The notes under the pieces: generated by a model | What the model was told of the DNA's origin: nothing | The model's database searches: none | Seen by the model: only the letters and a program-made list of their open reading frames with translations | Assembly (NCBI GenBank): GCA_037447655.1 | Contig: JBBHKE010001246.1 | Coordinates: 1 to 64,000 of the forward strand | DNA length: 64,000 nucleotides | Direction: 5' to 3' | Source of the DNA: Zygnema cylindricum | Taxonomy: Eukaryota; Streptophyta; Zygnematophyceae; Zygnematales; Zygnemataceae | Shown: positions 1 through 64,000 of the stretch, piece by piece | Position numbering within the stretch: the stretch's first letter is position 1 | How the letters are laid out: each line of letters opens with the position of its first letter | Program-made: the position numbers and the translations under genes

Positions 1-1965
1 CCTTCCCAGCCTGGGTATTCAGATCTATTGCTTGTTTTCAATGTGGCAAACTTGGTCATATGGCGGCTTCTTGCCCGGATAAGGAGCGCCAATGTCACTT
101 TTGCAGGAAATGGGGTCATATAAGCCGCCAATGTTACTCGAAGGCCGACAATGGAGGCGGCTGTGGAAGAGGATATCGCGGCGGTAGAGGAGACGACGGC
201 GGCCGATACGGTGGGCGCGGCGGCGGTCGTTTTGGCGGCCGCGATGGCCGCGGAGGTCGCCATGGAAAAAGAGGAGGACATTTTATGGGCGACGATCAAT
301 TTGAAGGAGGAGGCAAAGGCGCGCAAATATTTTCCGCCCTTAACTTTTCGCTTGATGTTTTGGCAGGTACTACGCAACCAAAAAAGGAGTGGATTATAGA
401 TTCTGGCGCGTCACACCACGTATGTATTGACGCGTCGCTATTTGATGATTTTAGTGAACTCACGGTACCAAAACGAATCACTGTCGCAAGTGGACAAGTG
501 ATTTCAATAATTATAGTGGGTACTGTACGTTTGGACTTACCTATTTTGGACGCAAGTGGCGTAGAAAAAGTGACGCAAACCCAACTAACAAATGTTTTGT
601 ACTTACCTGAAGGTTCAGTGAACCTTCTCAGCGTACCGTAGATCCAGTGAACCTTCTCAGCGTACCGTAGATCTAGGGTGCAGGCGTTAGCGTATTTGCG
701 TATGGCGACTCCACAATAAAAATTGTACGATCAGATGGTGTACAAATAGGCGAAGGAGAAGTCACGGATTTTATGCATAGTCGCTTAATATGGCGTCGGC
801 CGAAAGCGCACCCAAATTCTGGTGGAATTATTTCGCAAATCTCCGAGTTGAAAGGCGATTTAACCTTGTGGCACCACCGTATGTGCCACACATCCATAGG
901 GAGTTTACGATGCATGATTAAAAATGGAAGTGTAAGGGGATTGGACTTGGCGTCGGGAGAGAAAATTAACACGTGCGAGGGATGTAGTAAGGGGAGACAA
1001 ATCCGAAAGCCGCGTCCGTTTAAGGATCCATCGCATAGATTTAAGGATCCGCTTGATCTTGTGCATATTGATTTATGTGGGGACGTAAAACCGGAGACGA
1101 TTGGAGGAAACAAATATATTATGGTGGTGGTGGACGACTTTTCTCGCTTCACATGGGTAATATTACTTAAACACAAATCCCAAGCATTTTTACGCTTTCA
1201 AGAGTGGCATGTGATGGCCTAAAGGCAATGTGAGAGAAAGTTAAAATCTATTAGATCAGACAATGGAGGGGAGTTTTTTTCTTTTGATTCTTATTGCAAA
1301 GAGTGGGGAATTTCTCACCAATATACGGCATCTTACTCACCGGAATCCAATGGAGTGGCGGAAAGAAAGAACTGTACGCTTCAAGAAATGGTACGGTCCA
1401 TGTTACACGGATCTGGGAAGAGTATTTATTTATGGGGCGATGCAATTTTAACGGCGAATTATATTTGCAATCGGCGAATTACGTCGGTTTCGGGTGACAA
1501 AACTCCGTATGAGTTGTGGTATGGGCGAAAGCCTACTCTACACCACATTCGGATTTGGGGATGCCGTGCGTCGGTATATATTCAATCACAAAAGAGAAAA
1601 GGTAAATTTGCATCAAGGAGTTGGAGTGGTTATTTCGTTGGATATAGTGAGAAAGGGAGTCTTTATCGAGTTTATGATCCGATTCGACACATCATTGAGG
1701 AATCAAGAAATGTGGATTTTCACGAGGACTTAATATCCACAATCTCTCGATCGGCTAAGCGAAATTCTAATCTTGACTTTCATGAAGAATTTGAAATCGG
1801 TGATCTTAATGACATTGAGGGTTCGGATTCGGAAATTGAGCCGGAATCCACCTCCAATGTTAAGAGGGGGAAAGGTAAAATTGAGGAGAATGTAAATTTT
1901 GGTAACATTGGTGGGGATTCGCGATTTATAACAAATGCCAAAAAAATCATGCAAACTACAATTTA
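1..1965 (+). pseudogene. Copia-0: truncated gag-protease-integrase
   Basis: Ty1/copia polyprotein cut by the window edge. Visible in order: two CCHC zinc knuckles (CFQCGKLGHMAASC at 33-74, CHFCRKWGHISRQC near 93-134), a Gly/Arg-rich linker (about 150-290), the aspartic protease active site WIIDSGAS (Asp codon 399-401), the pre-integrase HHCC module ending CEGCSKGR (about 870-1000), and integrase pieces (VHIDLCGD near 1063; SNGVAERKN near 1345). A 29-bp duplication at 616-673 breaks the frame between protease and integrase, and further breaks lie near 1220 and 1350. Nothing of RT or RNase H follows 1965. The sequence is unlike the other Copia copies here, so this is a separate family. Confidence 0.88.
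616..673. repeat. 29-bp tandem duplication inside Copia-0
   Basis: A unit starting cagtgaaccttctcagcg is repeated twice, at 616-644 and 645-673. Twenty-nine is not a multiple of three, so it shifts the reading frame and introduces stops just after the protease segment. Confidence 0.85.
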
Positions 1966-2639
1966 GTTATTTTTGTTTTTAGTCGCTAATCTCCTTGATA
2001 TGTCGCAAAAACTCCATTTGTTAACGAATTGGCAATATTGCAACATGCCCAATACCGTACTTAATGTTACATCATTCACCTCTGCTATTATTTTAACTTC
2101 CTCCAAGATGACATTTGAATTATAAAACTTCCGAGATTCTCCTTTCCTCAACCTAGTTCCACTTGATTACAAATCGGCGATGGAAAGGAGCCCAACTATA
2201 ACAGGGTTACAGAATGGGAGCAGATTGGAGAAGCTGCTGTAGTTGCGATGTCACAGCAACGCAGCTGCGATGTCAGACTAGCGCAGCATAGCAGCATAGC
2301 AACGCAACTTAGCAGCATAGCAACGTAGCAAAATTTAGAGTGTACTGTATAGTTATAGAACCTAGTGAGGATAGGATGCATTTAATGAAGTGTGTCCACG
2401 TGTACATAGTTGACTAGCTGTAGTACCGGATTAACTGGCAAGTAGCTAGTTTAAATAGTGAGTAGATCTAGTGAAGAGACACTCTTTTTGGAAGCACACT
2501 TTTGACAACAAGCAGACAATCTTGCAATCTCTTTCTGGTTAATAAAGCTCCAGCTTTTCTTTGTGTGCATTGTGTAATCTTGCTGTTGCTACGACTGAAT
2601 CTCTGGGAACATTCCGCTGTGCATTTTGGACGTGGTGTC

Positions 2640-2640
<1 letters not shown>
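1966..2640. other. Non-coding region with LTR-like tail
   Basis: No convincing gene. 2235-2330 holds short GCAGCATAGCAACG-type repeats resembling the CTG-rich LTRs at 27.8, 28.8 and 32.3 kb read on the other strand. 2440-2560 has the look of a Copia LTR end, with an AATAAA-like signal at 2540-2546. LTR ends and TSD could not be fixed, so this is a probable but unproven LTR fragment. Confidence 0.4.
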
Positions 2641-5851
<3,211 letters not shown>

Positions 5852-6030
5852 TGTAAAAAAATAAATTTATGAAAAAAAAAAAACATAATAAAAGGAAAAT
5901 AATAACAAAAACCTTTAAACAATTTAATTAAAAAAAAAGAAGTTGAAGAAAAACAAGTAAAGGAATAAAAAAAATGAAATAAAAAAATGAATAAAAAAGA
6001 AAAAAAAAACAAAAACGAAAATAAAAAATT
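5852..6030. other. A-rich spacer
   Basis: Low-complexity A-rich sequence with no gene or structural element seen. Confidence 0.6.
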
Positions 6031-6230
6031 GTAGGATTTAGGGTTAGGCTGTAAAATTTAGGGTTAGGCTGTAGGATTTAGGGTTAGGCTGTAAGATTTA
6101 GGGTTAGGCTGTAGGATTTAGGGTAAGGCTGTAACATTTAGGGTTAGGCTGTAGGATTTAGGGTTAGGCTGTAGGATTTAGGGTTAGGCTGTAAGATTTA
6201 GGGTTAGGCTGTAGGATTTTGGGTTTAAGT
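6031..6230. repeat. Telomere-like 20-bp tandem array
   Basis: Nine near-perfect head-to-tail copies of GTAGGATTTAGGGTTAGGCT starting at 6031, 6051 and so on to 6191, then a degenerate tenth (6211-6230). Each unit contains TTTAGGG followed by TTAGG, i.e. Arabidopsis-type telomeric sequence with a 7-8 nt insert. Differences cluster at positions 4-5 of the unit (GG, AA, AG, AC). It is an interstitial telomere-related minisatellite, not a true telomere. Confidence 0.92.
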
Positions 6231-7498
6231 TAATTTAGCTGTAGGTTTTAACACAAGATACGTTAAAACGTAAATCAAAACCTATGGTTAAAGCGTACGC
6301 AATAAATAGATTAACGTACGTCTATATTTACTTATGTTTAAAAACAATACAATTTGAAAACGTAATCATTTGCAATATTTACTGAAAAAAGTTGGTTCAT
6401 ATTTGAGCGTACGAAATTTGCGCGGAGGGTTAATGTACATTAGAGAGTACGGAGCGTACATAATTCACACAGAGAGGTAGTCTGCAGTAGAGAGTACGAA
6501 ATTCAATTTTACCACGTACAAACATCCGCGAGGAGAGTTAATCTACATTGAAAAGTACGGAATTTCACTTTCTACCGTACGGAAATCGATAAATAACGTC
6601 ACATTTTGGAGTAAGTAAATAGTACACAATGATTTGTCTTATACTTTTTAAAATTTGAATATACATTAATTCTCCGCTTTCAAAATACCTTCTCCTCCTT
6701 TCAAAATACAACTTCAATGATGACCGTAGGATATTTTTATACTCTCCGCGTATGATCCTCATTTCACGTAGCGTAGTAAAAAAAAATCGATTGTGGCGCC
6801 AAAGGACGACAATATGACTGAACTTTTTGTTTTGTTTGTAATGTCATACGTAAAGTGTTCTCACGTGACGGGCGGCTAAATTTTATTTTTGTTTTTAATG
6901 GCAAAGGTCAAGTGTTCTCACGTGACGCGCGACTCAGTTGTTCGACGGAATAAATGGTAGTGTTTAAAATGTGAACGTTTATTACAGAAAGTGTTATTTC
7001 ACAGGGGTGAATCTATATTGGGATTGTGACTGTCAAGGGGTCAGTCATTTGGGTTTATATTAACTTGGAGTCGGCACTATCTAGATTAGCTTCTTTTGGA
7101 TCTGCATACTATGAGGGCCAATTCTTTTATTTTTTTTGTCTATCTGACCTAATCAGCGAGGAGACTCCTAAAAAAAAATCTCCACGCTTCGCGTCATAAT
7201 TGTTTGTCCTTATCAATAACTAGAAGGGATTTACATTGCCCGGACAAAATCCTCCTCGAAGGTCTCTATCGCTCGCCAAATGTGCCCTCCCCCCAATGTC
7301 TAATACCACTACGATTGAAACAATATTTTAAAGGTCAAAGTTGTCCAACCGATTGACCGTCAAATTTGTACTTAACGGTACTTTATTTGTACCAATATGT
7401 ACTTCAAACGTACAATTTTTGACAAAGTGACGTAAGTGACTGTGCGTAACAAAAAGAGTCACTATCATGATCATTTCCCAAAAATGAGCGATTACAAC
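6231..7498. other. Non-coding region rich in CGTAC motifs
   Basis: No gene supported. Frequent GTACG/CGTAC words (6290-6560) and a repeated phrase 'aagtgttctcacgtgacg' near 6857 and 6910. It may be an old LTR or non-autonomous element; termini not identified. Confidence 0.4.
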
Positions 7499-7645
7499 GT
7501 CACAAAAAACTAAACATTTACAGCGTCCCAAAAAACTAAACCTTTACATTATCACAAAAAACTAAACCTTTATAGCGTCACAAAAAACTAACCTTTACAG
7601 TCTCACAAAAAACTAAATCTTTACAACGTCACAAAAACATCGACG
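7499..7645. repeat. 26-bp tandem array
   Basis: Five and a half imperfect copies of a 25-26-bp unit (consensus start CGTCACAAAAAACTAAACCT) beginning near 7499, 7524, 7550, 7575, 7600 and 7626. No coding content. Confidence 0.8.
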
Positions 7646-7689
7646 TCTTACAGTATTAAATCATCACAGAAAAATCGGCGTCGTAGAGT

Positions 7690-8000
7690 AATAAATCGCC
7701 TTAAAAGTATGTAGCACTTTCAATACATTACAGTACACCACCAATTGCTATTGGCGTAGTGTACGCTAATTCTGTCCTACTTTTTTTTAATTTTTATTCT
7801 CGAATAGCGTAGCTTATTCTATTTTTTTTTCTGTATGCCATTTTGGGTTTTTTTCCAAGTACCGTACAAAATGGAAGTACGTCATCTTTTAAATAGTGTG
7901 GTGTAAGGTCAGAGTCAGACAGTACAAAAACGTACCTTTTTTAAGTGAAAAAGTACAATTTATTATATTTAGTATCAGCGAACGCATGAGAATGTGCAGT
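7690..8000 (+). repeat. Dispersed repeat, inverted copy at 29960-30240
   Basis: The segment around 7740-7930 (gtgtacgctaattctgtcc ... aagtaccgtacaaaatgg) recurs in inverted orientation at about 29960-30240. No ORF is shared. Ends are undefined, so element class is unknown. Confidence 0.55.
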
Positions 8001-8703
8001 CTAAAATGGGGATCAAATCGGGTTGTCAAATATCACGATCGCATATATTCGTCCAACAACCACGTTTCGACTGTGTGAACGTAAAATTTATGTACAATTT
8101 GTCAGATTTTGTACAAATACCTTATATTAGTGTAAGCACGTTTGCGACCGACATTTACTTTTTTCAAAGACCCAATAATTATTAAACAGTTAGAATGTAT
8201 GTTTTTTCTCAAAATTTTCAAATTGTTAATTAGCGTAAATCACGGTAATTATTCATATACGCTAATGAAACTTCTACGGTAATAGGGATTGTCGGTGTTC
8301 TGTACTACGAACCTAGGCTGTACTGAACCTTGCGATTTTTTTGCAACTTTTCGCACGCGCGAGCACGCTGATTAGGGCCACACCTCGTTTTCTCCGTGCG
8401 ACCGTATGTTTAGGGTTATTTTATTTCTCTTTTTTTCGTTTAATTATAAAAAAACACAAAACAAACCCTATGGCCCTATTGACATACCCGATTACGACGT
8501 GTGGGACTTTTACTTTTCTGTTTGGACACAGTGACACACGGTTTTTTTAACTACTGGGGCCTCATAACGAAACTGGGCTGTAACGAAACTGGGCTGTAGC
8601 GTACAGTACTGTACAGTAGTGTTGGGTATCGAGGACCTTTTGTCGATATTCGATATATATCAAATTTCAGGTTCCCGATAATCAATATATCGCTTCGATA
8701 TAT
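8001..8703. other. Non-coding spacer
   Basis: No gene recognised. Sequence around 8640-8703 is rich in CGATAT. The Gypsy-A unit A-I begins at 8704. Confidence 0.4.
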
Positions 8704-8729
8704 TGTCATGCCGCATCGTGTCGGTAGCT

Positions 8730-8990
8730 CGCGTGCACGATACCATTCTCGCACGCGCGATAGTCGGCGCGGGCGCACGATATTACGCACACACGCGCGA
8801 TTTTTCTCATGCACGCGTGGTATTTCTCACGCACGCGCGGTATTACACATGCACGCACAGTTTTGAGGCACGACGCGCGGTATTTCGCATGCACGCGCGG
8901 TTTTATGCATGCATTCGCGATTTTAGGCATACACGCACGATTTTGGCACGCGTGCATGATTTTCGTTTGCACCGGCGATTTCACACCGGT
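8730..8990 (+). repeat. CACGCGCG-type sub-repeats in Gypsy-A (A2 subtype) terminal segment
   Basis: About ten imperfect units of 22-28 bp, of the form 'cgcacgcgcg(g/a)tattt', each with an alternating purine-pyrimidine CACGCGCG core. A shorter inverted version lies at 34860-34975. Their place near the 5' end of the terminal segment fits U3 enhancer-like repeats. Confidence 0.7.
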
Positions 8991-9879
8991 TCATCTATTT
9001 ATATGTTTCGGTGAAAAGTACTAATTTCGTGCTAGACGTTTGTTTCGTGCGCGGGTACACACTTTTCGAGTATTTCGTGCGATACCTTTTATTTCGTGCG
9101 TAGGTACTACGATTTCGAAGTATGGACGTGGAGTATCGTTTGGAGGCGAATCGCGATTTCCGGGCAACGCTTCGATACACCATTTATTTATTTATTTAAG
9201 TCGCGAACCCATGTAGGATGCGCGCTCAAGTAGTTAGGGAGGGTTTTTACCCTCGGACGGTGGATTTTGTTATGCGTACGGCAGACGATGTTGGCCGCCT
9301 ATTGGTCAACATCTTAAGTAGTTTCATGCCTGTAAAGTAGACTAGACGTAGGCTAATTTTGCTTAGGCCTAGCGTAGCTCTTACTTAGCCTAATTCTCAG
9401 ACTTAGAGAATTTAGCTTTTGGACAAGAATTTTCTCTTGGCAGCGGAGCTTTTCTCTTGCTCTCTCTCTCACCGATTGCTCCTGCTTTCTCTTTCTTATT
9501 GCTAGCTAGCTATAGTGGCTAGATAGGTTAAGAATATTTGCCTGCTTTTAATCCACACGGCTTCGGCCAAGTCCGGAAGGTTTCCCTCCAAATTTGTCTT
9601 TTTGGCGATTGGCGGAGTGGAGGCTTGAGGTGTGGCATCTTCTGTCAAGCTGCGCCGTTCTCCGGATAGCTGGACGGTTTGTTTGAGTGTATTTATGTGT
9701 GTGGCATTTCGGTTTTCTTGGGAAAGTGTCATTTTTGGTTAATTCCGATTTTCTTGGTTTTGGTTGGAAGTGATTATTTTGCTTCGTTGCTTTCCTTTGA
9801 GATAACTCTTGTAGAGAATACGTGGAAGACCCGAGAGCCTAGTGGCTACCTCGTGGCTTAGTATTCTTGTCCAAAAGGT

Positions 9880-10860
9880 CTAACTTTTCAAAAGCACATA
9901 TTTTAAAAAGTTTATTTCTTTAAAATAAATTATTTAAAATATAAATTTTATTTCATTAAAAAAATATTACCTTTCATATCCAATTTTTATTCTTGTTTTT
10001 GTCTTTCTATTTTCCTGCCTATTTACCTTTTATTTTCAGTTTTATTTCTCAGTTTTGTGTGATAAAATAAAGCTAAAGGAAAAAAATATATAAATTACAT
10101 TATTTTCAATATAAAATCCATCTTTTCATTTCTATATTTTCTTCCACCTATTTTTGATTTGGTTTTTTCTCCTTGTTTTTTCTTTCTACAAGTTTCATTC
10201 TACTTTCTATCTACTTTTGCTTTCGCTTTCAGTTTTGCATTGGGAAAATATATTATAAAAATAATTTAATTTATAAATTTTATTTTATATAAAAAAAAAA
10301 CACAGTTTGTTTTTGTTTTTTGTTTTATTATTTCTTGCTTACAATCCTTGTCTTCATATCTTGTTGCCACTCTATTTCTAGTCTGCAGATTTAGGTCTGA
10401 TTTTGTGTCAGATTTTTAGGGTTAATCTGCGGAATTAGGGTTTGGCCGCAGATTTAGGGTTTGGGCAGATTTGGGGTTTATTTTTTGGAATTCTTAACCC
10501 TAGGTCAGCATATTACCATCCCTTAGTCGCAGATTTTTGATTTTTGCAGCGTGGTATTAGGGTTTCGGAAACCTTTTTGCCCAATTTTATCGTACTTTGT
10601 GTTTTATTTTGAACTTTTCTCAATATTTATTATATTTCTTTCTTTTAGTGCAACTTCCTTTGCTAGCAAGTTGATGTTTGGTTTGTGGTGGATTTGATAT
10701 TATCTTTCTTTATCCTTTGACAAATTTAATCATTCATAAAACCTAGCAAAGTAAAAATATATATTCATATATATTAGATTTGCACGAATTATAACATATA
10801 ATTATCATTCCTTTATAATTGGGTAAATCGTGGCATAGCACTAATACACATACCCTAGCA
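9880..10860 (+). other. AT-rich leader of Gypsy-A unit A-I
   Basis: No gene. Long runs of T/A, poly-pyrimidine stretches and several ttagggttt words near 10430-10570. The matching inverted stretch is at 33210-33860. Confidence 0.55.
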
Positions 10861-11392
10861 AGATACTAATTGACTGGGTGTTTAGCGGTGGTCCTGGGTA
10901 CGATTATTCAAAACCGAGGCGGATCATGATACTGAGTACTCTGCAAAATCCGACTTGCTTCAACCAAGTCCGGTTCACTTTTAATACTCACTAGAGTATT
11001 AAATGTGTTTGTAAGTATCCCAATGCCTTCCGGGTACAGGAGAGTCACGATATAGTGTGGACACTCGTGTAGAGGGATCGGTGTGGATTAGTTCTATTAC
11101 GAACCTTTTTTTTTGAGCATTTACATTCTCATTGTTCTCTTTGCATGCTATTTGGTCGTGAGTGGCCTTGAGAATTCGTGTGACTATCTGGATAGGATTT
11201 CCTTTCATAGATCTTGCCGTGGGTGGCATTGTTTAGACACTTTTCTGTCTGTACCGTTGTAGATCTGCACTGGAAGGTGCTTGGATAGTGCTCTGTTTGT
11301 TTTTATAGATATGGCCTTTCGGTCTTGCCCCATTGTTTGCAGGGTAGAGGTTTTGGTATTTCGGCTTTTTGCTAGATCTAACCACCGGGTCT

Positions 11393-12444
11393 TGAAACTC
11401 TGAGACCTCCATAAGTCCTCAAAGTGGACAGCTTCCAAGAAGCCTCTACGATACCCTAACCCCTTTGTGTTTCAGCAAAAATAACTACCACCCTGGCACA
11501 AAATAACTATGACCAACTTCACCCCTGTGAAGGCAAGACTCCCTTGAGTCGATAGCAAAAAGAATCTCTGAATTTGCTCCCATGAGCAGTAAGTTATGGA
11601 GGGTCAAAGTTGACCTTTTATACAGAAGCTCTCTGGGAGAGAGGGTCCTATCTTCTAATTTTTCTAAGTCCTATCTCTCTCACAGACTCTATCTACTGAT
11701 GTACGGAGCCAATCAGATTTTAGTTCCGTACACAAAAGTACAGCTGCCGGTGTACTTTTTGTACGGACACTGTACGATGTGGCCTAAATGTCGACACGTG
11801 GTATGTCCAAATTCGCTCCCTTAATCCTCGGAGATGCCGCGATCCAATGTCATTCCCCCACGTGTCATCCGATGTGGTGATGACCACAAACCGCCGAAAT
11901 TCTCTTCCGCGATGGCGACGTTAATTTCGGCCGTCCGATTAAATTCACATTTAATCGTAGCCGTAATAAATATATGCGCGGTATTCGTTTCACTAAAGAA
12001 ATAAATGCGCGGTATTGGTTTTTTATCCGTACCGTAATCCGTACTTTTACATTACTCGATATATGTCTCCCGTAAACAGTTACTGTTAAATGAACTATCC
12101 TACGTAAAAATGTTTAAATAATTATCAAACCATATAGTACTTAACACTACTTTTAGACTTAACGGCTAAGGCTAACGGCTACCGGCTATATGCCGGCAGG
12201 TAGGTACCAATATCAAATCCTGTGGCCGGCACATATCTTTTAGTAAATAAACCCCTAACTAAAATATATTTTCCCGTAAACCTCTGGATAGCCTAGGTAG
12301 CCATGGCTCTAGCTTCCTCTCCAATTTCTCAGTGACTGCGACAAGTTTGAGAGTTGGAGAGAGAAGTTAGAGGTAGACTGCCTCGGCTTCTTTCTATATT
12401 TCTATTCAGACCTAGAAAATACTTAAAAACCATTAATTTCTACA
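11393..12444 (-). repeat. Copia-1 3' LTR
   Basis: 1052 bp, reading (minus) TGTAGAAATTAATGG ... AGTTTCA. Preceded by the PPT. Same family as LTRs at 16797, 21311, 49559, 52470, 57839 and 60303. Confidence 0.93.
11601..11624 (-). promoter_or_regulatory. TATA box and inverted W-box pair in Copia LTR
   Basis: Minus strand reads tgTATAAAAGGTCAACTTTGACCC: a TATA box overlapping GGTCAA/TTGACC, two W-box cores in inverted repeat. The inverted W-box part is kept in the other LTRs of this family, at 17007-17022, 22141-22156, 50371-50386, 53302-53317 and 58669-58684. The TATA is intact only in some. W-boxes are WRKY-factor sites in land plants. Confidence 0.6.
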
Positions 12445-12452
12445 CTCCCCTT
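12445..12452 (-). other. Copia-1 polypurine tract
   Basis: AAGGGGAG (minus strand) directly abuts the 3' LTR start; the same tract precedes the 3' LTR of Copia-2. It primes plus-strand DNA synthesis. Confidence 0.8.
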
Positions 12453-12457
12453 ATTTT

Positions 12458-14686
12458 CTAGTCAATCTTTAATTTCAGACCACACTTCTCCCTGCAGAAA
12501 ATTAGCTTAGGGGAAGGCACAGGTTTGGTCATCATATCTGCTACCATCTCACTATCTGGTCGGTACTCTAAACTGATTATTTTTTTTTCTACTTTCTCTC
12601 TAACAAAGCTGAGTCTAATGTCCATGTGTTTGGCTTTAAAATGATGTTTAGGATTGGCAGAAATAGCGATTGCTGCCTGATTATCACAAAATATTTTCTG
12701 CACACCACTCTTAAGATGACCAAGTTCACCAAGTAAAGACTTGACCCACATCAATTCTTTTACAGCAGAGCAAGAGGCCATATACTCAGCCTCCATGGTG
12801 GACTGAGCAATAACCTTTTGCTGTTTGCTACTCCAACAGCAAGCCCCATCACCCACATATAATACATATCCAGAAGTGCATCTCCTCATCGGAGCATCAC
12901 CATAACTGGCATCACTCCAAGTAGTGATGTCAGTATTCTCCCCACCCAAATTCAACCATAGATCCCTTGTTCCTATCAAATATCTAAGGACTCTCTTAGC
13001 TGCCTCCCAATCCCTCTTAGTGGGAGCATTTAGACTTCTACTCAGCACTCCTACAGCTGCAGCTAAATCCGGCCAGGTACAATTCATAAAATAGATTAGA
13101 CTTCCCACTACTTGTCTGTAAGGAATAGTCTGCATGAACTTCTGTTCTTCAGGAGATAGTTCCTCGTCTAAGACTATGACTCTTTCTTCCTCACTCCCCT
13201 CACTTCCCTTCTTCAACTCCATTGGAGTTGTACAACTATTAGCTTTATCCATTTGAAAATTTTCAAGCATGTTCCCTATTGCTTCTTTTTGAGTCAATCT
13301 TATAATTTTTCTTTTTCGGTCTCTCTCTACTTGAATTCCCAAAATATATTTTGGTTCCCCCATATCCTTCATTTCAAATCTCCCGTTAAGATCGGTATTC
13401 GTTTTATTAATTTTTTCCATTGATTTACTTAAAACAATCAAATCATTAATATAAATTGCAATAAATATAAAACCTTCCTCATCTTCGAAAACATAGATTG
13501 AGTGATCTGAGCTGATCTGGATATATCCTAGACCGGTAAGAAACTCATCAAGCTTCTTATTCCATTGTCGAGGCGCCTGTTTCAAACCATAAAGAGATTT
13601 AATCAGTCGGCATACCTTACTCTCCTCTCCATCCTCCACAAACCCTTCGGGTTGTCGCATGAAGATCTCCTCTCCCAATTCTCCATGCAAAAAGGTTGTC
13701 TTGATATCCATCTGGTGCACTTCCATGTCTTCCGCTGCTGCCAGGCTGAGAAGTATGCGGACGAAGGGAAATCTGACCACCGGGGCAAAGGTTTCCTCGT
13801 AGTCAATTCCCTATTTTTGTGTAAACCCCTTTGCCACTAATCGGGCCTTGTAGCGCTCGGTTGTGTTATCTGGGTTCAGTTTTAATTTGAAAACCCACTG
13901 ACAACCGATTGGTTTTCGGTTAGGTGGATAATCCACCAGCTCCCAAGTATCGGCTGTCATAATTGAGGCCATCTCCTCATTGATGGCTGTCTTCGACCGA
14001 TTTCTTTTTGGACAAGTCATCGCCTCTCCATAAGTTTGAGGTTCATCTTGATGAGATAGTTTAGTTACCTTGTTATTAACCTGTTTTTCTTGTAGTCTTT
14101 TGCTACTTCTCCTCCCCCCTTCAAAATCTGAGGCCGAAATAGATGGTTCTCGTGGATTATTTTGAACAAACTCGACTTCTCCCCTTTCCCTTGATTCCGA
14201 ATCAATTTCCACCACGTCTTCCGCTTCGGGTAGAGTTGTCACTAGAGTTTCCACAGCCGAGTCCTTTTCGGTTTGATTTGTACCTGCAAGAATGTCATCT
14301 TCTCTAAAACTTGGATAGTTAGGAAGCTCAAAGTCATCGGAATTTTCTGACTCAAATCTGATTTTTACTGACTTTGTATATTTGAAGGGATCCATTGACT
14401 TTCCTTCATCCATAACTACTAGATGCTTTACTAAGATTATATCTTCCCTTTTTAGATCATAAACTATATATCCTTTAACATCCTCAGCATATCCTAATAA
14501 GTATCCCGATTTTCCTTTAGGATCTTGCTTCCAAGTAGACCGATCTGTATCTAGACTGAATACTTGACTCCCAAAAACCTTTAAGCGAGATATGTCTGGT
14601 TTCCGACTTGTCCATCTCTCATAAGGTGTTTGATCTTTTATAGCTGAATTAAGAACTCTATTTTTGAGGTTATTAGCACAGTTCAT
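12458..14686 (-). pseudogene. Copia-1 pol: linker, reverse transcriptase and RNase H
   Basis: Two blocks, 14686-13811 and 13780-12458 (440 codons), separated by one break. RT is marked by GCQWVFKLKLN, KARLVAKGFTQ, QMDIKTTFLHGE and AIYINDLIVLSK. The catalytic YVDD box reads YIND, losing one of the two metal-binding Asp, so this RT is predicted inactive. RNase H follows, with TTWSDASYGD, STMEAEYMA and CDNQAAIAISANP. It ends DMMTKPVPSPKL just before the PPT. Confidence 0.92.
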
Positions 14687-15741
14687 TGTGTCTGCCCAAA
14701 TCCTTTTCCTATCTTCTTATCTGACAACATACTTTTAGCACTATCACTTAGTGTTCTATTTAACCTTTTAGCTACATTATTCTGTTCTGGGTTTTCTGGA
14801 ACTGTGTTTTGGTGTTCGACCCCATCTTCCCTCTGAAAATCCTCAAACGGGTTAGAAGTATACTCTCCACCATTTTCACTCCTTATTCTCTTGATTGGAG
14901 TTTCATGGAGTTTTTCGCTCCATGCTTTATATTGTGTAAAACAATCTTGAGCTTCGGACTTGTTTTTCAAAAAATACACTCGGGAATACCGAGACCAATC
15001 ATCAGTGATAGTCATCATAAATCTCTTCCCCCCCGGTGTGGGCACTTTAGCCGGTCCCCAAACATCTGTGTGTACTAGATCTAGAATTTTTTCTCATTTA
15101 TAGGTGGCTGTTTTAGGAAAGGGTAATTTGTGTGTTTTACCTTGAGAACATCCACTACAATCACTTATATTATCACTCTCACTGAACTTAATCCCTTCCA
15201 CCACTCCCATCTTTTTCATCTCTCTTAACTTGTCTAGATTCACATGCCCAAGCCTCTTATGCCACATCATAATATCATGAACACCAGCATAATAAAGTTT
15301 CTTCTTTTCATTACTTAAAACTTGCCTAAACATCCCATGGCTACCTTTCTCAGCAATGAAATAGACATCCTCCTCAAAACCTGCAGTAAAGACTCCTTCC
15401 TTAATGCTAGTAAAAAAACCCTTATCATCTAATACAGCTGTAGAGATGAGGTTTTTGTTTAGCTTCAAAAAATAGAATAAATCGGAGAATGTTACTATGG
15501 ATGTCTTTCCTTCTACTAACACTTTCAAATCTACCGATCCTAGAAGAGTAGTGGTGACTATCCTCCCATCCCCGTACTCTATCTCTACGGTGGGAATATT
15601 TCTTATCTTAGTGAACAGGTGCCTATCCTTACACATGTGCATAGAGGCATCTGAATCTACAATCCATCTTGCTTTACCTTTCAATCCACTGTAAGCACAT
15701 TTCTGCCTTCGTGGTATTTCGACCTCATTTTTCGCCTCCAA
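14683..15741 (-). pseudogene. Copia-1 pol: protease and integrase
   Basis: The protease active site reads WIVDSDASMHMC (DSDA where DSGA is usual). The pre-integrase zinc module is WHKRLGHVNL ... CSGCSQGKTH. The integrase core starts in the break at about 15090-15050 and continues TITDDWSRYSRVYF, SENGGEYTS; the usual NGVAERLNR reads NNVAKRLNR, so the catalytic Glu is replaced by Lys. A stop/shift lies at 15045-15094. Confidence 0.9.
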
Positions 15742-15749
15742 CTACTCAT

Positions 15750-16732
15750 CTTAAAGGAGCTCATCTTCCTCGTCCTCGGATTCCGCCTGATGTTCCTGTG
15801 TCACAAGGGCCTTTTTCTTTCCTCTTGGGGTACCACCGGTTTGCCCCTCTTTTAACCGAAGCTCGGTTAGCTTAGTGCACTTTGCCATATAATGCCCAGG
15901 TTTCTTACAAAATTGACATAAACCTTTGGGAGCCCTTGGTCCGAACTCGTCAGTCTGATTTTTCTACTCCCTCCCCCACATAGTTTCTAACCGGTTTCCG
16001 AGAATCCTTGTTCTTCCAATCGGTCGCAGTTGCCAAGGCTTGGCCACTCTTTCCTCCCCTTCGGATCTTAATCGTATTCTCCCGAACGAGAATCATCCCT
16101 ACCACTGAGTTTTATATCCACCTTGAGTCCGGAAAGTCTTGCAAACGGTTGACTATGTTCTCAAACTCATTAGGTAACTTCATCAGTAAACAGTTAACCT
16201 TTTCTTTTTCACTAAAAACTTTTCCCGCACTCTCTAGCTCCATGAAGAGTGTAAGAAGCTCATTGCAAAAATACAACATCTTCCCCCTTTTGTATACATA
16301 CTCCTTAACTTTTTGATCAGCCAACTGTTGTTGCTGAATCGTACCACTTTTGTTCATCTCTATGAAAGCCATCCAAAGATCGGATGCCCTTTCTACCTGC
16401 AAATGAGGACATGCAAGTCCTTGAATGAGATGGCGTAGGATGAATTACTTTGCCGCCATATTGTTGAAGTCCCAGGTTTCAGTATCATTCTCGTTGTTCC
16501 TCGGAATAGGTGACATGAATGACGAACCAGTTGCTATTGGTGTGGTCGCCTCCTTCTCCTTTCCTTTGTCCACCACCTCTCCTTCTTTTGTTTCCTCTGT
16601 TAAAGGTGGATCCTCTTTCCTGGTGAATCTGCTTCCTTTAAATCCTGGAGGAATTCCAAGACTTGATGGACGCCCCAATCGTACACTCATTATCCCCTAA
16701 AACCTTTTTTCGCATAGAGCTCCTATCATCAT
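15750..16732 (-). pseudogene. Copia-1 gag
   Basis: Copia-type gag starting near 16732 (MMIGALCEKRF). The central block WDFNN.AAK.FILRHL ... VNCLLMKLPNEFENIV matches the UBN2-type gag polypeptide seen in plant Copia elements. One CCHC knuckle (CQFCKKPGHYMAKC) lies near 15918-15877. Several in-frame stops, including one in the first 15 codons. Confidence 0.88.
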
Positions 16733-16778
16733 ACTTTCCCAGTATATGAAGCCAGTTCCATTAAAGATTGGTACCCTA

Positions 16779-16796
16779 GAGGGTGGGCCCATAACC
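16779..16796 (-). other. Copia-1 primer-binding site (internal tRNA-iMet)
   Basis: Reads GGTTATGGGCCCACCCTC on the minus strand directly after the 5' LTR. From memory the plant initiator tRNA-Met has GGTGGGCCCATAACC across its anticodon arm; that is the exact complement of the first 15 nt. This implies half-tRNA priming, as in Drosophila copia and yeast Ty5. The site recurs at 50596, 53527 and 63515. Confidence 0.8.
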
Positions 16797-17808
16797 CGAA
16801 ACTCTGAGACCTCCATAAGACCTCAAAGTGGACAACTTCGAAGAAGCCTCTAGGATAACCCTGACCCCTTTGTGTTTCAGCAAAAAATAACTGCCACCTT
16901 GGCAGACAAAAACACTGACCAACTTCACCCTTGTGAAGACAAGACTCCCCAAAGTAGATAGCAAAAAGAATCTCTGAATTTGCTCCCGTGAGCAGTAAGT
17001 TATGGAGGGTCAAAGTTGACCTTTTGTACAGAAGCTCTCTGGGAGAGAGGGTCCTATCTTCTAATTTTCCTAAGTCCTATCTCTCTCACAAACTCTATCT
17101 ACTGATGTACAGAGCCAATCAGATTTCAGTTCCGTACACAAAAGTACAGCTGCCGGTGTACTTTCTGTACGGACAGTGTACGACATGGCCTAAATGTCGA
17201 CACGTGGTATGTCCGAATTTGCTCTTAAATCCTCAGAGATGCCGAGATCCAATGTCATTCCGCCACGTGTCATCCGATGTGGCGATGACCACAAACCGCC
17301 GAAATCCTTTTCCGCGATCTCGGCGTTAATTCCAGCCGTTCGATTAAATTCACATTTAATCGTAGCCGTAATAAATACATGCGCGGTATTCGTTTCACTA
17401 AAGAAATAAATCCGCGGTATTGGTTTCTTATCCGTACCGTAATCCGTACTTTTACATTATTGGATATATGTCTCACGTAAACAGTTACAGTTAAATGAAC
17501 TATCCTACGTAAAAATTGTTTAAATAATTATCAAACCTTATAGTATGTAACACTACTTCTAGACTTAACGGCTAAGGCTAACGACTACCGGCTATATGCC
17601 ATCCGGTAGTTACCAATATCAAATCTTGTGGCCGGGCGTAAACCTCTGGATAGCCTAAGTAGCCATGGCTCTAGCTCCCTCTCCAATTTCTCAGTGACTG
17701 CGACAAGTTTGAGAGTTGGAGAGAGAAGTTAGAGGTAGACTGCCTCGGCTTCTTTCTATATTTCTATTTAGACCTAGAAAATACTTTAAACGGACCATTA
17801 ATTCTACA
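16797..17808 (-). repeat. Copia-1 5' LTR
   Basis: 1012 bp. The inner terminal CA is mutated to CG. Slightly shorter than the 3' LTR owing to a gap near 17632 (a block present at 12230-12280 in the 3' LTR is missing). Confidence 0.92.
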
Positions 17809-17948
17809 GGTCTTGCTACAGACTTCGTGTTTTCACTTATTTTGTGTGGATTGGCGGTCACTTGACGCACCTTGGTTAGGTCGTTTTGAAATTTCCAGTC
17901 ATAATCGAGGGTTTTGTCTTTGTTTATGCCCACGGATTGGGATAACTT
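17809..17948 (+). pseudogene. Gypsy-A unit A-I: leader end and gag start
   Basis: Resumes the unit broken by Copia-1 and reaches the gag start region (atgcccacggattgggataactt, 17924-17948), also present at 27180-27215 (minus) and 35697 (plus, diverged). Interrupted after 17948 by A-II; continues at 20951. Confidence 0.72.
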
Positions 17949-18234
17949 TGTCGTGCATGTGTCAAATAGCATGAAGGTGCATGCAATATCATCAGCTGTG
18001 CTCAACTTAAACTCAAATGATAGCGAGATATCCTAAATGAAATAAAACAGAAAAGTACAAATAGATAAATACCGCAACAGGCAAGGTGGAAGAAAAAGAA
18101 AGGTCAACGACTTAGCAGGTTATGGTTAGGTCGGTTTATTCAAAACAGAAATTAAGGCGCCCCCCTCCCTCCGATGTGGTGGGAAATTGTTGGGAAGCCT
18201 ACTAAGCCGATGGATGACCACTAGGCCCCACGGT

Positions 18235-18243
18235 CTATTTATA
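18235..18243 (-). promoter_or_regulatory. TATA box in Gypsy-A terminal segment
   Basis: TATAAATAG on the minus strand, in the context ggaaTATAAATAGaccgtgg. The equivalent plus-strand position in A-V (about 44083) reads tataaaaag. It lies in the middle-to-late part of segment A, where a Pol II promoter would be expected. Confidence 0.55.
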
Positions 18244-19089
18244 TTCCTTGCTGGAGTTATCTTATCAAAGATAATCTGAATTTATACTTAAATAGAATAA
18301 ACCAAAGCATAATCAACCGGAAAGATAAATAAAAACCGAAAATGACAATATGCCCGACACTTATGAGGTTTGAGATAACCAAACTCAAAAGATGCGCAAA
18401 AGCCAAATAGAAATAAATACACAATCACAATAAATAAAAACAACACAACAATAATCCCAACATGCAACTTCCACACTAATTAAAGTTCAGCCACAGTCGG
18501 GAAAAGGAGTTTGTGTTGTGAGATCGCGGTCGAAATCCACTCAAAAGGATGAGAAAAGTGAAGGGAAACCGTGTAGGTCTTGGCCGAAGCCGTATAGATT
18601 AATTTGTAAGGCTTTACAAGATATTGATAATGTAATAGAAAAACTAGACGCTTCACGCAAAGGCAGAAAATCGCCTCTAAGCTGTCCGGACAATTTTACA
18701 AATAAAAAGATGGCTGCAAAAAAACCTCAATACTGAAAATAAATCAAATGAATAATTCCTGCACTTGAAAATTGTGTGCAGGAAATGATAAGAAATGAAC
18801 TAAGTAACAAAAACTACGCCTAGCGAAAACAAGCCAATCAGAGTACAGCGTGCTATGTCAATATTTGCGTCTAGTTTGGATTCAGCCAATACGAAGCCGA
18901 AATCCTATGCCCTAAGTTACAAAATCTATAACCTACGGATTAAAACCCTTCCTATCTACATGTGAATGCGTGAACCTCCAAATCGTTCACGACTTAAAAT
19001 AGTCCAATGACGTCGCTTCGTCAGAACTGACAGTCGATTTGTCTGTCACTTGCGTCGACGGTCCAGATGTGATATTACAAAAATCGCAT

Positions 19090-19580
19090 ACTTTGTGTCG
19101 ACGGTCGAGATGCTACTCCACGCGAAATGATTAAAATTTGATGTCGGCCGGGATTCAAGGAAATGAAAGCTTGTACGGCAGGACCGCAGATACGGTCCAC
19201 TTTGTCGTCGCGCGAATTCTGGAAAATATGAGTCGTACGGTAGACGTGAAATGATCAAAGCTACCGTCGGCGAGAATCGCGCAAAATATATATAGTACGG
19301 TAAGTTTGTTTGTCTCGATGCAATTCGAAAATGTGTCGTCGGCGAGAAATCCGGAAATAATAAATAAGTACGGCAGGACCGCAAGTACGATCTAATTTGT
19401 GGCCGCGGGAATTCCGGTCGCCGTAAGTCATACGGTCGATGCGAAATAATCAAATCCGTCGTCGACGGAAATCGCGGAAATTATACATCGTACGGTAGGA
19501 CCGCGGGTAGGATCCAAATCGCCATCTCGGAAATCACGGAAAATGTAGGTCGTACGGTACACGTCGTACGGTTTTGCGAA
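19090..19580 (-). repeat. ~60-bp CGTACGG-bearing sub-repeats (A1 subtype)
   Basis: About seven degenerate units of around 60 bp, each with a (g)cggaaat(t) motif followed by cgtacggtaggaccgc. Repeated at 20600-20860 (minus) and 42850-43230 (plus). They occupy the same place as the CACGCGCG repeats of the other Gypsy-A subtype. Confidence 0.7.
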
Positions 19581-19870
19581 ACCCAAATAATACCCAAATA
19601 CAAATTAGTGTAGCGGCTGCCTGTCTTAACGCCTAAATATAAACAAATAAAATGTCCGATGACATGCGGCATGACAGCTGTCGTGCATGTGTCAAATAAC
19701 ATGAAGGTGCATGCAATATCATCAGCTGTGCTCAACTTAAACTCAAATGATAGCGAGATATCGTAAATGAAATAAAACAGAAAAGTACAAATGGATAAAT
19801 ACCGCAACAGGCAAGGTGGAAGAAAAAGAAAGGTCAACGACTTAGGTGGTTATGGTTAGGTCAGTTTATT

Positions 19871-19883
19871 CCCCCCCCCCCCC
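19871..19883 (-). other. Gypsy-A polypurine tract (G13)
   Basis: AGCTG followed by a G run on the minus strand, right after the PHD-finger coding end and right before segment B1. This is where the plus-strand primer and the conventional 3' LTR start should be. Confidence 0.6.
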
Positions 19884-19920
19884 AGCTCTTTAGCCGGCAG
19901 AGGAGCTGGCCAACACGACT

Positions 19921-20577
19921 GCTAGCTCGCGACATCCGTGTCAAAACCAGTGACCATCCGGAACTGCCAATAAAGGTGACACCAAACATTCCATGTGAAA
20001 CCCCTGATTGCAATGATCACAAAGTAACATGGTAGTTTCCCCGTCCGATCGATGACAAAAGGTACATGCCGTTGCCTCCGTAATCGGCATCCGCATAGGA
20101 TCCATATCCTGCAACAAATCTGGTAAGTAACATGGAGCACAATTCTTCGAGTGCTCTCGAAAAGTCCGCGTGTCCGCTCCTTGTAATCCTAACATCTCGT
20201 TCGGATCCACCTCGTCAATTCGTAAGATGTGTGCAGAAACATCCGTGTCGAAAGTGTCAAAAGATTGCCTGCGAAGATAAACTTAATCTCCCACCCAATA
20301 GGGCTTATGTTGCGGCCTGTAACTGCCGCTGCGAGTAGTGGCAAACCGAAGTGTGTCCCGATGCTGGGCAATCTGCAAGTTATCAAAAGCCATGGGCATT
20401 TCACGGGCAAAAAGCAAAGCAAGGCGAGTGAATTCTTCCAAAAAAATAGTGTCAGACATCAGCGGAAGTGGGAAGCTTGCGGCCTTCTGAATATTGCGAC
20501 TGAGCAACGGTTATCGCCCAAATAAAACATAATACGGGCTGAAATTAGCCAGACTAGCCTGAACCGACATGCGATAA
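19921..20577 (-). pseudogene. Gypsy-A integrase C-terminus with PHD finger
   Basis: Starts at SVQASLANFSPYYVLFGR, the integrase tail also found in A-V near 42080. It runs through the linker (FLEEFTRLALLFAREMP) and KPYWVGD.VYLRRQ to a PHD finger: CTFCHRSDGETTMLLCDHC, then NQGFHMEC, then GHWF. The C4-H-C3 pattern is clear, except that the Cys after WF is a stop (TGA) and the last Cys follows it. Known PHD fingers read histone H3 tails, mostly by lysine-4 methylation state; the target here is unknown. It occupies the position of the chromodomain in chromoviruses. Confidence 0.85.
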
Positions 20578-20950
20578 GTTTGTTTGTCTCGATGCAATTC
20601 GAAAATGTGTCGTCGGCGAGAAATCCGGAAATAATAAATAAGTACGGCAGGACCGCAAGTACGATCTAATTTGTGGCCACGGGAATTCCGGTCGCCGTAA
20701 GTCATACGGTCGATGCGAAATAATCAAATCCGTCGTTGACGGAAATCGCGGAAATTATACGTCGTACGGTAGGACCGCGGGTACGATCCAAATCGCCATC
20801 CCGGAAATCACGGAAAATGTAGGTCGTACGGTACACGTCGTACGGTCTTGCGAAACCCAAATAATACCCAAATACAAATTAGTGTAGCGGCTGCCTATCT
20901 TAACGCCTAAATATAAACAACTAAAATGTCCGACGACATGCGGCATGACA

Positions 20951-21310
20951 ACTTACGTTATCAATCTGGATCTACCCGCGGCGGGACAGTTTTCTTTCCA
21001 CCGTAGTTAGACTTTTCTAGTTTCTCCGAGTCTACGGACGCCCCAGTTTTGGTTGCGGCCCCTAGATCTTCGTCAGTTCAGTCACTATTTACCACAGTCT
21101 CATCATTATCCTCAGTTTCCTCTAGGTCATACCTAGATAGAACCGAAGATGACTTTTCATAGGAAATCTTTTCCCATCCTCTCACATTTCCGTTTTTTCG
21201 GTCGATCCAAATTTGGAACCACTAGTGAATTCTTTCTTTGACGACATGGCTTCCTCTTCAAAGGGGGGCATGGAGAAAATGAAATTTTGCTTTTCAGGGT
21301 AAAGGATATT
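20951..21310 (+). pseudogene. Gypsy-A unit A-I gag N-terminus, continued
   Basis: Continues A-I gag after the A-II insertion. Ser/Thr-rich, matching the N-terminus of A-III gag (27279-26878). Ends at 21310 against a Copia LTR, around the block that reads MQFCFLGMKD in A-III. Confidence 0.65.
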
Positions 21311-22365
21311 GTAGAAATTAATTGTCCATTTTAAGTATTTTCTAGGTCTAAATAGAAATATAGAAAGAAGCCGAGGCAGTCTACCTCTAACTTCTGTCTC
21401 CAACTCTCAATATTGTCGCAGTCACTGAGAAATTGGAATGGGAGCTAGAGCCATGGCTACCAAGGCTATCCAGAGGTTTACAGGAAATATATATTAGTTA
21501 GGGATTTATTTACTAAAAAGGTATGTGCCGGCCACAGGATTTGATCCTAGTACATACTGGACGGCACAGACCCGTTAGCCAGTAGCGTAAGCCGTTAAGT
21601 CTTTAACTAGTGTTACATACTATATGGTTTGATATTTAATTAAACATTATCAGGTAGGATAATACATTTAACTGTAACTTTTTACGCGATTTATAGATCC
21701 AGTAAAGTAAAAGTACAGATTACGGTACGGATAAGAAACCAATACCGCGCATTTATTTCTTTAATGAAACGAATATCATGCATGTATTTATAACGGCTAC
21801 GATTAAATGTGAATTTAATCGGACGGCCAGAATTAACGCCGATATCGCGGAAGAGGATTTCGGCGGTTTGTGGTCATCGCCACATCAAATGACACGTGGC
21901 GGAATGACATTGGATCGCGGCATCTCCAAGGATTAAGGGAGCGAATCCGAACATATCACGTGTCGACATTTAGGCCATGTTGTACAATGTCCGTACAGAA
22001 AGTACACTGGCAGCTGTACTTTTGTGTACGGAATTGTAATCTGATTGGCTCCGTACATCAGTAGATATTAACTGTGAGAGAGATAGGACTTAGAAAAATT
22101 AGGAGATAGGACCCTCTCTCCCAGAGAGCTTCTGTACAAAAGGTCAACTTTGACCCTCTATAACTTACTACTCAGAGGAGCAAATTCAGAGATTCTTTTT
22201 GCTATCGACTCAGGGGAGTCTTCTCTTCACAAGGGTGATGTTGGTCAGAGTTTTTGTCTGCTAGGGTGGCAGTTATTTTTGCTGAAACACAAAGGGGTTA
22301 GGGTTTTCCTAGAGGCTTCTTGGAAGCTGTCCACTCTGAGGACTTATGGAGGTCTCAGAGTTTTA
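21311..22365 (+). repeat. Copia LTR (solo or recombinant)
   Basis: 1055 bp, TGTAGAAATTAATTG ... AGAGTTTTA (terminal CA mutated to TA). No PBS or coding follows. Left flank is Gypsy-A gag and right flank is Gypsy-B integrase; flanking pentamers GATAT and GAGAT differ. This fits recombination between LTRs of two separate insertions better than a simple solo LTR. Confidence 0.85.
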
Positions 22366-22922
22366 GAGATGGACAACCGGGGGACAGTAGAGAAACTGAT
22401 TGCCGACAGGGCCAAGGTATTTCAGCGGGAAATACCTCTGGCCATGGGCAATTTACAGGCTGCTCAGCACAAAGATCAACTTTGGTATTCCTAACGACGG
22501 AGCGACAATTATGTCCCCGGCAATGACGATTCGTGCCCGCGGATTTTGTGTATCACATGCAAGAGAAGAAGGATACTTTGGACATTTCGGTCGTACGGGT
22601 GATTCTGAAAGTTGTGGAGGTCTCAAACAAAGGGGTTCTCACCTTGGAGGGGAAAGATGGCCGCAAAATTAAAGAAAATCAGATCAATGTGGCCCCTTGC
22701 CATCTGCGAGGGTTAGAGGATGAACCCACTTTCCACCTCACTTACTTTGCAGACCCTCCAGGGTGTTCCTTTGCCTGCCATGTGTCCTCCGTACCCAACC
22801 TCCTGTTGGTGTGTGAACGCTGTCACCAGGGGTGGCATGACTGCTGCCTACCTCTGAATTGGGAGCCCCGCTCTCAACCCGCAAATCCGTGGTTCTGTGG
22901 GGACTGCGAGTTTGGCGGCTAA
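22366..22922 (+). pseudogene. Gypsy-B unit B-I: integrase C-terminal module with PHD finger
   Basis: Two overlapping frames with one shift near 22520. GTVEKLIADRAKVFQREIPL is followed by GDFVYHMQ (reading the shift) and a GPY/F-like beta module (ILKVVEVSNKGVLTLEGKDG, ending INVAPCHL). Then a C-terminal zinc domain: CSFAC, LLLVCERCHQGWHDCCLP, NPWFCGDC, and a stop at 22921. Spacing and the W-F-C-x2-C end fit a PHD finger, though the first pair is C-x3-C. A homologue with more damage is at 51096-51785. Confidence 0.85.
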
Positions 22923-22952
22923 TCTGTCTAATCCTCTTAGTCATGTGGGACT

Positions 22953-22970
22953 AAGAGGGGTGGGAAAATC
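22953..22970 (+). other. Gypsy-B polypurine tract
   Basis: ACTAAGAGGGGTGGGAAA just after the PHD stop, conserved as ACTAAGAGGGGGGGAAA at 51788-51804 in B-II. It directly precedes segment B1, which starts TGGGGGGGTACAGGG. Confidence 0.7.
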
Positions 22971-24565
22971 TGGGGGGGTACAGGGTACTTTTCTTTTCCA
23001 CTTCATTCCTCCTTATTATCTATGCATATCCCTGAAGGGGGGTAATGAACAAAGATGGGCATTGTCACCGATCTGGGGAAGCATCAGCATTTGGGGTGGA
23101 TTGCAGGTTTCTCATGCACACCTCCTTAGACATCTTGCCTGAACCTCCCGGTTCCCAGGCACGCTCGACAGCTGTCAAGCTCGTGTGCGTCTTCGGCACA
23201 TTTGCACTCCCAGGAATTCCGGGGCCTCATTCCACTTTGTATGGACTCTAGCGTACGGAGAAGGAAGAGGAAAACTAGCCACATTTGATCTTTATATTTT
23301 CACTCTGGAGCCCTACGCAATTTAGTTCACCTGAAACGGAGGCCGAATGGCGGAGTTAGTCCGGTGCAAAGCGTCTGCTCCATTATATTGTGTGTTCTAT
23401 GTAGCTCTAGTAGAGGGATACATTAGAGAACGACACGTAACCTTTGGGATTATCCCGTAGATCCTTCTGTTAGCTGTCAGTAGGATGTTAGTTTAGGCCC
23501 AACAGCCGGGCAAAGCATTAATGACTTTGGGTCAAAGTTAGGCGGTTTCACGTCGAGTCAGAACTTTGTTTCCATTTTGTGTATCATAGGAGGACCCTCA
23601 GCCGCTAATCCAGCCGGGACCAGTCGTCTAACTTTTAGCCCTGAGTGTAGTACAGTCTGTTTTGTCTTATGTCCGTACGATAACAATTGCTGGCCGCTGA
23701 TTAGCTTGTCACATTGCTTTGACTTTGGAACTTGCAGTAGAACAAACTCTGGTTGTATAAGGCTCTTTGGGGCCGAAGGAGACAGGTGGCCTTTCAGTAC
23801 TGTCTCCTGAGAAAACCCCCAGAGAATTAAATCAATCTTTCTGTTGGAGAACGGTTGCATTGTGTCGTTGACTCTATTGCCATATTTGTTTTGGATTGTC
23901 TTTTGTGGAGACCGTAGCACGGGTGGGTAGTTGGCACTATCTCCTCTTTGGGCGGTTTGGACTTTCGCTGTTTGAAACTAAGAAGAGTCTTGTCGGATCC
24001 TTGCGGTGGAACCGCTAGGGGTGAGGGAGACTCATACCGGTCTTCAGGGCCATTGGGAGAGGTTTTCTTCTGCTGAGTTTGGTCACCGTTGCACTCCGGG
24101 GTATGTGAATTCGCTTCACCATTAATATTTATTTCTATCTTTAATTCCATTCTCTGGGGCAAGGTGATATTGTTTAATCTGAAAAGCCGATATTTGTTAT
24201 TTCTATATTTCTGCGTGGGAGTTATTTGCACACTCTTGTGGTCATCTTTGGGTTTGTCCGGAGTTTTTGCGGAAAGGATCGAACGACTCTCATTTCCTTC
24301 CTATTCTTTGGAAAGTAGCTGGGAGTGTGGCATTTAGTGGGCTTCCAGCGGAGTAGCACAAAATTTGGGGGGGTACAGGGTACTTTTCTTTTCCACTCCA
24401 TTCCTCCTTACTATCTATGCATATCCCTGAAGGGGGGTAATGAACAGAGATGGGCATTGTCACGGATCCGGGGAAGCATCAGCATTTGGGGTGGATTGCA
24501 GGTTTCTCATGCACACCTCCTTGGACATCTTACCTGAACCTCCCAGTTCCCAGGCACGCTCGACA
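22971..24565 (+). repeat. Gypsy-B right end: B1-GC-A2-B2
   Basis: B1 22971-23170 (200 bp, TGGGGGGGTACAGGG ... CTCGACA), GC 23171-23172, A2 23173-24365 (TGTCAAGCTCGTGTG ...), B2 24366-24565 (200 bp, nearly identical to B1). A2 matches 45595-46700 of B-II. The B1/A2 joint is the palindrome GACAGCTGTC, as in A-II. Taken as a conventional LTR (B+A), it would run 22971 to about 24357 with TG...CA ends. Confidence 0.8.
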
Positions 24566-24951
24566 ACATGTATAAACCCTGTGCAAACTCAACATCCCGT
24601 TAGTATCGCTGTCCACCACATAGAGAATGTGTAGAGAGACCTTGGTGAGGATGGTATCCATCAGATGACGCAAGTCGATGAGAAAACCGGGCTCACTGAA
24701 ACTATCTCTCGAAGGTGGGGTGGCTGGAAGGATCCTTTTTGGGAAAAGAGAGTCGCAATTGTCTTCTCTAAGTTCGACACTTGAAAATGCAGGGAGAGCG
24801 GAAGCCAAATGTGCCATGGTGTGCAACGGTTTGCGAGCCAAGACAAGAGAGAGGTAGATTTTGCATCCCGAAATATTAGAGGGACTGTAGGAGAAGGTCT
24901 GATCATGCATATCTACTCCCCCACCGATTCGGAAGATAACATCTTGTCCCA
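24530..24951 (-). pseudogene. Gypsy-A unit A-III: post-protease segment, truncated
   Basis: Continuation beyond the protease, one frame off. It opens with the equivalent of CLVGQDVIFR.GGGV (overlapping the previous block) and goes on through FSEPGFLIDLRHLMDTI. It is cut at 24566 by B-I, before the place where A-V carries the methyltransferase, so presence of that domain here cannot be tested. Confidence 0.6.
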
Positions 24952-25608
24952 CTAAGCATTTGAGTAGTTGCATTTGGTGACCAATTCTCCGACAAAAACC
25001 TCCACGGTCTCACTCTCAGTTCCGTTGTGAAAACGAAAGACAAGCGGGTCCTTGGTAATTCGAAGCACCCGCTCCGTGGTACTGGCAGAATTGAGAAGTC
25101 GCGTAGACGTGGCTTGGAGCTTGTCTGCTGTCAGACCAAGCTTGAGCGTCAATCCGTATCCAAGGATCACGCGTTTGGCTCCGGTGTCCATGAGAGGGAG
25201 AGAAGGAGCAACACCATTGACGGAGAAGAACTTTTGAAAATTGTCCAGGAAACTGATGTGAGGATCAAGGTCACGGCGCTCATCCGCGGTAACCGGCTGA
25301 ATGAATGAAAGACTACGGTTCAGCTGCAACGCCCTCAAAGCGGCGGCTGCAGCAAACTCATCAACAACGGAAGAGGCTTTGGGAACCTCATTAGGAAAGG
25401 GAGAGGCCCTGAGGGCTTCATCAATCATGGTAGAAAGGATGCTTAGCCGTTCCTTGACTCGATGTGCATCATGTATGGTACTATCCAGAATGGTGAGAGC
25501 TTCAGCCACGATCGAGGAAGCTGTGTCTGGCAGAGGGGTGAGAGATTCTTTCTCGAAAGAAAGTGGAAGACATGAATTCAGGAATTTACCGTCCCGATTG
25601 TGATCAAG
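24952..25608 (-). pseudogene. Gypsy-A unit A-III: retropepsin
   Basis: Aspartic protease following gag in the same frame after one stop. The active site is LPLMDTGAKRVIL. Upstream is an Ala/Leu-rich linker (EALTILDSTIHDAHRVKERL), shared with A-V (NIVDRTIHEAHSVKERL). Needed for polyprotein maturation. Confidence 0.82.
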
Positions 25609-26877
25609 CTAGCCCTTATCAAAAGTAGCTACCCGTTGTTGGACAGTAGAATCCCAAAGGATTTGGCCGGCTAACGATGGCATGTGGACAACAGTCCTCG
25701 CCATCCTAGTGAATTGGGGTTTCATTTGTTCCTTCATCATGGCGGCTATCATGACATATAACTCGGCATTTTCCCTCTCTATACAAGAGAACTTAGGCGG
25801 AGTCGCCTCTTTCTCGGTCTCGGTACGCGGAGTGACCGGCTTGGCAGAACAGGCAAGAATTCCATCGTTCTGAATCTGATTCTGATATGAGAAATTAGGG
25901 TCCTTAATATGGCAACGGTGGACATAATGTCCCTTCTGGTTGCAATGGATGCATGTGGCTGATTTATCTGGGCACATGCGGGTATCGTGCCCCTTGTTCC
26001 CACATCGAAAACACAATCGGTCTCCGGAATTAAATGGCGGATTTTCCATGGCTGGCGTCTTTAGAGGCCTATTAGAAGGCCACGGGTTGATTGGAGGTGA
26101 TGGGGATTGGTCAAATTGGTTTCCTTGAGATTCGAGATTGTCATGAGCATCCCACCACGACGATTGCATCTCATGCCTAACCGCATATTCATCTGCTTGC
26201 TCAAAGGTAAATTTCAGCCCGTAGGTTTGACTGAGATGAGTCTGAATGAATATTTTCGATTGAGGAAGAAACTGTCCCACGAATTTTTGGACAGCCTTTG
26301 CATCGAACATAAGGTCCGGTAAGGCTTCTCGAAGGGTTTCCATTCGAGCTCGTAAAGCAAGGGCAGTCTCACTCGGCCTACATTTGAAGTTCATCAACTC
26401 CTTAACCTAATCTGGATTTTGAATCTGGTATTTTTCTAGGAGAAGATCGAACATGATAGATAGAGGGTCACGTAAAAGAATTAATTCTCCCGGTCTAGCT
26501 AGAACTGCCGTACGAGCAGCCACAGCATACTGCTGAAGAATCTCGGGGATGGCTGGATTTATCTCATCCCCATTAACGTCCAATACTGCAAGAACAGCTA
26601 GCTGGTAGGAAATTTCTACCTGGCCGGAAACGGCTGGACGTCCTGCAAAGGGAGGAGAGTGCTCTGTCATTTGAAAAATACTTTCATACTTCTGTGTGTA
26701 TAAAGTGAGAGCCGAACCCCGAAGGTATCCGCCTTGAAGAGAGAAAGCGACCCTAAGGTCAAAGAGGTCTTGATAACAAAATGCTAAATCACGCATTTCG
26801 GTATCATAAAACGTACGAAAATGGGAAAGAGACATGGTGTCTTTCATTCCTAAAAAACAAAATTGCATCTTCCCCAT
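25609..26877 (-). pseudogene. Gypsy-A unit A-III gag (capsid and nucleocapsid)
   Basis: One frame with a stop at 26407-26405. The N-terminal half (FYDTEMRDLAFCYQDLFDLRVAF ...) and the block ALALRARMETLREALPDLM are Gypsy capsid-like. Two CCHC knuckles follow: CFRCGNKGHDTRMC and CIHCNQKGHYVHRC. The C-terminal part is MAAMMKEQMKPQF. Best preserved gag of this family in the window. Confidence 0.85.
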
Positions 26878-27279
26878 GCCCCCCTCTTAAGAGGAAGCCA
26901 TGTCGTCAAAGGAAGAATGCGCTGTTCCAAATTTGGATTAACTAGAAATTGAAATGTGAGAGGATAGGAAAATATTTCCTTTGAAAAATCTTCTTCGGTT
27001 CTATCCAGGTATGACCTAGAGGAAACCGATGATTATGAATAGATTGTGGTCAATACCGACCCAGCTGACGGAGATTCAAGGACTGCAACCAAAAATGGTG
27101 CGTTTGTAGACTCGGAGAAACTGGAAAGATGTAACTGCAGTGGACGGAAAACTATCTCGCTGCGGGTAGATCCGGATTGATAACATAAGTTATCCCAATC
27201 CGTGGGCATAAACGAAGAGAGTGTTGTTCTACAACCACCGGTGCAGGTGGAGGAGCAGCAGTAGTAGTAGAAGTAGACA
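26878..27279 (-). pseudogene. Gypsy-A unit A-III gag N-terminus
   Basis: Starts MSTSTTTAAPPPAPVVVEQH from 27279, then frame breaks, with the shared MPTDWDNLCYQSGSTRSE block near 27210 (MPTDSNNLDYRSGTTRS in A-V at 35697). A solo Copia-3 LTR sits directly upstream of the start codon. Confidence 0.65.
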
Positions 27280-27954
27280 TGATACACTATCAGAAACTAT
27301 CAAAAATCTTACCAAACAAATGTTCTTTAGTGCTCACCAATTCTTATACAAGCATCCAAACCTCACAAAACTCTATCAGAATGTAGTGTAGTATAAACAC
27401 TGACAACTCCCAAAGTTTCAGCACAATTGACTCGATAACACTCAAGATATAATACTCAGAAGTTTCCCAAAAACTGTCTGCAGTTTTAAACCTGGAAGTC
27501 TGGATACATTATATGTTCTAAGTCCTAAGTCTTATACTTGTGTTGAATTGGAAACACTAGTGTACTTGAGAGGTACATCAAACCACCAAGCTACCACTAA
27601 TCTGTCAAGCTACCACTGAGCTATCACTAAGCTACCACTGAGCTATCACTAAGCTACCACTGAGTTACCCACTAAGTTGACTAGAATCGTATCTATCGCA
27701 GTTGCTCTATCTTGTACAGAATCACATTAATAATATCAGACGATGAGTTGTCCGTACGGACTATATCAAATATAATCGTGGTTGCGTTGTCCTGTCTGTG
27801 TTGCAGCTTCGCTGCTGTGCTGCTCTGCTGCTGCGATGCTCTGCTGTATAGCAGCTGCGCTGCTCTGTCTACTCTGCTGTATAGCAGCTGCGCTGCTCTG
27901 TCTGTATAGCAGGTGCGCTGCTCTGAGACTGAATGCTTTCCAAAAAAGAAAACA
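27280..27954 (-). repeat. Copia-3 solo LTR in Gypsy-A unit A-III
   Basis: 675 bp, minus strand TGTTTTCTTTTTTGG ... GTATCA, flanked by the hexamer TAGACA (27274-27279, 27955-27960). Contains CTG-rich sub-repeats at 27806-27920. A second copy sits at the equivalent site in A-IV (31721-32413). Confidence 0.8.
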
Positions 27955-28768
27955 TAGACAACCCTTGATTACGACTATGAGAGCACGGAACGGCCTAATG
28001 GAGGTGCGTCAAATGGAAAGCCAAACCACATAAGACAAGTCAACACACGAAGTCTCTATCAAGACCCGTTGGTCAAATCTAGCAAAATGTCGAAATACAA
28101 AAACCTCAACCCTGCAAACATTGGGGAAAGGCCGAAGAGCCAGATCTATAAAAACAAACACAGAACTAAATTAGCACCTTTCGGTGCAGATCTACAGCGG
28201 CACAGACATCAAATTGTCTAAACAGTGCCACCCACGGCAAGATCTATGAAAAGAAAATCCAATCGAGATAGTCACAGGGAAACTCAAGGCCACTTACGGC
28301 CTGATAGCATGCAAGTAAATGAAAGAAAATGCAAATGCTCAATAAGAATGGTTCGCGATGAAACCGCTCCACACCGATCCCCTACGCGAATGTCCACACT
28401 AAATCGGAACGCTTCTGCACCCGCAAGGCATCGGCTACTTACAGACACTTTTAGTATTCTGGTGAGTACTAAAAGTGAACCGAACTTGGTTGAAACAAGT
28501 CGGATTTTGCAGAGTCCTCAGAAAAGTGATTCGCCTCGGTTCCGAATAATCATTCCGCCTCGGTTCCGAATAATCGTACCCAAGACCACCACTAAACACC
28601 CAGGCAATTTGTATCGTGCTAGGGTATGCGTATCAGCGCTATGCCACGCTATACCCAACTATAAAGCAATGATAATTATATGTTATAATTCGTGCAAATC
28701 TAATATATATGAATATATATTTTTACTTTGCTAGGTTTTATGAATGATTAAATTTGGCAAAGGATAAA
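27955..28768 (-). repeat. Gypsy-A unit A-III leader, truncated
   Basis: Direct copy of 32414-33217 (tagacaaccc... to ...aaatttggcaaagga). Truncated at 28768 where Copia-3 LTR sequence begins. Confidence 0.75.
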
Positions 28769-28931
28769 GAAACTGCTGTGCTGCTCTGCTGCTGCGCTGC
28801 TTTGCTACTGCGCTGCACTGCTGTATAGCTGCTGCGGTGCTCTGTCTGCTCTGCTGTATAGCAGCTGCGCTGCTCTGTTTATATTGTAGCTGCCCTGCTG
28901 TGAGACTGAAAGCTTTCCAAAAAAGACAACA
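28769..28931 (-). repeat. Copia-3 3' LTR, truncated
   Basis: Minus strand starts TGTTGTCTTTTTTGG at 28931 after a PPT (TTAGGGGAG, 28940-28932). Shares the CTG-rich repeats of the two solo LTRs. Cut at 28769. Confidence 0.75.
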
Positions 28932-28999
28932 CTCCCCTAAAGCTTTAGACTCAATATATCGGCGCAGCTGCGGTGATAAACTAGGGCAGCATCGCAGCA

Positions 29000-29940
29000 T
29001 AGCAATATAGCAATTAGCAAGTCACCCAGTCCCACTATATCTCAATGGTGGATTTATTGCAGAGTGGTAGTATAGCATTGCAGCAATTCAACTATTCACT
29101 TAATCCCACTGCGTCCCTACAATACTTCAGCTTAGGAGCAGGAAGGGCTTTAGTGAGCATATCAGCAATCATTTATGCATCTGGCAAATAACATAATTTA
29201 AGCACTCTAGAAAACACTTTTTCTCTTACAAAGTGTAATCGTACATCCATGTGCTTGCTTTTGAAGTGATGACTCGGGTTAGAAGCAATGGCAATGGCAG
29301 CTTGGTTATCACACCAGATCACCTGTCGACCAACTTGCATGTATCCTAGTTCTTGTAACATGGATTTTACCCATAAGAGTTCTTTGAGGGCCGAGCTTGC
29401 TGCCATATATTCTTACTCCATTGTCGACTGTGCTGTAACCTTTTGAAGTTTGCTGCTCCAGCAGCAAGTACCGTTCCGAATATGTAGAATGAATCCCGTG
29501 GTGGTATTCCGGCTTGGCATGTCGCCATAGCTTGCATCACTCGATGTTTGCAGCTTGACTTCTCCTCCGCCTAGAGTGAGTTTGAGATCTTTAGTTCCTG
29601 CCAAATATCTTAAGACTCTCCTTGCTGCATCAAGATCAGATTTTCTCGGATTTTCTAGACTCCTGCTCAGTACCCCGACTGCTGCAGCAAATGTCAGAAC
29701 GGGTACAGTTCATGAAATATATTAAGCTTCCCACTATCTGTCTATAAGGTATTATTGTCATAGGATCATTATCCCCTGACTCTAAATACTCGCTAACAAT
29801 GACATTGGTTCTGTCTCTTCTCCCTCTAACTTCTGCCGAAACTCCATTGGAGTTAAACATCTTTTTGCCCCCCGCATTCCGTACTCATCTAACATGTTTC
29901 CAATAGCCTCTTTTTGAGTCAATTTTATTATTTTCTTATT
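29000..29940 (-). pseudogene. Copia-3 pol: C-terminal RT and RNase H
   Basis: Three blocks (29860-29636, 29604-29413, 29406-29173) with stops between. RT tail: NNDPMTIIPYRQIVGSLIYFMNCTR-type. RNase H: LQTSSDASYGDMPSRN, AQSTME, WCDNQAAIAIASNP, SKHMDVRLHF. Clearly Copia, but a different family from Copia-1/2. 29000-29172 is 3' sequence down to the LTR. Confidence 0.85.
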
Positions 29941-29959
29941 TCTGTCCCTCTCTACCTGG

Positions 29960-30240
29960 ATATTTTACGACCTTGTTTTTTTCCCTTTTTAGAACGCACA
30001 TTCTCATGCGTCCGTGGTTACTAAAACTAATTTATTGTACTTTTTGGCTTAAAATGGTACATTTATGTACGGTCTGACCCTTACGGTACACAAGTCTATT
30101 TAAGAGACAACGTACTTGGAAAATAACCCTAAATAGAGTAAAGAAAAAAATAAAATAAACTACACAATTTGAGAATAAAAAAAAAGTGGGACGGAATTAG
30201 CATACACTACCCTTGTAGCGTTTGGCGGTGTAGTGTAACT
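29960..30240 (-). repeat. Dispersed repeat, inverted copy of 7690-8000
   Basis: Shared phrase around 30186-30215 (aagtgggacggaattagcatacac) and tgtacggt.tgacc.ttacggtac near 30065. No ORF. Class unknown. Confidence 0.55.
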
Positions 30241-30457
30241 GTTGGAATAGCGTTATGTGTGACTAAAGTCGTTTCATGTTTTTGCTGAAGTCGAAATGCA
30301 GTTATCTGTGTCCCAATCAAAATTACGAATGGTTACATGGCATCAAGCTGTTATAAATTACATGTGCAAATGTGCTGCTAGGCTCAATTTTTTGTTTCTG
30401 AAGAAGACATCATATTATATATATCTTATGTAATCTCGACAAGTGCAACCAACCTTA

Positions 30458-31223
30458 GGGTATGTCTCCATGTGCCAAAGTAAGGGTTTTTTCTTGTCGT
30501 TTTCATCTAAAATTTAGCGTCGTAACGCATAAGTTTCAACCGTACAAAAAAATCAAAAAATGGAGTAGTACATTTTGCATCATCGTCGAACTTAGAATGT
30601 ACTGCATGTTGTCTTGTGTTTTTCGGCCCATGGCCACAACAATATACATCATCTTCAAACTTTTCTTTAAAACACATCGACAAAGTTTTTTAAAACAAAG
30701 TATTTTCGCTTAACAAATAGGAACACATATTAGCAAGTATTGAAATTTCTAAAAAATTTCAAACGAATTCAAGCAACGACAAAAAGTACACGATTCACTA
30801 TTTTTTATCCGTGTTCGTTCAATACGACGAGAATAAGTACACATTTTGTTTTTTTTTCAGTTTGCGTGCGGTACTTATTTTTTCGTAGGGATCTCAAGAT
30901 TTTGATGCCATTTCACGTCAGACCGGACAAGCGACGCAAAGGTAAAACACATCTTCTTCAACAGTGAAACCACACAAGTTTGGAAGGCGGTAGGTCTAGA
31001 ATGTCAGGGATTGTCATGCGACGTCACAAGCACTCACAAAAAATAGCGTGCGTCAACACAGATTCTAGATGTTGACAGGCGCCAGGGGCATTGTCAATGT
31101 TAACAATCGTCACATGTAACAATTTTGTTGTTACACATAGGGACACTTGAAATCCGAATCCGTCGGATTTGTGCTAAAAAACAAGGTAAGTTCGTTAAGT
31201 TACAAGTACATGGAGACATACCC
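30458..31223. mobile_element. 766-bp non-autonomous PIF/Harbinger-type element
   Basis: Terminal inverted repeats GGGTATGTCTCCATGT (30458-30473) and ACATGGAGACATACCC (31208-31223) match perfectly over 16 bp. They are flanked by TTA on both sides (30455-30457, 31224-31226). The 3-bp TTA duplication and GG-starting TIR are typical of PIF/Harbinger. No transposase inside; it would need one in trans. Confidence 0.85.
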
Positions 31224-31226
31224 TTA

Positions 31227-31665
31227 GGGTTTTTTTGCATGTGTTAAAGCTACAATTATTTTTTGTTGTTTTCCTCCATAACTTTGAAAAAAAAGAGAAA
31301 ATCCGCAGCCGTATTAGAAAATTAAAATTACCGCCGTACAAGTTGCGTTACCTTGAAACTTTACATGTACCGAAGTTTGTCGTCTAACGCGATGCAGTTT
31401 GTCGCCTAGCACATTTTGACCCACTTTCGTGTCCTTTCATCTCATCTTCAAACTTTATATGAAATCACCTCGCGAGGTGATATTAAATAAAGTTCCATGG
31501 GGTGAGCAAATAGGCAGATGCTGTCGCACGTGTTAGAAGTTTTTGACAACTTTTTGTGCCCGTATTACCCAAAAAAAAAACCCCTGCACGTTTCCAACAT
31601 GTACGTGACTTTTTTCCGTGCTCTTTTTTTCGTACAAGGGTCGTGGAGGGGGTTATGACCAATGT
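31227..31665. other. Spacer with possible second Harbinger-like fragment
   Basis: 31227-31460 resembles the left part of the element just before it (GTG..AAAG...TTTTTTGTTGTTTTC; catcttcaaactt). It may be a diverged, truncated second copy. The rest to 31665 shows no gene. Confidence 0.3.
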
Positions 31666-31720
31666 TGTTCTAGAACCACCGGTGAAAGTGGAGGAGCAGC
31701 AGTAGTGGTAGAAGTAGACA

Positions 31721-32413
31721 TGATACACTCTCAGAAGCTATCAAGAATCCTACCAAACAGCTCCTCTTAAGTGCTCACCTATTCTTATACAAGCATCCAA
31801 ACCTCACAAAACTCTATCACAATATAGAGTAGCATAAACATTGATAACTTCCAAAAGTTTCAGCACAATTGACCCGACAACACTCAAGATATAATACTCA
31901 AAAGTTTCTCAAAACCTGTCTGCAGTTTTACTACTTGGAAGTCTGGATAAATAATATGTTATGAGTCCTAAGTTTTATACTTGTGTTACACTGGCAACAC
32001 CAGTGTACTTGAGAGGTACATCAAACCACCAAGCTACCACTAATCTGTCAAGCTACCACTGAGCTATCACTAAGCTACCACTAAGCTATCACTAAGCTAC
32101 CACTGAGTTACCCACTAAGTTTACTAGAATCGTATCTATCGCAGTTGCTCTATCTTTTACAGAATCACATTAATAATATCAGACGATGCGTTGTCCGTAC
32201 GGACTATATCAAATATAATCGTGGTTGCGTTGTCTTGTCTGTGTTGCAGCTTCCCTGCTGTGCTGCTCTGCTGCTGCGCTGCTCTGCTGTTGCGCTGCTC
32301 TGTTGTATAGCAGCTGCGCTGCTCTGTCTACTCTGCTGTATAGCAGCTGCGCTGCTCTGTCTGTATAGCAGCTGCGCTTATCTGAGACTGAATGCTTTCC
32401 AAAAAAGACAACA
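31721..32413 (-). repeat. Copia-3 solo LTR in Gypsy-A unit A-IV
   Basis: 693 bp, TGTTGTCTTTTTTGG ... GTATCA (minus). Flanked by TAGACA (31715-31720) and TAGATA (32414-32419). Same insertion site as 27280-27954. Confidence 0.8.
32240..32390. repeat. CTG-rich palindromic sub-repeats in Copia-3 LTR
   Basis: Units such as gctgctctgctgtatagcagctgcgctgctctgtct repeated two to three times; TATAGCAGCTGC and GCAGC...GCTGC pairs can fold into hairpins. Also at 27806-27920 and 28770-28890; related words at 2235-2330. Confidence 0.75.
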
Positions 32414-34990
32414 TAGATAACCCTCGATTACGATTATGAGAGCACGGAACGGCCTAATGGAGGTGCGTCAAATGGAAGGCCAAACCACACAAGACAAGTC
32501 AACACACGAAGTCTCTATCAAGACCCGTTGGTCAGATCTAGCAAAAGGTCGAATTACGAAAACCTCAACCCTGCAAACAATGGGGCAAGGCCGAAGAGCC
32601 AGATCTATAAAAACAAACACAGAACTATCTAAGCACCTTTCGGTGCAGATCTACAGCGGCACAGACATAAAATTGTCTAAACAGTGCCACCAACGGCAAG
32701 ATCTATGAAAAGAAAATCCAATCCAGATAGTTACAGGGAATCTCAAGGCCACTTACCGCCTGATAGCATGCAAGGAAAGCAAAGAAAATGCAAATGCTCA
32801 ATAAGAATGGTTCGCGATGGAACCGCTCCACACCGATCCCCTACGCGAGTGTCCACACTAAATCGGAACGCTCCTGCACCCGCAAGGCATCGGCTACTTA
32901 CAGACACTTTTAGTACTCTGGTGAGTACTAAAAGTGAACCGAACTTGGTTGAAACAAGTCGGATTTTGCAGAGTCCTCAGGAAAGTGATCCGCCTCGGTT
33001 CCGAATAATCATTCCGCCTCGGTTCCGAATAATCGTACCCAGGACCACCACTAAACACCCAGGCAATTAGTATCCTGCTAGGGTATGCGTATCAGCGTTA
33101 TGCCACGCTATACCCAACTATAAAGCAATGATAATTATATGTTATAATTCGTGCAAATCTAATATATATGAATATATACTTTTACTTTGCTAGGTTTTAT
33201 GAATGATTAAATTTGGCAAAGGAGGAAGAAAGAGAATATCAAATCCACCACAAACCAAACATCAACTAGCCAGCTAAGGAAGTTGCACTAAAAGAAAGAA
33301 AGATAAGAAATATTAAGAAAAATTCTAAATACAACACAAAGTACGGTAAAATTGGGCAAAAAGGTTTCCCAAACCCTAATACCACGCTGCAAAAATCAAA
33401 AATCTGCGACCAAGGGATGGTAATATTCTGCCCTAGGGTTAAGAATTCCAAAAAATAAACCCGAAATCCGCCCAAACCCTAAATCTGCGGCCCAAACCCT
33501 AAATATGCGGCCAAACCCTGATTCCGCAGATTAACCCTAAAAATCTGACACAAAATCAGACCTTAATCGGCAGACTAGAAATAGAGTGGCAACAAGATAG
33601 AAAAAAGGGATTGCAAGAAAAAAAGAAAAATAACAAAACAAAATGTTTTTTATTTTTTTTATAAAATAAAATTTATAAATTTAATTATTTTTATATTATT
33701 TTTATTTCAAATAAAAACTGAAAACGAAATGTAAATTGGAAAGAAAATAGAAGAGACCAAGCTAAAAACCAAAACTGAAAATGAAAGGTGATATTTTTTT
33801 TTTCTTTATAAAATAAATTTGATATTTTTAACAATTTAATTCAAATAAAAGCTTTTGAAAAATTAAAGCTTTTGAAATGTTAGTCTTTTGGTAATGTTCT
33901 TTTGGACAATAATACTAAGCCACAAGGTAGCCACTAGGATATCGGGTCTTCCAGGTATTCTCTACAAGAGTTATCTAAAAGGAAAGCAACGAAGCAAAAT
34001 AATCACTTCCAACCAAAACCAAGAAAATCGGAATTAACCAAAAATGACACTTTCCCACGAAAAACGAAATACCACACACATAAATACACTCAAACAAATC
34101 GTCCAACTGTTTGGAGAACTGCGCATCTTGAGAGAAGATGCCACACCTCAAGCCTCCACTCCACCAATCGCCAAAAAAACAAATTTGGAGGGAAACCTTC
34201 CGGACTTGGCTGAAGCCGTGTGGATTAAAACGAGGTAGAAACAAAGGTAAATATTCTTAATTTATCTAGCCACTATAGCTAGCTAGCAATAATAAAGAGA
34301 AAGTATGAGCAATCAGTGAGAGAGAGAGCAAGATAATAGCTCCGCTGCCAAGAGAAAATTCTTGTCCAAAAGCTAAATTCTCTAAGTCTAAGAATTAGGC
34401 TAAGTAAGAGCTTCGCTAGGCCTAAGCAAAATTAGCCTACGTCTAATCTACTTTACATGGATGAAACTACTTAAGATGTTGGCCAATAGGCGGCCAACAT
34501 CGTCTGCCGTACGTTTGACAAAATCCACCGACCGAGGGTAAAAACCCTCCCTAACTACATGTATCCGCGAACCTACATGGGTTCGCGAATTAAATAAATA
34601 GATGTATCGAAACATCGCCGGGAAATCCCAATACGCCACCAAACGATACTTCGCTTCGATACTCCCAAAATCGCGTGCATACACACGTATCGAAGCATAC
34701 TGCACGAAATAATACAAAATTGCAATATCGCACGAAATACTGCAAAATTGCGATACCTGCAAACGAAACGAAACGTCTCGCACTAAATTAGTACATTTCA
34801 ATGAAAATTGCACGCGAATCGCACGCACGTCAAAAATAAATAAATCGAAAGAATTCCGCACGTGCGAACGAAAATTGTTACGGCATGCCGAAATATCGTG
34901 CGTGCGTGCACGATATCGTGCATGCGTGCAAAATATCGTGCGCGCATGCAAAATATTGTGCGCGCCCGCGACTGACACCATGCGGCATGA

Positions 34991-35696
34991 CACCAACGAT
35001 ATACTACGCTAACTTAAGTATTTGGTTATTGTTTCCTCCTTCTCTTTGTTTACATCTTGGGCATTCTGTGCTCACCTTGTGACATACTTCACCAAAGAGA
35101 GAAGTTAGTGGAGCGGATCCGTTCTTGGGAGCTCTGCAAAACTTCGGTTGTAGCGAACAACCGCATTTCACCCTTGGCAATCACCATAATGCTAAGAGTG
35201 TTATGTAAGTATCACCATGCCTTGCGGGTACAAGCGCGTGCTAAGGTAGTCGGTTGATCGTTTAGAGGGATCGTGTCTGAAGTGGATTAGTGTTAATCTA
35301 CTTGTATTGAGCATTGTATTTGTCCAGCTTTCCATGCTTGCTATCTGGCCTTGAGTGGCCTTGGCTGAGTTTGCTTTGCCCGGTGTGGAATTTCTTCCAT
35401 AGATCTTTCCGTTGGAGGCATTGGTTAGCTCCTTTGTGGATTGTGCCGCTTTAGATTTGCACTTGTGAGTGCTTAGATAGTAAGTTATTTGCCTTTATAG
35501 ATTTGGCCCATCGACCTTGTCCCCTTGTTTGCAGGGTAGAAGGTTTTGGTAATACGATTTCCTGATAGATCTGGCCATCGAGGCCCTGTTAGAGATTTAT
35601 TGGCTGATTAGACGAGTGAAGGGTGTGGCCTGGCATTTGAAGCACCCCGTATAGATCGATTTTGTTATCTTGTCATCATTTGGTTTTATCATTTTT
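34991..35696 (+). other. Gypsy-A unit A-V leader
   Basis: Diverged from the A-I leader but alignable: tgcgggtacaag/ccgggtacagg, ccttgagtggccttg, atagatctt.ccgt, gtttgcagggtaga. Left part missing; begins where A-IV starts. No gene. Confidence 0.65.
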
Positions 35697-37624
35697 ATGC
35701 CCACCGATTCGAATAATCTCGATTATCGTTCTGGAACCACCCGATCGTCGGCCACGTTTAGGCCCACAAAATCATGACCATTTGATTTACCTAGTCTTTT
35801 GGACCATCCTTTCCCGAATATCTCAGGTCAAATTTCCCATTGGTTAGGTCAAATTTCCGCTTCGGTTTGTTCTTCTCTCACCTCAGTATCTTCCTTATCA
35901 TCAGTCTCTTCCACATTTTTTGAGGAAGAATTTGACCACGATTCCTTTGACGCGTCGGATTCCAATTCAATATCTTTTTGGTTTCCACAAATTACAAATT
36001 CATTATTATCCCTAATCATTCCATTATTGGAAATGGCTTCCACATCCGAGGGAGGGGGTCGCCTTCATTTTTGTTTTTCAAGAATGAAAGATATGACTTT
36101 ATCGTATTTTCGAGTGCTATTCGATACCGAAATGCGTGATTTTGCATTTCAGTACCAAGATCGGTTTGACCTACGGGTCGCTTTCTCTCTTTTAGGCCTT
36201 TACCTTCGCTGTTCAGCCTTTACCCTTTATTCTCGCAAGCATGATTCCATACTTGCGATGACACAGTTTTCTTCGGCTTTCGCTAGGAGTCTTGCTATTA
36301 TAAGACAACCAAAAATTCCCTACCAACTGGCTATCCCGGAAGTCCTTGATCTCAACAGCGATGTTATTACAACAGCAGTTGCGGAAATACCGCAACAGTT
36401 TGCTATAGCCGCACGTGCTGTAATCCTAGTACGACCATGGATGACGATCCCTATACTGGATCCGCTCTTCTCATGTTTGAAATGTTGCAAGCGGAATACC
36501 GTATGCAAAACCCTGACCAAGTTTGTGAGTTAATGAACTTCCAACGGAAGTCAAGAGAGATCGCCCTTGCCATGAGTGCTCCTATGGAAGCTCTCCGTGA
36601 AGCATTTTCGGACTTAATGTTGGATGCTGAAGCTGTCCATAAATTTGTAGGATAGTTTCCGTGTTAGTCTAAGAAATTTATCCCGAGTCACCTGACTAAA
36701 ACCTACGGCTTGAAGTTCACTTTTGACCTAGCCGCCCAACATGCCGTAGAATACGAAATGCAAAATTGTTGGTGGGAAGCCCATGACCGTCCTAAAGCGG
36801 TCTCAAGAGAACCGATTGTTCCACCATGGAACAATCCTCGTCCTAACAACCGACCTCCTAAAATCTCGGCCATGGGAACCCCACCTGTTGCCCCCGGAAA
36901 CCGATTATGTTTTCGATCTGAGAAGACGGGGCATGATGCCCGAATGTGTCGAGACAAAACTGTTACCTGTACACATTGCAAGCAAACTGGACATTATGTC
37001 CAACGTTGTTATATAAAAAACCCGGATATTTCTTATCAGAACCAAATTAAAAGTGGTGGCATTCTCGCTCGATCCGCAAAATCGGTTCAACCGGTTAAAG
37101 AACTGGAGAAGGACACCACTCCACCTAAGGTATCCCGGAGAGAGAGAGAGCGTTTAGAAATGCAAGAGCAAATGGCGGCTATGATGAAAGAACAATTCGC
37201 AGCCTTCATGACTCAAATGAAGCCACAATTTACAGGCATGGCTCGCATTGTTGTACACATGCCCACGTTGGCAGGTCGAATCTTACGAGATTCCACCATC
37301 CAACAAAGAGAGGCTACGTTCGACAAAGGTTCGACCGATCATAGCCGTGACGGTAAAAATCCTAACACACGCATCCCTTTGTCATTCACTAAAGAACCTT
37401 CTCCTCCCTTGCCTGAAAAAGCTTCAGCCATCGCGGCTGAAGCTCTCAACATAGTGGATCGAACTATACACGAGGCACACAGCGTAAAAGAACGCTTGTG
37501 CATTCTATCCAATATGATTTCCGACTCACAAAAAATCTCCCCTATATCCTTTACTTCCGATAGCTCATCTGCATTTGCCGCGTTACAAACACTTCAGCTG
37601 CACATAAATCTTTCTGCTATTTAG
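35697..37624 (+). pseudogene. Gypsy-A unit A-V gag
   Basis: Start chosen at 35697 (MPTDSNNLDYRSGTTRS, matching A-III). Stop at 35775, frameshift near 36440, stops at 36653 and 37622. Capsid-like block FDTEMRDFAFQYQDRFDLRV. First knuckle damaged (CFRSEKTGHDARMC, second Cys is Ser), second intact (CTHCKQTGHYVQRC). C-terminal MAAMMKEQFAAFMTQMKPQF. Confidence 0.85.
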
Positions 37625-37672
37625 TCTATTTCTATATAGGAGCGAAATTCCCTCGATCCTCACATCAGTTTT

Positions 37673-38056
37673 TTGGATAACGGGAAATGTGTATTGTTGA
37701 TCAATGGTATAGCCCCTTCCGTGCCTCTCATAGATACAGGTGCAAAGCCGGTGATATTGGGCTCTAGCTTTGCACTCAAGCTTGGTCTAACTCCGGACAA
37801 GCTTAAGACCAATTCTACTCGCTTGTTAATATCAGCGGGTACTACCGAGCCAGTTCTAAGAATCACTAAGGAACCGCTCGTTTTGAGGTTCCAGAACGGA
37901 ACGACCACAAACTTTGTTGAGATCTCGGTTCACGCTCTGGTCACTAAATGTAGTGACTGTGAATGCCTAGTGGGACAGGACGTTATATTTCGTGTAGGGG
38001 GTGGAGTTAACATACATGATCAGACATTTTCTTATAGGCCCACTAACTTCCCATAA
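37673..38056 (+). pseudogene. Gypsy-A unit A-V retropepsin
   Basis: Same frame as gag. Active site VPLIDTGAKPVILG with flap-like region RITKEPLVLRFQNG and conserved end LVGQDVIFRVGGG. Catalytic Asp and the DTG triad are intact. Cleaves the polyprotein. Confidence 0.85.
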
Positions 38057-38370
38057 CGCAAAATTTGCATTCTGCTAATTTCCGCTAGGAAGCCCATGCC
38101 TGTTATGGCAAATTCGGCCACATCGATACCGACATTTTGAAGGAATTCGGTGGGGGCCGAAATATTTCATTCATTGTCCGTAGAAGAAATTTTGCCCGAT
38201 AGTTCTTACTTTCCAAAAAAATTCACTGACCAGGTTTTCTTATAGATACGAGGGAATTTGACCGAATCTATAACCAAACCTTGTCAATTCCACTTTCTCC
38301 GGTCTCTCCTACAATCCTAGTCCCTACAAACTCTTCTGGATTTCTTCCCATTAATTAGAATTCGGTCAAA
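38057..38370 (+). other. Protease-methyltransferase linker
   Basis: Coding-like but broken text, alignable in part with the post-protease block of A-III (ARKP.H.MA / ARKPMPVMA). No domain recognised. Confidence 0.4.
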
Positions 38371-39345
38371 TTGAAACCTCATCCAAATGGATTGGTGATT
38401 TTAGACCACTTCGTTGGAATAGGCACTTCCCTCCTTGCATGTTTGCGAAATGGATTGTTAATTCGATTTTATTTTTCGGTTGAGATTGATCCATTAGCAC
38501 GGAAAGCACAATTACATCATTGTAATCTGTTGCATTCCCAATACCCGCATTTGTTACCAAAATCTGCATACGATCAATATGTATACTGCCCTCCCACAAG
38601 ACATTCGGATTGTGGGCAACCATCACTTACTGGAGATTGGTCCAATCGATCTAGTTTTTGGCGAATGGGAGTGCCAGTGAATGTCTCGGGCCGGGAAAGG
38701 TCTCGAATAAGCCCATCCCTGCACCAAATTATTTTTTGAATTGGTTCGCAATTTATGTTTTCTACAAACTTTAGATCATCCTATAAGGTATATCTTGGAA
38801 AATCTCGCAGACTATAATGATCCAAGACCTACGGTTTTGGCTCATATCAACAAATTGAACAATTAATTGGTCCGCCTTTTTTTGTTGACGCGGCTCGCCA
38901 TGGTTCACTAGCACACCGGGTTAGCTCCAAATGGAAGAACCTGATCGATATTGGTAGACTCCGTGAGGCCAACTTGTTAGTTCGTCCTCCTCCTAAAGAC
39001 ATTCAGGCTGCCCTTCCTCCTTTTCATAAGGTGCAACATTGCATTCAAAAGGACTGTCCCCCTAATTCAGTTTCAATGTCTGGGTGAACCTCTCAAGGTG
39101 CTTCCTACCTTAGTTTCGTACCCACATTCACATGTATTCTCTAATGACGGTCTTGGCATGCTCCGAAACATTCATACCGGTGAGCTCGAGGAGCCTACCT
39201 CTACGGAATGAGAACACCTCATGCATTTCATTCCTGGCAATACAGCCACTCATGGTCTTACAGAACATTAAAGATCCACATTATTAGGTCGTGTCATGGA
39301 CCCTTAGTCTTTGTCTTTTGTTTTAGGTCTTGGGTTTGCAGCTGG
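38371..39345 (+). pseudogene. C5-cytosine DNA methyltransferase domain inside Gypsy-A pol
   Basis: About 325 residues between protease and RT, in three short frame segments. Motif I LDHFVGIGT (38401-38427), II VEIDP (38479-38493), IV GPIDLVFGEWECQ (38639-38677; catalytic Cys codon 38672-38674) followed by MSRAGKGLE, VI YILENL (38789-38806), VIII DAARHGSLAHR (38887-38919) with KWKNL, then TGELEEPTSTE, EHLM.F and LLGR (39173-39292), a motif IX/X-like end. Order is canonical, unlike the permuted DRM type. C5-MTases transfer methyl from SAM to cytosine. Pro before the catalytic Cys reads Glu. Frameshifts and several stops make this copy dead. Retrotransposon-borne DNMTs are published for charophytes and dinoflagellates. 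Confidence 0.85.
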
Positions 39346-39379
39346 TCGCCACTCTCAAGCACATCCGTCTCAACCAGCT

Positions 39380-39390
39380 GGGGGGGGGGG
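39380..39390 (+). other. Internal G11 tract
   Basis: CAGCTG followed by G's then AAT, at the methyltransferase-RT boundary. Flanks (AGCTG...AAT) match those of the 3' G tract of A-II (19871-19883, minus), so it may be an internal polypurine tract. It could also simply encode glycines. Confidence 0.35.
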
Positions 39391-39515
39391 AATGCATCAC
39401 TAAAAAAATCTTTCCGTCCCACTCTCCAAGGGACCACATTTTAATTTTTCCTCTTTCCTTTTCCAATTCCACGAGTCCTGAAGATTTGTATTGACGATTT
39501 CCTAACCCTAGCCAT

Positions 39516-41158
39516 ATGTCTTGGTGTGTTCCCGCATACATGGCTGTCCAGTCTACAAGTTCCAGGCATATTCCACCCACTCTTCATTGGAGTGTTGCTT
39601 TTCCAACAAGCAGTTGGAATCATTCGGTTAATTGCCTTAAACAGACACCTGTAGCTTACGAGTTAGGTCAAACGCTTATCGCAGATGATCAGTTGGCCTT
39701 TGCACAAGCCATAGAAGCTATGACAACCGAAAATCCTGATGCTCCTAAATGGAAATTCAGCACCAATCCAACAAAGGCGGAACAAGAGTTACTGAATGAC
39801 GTAGTTTTACGAAATGTCGATGCCTTTGCCTTTTGTATGAACGATTTGGGTCGTCACACCGCTTATAAGATGTCGATAGATCTCGAAGATGATTGCCCGA
39901 TATTTAAACCGAAACATCGTTTGTCAAAAACTGAATGGGAAATGGTAGACAAACGATGTGCTGAACTAGAGGAAGCTGGCCTAATCTATGGGTCAGACTC
40001 CACATTTACAGCTCCTTCTGTCATGCCTTGGAAAAACGATTACGAGGGTAATTTTACTGAACATCGAATGTGTGGTGATTATCGTGAACTAAATGCTAGA
40101 ACAGTTCAAGATCGTCATCCCATGCCTCTTGCAGAAGAAATATTTGATCACATAGGCGGAGCAAAGTATTTCAGTATCCTTGACCTCTGTCAAGGATTCA
40201 ATCAAATTGAGATAGAGGAAAAAGATCGGTATAAAACTGCCTTTTAGGGTAGCGACGGCTGATGGGAATGGGCCGTAATGCCATTCGGACTGAAAAATGC
40301 TCCGACATTATTTCAAAAAGTCATGGACTCAATTCTTGGAGGTTGTAAGTTTTCTAGGTGTTAGATCAATGACCTCATCATCGCCTTGGCTACTATAGAA
40401 AAGCAAGCTGCTCTCATCGAATGGGTATTGACTGAATTAAAAAAGGTCAGATTAAAATGTCATCCAGCGAAATGCACCTTTGGAGCCGAGGGAGTGCTTT
40501 ACTTTTGCCATTTGTTCTCGGCTGAGGGGATCACTCCTCTTGAAGCAAAGGTAGAGGCAATCAGTAAATTGCCTGCACCCACGAACCTCACAAGTCTGCG
40601 AGCCTTTCTCGGCCTTGCTAATTATTATCGTAGGTTTGTATGTAATTTTAGCACCATCGCATCTCCGTTCAACAACATTCTCAAGAAAAAAGTGGCGTTT
40701 ATATGGGGTCCCGATCAGATTTCCGCATTTCAAAAATTAAAAACCGCCTTATCGAGTGCTCCTATTTTTCGTCCTCCCAATCACAAACTCCCCTTTTGTC
40801 TCCAAAAAGATTTTGGAAAACTTGGAATCGCTGCCATCTTGACACAAAGAGAGTTGAGCGTAGAGGAATACGTAGTTGCTTATGCGAGCAGAAGTAATAA
40901 CCGGGCTGAATCAAATTATAGTAGCTACGAAGGAGAGTGTCTAGCTGCGGTTTGGAGAGTCGTTCACTTCGGCCATTATTTGTACGGAAAACCTTTCACA
41001 CTCCTAACTGACCATCAGCCCTTACATTGGCTGATGACGGACGATAAGCTTTTCGGGAAGCTAGCAAGATGGGCTTTAATCTTACAAGAATATGACGTTG
41101 AAATAATTCACCGACTCGGTCTGCTTAGTCTAAACGCAGACAAAATTCCCAAAATCCT
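39516..41158 (+). pseudogene. Gypsy-A unit A-V reverse transcriptase and RNase H
   Basis: One frame with two stops near 40245-40260 and one at 40362. RT: KPKHRLSKTEWEMVDK, HRMCGDYRELNART, HPMPLAEEIFDHIGGAKYFS, LDLCQGFNQIEI, MPFGLKNAP. The YxDD box is ruined (stop-IND near 40362). Thumb/connection: KCTFGAEGVLYF, LRAFLGLANYYRRFV. RNase H: LQKDFGKLGIAAIL (first Asp kept), YSSYEGECLAAVW, LLTDHQPLHWLM. Typical Ty3/gypsy organisation. Confidence 0.93.
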
Positions 41159-42130
41159 TTGCCCCGAACGACGGATAACGGAGTTCGACACGGTTTCGAT
41201 GACGACGATGTTCCCGTCATGTCAGCAGGTTCTTATCTTACTTACTGTCTGGCCTCTATTCCCTATCCTCGTCCCGCCATAGATCCTTGGCGTGATGGGC
41301 CTTTCGTACATTTCCTATCAACCCAAACCTTTAGGATTGGTACTACCTTTGACGAAGAAAACAGAGTGAAAAAGAGAGCCAAAAATAACCTTTGGCTCGG
41401 AGGATCTTTAGTTCCGTTGTTGGCAGACGGAAGCCATAGGCACGTCCCTCGTCGTACAGAGCGACTTTCCCTTATTGAGCAAATTTACACCGAGCTTGGT
41501 CATTACGGTACCAAGCGGACGTTAAGCCTAGTTCAGGCACAGTATTGGTGGTCAGGAATGCAAGCTGATGTCACTGCTATTCTACACAAGTGTGCCACCT
41601 GTGACCGTCTCTGAACTTCTTTCTCTAACCGGCTGACTACGCTCCAACCTCTACTCATTAATGGTTTATAATATCGGTTGTCGGTCGATTTGGCGGGACC
41701 TTTTCCAATTTCACGCAGAGGGAAACAATTTATCATGATTACGATCAAAAATTTCAGTAAGTGGGTAGAAGTCGTAGCCCTGCCTCACAAGACAGCTAAG
41801 TTAATTATCGCAGCTTTTAAGGAACATGTCATTATGAGATACGGTGCCCCAGCCGAGGTCCTTACGGATCAAGGTACACAATTTCGGGGAGAATTTAAAA
41901 AGATGCTTGATGAGGCTCTTATTGATCATCGTTGTACTAGTCGCGATCACCCCTAGGCCAATGGTCTGGCTGAACGGGCAATCCAGACATTTAAGCGTGC
42001 CTTGCGTAAGCATTGCTTAGAGAAACACATTTCGATTTGGGACGAGTGCGTCGGCTACATTACCATGGGATATCGCATGTTAGTTCAGGCTAGTCTGGCT
42101 AATTTCAGCCCATATTATATTTTTTGAGCG
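41159..42130 (+). pseudogene. Gypsy-A unit A-V integrase
   Basis: HHCC zinc module: ELGHYGTKRT ... LHKCATCDR. Core: SVDLAGPFPISRRGKQF (first Asp), LTDQGTQFRGEF (second Asp), ANGLAERAIQTFKR (Glu; NGLAER at about 41960). All three catalytic residues are visible. Ends MGYRMLVQASLANFSPYY. Breaks at 41614 and 41956. Inserts cDNA into the genome. Confidence 0.9.
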
Positions 42131-42550
42131 TGTTCTTTCGATTGTAATATTGACTACAAGCTTTCGCTTGATAATGCGGCTGATTTTTTGAAGAACCTAC
42201 GTCGTACTTTACTTTACTTATGAAATGCCTATATCTTCAATAACATGATTACTTAACATCAGGAACCTTATGTTTTAACCTCGCAGCGGTATACCTAACA
42301 GAGCTTCTCCGGTGGGAGACTATATTTTATCTTAAGCAATCTTACACTGAACCTAATGTTTGTGCACATCTGGATGCCGGTGAATCGGCAGATATTGGGA
42401 TTATAAGGCCGGAACACGAACTTTTGAGAACATCTGAAATCTTACTCCATGTTGCTACAGTTGTCGCGGATATGGATCCCTATGCGGATGCACCGCTTCT
42501 GGAGGCTACGACGTGACCTGCCCAATGTCGTGCCACCAGTTGGAAACTAC
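42131..42550 (+). pseudogene. Remnant of integrase tail and lost PHD region in A-V
   Basis: Broken frames (SLDNAADFLKNLRRTL, then VVADMDPYADAPLLEATT near 42470). The last block matches DLLQDMDPMRMPITEATACTFC of A-II, so the PHD finger began here, but its Cys/His residues are gone. Confidence 0.6.
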
Positions 42551-42559
42551 CCGCCTCAA

Positions 42560-44305
42560 AATTGCTCCTCCCTCATAACCAAATCTCACTTTCTTCACTC
42601 CCCTTGCCGAGATATTTACCATTTTTCTCTTTCAGCTTATTCATTACCTTTTTTTTCTTTGTGGTTTGTGTTTGTTCGACACAACCGTGTTGGGCTGCGT
42701 ACATGTTTATATGGGTGGGCAGGTAATTATATGGGTGTTATTTGGACGTGGGTGGTACCGGACGGGACAATTTTTAAAGGTGCATTGACCGTATGTATTC
42801 ATTTTTGGCCGTAATATGCGCCTGCAACAAGTTGACCGTACAACTCAGAATTCCCGGGTTTTTTGCCGACGGCGACTTGTACAGTATTACTTATATTTTC
42901 TGGGATTTTCGACGATAGTGAATCGGGTCGATTTACGTCGACCGTACTTATTTATTTCTCTAGGATTTTCTGCCGACAACGCATGTTCAAATTCACGTCG
43001 GTACAAACAAAATTATTTTACTATATATATTTTCCGCGATTCTCGCCGACAGTAACTTTGGTCATTTCACGTCGATCGTAGGAGTTACATTTTCCCGAAT
43101 TCGCGCGACAACAAAGTGGACCGTATCTTCGGTCCTACCGTACAAGCTTTCGTTCCCTTGAATCCCGGCCGACAACAAATTTTAATCATTTCGCGTGGAG
43201 TAGCATCTCGGTTGTCGACAAAAAGTATGCGATTTTCATAGTATCACATCTGGACCGTCAACGCAAGTGACAGACAAATCGGCTGTCAGTTTTGACGAAA
43301 CGATGTGATTAGACCATTTTAAGTCGTGAACCATTTGGAGATTCACGCATTCACATGTAGATAGGAAGGGTTTTAATCCGTAGGTTATAGATTCTGTAAC
43401 GTAGGGCATAAGATTTCGGCCTCCTATTGGCTTAATCCAAACTAGACGCAAATACTTACATTGCACGCTGTACTCTGATTGGCCTGTTTTCCCTAGGCGT
43501 AGTTTTTGATACTTAGTTCATCTTAGATTATTTCGTGGTCACAATTTTCAAGTGCACGAATTATTTATTGTATTTATTTTCAGTATTGAGAATTTTCTGC
43601 AACCTTTTTTTTATTTGTAAAATTGTCCGGACAGCTTAGAGGCGATTTTTTGCCTTTGCGTGAAGCGTCTAGTTTTCCATTGCATTATCAATATCTTGTT
43701 AAGCCTTACATATTAATCTATACGGCTTCGGCCAAGACCTACACAGTTTTCGTTCACTTTTCTTGTCTTTTTGAGTGGATTTTTACCGCGGTCTCACAAC
43801 ACAAACTTCTTTTCCCGGCTGTGGCTGAATTTTAATTAGTGTGGAAGTTGCATGTTGGGATTATCGTTTTGTTGTTTTTATTTCTTGTGATTGTGTATTT
43901 ATTTCTATTTGGCTTATGTGCATCTTTTGAGTTTGGTTATCTCAAACCTCATAAGTGTCCGACATATCGTCATTTTCAGTTTTTGTTTCTCTTTCTCGGT
44001 TAATTATGCTTTGATTTGTTTTATTTACGTATAAATTCAGATTATCCTTGATAAGATAACTCTTGCAAGGAATATAAAAAGACCGTGGGGCCTAGTGGTC
44101 ATCCATCGGCTAAGTAAATAAACTGACCTAACGATAACCAGCTAAGTCGTTGACCTTTTTTTTTCTTCCACCTTGCCTGTCGTTTTATTTATTCATTTTT
44201 CTCTTTTATGTCTTATTTCATTCACAATATATTTTCATGATTTTTAAGTGGAGCACAGCTGATGATATCGCATTCATCTTCACGTTATTTGACACATGAA
44301 CGACA
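42560..44305 (+). repeat. Gypsy-A unit A-V right end: B1-A2-B2
   Basis: B1 about 42560-42681 (diverged, ends TTCGACA), A2 42688-about 44118 (TGTTGGGCTGCG..., CGTAC sub-repeats 42850-43230, landmark acggcttcggccaag 43724-43738), B2 about 44119-44305 (aataaactgacctaac ... aacgaca). Matches A-II 17949-19870 in inverted orientation. No GC dinucleotide here; six bases separate B1 and A2. Confidence 0.65.
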
Positions 44306-45594
44306 GTTAGATTCTCCGATGTATTGTATATTTCGGAGTTAAACAAAAACCTTATCTCCACATTTGTATTAGATGATAAAGGTTTTGAAACTAGCACCTG
44401 AAAAGGAGTTTTTACAGCTAGCTTTCAGGAAGATGTATATTTCACTGCTGAGAAAGGTAGCCAAGGAATGTTCAGGCTTGCTTAAAGTAATGAAAAACTC
44501 AAACTTTACTATGCTGGTGTCAATGATATTATGTTGTGGCATAAAAGACTTGGGCATGTGAATCTAGAATAAATAAGAGAAATGAAAAAGATGGGAGTAG
44601 TTGAAGGGATACGCTTTGGGGAAAATGAGAATTTAAATGATTGCAGTGGGTGTGCTCAGGGTAAAGCACATAAAGTACCATTTCCAAAGGAAGCAACCTA
44701 TAAAGGAGAAAAAGTTCTTGATTTAGTACACACGGACATTTGGGGACTGGCAAGAGTGCAATCACCCGGAGGGAAAATATTTATGCTAACTATTACTGAT
44801 GATTCGTCTCAGTACTCTCGGGTATATTTTTTGAAAAAAAAATCATAAACTGCGGAGTATTTCAAACAATATAAGGCATGGGCCGAAAAGCTTCACGAGA
44901 CCTCAATAAAGAGAGTAAGAAGTGACAATGGAGGGGAATATACCTCCAATCACTTTGAGGGGTTCTTACGAGGGGACGGTGTGCAACATCAAAAGACAGT
45001 TTCGAAAAACTCGTAACAGAATGGTGTTGCATAGAGATTGAATAGGACACTGAATGATAGTGTCTGGAGTATGTTGTCAGATAAAAGAATAGGAAAAAGA
45101 GTTTGGGTCGAAGCTATAAATTGTGCTAATTATTAGAGAAATATAGTAGTTACTTCGGCGGTGAAAGGCCAAACTCCATATGAGAAATGGACCAGCCGAA
45201 AACCAGATTAATCTCACTTAAAGGTTTTCGGTAGTAAAGTTTTCAGTTTAGATATAGATAAATCTAACTAGAAACTAGATCCTAAAGGGAAACCCGGATT
45301 CTTGCTGGGATATGAAAAGGATGTAAAAAGGTATAGAGTGTATGATCTAAAAAGAGAAGATATAATTTTAGTAAAGCACTTGGTAACTATGGATGAAGGG
45401 AAGTCAGTAGATCCTTTAAAATCCTCAAAGTCTTAAGGAATCAGATTTGAGTCAGACAATTCTGATGACATTCATCTTCCTAACTATCCGGGACTCCAAG
45501 AAGATGATACTTTTACAGGTTCAGATGATATTGTTGCAGATTCAAAACAGACTGAGAAAGACTTGGACTTGGAAACACCGATGACACCTATACC
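44306..45594 (+). pseudogene. Copia-H pol: protease end, integrase and linker
   Basis: Begins inside the protease (FSDVLYISELNKNL) right after A-V, then WHKRLGHVNLE, CSGCAQGKAH, VHTDIWGLA, DNGGEYTSN, and the post-core YEKWTSRKPD. Many stops. Same family as Copia-1/2 but older. Interrupted at 45594 by B-II; continues at 52086. Confidence 0.88.
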
Positions 45595-46892
45595 TGTCAA
45601 GCTCATGTGCTTTACAGGCACACCGTTATATCACCAAGGATTTCCGAGACCTTTTTAACCTGTACGGTCATAATTTTACGGAAGAAGGAGTGAACCAAGC
45701 TAAAGAAGATTCTTGGATTTTCCCAACTGAGCAGAACACACTTTGTTTCGCGCCTAACGGAGGTCGGACGACCAAGTTATACCGTCTCAAATATTACCAT
45801 CCGGTTACATGGAACCATTTGCCACCAGCCCCCGTGGGGGGTACATTGTGGATTGCCACGTAACTTTCCGGATTGGCATCTAAATTATGCTATTAGCTGT
45901 CAGTAGGAATTTAGTTTAGGCTCAGCTGACTTTTGGTGCATTAATTACAATAGGTCAAAGTGTGGCAAGTTAGTGTCATTTTCAAGACTTTGTCTTATAA
46001 TAGTGGAACAAATAATTACTTTCGGCTGTGGATCTAGCCACCGTCCGAAGCATAATTTTTTGCCTCGAGTGTAGTACGGATTATTTTGTCTTATGTCAAT
46101 TCAATTACACTTGCTTGCCTCTCATTAGTTAATAGCGTAGCTTTGACTTTTGAACCTGCAATTTGACAAACTTTTATGTATAAGGCACATGGGGGGACAA
46201 GTTGCTTTTTCAGTACAGTCTCCTCTAAAAACCCTAAGGAATTCCAAACAAACCTTCTTTGGAGAATCTTTGTTTTGTTTTTGACTTTATTGCCATCTTG
46301 GTTTTGGATTTGTATTGTGTGGGAAATCATAGTCCGGGTGGATAGTTGGCACTATCTTCCCTTTTAGGTGATTTTTGGACTTTTTGTTGTTTGGAACCGA
46401 GAAGAGACTGGTCGATTCCGAGCTGCGCACACCGAGGGGTGAAGGAGTACCATACCTATTTGCGTTAGCGTCCAAGAAGAGGTCGCCTTTCCCTCATTGT
46501 CATCGTTAATTTCCGAGGTATGTTTAGCTTGTTTCACTATATTCCACATCTTCCATCTTTTATTCTCTTTTCTGGGGCAAGGTGATATTGTTAAATCTGA
46601 AACCGCAAATATTATTTATTTTTATATTTCTACGTGGTAGTGCATTTGTGTCTTCATTAGTAGTTATCTTTGCTTTGGCGTTACATTTCCAGAGTAAATT
46701 ACAACCCTCTTGATCGGAACACTGGGTTTTGAGGGGACAATTATTAAAGACTTCCCGTATATAAAAAACAGTACTGAAAAGGTCACCTGTCTACTGTAAT
46801 TAGAGGGGATAGGAGCTTTAACTTTTTAAGCTCTCTTTTGGGAGGTGAGTTCAGGTTACATTCATTTTCTTTCTCTCGTTACCTCTGTCATC
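45595..46892 (+). repeat. Gypsy-B segment A and leader (left end of B-II)
   Basis: Matches A2 of B-I (23173-24365): ttagctgtcagtagga, gagtgtagtac, ttttgtcttatgtc, ctggggcaaggtgatattgtt. Homology fades after about 46700, then leader. A short open stretch at 45610-45860 lies inside the repeat and is not conserved in B-I. No segment B before gag. Confidence 0.75.
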
Positions 46893-49528
46893 ATGGTGGG
46901 AGGAGAGACTGTGGATAATGGATCTGGAGAGCCGGCTAGGCAAGAGAAGCTCGTACATGAGGAAAAGCCTCTGATGTCCGAGGAGTCTATACCCATAGAG
47001 TCGGTCTTTGATTCTCTGATCAAGAAACAAGCTGGTGCTTGTTCTCCTCCTCCTCCACCCAGTCTGACTCCCGAACATTACCCTTCTTTGGCGGAGGCCG
47101 CTTGGGCCTATGTTGAGGAAAAGAAACAAGCTCGGGCTCAGGCCTAGGAAAGAAACCAAGTGCCTCCCAGGTACCGGCCAAAGAGGCAAGCTCAGACGGA
47201 GCCCCATTCAGGTTCCCTTCCGGAGGTCGGGTTTCATACCAGATCTAAGATACCCTCGGCCAAGATACAGATTGACCTCGCCGTTTTGATGGATCCATGC
47301 CGCCTAGGGCGTTAAGAACTCCTTTCCCATCACGACCTCCATGAGCTGAAGGTGAAGGAGTTGGTGCATAGAGTGGCTCGGACAAATCGAGCAAGGGTGG
47401 TTAGACTTGTGGGAGGGGTGGTGGAGAACATGAGCAGTTCTTCAGAGAGCAGCTCTTCACAGTCAGTGCAGGACCGGTCACGGAGGGCTCCCTATTCTCG
47501 TCCTCCTCCATCTTCCTCTCAGGACACCGCAACCAGCAGACCTTCTAGGGGACGCACCTTTTCGCGGCCTGGTAGAAGAGAAGGGGGTAGCGAGAGGGAA
47601 CCCCAAGATCCATTGAGAGGGAAGAGGTTTGACCACAAAGAGAGCAACGGGAGATTCACACCTCTTCCCAAGGAAGAGACTTCTCTAACTTCAATGCCCG
47701 CCTCCACCAAGAAAACCTCTCCAACAGTCTCTCGTGTCTGCTCTTCTAGATGGCACTGGTGATCCAAACCTACAGATTCAAAATTTCAGGTACAAGTCCT
47801 GAAGATTTGTCCAAAAGACGGTGGAAGACCGGACCTATTGACCCCAAGATTACGGGAATGGGGAAAACGGATCTGACCCAAGTAGTTAAAAGAGCTTAGG
47901 AACTAGTGGAAGTTCTAAAATCCCAGGGCAAGGCTACGGCGGGGGCCGCACCCGTCTCGGTAGATTGGGAAGCCTTTGAGGTAGAAAGGCGAAAGTTATG
48001 GGAACAAGAATTGAAACTTATTTGGGAAGCTAGGCGTACATCTAGTGGGATTCTTAGCGGGCAGATTCCTCTAACACCAAGGATAGTGCCACAACCCGTA
48101 GTGCCCTCTCAGGGGACTTCTCCTCTTGCAAGCACCAAACCCGAAGTTCCTTCCTCAGAAACAAGCCGAGAGCCTCCTCTTCAACGGGAAGGGGGTGAAA
48201 ACATTAAACCTAACATAAAGGGTTTGAGAGCAGATTTACTTCCTGAGTCTGCTTCTCTTCCCCGGGGAGAGCCTACCTTTGTCTTGGTGAAGGTTGTTTT
48301 CGCCGTGGAGGCTTTGGTGGAGTTACGACCATATGAGAGGATTCACATTCCCTTGAGGCCGTCAACACCCCCTTAACCATATCCCGGAGTATCCCCTGAT
48401 CTCCCATCTTCTCCTCCTCCTCCATCTTCTCACTCCCTGGGTCCTACAACAGAGCCCCGAGACGTTCCCCCCTACTCTTCCTCTTCATCCTTTTCTCCCG
48501 CTGCGGCAATTCGTGGGTCACCCAATGTGCCTGTCTTACCCTACAAACACAACGTCTACTCTCCTCCACACCGGCACTCGCTATCCTCGAGTTCTACAAC
48601 TCCTCCTCCCGAGACCTCCCGAAGGCGACCAAGAAGACAGACACAATTCAGGAGAAAAACACATTCTGTTGAAAGCCTCCAGTCGTCCCCTTCTCCGCCA
48701 CCATCCATTTCTCAAGGACCACATTTGAAACTGACCTTGCCTCTACATCCAACCGGTGGAGCAAGTTGTCAGGGAATAACGATACTTTCCTGGATATAGA
48801 GGAGTAGTGAGGAACATCCTTCCTCAAACCATATTTTTAGACGCTCGTACTTCCTCTGTTGGAGGGGGATCCACACCTCTTAGGGTAGCACCTTCTACTG
48901 GAGGAGGAAACGGTTCCGGTCCGGAGGAAGAGGATACAGGAGTCATCTCGCTAGCTCAGTTTGTCAGCCCCACCGGGCCTTCATCTTCCCATTCCACCAA
49001 TTGTGTAGAGGAAGATAAGGAAATGGGGGATATCCGGATCTTTACAGGAGATAAGTTGGGGATCGCATTTTCGGATTTCGAGTTGTTGTGGAAATCTTTC
49101 ACCCAATCCGAAATCAATAAGTACCGGGGAGGAGCCATTCCAGATTACTTCGAAAAAACCCTCTTTCCAATGATGGTCAACTACCTTTCTGAAGGGGCGT
49201 GGGGGATTACAAAGAGCGTCAACCTTTTTTGATTGCTTCTAGCATCAAGATCTCGGATCCAGCCCTTGATGCTGCAGTCTTACAAGCGGAGGCTTTTTTG
49301 GCTGTGGCGGATTCAACCCCTGTGATTGCTACCTTTCCACAAGACTTGAAACTACAAGCACAAGGAAGTGCCTATTTTAACCAGTTGCAAGCAATTCATG
49401 CAACCCAAGCAGCAACTCGCATGGTTGCCAATCCTAACCCTTGTACCACCCTGTTTAACATTTGGAGACTCTTTTACACCGAGAGGAACGAGTCTGCGAT
49501 TAAGGAATCACGAAATTTTGATATTTGA
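46893..49528 (+). pseudogene. Gypsy-B gag-like polyprotein, proline/serine-rich
   Basis: Starts MVGGETVDNGSGEPARQE at 46893. Long low-complexity Pro/Ser/Arg/Glu-rich stretches (SSSSESSSSQSVQDRSRR; SSPPPPSSHS; TPPPETSRRRPRR) broken by stops near 47146, 47312, 47761, 48374, 48800 and 49230. Then a more ordered part with IRIFTGDKLGIAFSDFELLW and LDAAVLQAEAFLAVADSTPV. No zinc knuckle seen. Its place between the leader and pol makes gag the likely identity, but no known gag fold is recognisable. Confidence 0.55.
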
Positions 49529-49558
49529 AGAACGAGAATCCGCAGACCCTCTTCAACC

Positions 49559-50595
49559 TGTAGAAATTAAAGGTTATTTTAGTATTTTCTAGGTTTTGTA
49601 AAATGCAGAAAAAAAGAAGCACAGGCAGTCTGCCTCTAACTCCTCTCTCTAGCTCCCACACTTGTCTTAGTCATTTGAAAGTTGGAGAGGGAGATAAAGC
49701 CATGGCCGCATATGCTATCACGACGGGGGCAAATATTTGGTTAGTAGATTTTACCAAAATAAACTTGGCGGGCCCAAGATTTGAACCTGAAACCTGCCGT
49801 CAGGCAAAGAAGCCGATACCTGTAGCCTTAGCCTACTAGTCTAAACCAGAGATATATGATATAGGGTTTGATAGTTATTTAAATGTTAACACGTCGGCTA
49901 TCTTCATTCAACGCGATATTTAGACATAGATACAGTTTGTAATGTACGGCGTAGGGCACATCCGAAACGATATCGCGCATTTTGTTTCGAAGGCGAAACA
50001 AATTTTGCGCAAGTATTTATGACGGCCAAGATTGTAATCCGGCTTAATCGGACGGCCACGAAGCATGTCGAGATCACGCAATAGGTTTTTGACAGTTTGC
50101 GGTGGACGTCACATTAATCGCCACGTGGCACAATCACATTGGATTACGGCATCTCTAAGGATTCCAGGAACGAATTTAAAAATGACATGTGTCGACTTTT
50201 TGGCCATGTCGTGCAATGGCGGTACATAAAGTACAACGGCACCTGTACCTTTATGTATGATACACTATTATGATTGGTGCCGTACTTCAGTAGATAGAGT
50301 TTTAGAGAGAGATAGGACTTAGAAAAAATTGATAGATTGGACCCTCACTCCTAGAGAGCTTCTGTACAAAAGGTCAACTTTGACCCTTCATAACTTACTG
50401 CTCAGGGGAGCAAATTCAGAGATTCTTTTTGCTATAGACTCACAAGAGTCTTGCCTTTACACGGGCAAAGGTGGTCAGAGTTTTTTTTTGCCAAGGTGGC
50501 AATTATTCTTGCTGAAACACAAAGGGGTCTGGGTTATCCTAGAGGCTTTGTGTAAGGTGCCTACTTTGAGGTCCTATGGAGGTCTCACAGTAGCA
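49559..50595 (+). repeat. Copia 5' LTR inside Gypsy-B unit B-II
   Basis: 1037 bp TGTAGAAATTAAAGG ... CACAGTAGCA, followed by PBS GGTTATGGGCCCAGC (50596-50610, one mismatch to the tRNA). Diverged from the Copia-2 LTRs, so an older insertion. Confidence 0.85.
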
Positions 50596-50649
50596 GGTTA
50601 TGGGCCCAGCATCTAGGGTGTCCATATTCAATGGAGTTAGCTTCATATA

Positions 50650-51095
50650 CAGGGAAAGTATGATGACGAAGCTCTATGTGAGAAACAGTTTTGGGGAATA
50701 GTGAGTGGATGGGTGAGGCGTCCATCCAATCTTGGGATACCTCCAGGGTTTACAAGAGGCAGATTCACTAGAGATGCAGATCCATCTTCAACAGAGGAGA
50801 CAAAGAAAGGAGAGGTGGTGGACAAAGGAAAGGAGAAGGAGACGGTCACACCAATAGGAACCATTTCAACATTCATGTCACCTATTCCGAGGAACGAGGA
50901 GAATGATATCGATACTTGGAACTAGAGTAATATGGCGGTTAAGCACTTCATCCTCCGCCATCTTACTCAAGGGCTTACTTCTCCCCATTTGTAGGTTGAG
51001 AGGACATCCGATCTTTGGGTGTCTCTTATAGAGATGTATCGAAGTAGTACGATTCGGCAAAAACAGTTGGCTGATCAAAAAATTCATTGTTATGG
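50650..51095 (+). pseudogene. Copia gag fragment inside B-II
   Basis: Gag N-terminal half (RRPSNLGIPPGFTRGRFT, FMSPIPRNEENDIDTWN, KHFILRHLTQGL, SDLWVSLIEMYRS). Ends at about 51095 against Gypsy-B integrase sequence. Its pol and 3' LTR are missing. Confidence 0.82.
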
Positions 51096-51785
51096 GTTAC
51101 AGATTGAGCAGGCATGCTTCTCTCCACTCCTATAGTCCTTACTTTATTTTATTTGGACGACATCCCATCCTTTCTGGGGCTGCATCGGCCAAAGCGGTGG
51201 TCCTTCCCTTATGGATGACAAGGGAACAGTTGAAAAACTGATCGGCAACAGAGCCAAGATATTTCACCGAGAGATGCCTCTCGCCATGGAAAATTTGTAG
51301 GTGGCACATTACCAAGATCAATTGTTGTATTCTCAGCGCCGGAGCGAGAATTGTATGCCACTTCAGTGACGATTTATAACGGGGGACTTTGTATATCGGA
51401 TGCAACCTAAAAAGGACACGCTGGATATTTCTGTCGGGCGAGTAATTTTGAAAGTGGTCGAAGTTTCCAATAAAGGGGTTCTTACATTGGAGGGAAAGAA
51501 TGGTCGAAGATTTAAAGAGAATTCGATCAATGTGGCCCCTTGCCAACTTTGAGGACTGGAGGACGAACCCACTTTTCACTTAACTTACTTTGCCAATCCT
51601 CCTTCATGTTCATCAGCTTGCAATCAGTACCCCCAGCTACACGACTTATTGGTCTGCAATCAGTGTGGTTAGTGTTTGCATTGAACTTGTCTCCCATCCT
51701 CTTAGGAGCCACGCTCTCTACCCTCCTGCACCTGGTTTTGTGGGAACTGCGAATGGGGCGGGTAATTTTATGTCTTATTCACGGT
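51096..51785 (+). pseudogene. Gypsy-B unit B-II: integrase tail with decayed PHD finger
   Basis: Homologue of 22366-22922, preceded by a little more integrase (FILFGRHPILSGAASAKAVV). GDFVYRMQPKKDTLDISVGR, VSNKGVLTLEGKNGR, INVAPCQL. The PHD remnant keeps CSSAC, LLVCNQC and TWFCGNCEWGG but has stops in the middle. Followed by the PPT at 51788-51804. Confidence 0.8.
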
Positions 51786-51804
51786 TGACTAAGAGGGGGG
51801 GAAA

Positions 51805-52085
51805 TTAGGATATCTGCCAACTACCGAGACCCCAATCCCTTTCCTCAGCCAGATGGGGGAAAAGAAGGGGGAGGGGATTCCTTTCGCCTTCCCATGCACT
51901 CGTCCCTTTTCCCTGTCCCAATGTCTCCCCTATTTTGCATGCATATCTAAGGAAGGGATGTGTGCAGCCGTGGGCATGATCATTATTATGGGAAGCATTC
52001 GCATTTGGGAGTTATTTGCAGGGCACAGAAGTCGACTACTCCGGGCAATGTGCCCTTCTCTTATGCTTTTCAAGCACGCTCGTCA
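51805..52085 (+). repeat. Gypsy-B segment B (right end of B-II)
   Basis: About 280 bp between PPT and the TSD, diverged from B1/B2 of B-I but alignable (tgcatatct..ggaaggg; gtgggcat; gggaagcat..gcatttgg). Ends CACGCTCGTCA next to TACC. Confidence 0.65.
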
Positions 52086-52469
52086 TACCTAAAGCGGAAG
52101 ACGTGGTGGAAACGGATAGGGATCCGAGGGACATGGGAGAAGCCGTGGTGATTCAAAAGAATCCACGGGAACCATCTATTCCGGCCGCATATTTTGAGGG
52201 AGGGAGAAGAAGCAACAAAAGGCTTCAAGAGAAACAAGTTAACAACAAGGTAACAAAATTGTCTCACCCATATGAACCTCCAACATATAGAGAGGCAATG
52301 AATTTCCTAGAAAGAAACCGGTGGAAGACGACAATCAATGAAGAAATGGATTCAATCATAGCGGCTGATATATGGGAGTTGGTGAACTGTCCACCCGATT
52401 GAAAACCAATTGGATGTAAGTGGGTTTTCTAATTAAAACTAAATTCGGACAATACTACTGAGCGGTATA
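52086..52469 (+). pseudogene. Copia-H pol: linker and RT start
   Basis: Picks up at KAEDVVETDR, then RRSNKRLQEKQVNNKVTKLSH, RNRWKTTINEEMDSI, CPPD.KPIGCKWVF. Broken at codon ERY by Copia-2 and resumed at 58894 as KARLVAKSFTQ. Confidence 0.9.
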
Positions 52470-53526
52470 TGTAGAAATTAATAGTCTTTTAAAGTATTTT
52501 CTAGGTTTGAATAGAAATAAGAAAGAAGCCAAGGTAGTCTACCTCTAACTTCTCTCTCCAACTCTCAAACTTGTCGCAGTCACTAAGAAATTGGAGAGGG
52601 AGCTAAAGCCATGGCTACCTAGGATATCAAGAGGTTTACGGGAAAATATATTTTAGTTAGGGGTTTAATTTTCTAAAAGATATGTGCTCGCCACAGGATT
52701 TGATCTTGGTACCTACCGGCCGCCAGACAGCCGGTAGCCGGTAGCCTTAGCCGTTAAGTCTAGAAGTAGTGTTACGTAGTATATGGTTTGATAATTATTT
52801 AAACATTTATACGTAGAAAAGTTCATTTAACTGTAACTAGTTACGGGAGACATATATCCAGTAAATGTAAAAGTACGGATTCCAATACGGATAAGAAACC
52901 AATACCGCGCATTTATTTCTTTAGTGAAACGAATACCGCGCATGTATTTATTACAGCTACGATTAAATGTGATTTTAATCGGACGGCCGGAATTAACGTC
53001 GAGATTGCGGAAGAGGATTTCGGCGGTTTGTGGTCATCGCCACATCGGACTACACGTGGCGGAATGACATTAGATCGCGGCATCTCCGAGGATTAAGGGA
53101 GCGAATCAAAAACATACCACGTGTCCACATTTAGGCCATGTCGTACAATGGCCGTACATAAAGTACACCGTCAGCTATACTTTTGTGTACGAAACTGAAG
53201 TCTGATTGGCTCCGTACATCAGTAGATAGAGTCTGTGAGAGAGATAGGACTTAGAAAAATTAGAAGATAGGACCCTCACTCCCAGAGAGCTTCTGTACAA
53301 AAGGTCAACTTTGACCCTCCATAACTTACTGCTCAGGGGAGCAAATTCAGAGATTCTTTTTGCTATCGACTCATGGGAGTCTTGTCTTCACAAGGGTGAA
53401 GGTGGTCAGAGTTTTTGTCTGCCATGGTGGCAGTTATTTTTGCTTAAACACAAAAGGGTCAGGATTATCCTAGAGGCTTCTTCGAAGCTGTCCACTCTAA
53501 GGACTTATGGAGGTCTCAAAGTTTCA
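52470..53526 (+). repeat. Copia-2 5' LTR
   Basis: 1057 bp, TGTAGAAATTAATAG ... AAAGTTTCA. Inverted W-box pair at 53302-53317. Confidence 0.93.
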
Positions 53527-53544
53527 CGTTATGGGCCCACCCTC
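53527..53544 (+). other. Copia-2 primer-binding site
   Basis: CGTTATGGGCCCACCCTC, same internal tRNA-iMet type as Copia-1, with the first base changed. Confidence 0.78.
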
Positions 53545-53590
53545 AAGGGTACGAATCTTTAATGCAATTGGTTTCATATACTGGGAAAGT

Positions 53591-54571
53591 ATGATGATAG
53601 GAGCTCTATGCGAAAAAAGGTTTTGGGGGATAGTGAGTGGACGGTTTGGGCGTCCATCAAGTCTTGGAATTCCTCCAGGGTTTGGAGGAAGCAGATTCAC
53701 CAGAAAAGAGGATCCACCTTCAACGGAGAAAACAAAAGAATGAGAGATGGTGGATAAACGAAAGGAGAAGAATGCAACCACACCAATAACAACTGGTTTG
53801 GCATTCATGTCACCTATTCCGAGGAACGAGGAGAATGATAGTGAAACGTGGGACTTCAACAATACGGCGGCAAAGCACTTCATCCTACGCCATCTCACTC
53901 AAGAACTTGCATGTCCTCATTTGCTGGTAGAAAGGGCATCTGATCTTTGGATGGCTCTCATAGAGATGTATCAAAGTGGTAGGATTCACCAACAACAGTT
54001 AGCTGATCAGAAAGTTAAGGAGTATGTATACAAAGGGGGGAAGATGTTGGATTTTTGCAATGAGCTTGTTACACTTTTCATGGAGCTAGAGAGTGCGGGA
54101 AAAGTTTTTAGTGAAAAAGAAAAGGTTAATTGTTTACTGATGAAGTTACCCGATGAGTTCCATAACATAGTCAACCATGTGCAGGACTTGCGGGACACAA
54201 GATGGATGTGGAACTTAGTGATAGGGATGATTCTCGTTCGGGAGAATACGATTCAGATTTGAAGGGGAGGAAAGAGTGGCCAAGCCTTGGCAATTGCCAC
54301 CGATTGGAGGAACAAGGATTCTCGGAAACCGGTCGGAAACTATGGGGGGAGGGAGCAGAAAAATTTGACCGTCGAGTTCGGACCAAGGACTCCCAAAGGT
54401 TTATGTCATTTTTGTAAGAAACCTGGGCACTATATGGCAGAGTGCACTAAGCTAACAGAGCTTCGGTTAAAGGAGGGGCAGACCAGTGGTACCCCGAGAG
54501 GAAAGAAAAAGGCCCTTGTGACACAGGTACATAAGGCGAAATCTGAGGATGAGGACGATGAGCTCCTTTAA
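53591..54571 (+). pseudogene. Copia-2 gag
   Basis: MMIGALCEKRFWGIVSGRFG start at 53591; stop at 53741-53743; shift near 54260. Core FILRHLTQELACPHL ... DFCNELVTLFMELESAG ... VNCLLMKLPDEF (UBN2-type gag). Nucleocapsid knuckle CHFCKKPGHYMAEC near 54404-54447, then an acidic end. Confidence 0.9.
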
Positions 54572-54580
54572 GTTGACGCG

Positions 54581-55644
54581 TTGGAGGCGAAAAACGAGGT
54601 CGAAATACCACGACGGCAGAAATGTGCTTACGGTGGATTGAAAGGTGAACCACGGTGGATTGTAGATTCAAGTGCCTCCATGCACATGTGTAAGGATAGG
54701 CACTTGTTCACTAAGATAAGAAATATTCCCACCGTAGAGATAGAGTACGGGGAAGGGAGGATAGTCACCACTACTCTTGTAGGATCGGTAGATTTGAAAG
54801 TGTTAGTAGAAGGAAAGACATCCATAGTAACATTCTCCGATGTATTGTTTATTCCGGAGCTGAACAAAAACCTCATCTCTACATCCGTATTAGATGATAA
54901 GGATTTTTTCACTAGCACTAGGGAAGGAGTCTTTACTGCTAGTTTTGAGGAGGATGTCTATTTCATTGCTGAGAAAGGTAGCCATGGGATGTTTAGGCTG
55001 GTTTTAAGTAATGAAAAGAAGAAACTTTATTATGCTGGTGTTCATGATATTTTGATGTGGCATAAGAGGCTTCGGCATGTGAATCTAGACAAGTTAAGAG
55101 AGATGAGAAAGATGGGAGTGGTGGAAGGGATTAAGTTTAGTGAGAATAATAATATAAGTGATTGTAGTGGATGTGCTCAAGGTAAAACACACAGATTACC
55201 CTTTCCTAAAACAGCCACCTATAAGGGAGAAAAAATTCTAGATCTAGTACACACAGATATTTGGGGACCGGCTAGAGTGCCCTCACCGGGGGGGAAGAGA
55301 TTTATGATGACTATCACTGATGATTGGTCTCGGTATTCCCGAGTGTATTTTTTGAAAAACAAGTCCGAAGCTCAGGATTGTTTTAGACAATATAAAGCAT
55401 GGAGCAAAAACTTCATGACACTCAAATCAAGAGAAAAAGAGGTGACAATGGTGGAGAGTATACTTCTAACCAGTTTGAGGATTTTCTGAGGGAAGATGGG
55501 GTCCAACACCAAAAGACAGTTCTTGACAACCGGGAACAGAATGGGGTAGCTGAAAGGTTAAATAGAACACTAAGTGATAGTGCTAGAAGTATGTTGTCAG
55601 ATAAGAAGATAGGAAAAAGGTTTTGGGCAGAAGCAATAAACTGA
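54581..55644 (+). pseudogene. Copia-2 protease and integrase core
   Basis: Protease WIVDSSASMHMC (DSSA for DSGA; Asp kept). Pre-integrase WHKRLRHVNL ... CSGCAQGKTH. Integrase VHTDIWGPARV, then a frame change at about 55420-55440, DNGGEYTSNQF, NGVAERLNRT: D, D and E are all present. Stop at 55642. Confidence 0.92.
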
Positions 55645-56934
55645 GCTAATTACCTCAAAAATAGAGTTCTTACTTCAGCTATAAAAGATCAAACACCTTA
55701 TGAGAGATGGACAGGCCGGAAACTAGACTTATCTCACTTAAAGGTTTTCGGCAGTCAAGTATTCAGTCTAGATACAGATCGGTCTAATTGGAAGCTAAAT
55801 CCTAAAGGAAAACCGGGATACTTATTAGGATATGATGAGGATGTTAAAAGATATAGAGTTTATGATCTAAAAAGGGAAGATATAATCTTAGTAAAGCATC
55901 TAGTACTTATGGATGAAGGAAAGTCTGTGGATCCCTTCAAATATACAAAGTCAGTAAAAATCAGATTTGAGTCAGAAAATTCCGATGACTTTGAGCTCCC
56001 TAACTATCCAGGTTTTAAAGAAGATGACATTGTTGCAGATACAAATAAGACCGAAAAGGACTCGGCTGTGGAAACTCCAGTGACAACTCTACCCGAAGCG
56101 GAAGACGTGGTGGAAATTGATTCGGAATCAATGGATAGGGGAGAAGCCGAGTTTGTTCGAAAGAATCCAAGAGAACCTTCTATTCCGGCCTGAGATTTTG
56201 AGTGGGGAAGGAGAGGTGACAAAAGACTACACAAAAAACAGGTTAACAACAAGGTAACTAAACTATCTCATCAAGATGAACCTCAAACTTATAGAGAGGC
56301 AATGACTTGGCCAGAAAGAAACCGGTGGAAGACAGCCATCAATGAGGAAATGGCCTCAATTATGGCAGCCGATACTTGGGAGCTGGTGGATTGTCCACCT
56401 AACCGAAAACCAATCGGTTGTAAGTGGGTTTTCAAATTCAAACTGAACCCAGATAACACAATCGAGCGTTACAAGGCCCGATTAGTGGCAAAGGGATTTA
56501 CACAAAAAAAGGGAATTAACTACGAGGAAACCTTTGCCCCGGTGGTCAGATTTCCCTCCGTCCGCATACTTCTCAGCCTGGCACCAGCGGAAGACATGGA
56601 AGTGCACCAGATGGACATCAAGACAGCCTTTTTGCATGGAGAATTGGAAGAGGAGATCTTCATGCCACAACCTGAAGGGTTTGTGGAGGAAGGAGAGGAG
56701 AGTAAGGTATGCCGGCTGATTAAATCTCTTTATGGTTTCAAACAAGCGCCTCGACAGTGGAATAAGAAGCTTGATGAGTTTCTTACCGGTCTTAGATATC
56801 TCCGGATCAGCTCAGATCACTCAATCTATGTTTTCAAAGATGAGGAAGGTTTTATATTTATTGCAATTTATGTTGATGATTTGGTTGTCTTAAGTAAATC
56901 AATGGAAAAAAAAAAAATTGAAAACCGATCTTAA
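55645..56934 (+). pseudogene. Copia-2 integrase C-terminal region and RT
   Basis: Same frame as the integrase core after one stop; another stop at 56191. Variable linker rich in Asp/Glu (EDVVEIDSESMDRGE). RT: GCKWVFKFKLN, KARLVAKGFTQ, QMDIKTAFLHGE, AIYVDDLVVLSK (catalytic YVDD intact). A frameshift follows in an A10 run near 56910. Confidence 0.93.
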
Positions 56935-57021
56935 GGGGAGATTTGAAATAAATGATATGGGGGAAGCAAAATATATTTTCGGAATTCAATTAGGGAGAGA
57001 CCGAAAAAAAAATTTATAAGA

Positions 57022-57825
57022 TTGACTCAAAAGGAAGCAATAGGGAACATGCTTGAAAAATTTCAAATGGATAAAGCTAATAGTTGTACAACTCCAATGG
57101 AATTGAAGAAGGGAAGTGAGGGGAGTGAGGAAGAAGGAGTCATAGACTTAGATGAGGAATTATCTCCTGAAGAACAGAAGTTCATGGAGACTATTCCTTA
57201 CAGGCAAGTTGTGGGAAGTCTAATCTATTTTATGAATTGTACACGGTCGGATTTAGTTGCAGCTATAGGAGTGCTGAGTAGAAGTCTAAATGCTCCCACT
57301 AAGAGGGATTGGGAGGCAACTAAGAGAGTCCTTAGATATTTGATAGGAACTAGGGATCTATGGTTGCATTTGGGTGGGGAGAATACTGACATCACTACTT
57401 GGAGTGATGCCAGTTATGGTGATGCTCCGATGAGGAGATGCACTTCTGGATATGTATTATATGTGGGTGATGGGGCTTGCTGGTGGAGTAGCAAACAGCA
57501 AAAAGTTATTGCTCAGTCCACCATGGAGGCTGAGTATATGGCCTCTTGCTCTGCTGTAAAAGAATTGATGTGGGTCAAGTCTTTGCTTGGTGAGCTTGGT
57601 CACCTTAAGAGTGGTGTGCAGAAATTTTTTTGTGATAATCAGGCAGCAATCGCTATTTCTGCCAATCTTAAACATCATTTTAAAGCTAAACACATGGACA
57701 TTAGACTCAGTTTTTTTAGAGAGAAAGTAGAAAACAAAATAATCAGCTTAGAGTACAGACCAGATAGTGAGATGGTAGCAGATATGATGACCAAAAAGTG
57801 TGGTCTGAAATTAAAGATTGATTAG
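57022..57825 (+). pseudogene. Copia-2 RT end and RNase H
   Basis: LTQKEAIGNMLEKFQMDKANS, IPYRQVVGSLIYFMNC, TTWSDASYGD (RNase H Asp), STMEAEYMASC (Glu), CDNQAAIAIS (Asp), KHMDIRLSF. The end MVADMMTK.KCGLKLKID lacks the PVPSPKLIFCRE stretch seen in Copia-1, a 39-bp deletion. Confidence 0.92.
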
Positions 57826-57838
57826 AAAATAAGGGGAG

Positions 57839-58893
57839 TGTAGAAATTAATGGTCTTTTAAAGTATTTTCTATGTCTTAATAGAAATAAGAAAGAAGCCG
57901 AGGCAGTGTACCTCTAACTTCTCTCTCCAACTCTCAAACTTGTCGCAGTCATTGAGAAATTGGCGAGGGAGCTAGGGCCATGGCTACCTAGGCTATCCAG
58001 AGGTTTACGGGAAAATATATTTTAGTTAGGGGTTTAATTTTCTAAAAGATATTTGCCGGCCACATGATTTGATCGTGGTACCTACCGGCCGGCAGACAGC
58101 CGGTAGCTAGTAGCCTTAGCCGTTAAGTCTAGAAGTAGTGTTACGTAGTATATGGTTTGATAATTATTTAAACATTTATACGTAGAAAAGTTCATTTAAT
58201 TGTAACTGATTACGGGAGACATATATCCAGTAAATGTAAAAGTACGGATTCCAGTACGGATAAAAAACCAATACCGTGCATTTATTTCTTTAGTGAAACG
58301 AATATCGCGCATATATTTATTATGGCAACGATTAAATGTGAATTTAATCGGACGGCATGAATTAACGCCGAGATCGCAGAAGAGGATTTCGGCAGTTTGT
58401 GGTCATGGCCACATCACATGACACGTGGCGAATGACATTGAATCGCGGCATCTCCAAGGATTAAGAGAGCGAATCCGGACATACCATGTGTCGACATTTA
58501 GGCCATGTCGTACAATGGCCGTACATAAAGTACACTGGCAGCTGTACATTTGTGTACGAAACTGAAATCTGATTGGCTTCGTACATCAATAGATAGAGTC
58601 TGTGAGAGAGATAGGACTTAGAAAAATTAGAAGATAGGACCCTCTCTCCCAGAAAGCTTCTGTACAAAAGGTCAACTTTGACCCTCCATAACTTACTGCT
58701 CAGGGGAGCAAAATCAGAGATTCTTTTTGCTATCGAGTCAAGAGAGTCTTGTCTTCATAGGGGTGAAGTTGGTCAGAGTTTTTGTCTGCCAGGGTGGTAG
58801 TTATTTTTGCTGAAACACAAAGGGGTGAGAGTTATCCTAGAGGCTTCTTGGAAGCTGTCCACTCTGAGGACTTATGGAGGTCTCAGAGTTTCA
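57839..58893 (+). repeat. Copia-2 3' LTR
   Basis: 1055 bp, preceded by PPT AAGGGGAG (57831-57838). Inverted W-box at 58669-58684. Confidence 0.93.
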
Positions 58894-60256
58894 GTATAAA
58901 GCACGTTTAGTGGCAAAAAGTTTTACTCAGAAAGAGAGAAATGACAACGAAGAAACCTTTGCTCTGGTCGTCAGATTTCCCTCGGTCCGGATACTTGTCA
59001 GTCTGGTAGCTGTAAAAGACATGGAAGTACCCCAGATGGACATCAAGACAACCTTCTTGCATGGAGAACTAGAGGAGGAGATCTTCATACGACAGCCAGA
59101 AGGATTCGTGGAACAATGAGAGGAAAATAAGGTATGCAGGCTAATTAAATCTCATTATGGTTTGAAACATGCGCTTAGGTGATGGAAGAAAAAACTTGAT
59201 GAGTTCATTATCGGTCTTGGATTCATCCGGATCAGTTTAGATCATTCAATTTATTTTTTTGAAGATGAGGAAGGTGTCGTCTTTATTGCAATTAACTTTG
59301 ATGATTTGTTTGTTCTGAATAAGTCAATGAAGAAAATCAACAAACTAAAAACAGATCTAAATGGGTGATTTGAAATAAATAACATGGGGGAGGTAAGATA
59401 TATTTTGGGAATACAAGTAGAGAGAGATAGAGAAAAGAGAATAATTAGACTAACTCAGAAAGAAGCAATTGTAAACATGTTGGAAAAATTTTAGATGGAC
59501 AAAGCTAACACTTTTAGAACTCCCATGGATCTACAGAAGGGGAGTGAGGGGAGTGAGAAAAGAGACATCCTAAATCTAGATGATGAACTAGGTCCAGAAA
59601 AGAAGAAGTTTATGCAGACTATCCCATACAGACAGGTAGTGGGCAGTCTGATTCATTTTATGAATTATGCCAGATCGGATTTGGCAACAGCTGTAGGAGT
59701 GCTAAGTAGGAGTTTGAATGCTCCTACCAAAAAGGATTGGGAAGCAGCTAACACGGTCCTCAGATATCTCATACGAACTAGGGATCTATGGCTGCATCTG
59801 GGTGGGGAAAATAGTGACATCACCACTTGGAGTGTTGCCAGCTATGGAGATGTTCTGATACGAAGATGTACATCTGGATATGTGTTGTATGTGGGGAATG
59901 GTGCTTGTTGCCAGAGCGGTAAGCAACAAAAAGTCATTGCTCAGTCCACCATGGAGGCAGAGTATATGGAATCTTGCTCTGCTATGAAGGGATTAATGTG
60001 GGTCAAATCCTTGCTAGGTGAATTAGGTCATCTTAAGAGTGGAATTCAGAAAATATTATGTGATAATCAAGCAGCAATTGCAATTGATGCTAATCCCAAA
60101 AATCACTTTAAAGCAAAGCACATGGATATCAGACTTAGCTTTGTTAAGGAAAAGGTTAAAAACAAAAAAATAAGTCTAGAATATAGACTAGACAGTGGGA
60201 TGGTGACAGACATGATGACAAAACCTATGCCTTCTCCTAATTTATTTTTTTGCTGA
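58894..60256 (+). pseudogene. Copia-H pol: RT and RNase H
   Basis: KARLVAKSFTQKERN, QMDIKTTFLHGE, then stops near 59118 and beyond. The YVDD box reads NFDD. RNase H block 59495-60256: TTWSVASYGD (Asp to Val), STMEAEYMESC, CDNQAAIAIDANP, ending DMMTKPMPSPN. Clearly older than Copia-2. Confidence 0.92.
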
Positions 60257-60302
60257 GAGAAGTGTGGACTTAAACATAAAAGTGACTAGAACATAAGGAG
60301 AG

Positions 60303-61305
60303 TGTTGAAATTAAAAGTTCATCTTATTTATTTTCTAGGTTTCTTAATTGATCTAAAATAAGGAAGAAATAGCAGAGGCAGCCTGCTTCTAACTTTTCTC
60401 TCTACCCCCTATACTTTTCGTAGTCCCTAAAGGTTGGAGAGGAAGCTAGAGCCAAGGCTGCCTATGCTTTCACTAGAGTCATTAGGCAGCCCCTTTGGTA
60501 AACTTACCAAAAAGAGTTGACGGACCCAGGATTTGATCCTGGTACCTACCGTCCGTCCAAATAACCTGGTGTCGTTACCATGTAGCCTAGAACCTGTATT
60601 GAAGTATATAGGGTACGTTAGCTACTTAGCGGTATTAAAATATAGAAGTTCATTTAACTAACGAACGGACCACAATCACACAGAGATAGTTTGATAAAGT
60701 TACGTCGAAAATACTACTTGTATTTTTAACGGCCCTGGATTAAAGAAGATATCAATCGGACGGCAGAGGAAAAAGTTGGCATCGCGGAATGGACAATTTG
60801 GCGGTTTCCGGTCAAGACCACACCAGGTGACACGTGGCAACATGACATTAGATAGCGGCATCTTCGAGACACACCATGGGGAACCCGGATATGCCAGACG
60901 TCGTCTCCTTGGCCATGTCGTACAATAGCCGTATAGAAAGTACTCCGAGCCAAATACCTTTCTGTACTGTACGGTGATTAGATTGGCTCCGTATTTCACT
61001 ATTAGAGGGATTAGAGAAGGGTTTAGGACTTAAGAGAATTACAAGTAGCCGCCTCTCTCCCTGAGAGATCCTGTATAAAATGTCAACTTTGACCATTGAT
61101 AATTTAGTGCTTAGGGGAGCAAATTCAAGGATTCATTTTGTAGTAGACTCATGGGAGTCTGCTCTTCCAAGAGCTGCAGTCTGGTCACTCTGTATTCTGT
61201 CAGGGTGTTAGTAATAATCATTCAAAAGACTAAGTTATTGAAGTTATTCTAGAGGCTTCTGGTAAGCTGCCTACTCTGAGTACCAATGGAGGTGTCAGAG
61301 TTGCA
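60303..61305 (+). repeat. Copia-H 3' LTR
   Basis: 1003 bp, TGTTGAAATTAAAAG ... GTCAGAGTTGCA, preceded by a PPT-like ACATAAGGAGAG. Contains TATAAAA next to the W-box remnant (61074-61094). Diverged from Copia-2 LTRs. Confidence 0.88.
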
Positions 61306-61389
61306 CCATCATCATTACAAACTTCATTTCCATCGATTTCACCTATCACCTTTTCTTCTTCTCCTTATTATTCCTTGTCGGTACCATAG

Positions 61390-62443
61390 CTTGCATTTTT
61401 ATTTAGAGCATTATTGCCTCCATGCGAGACGTAACGACATAACATATCCCTTATGTTAGATCCTTGGATTTTAGCAAAACGATAAGCTTTCGGTCGTCTT
61501 TCAACATCCTCACTTTCTCGTGTTTGTCATTTTCGAGAAGAACGAGAAGCGCTTTCGCGAACGCCTTCTAAGACATTAGTTTGCTTATTTTTGAACTCTA
61601 ATTCCCAATCGATGTCTAGTTCACCTCTTGCAATATAAATATTATGGAGAATACATGGCGGAAACATACACGCCACAAACGTATTTTTTTCTGGATGGTA
61701 GATTTTCAGAAGATGCCTCCACTATGCCTTCAATATGCCGAAGGCTCTTTCCACCACATTTTTTGCTGGAGAATGTTGGAAATTAATTTTTTGTTGAGAA
61801 GTAGATAGTTTCTAACGGGGAAAGGTACAATGAGGTTGGGATCGACAGCATACCCGGCATCTCCAACAAGATTGGGAGACACTCTACTATTTCCCCATAT
61901 GAATGTTTCTTTGCTTGCATTCATGCGTCTCTCAAAATCCATTCCTAATTTGGATCGCTCGAAGATCCTTGCATCATGCAAAATGCTTGGAGAACCCAAA
62001 TTCAATTTGATAAATCTTATTTTATTATCTACAACAGCTTGAATTAATGTAGAATATTTGTTTTTGGCGTCAAAATAGTCAATTGGCATAAAACCCTCTC
62101 CAAGGTAATTTCTATATGAGTGCAATCTATTGCACCCACACAATTTGGTATTCATTTTTCTTGCTCAAAGATTTTTTTTGATGTCATGTTCCTCACTTTC
62201 CATGGGCCACCTAATCTAGTGATGAAGCTTTTTGGCAATGGCCAATATAACATTATTGAAAACCTTATCGACAGTTGAACGTCCGATACCAAACTGTTCC
62301 AGAGTACTTACGATCACCTTTTGGTGCCCCAATTTCATAAGTGCTATTAACACTTGGTTTTCCAAAATTAATTCTCTATTTTTGATGCATTGAAATCCAT
62401 GAGATGGCTTAGTGGTGAGCTCGGTTTCTAATTCATTCACCAA
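61390..62443 (-). pseudogene. PIF/Harbinger transposase remnant
   Basis: N-terminal part (62443-62216): helix-turn-helix-like QFGIGRSTVDKVFNNV. DDE domain (about 62155-61730): STLIQAVVDNKIRFIKLNLG, SPSILHDARIFERS, LVGDAGYAVDPNLIVPF. Then, after a shift, VVERAFGILKA and ACMFPPCILHNI. These match the DDE_Tnp_4 layout, with D in VVDN, D in GDAGY and E in VERAF. Several frame breaks. TIRs not found. Confidence 0.88.
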
Positions 62444-62563
62444 AAATCAAACTGTATCTTTTGTAAGTATGAAGAGTTGTCGAAAACACTTATTAGTATA
62501 TTGCAGCGATATCTCGTCGACCCAATGCAATGTTTTTGGTACAACATAGTGTTGTCTATCTAT

Positions 62564-63514
62564 TGAAAAATGGTTATTAATAGTTCACTTCTCTATTTTA
62601 GTTAGACTCTACAGAGAGAGAGAGAATCAAAGACACGGCAACCCTAATTTAGTTAGGCTCTAAAGAGAGGGAGAGAGAGAATCAAAGACACGCCATGGCT
62701 GCATTTTTATTCATAAAGTGGTAGACTGAGGTAGAAGGCATTTTTCCAAAATGTTGGACTGGTCAGATTTGATCATGGGTCCTACATAGTCCGAAGTAGC
62801 CTGCCGCCCTATCCATTAGGCCGTTGATGAATCGTTGAACATAAGTGGTTTGATACATTAATAAACAATTACTTAGAGAAAAAATTCATTCAACATAAAA
62901 AATTGACGAAAAGGCATATATGAATCAACCGCGTGCACAAACGCAAATCAAACCGTGTAAATAAAATTGATGGGACGGACGTCATCGCAGCCGCCAAAGC
63001 GGAATGATATTTTGGCGGCTTTCGAAGATAGCGCCACGCCATGACACGTGGCAGCACCTTATTGGACACCAGAGAAGATAAGAGGAGGAACCATGGCTCT
63101 CGATCTTACAAGCGTCACCTGCAAGGCTATGTCGTACAATTGTCGTAGAAGAAGTACATCGGCCTATATACCTTCTAGTACTGTACAGTCTTCCTATTCG
63201 TCTAGGGTTTTGTAGTAGGTAGCTGAGAGTAGGCAGGCTAGGACTTAGTATTTTTGAGGCGCCTCTCTTTAGGTGATCTTTTGTATAAATAGGCCATCTT
63301 TCGCAAACCATAACTTACTGCTCAGGGGAGAAAATTCACTGATTCTTTTTGGTTCGACTTAAAAGAGTTAGGTCCCCACAGGGGTGAAGGTGGGCAAAAT
63401 ACTTGTGTGCCACGGTGGCACTTATTCATTGGTAAAGAGTAAGGGGCATACATTATCCGAGAGGCTTTACATAGGTTGCTCATCCTGTGGGTCAATAGTG
63501 AGCACATAATTGCA
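62564..63514 (+). repeat. Diverged Copia 5' LTR
   Basis: Approximate start at TGAAAAATGG (62564); end ...ATAATTGCA at 63514. Shares ccatggctgc, acacgtggca, catgtcgtacaat.g.cgta, ataacttactgctcagggga and the terminal block with the other Copia LTRs. TATAAATAG at 63284-63292. Two near-identical agagagagaatcaaagacac phrases near 62620 and 62670. Confidence 0.7.
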
Positions 63515-64000
63515 GGTTATGGGCCCACCCTCTAAGGTGCCCGTATCTAATAGATCAAACTTTCTTTGTTAGGAGATGATGATGGAGGGGGAACTCTTTG
63601 AGAAACACCTAGGGTGTATAGTGATCGGACAAATTCTATGCCCACCTCTATCGAGGTTTAGAGGAACACGTTTTTCTAGCACCTCCACCACTACAGCCAC
63701 CATTTGAGCAGCAATAACATCTGCCACCATCACAAATGATGACGAGGAAGAGGGGAAAATTGTCAAGGAAGGAGAAAAGAGAGGAGTCGCCTCTCGAGGG
63801 ATTATATTGCCAAAGACAATACCGGCAGTAGTACCACCAGCAATGGTGACACAAAGTCACACTGAACAGTCAGAGTATAGAGGTGGCAGTTTTAGAAGGC
63901 ATGTGTGACAGCCGATGATATTGGTGACAGCTTATAACATGGCGCCATAGATGCACGAGACTAAATTTTCGAGGGAGTGTTGTTTTTGAAGATTTAGTTT
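63515..64000 (+). pseudogene. Copia PBS and gag start, cut by window end
   Basis: PBS GGTTATGGGCCCACCCTC (63515-63532), identical to that of Copia-1. Gag-like start MMEGELFEKHLGCIVIGQ near 63577-63580 corresponds to MMIGALCEKRFWGIVSGR of Copia-2; the rest is diverged with stops. Confidence 0.7.

Follow-up and report, generated by a model that had tools for sequence, protein, structure and literature searches.

Methyltransferases encoded by retrotransposons were described some time ago, and the occurrence of some DNMT3 within retrotransposons of streptophytes and dinoflagellates was restated in 2025 (PMC12344493). In Klebsormidium nitens, according to the main text of the original description, KnitGypsy-Dnmt3 carries an intronless DNMT3 within the pol of a Gypsy element, with a Ka/Ks below 0.2; when assayed in yeast, this DNMT displayed no activity, a result that the authors call inconclusive, and two SymbioDIRS DNMTs methylated CG sites of both the genome and a plasmid (PMC5890265). 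The dinoflagellate elements in that account, SymbioDIRS-Dnmt3, in which the DNMT shares an ORF with the reverse transcriptase (RT), and SymbioLINE-Dnmt, are DNMT-bearing retrotransposons like the family analyzed here, but are of the DIRS or LINE type rather than LTR/Gypsy (PMC5890265). A Gypsy element with a DNMT3 is a published class (PMC5890265), in line with the remark in the sequence-only reading of this locus that retrotransposon DNMTs have been reported in charophytes and dinoflagellates, and the family described below, denoted family A, belongs to that class. As in the description of KnitGypsy-Dnmt3, an intronless DNMT3-related domain is part of the Gypsy pol polyprotein and is under purifying selection. 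The words protease and Marchantia are absent from the main text of PMC5890265.

The window, that is, the whole stretch of DNA analyzed here, comprises the first 64,000 nt of its contig in the 352.8-Mb assembly of the Zygnema cylindricum genome (2689 contigs). It contains the remnant of an element that, judging from the order of its pol domains, is a Ty3/Gypsy LTR retrotransposon: the succession protease-RT-RNase H-integrase was found both in the window and in all 20 family A loci that were fetched. The features of this remnant are listed in Table 1; its 5' LTR was not found in the window. Overall, we consider it very likely that the remnant derives from a Gypsy element whose gag-pol included a DNMT3-like enzyme between the protease and the RT, methylation of the cDNA being the proposed job of this enzyme.

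Table 1. Features of the DNMT-bearing element remnant in the window
Feature	Position	Strand	Basis
Element remnant, extent approximate	34993..44116	+	Alignment to L012, L013 and L015 (34993-42519 or 34993-42123) and LTR part
Part of gag (318-aa ORF), including CCHC text	36668..37624	+	Weak zf-CCHC match (E 0.12 to 1)
Aspartic protease	37640..38056	+	Asp_protease_2, E 2.8e-5
C5-cytosine methyltransferase domain, DNMT3-like, containing frame shifts and stops	38377..39340	+	PF00145, PDB and own-profile matches
Motif I, LDHFVGIGT	38401..38427	+	Sequence; aligns with motif I of relatives
Motif IV, GEWECQ (Glu replacing the usual Pro)	38660..38677	+	Sequence
Motif VI, YILENL	38789..38806	+	Sequence
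Motif VIII, DAARHGSLAHR	38887..38919	+	Sequence
Motif IX/X-like end, EHLMHF (39212-39229) ... LLGR (39281-39292)	39212..39292	+	Window letters; profile positions to 326 reached
Reverse transcriptase, first part	39495..40247	+	RVT_1, E 7.3e-6
End of RT and RNase H	40365..41282	+	RT_RNaseH, E 3.4e-31
Integrase, zinc-binding part	41129..41614	+	Integrase_H2C2, E 7.1e-14
Integrase core	41672..41956	+	rve, E 8e-10
Probable 3' LTR, limits approximate	42942..44116	+	Similarity to portions of the L012 and L013 end repeats

All six frames of the window were searched with a profile that we built from 42 retrotransposon DNMT sequences, leaving out the family A copies and DNMT3A. Four colinear pieces matched, namely, profile positions 3-71 (window 38377-38583), 69-167 (38576-38869), 159-234 (38842-39066) and 231-326 (39053-39340), which jointly span positions 3-326, so that the catalytic domain is whole in extent. 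The full-sequence E was 6.7e-45 in one frame and 7.8e-28 and 4.8e-27, for overlapping segments, in the other, and none of 20 windows randomized by simple base shuffles matched the profile at E of 10 or less. These results bear out the sequence-only reading, which had proposed a complete C5-methyltransferase catalytic domain with motifs in canonical order, and all motifs that it quoted (LDHFVGIGT, GEWECQ, YILENL, DAARHGSLAHR, EHLMHF and LLGR) were located, at 38401-39292. The Pfam search that it had suggested was answered in part: PF00145 matched one frame of three (E 0.0044) with a score of 16.9 bits, under the cut-off of 22, and four shorter pieces of the window had no PF00145 match. A noncoding sequence resembling methyltransferase motifs by chance would fit such a single-frame match under the curated cut-off, but the profile match, with no shuffled window reproducing it, led us to reject this explanation, and together with the colinear copies elsewhere in the genome makes its probability negligible.

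The PDB sequences listed for the PF00145-matching frame at E up to 10 were all DNMT3A, DNMT3B or DNMT3C (29 of 29, best E 0.014), and the second frame searched against PDB sequences had no match. A protein homologue search with the window frame as the query found none at E 0.001 (656 candidates). With the protease upstream and the RT, RNase H and integrase downstream, as originally proposed, sequence comparison makes it almost certain that the domain is a DNMT located between the protease and the RT. Separately, the second methyltransferase piece showed a weak tblastn match at 45820-45671 (E 8e-4).

The window copy of the element is broken. Because the profile pieces alternate between two frames, there are at least three frame changes, in addition to stops, in agreement with the decay noted earlier. 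Two of the four methyltransferase pieces are in frame with the ORFs for gag and protease (starting at 36668 and 37640), which is consistent with the suggestion that the domain was probably part of the polyprotein.

At least 123 candidates in the genome exceed the PF00145 cut-off (123 of the 123 scored, out of 782), many of them in long open frames. Family A comprises 20 fetched loci, L009-L028, picked by a methylase-profile match that DNMT-less siblings would escape; all 20 share one arrangement, protease-DNMT-RT-RNase H-integrase, on a single strand. Through window positions 38001-39500, six genome loci align at 84.7-91.6% DNA identity and others at about 65-69%. Accidental insertion into a single copy was accordingly rejected, the architecture being common to colinear genome copies. 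A search with a gag-protease-DNMT query (P0002) gave 61 rows, 59 of 3373 candidates being scored; the protease is covered in 59 rows, 55 of which extend beyond motif IV, in a score-ranked set biased to DNMT-bearing copies. The intact family copies that were to be sought genome-wide are exemplified by L010, a single frame of 2395 aa with end repeats of 434 nt that are 100% identical. Direct repeat pairs are present in 7 of the 20 stretches (L010, L012, L013, L018, L023, L024 and L025), and no repeat pair was seen in the other 13, the stretches ending at 9.5-9.9 kb; compared by description only, this differs from KnitGypsy, the legend for which gives DIRS-like repeats (PMC5890265).

The match to PF00145 is far stronger in open frames, with E of 6.5e-14 to 3.9e-13 in L001, L002, L003, L005, L006 and L008 and 2.7e-7 in L004; L004 and L020 denote one locus, as do L005 and L009, and L007, with no DNMT match to either family query, was excluded from the counts. 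All 29 PDB matches of the L010 DNMT at E up to 0.001 are DNMT3, as are 29 of the 40 matches of P0003, for which DNMT3A was best at 5.2e-14 vs 6.9e-5 for HhaI. The methyltransferase domain thus appears to be nearest to DNMT3, a class assignment drawn from PDB sequence matches. A protein homologue search with the family A domain as the query yielded none at E 0.001 (2312 candidates).

The WECQ variant of the usual PCQ, pointed out in the first reading, is present in the window copy, and motif IV is ECQ in all 20 family A loci: WECQ in 18, SECQ in L009, and a stop instead of the W in L020. Across the 21 family A copies including that of the window, Glu is encoded by GAA in 9 cases and by GAG in 12, and since both codons are in use, it is the residue, not the codon, that is kept. 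Judging from these copies, WECQ is a fixed trait of family A and not a chance change of the window copy. WECQ was also found in both Closterium proteins discussed below, and ECQ in six proteins of another group (sources ena or lgn). At motif IV, 12 of 47 aligned rows have E and 35 have P. On a tree computed after removal of the motif IV and motif VI columns, four changes between Pro and Glu are needed, and well-supported branches force four. ENV ends in V in 34 of the 35 P rows vs 4 of the 12 E rows, the rows being compared irrespective of kinship. For P0032, a relative with ECQ, the AlphaFold model has a pLDDT of 74.1 and a pTM of 0.77. Conceivably, the repeated replacement of Pro by Glu at motif IV of retrotransposon DNMTs, often with a changed last ENV residue, adapts the site to the RNA:DNA hybrid or cDNA in the particle rather than to chromatin DNA. 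We regard this idea as rather doubtful; if true, the glutamate form would represent a functionally distinct, novel version of the active site of C5-methyltransferases.

The same substitution might signify an ECQ enzyme that has little or no catalytic activity and is retained for another use, such as binding nucleic acids or assisting the RT or integrase, by analogy with the catalytically dead DNMT paralogues DNMT3L and DRM3, which help active ones. The absence, from all 20 loci, of the Pro adjoining the catalytic Cys points in this direction, as do selection on the DNMT that is weaker than that on the RT (see below) and the PYQ of P0015, from which the motif IV Cys is absent; however, this Cys is kept in all 21 family A rows including the window, the motif VI Glu is kept wherever it was read, and open copies retain each of motifs I, IV, VI and VIII, so we consider a dead or weak enzyme unlikely. 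With the catalytic Cys and the Glu of ENV both retained, the ECQ enzyme is probably still functional, although its activity or target may have changed, and on this sequence evidence the intact copies can be predicted, with reasonable confidence, to encode an active methyltransferase.

A second group of 17 loci (L001, L002, L003, L006, L008 and L029-L040), denoted family B, has WPCQ throughout (17 of 17) and a DNMT about 36-45% identical to that of family A over the aligned parts. The genome of Z. cylindricum hence harbors at least two many-copy DNMT-Gypsy families, and the side-by-side occurrence of both natural forms, PCQ and ECQ, would permit the role of the proline beside the catalytic cysteine to be tested directly. 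In L006, a single in-frame stop separates the protease ORF from the DNMT-RT ORF. The junction could be aligned in 16 of the 17 loci, some of which may be near-duplicates, and consists of TAG in 15, TAA in one (L034, poorly aligned) and a sense codon in none; CAATTC follows the TAG in 13 of the 15 TAG loci. In L010, L011 and L019, which are open family A copies, there is no stop at the protease/DNMT junction. From its sequence, the family B junction looks like a site of programmed stop-codon readthrough, which would determine how much DNMT-RT is produced per gag-protease. It resembles TAG-CAR-YYA, the readthrough context of tobacco mosaic virus, differing from it in the last base.

A search with the family B query P0001 found 41 proteins, including four Marchantia polymorpha and two Closterium proteins; Klebsormidium is not among the organisms named for these matches. 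In the Marchantia proteins P0007 (Mp_4g09160), P0012, P0017 and P0023, the protease is followed by the DNMT within one protein, as in the element described here, and P0007 additionally contains gag-like CCHC text upstream, matching the gag-protease-DNMT order. These proteins are 40-45% identical to the P0001 domain and are annotated as hypothetical or CCHC-type. They differ from family A in having PCQ instead of ECQ, in coming from a land plant, and in the absence of the RT within the proteins seen. The proteins P0041 and P0045 of Closterium sp. NIES-53/54 contain DNMT-RT and gag, protease and DNMT, respectively, and share WECQ with family A; they form a branch separate from it, and a single clade is not rejected (AU p 0.155). 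The DNMT-carrying elements thus reach beyond one charophyte genus, since Closterium and a land plant, Marchantia, also have relatives of them.

A different placement within pol was detected in eight proteins (P0019, P0024, P0025, P0034, P0035, P0037, P0038 and P0043), where the DNMT lies upstream of the integrase; RNase H precedes the DNMT in those that extend far enough (P0024, P0035 and P0038), and several of the eight contain a PHD finger. Together with four unassigned rows, these eight proteins form one clade (support 99/93), and the deep branches among the protease-DNMT-RT groups lack resolution in the tree. The DNMT has either moved within pol or been captured twice. In the literature that we found, which covers subscription journals only to a small extent, there is no report of gag-protease-DNMT in Marchantia, of the Closterium members, of the second placement in pol, of ECQ as a fixed trait, or of a family with an in-frame TAG between the protease and the DNMT.

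Selection was assessed by the Nei-Gojobori method in open copies, with dS limited to 0.1-2. For family A, dN/dS was 0.157-0.367 in the DNMT (8 of 45 pairs usable, 35 having saturated or zero dS), 0.058-0.082 in the RT (5 of 55 pairs) and 0.214-0.328 in the protease (6 of 66 pairs); for the family B DNMT, it was 0.111-0.275 (11 of 28 pairs). The DNMT domain is under purifying selection that is weaker than that on the RT, as measured in few pairs. Many copies are broken, with no single open DNMT frame in 10 of the 20 family A and 9 of the 17 family B loci, as would suit a passenger domain captured once and copied along unused; dN/dS values well below 1 and the retention of the domain across several families and lineages make such a passenger very improbable.

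We propose that the DNMT would be made as part of gag-pol, released from the polyprotein through protease cleavage, and packaged into the particle; there, it would methylate cytosines of the new cDNA before integration. Such methylation could shield the cDNA or hand the new copy, already marked, to host silencing. The assignment of cDNA methylation as the job of the enzyme is tentative, and we rate it somewhat below an even chance. These families would allow one to test why a parasite carries the type of enzyme that is used to silence it.

The element's own DNA is a possible methylation target, and the C-to-T pattern does not single out DNMT-bearing elements. Among seven copies of the subfamily, C-to-T changes confined to a single copy affected 98 of 455 CG, 90 of 364 CHG and 186 of 1401 CHH sites, and transversions at the identical sites numbered 62, 36 and 98, respectively. 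Given that transversions at CG are likewise elevated, the excess at this site type is not specific to C-to-T, and only CHG stands out. The window copy alone accounts for 29 of 455 CG, 40 of 364 CHG and 56 of 1401 CHH changes. Five Copia-type LTRs, from elements without a DNMT, have C-to-T changes at 18 of 73 CG, 15 of 64 CHG and 21 of 216 CHH sites, and since these LTRs are affected as well, the plant-type methylation scar is independent of DNMT carriage. With C-to-T changes in this Copia control and CG transversions raised, the C-to-T context was rejected as a sign of self-methylation. CpG depletion was rejected in the same capacity: the observed/expected CpG ratio is 0.90 in family A, where hardly any depletion is seen, and lower in family B (0.66) and in two Copia coding stretches (0.48), compared with 0.88 for the window element, 0.83 for the whole window and 1.07 for two LHC loci.

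Alternatively, the DNMT might act in trans on host DNA, rival elements or RNA, and not on its own cDNA. The methylation of genomic and plasmid CG by the SymbioDIRS domains in yeast (main text of PMC5890265) would accord with such a role, as would the CHG C-to-T excess common to Gypsy and Copia repeats. However, a DNMT1-RFD domain is present in the genome, and this host gene could cause the scars, and the position between the protease and the RT would favor packaging together with the RT; action in trans therefore seems improbable to us, and we retain cDNA methylation as the preferred, if tentative, role.

In the host genome, 88 matches to PF00504 (LHCII genes) were detected. For one LHCII gene, the best PDB sequences are the two-stretch chain 9vfj_2, followed by 8htu and 7xqp, which we take to be moss complexes, ahead of 1vcr and 6kac, presumably from pea and Chlamydomonas, respectively. 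The assembly contains no match to rbcL. The published genome of Zygnema cf. cylindricum SAG 698-1a_XF comprises 359.8 Mb in 3587 scaffolds, with 29.8% Copia, 5.9% Gypsy and 35 ELIP homologues, and methylation does not occur in the main text of that report (PMC11096116).

Several other repeats are present in the window. The gag part of the element is homologous to a minus-strand gag at 26259-25396, within a gag-protease relative at 26904-24876 that is 65% identical at the DNA level. This relative was considered as a DNMT-less sibling and found uninformative, its protein similarity stopping about 80 bases short of the point at which a DNMT would be expected to start; the 206-nt repeats near it, at 22965-23170 and 24360-24565, suggest an insertion. 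The 3' end and part of the LTR of an element of the same subfamily as the window element, about 94-96% identical to L012 and L015, lie on the minus strand at 20576-18200. Two Copia elements, at 11393-17808 and 52470-58893, have LTR-like repeats of about 1.05 kb and long open frames, and are 91% identical to each other. Short tandem arrays of a 20-nt unit with telomere-like TTTAGGG or CCCTAAA text are located at 6030-6225 and 33457-33519.
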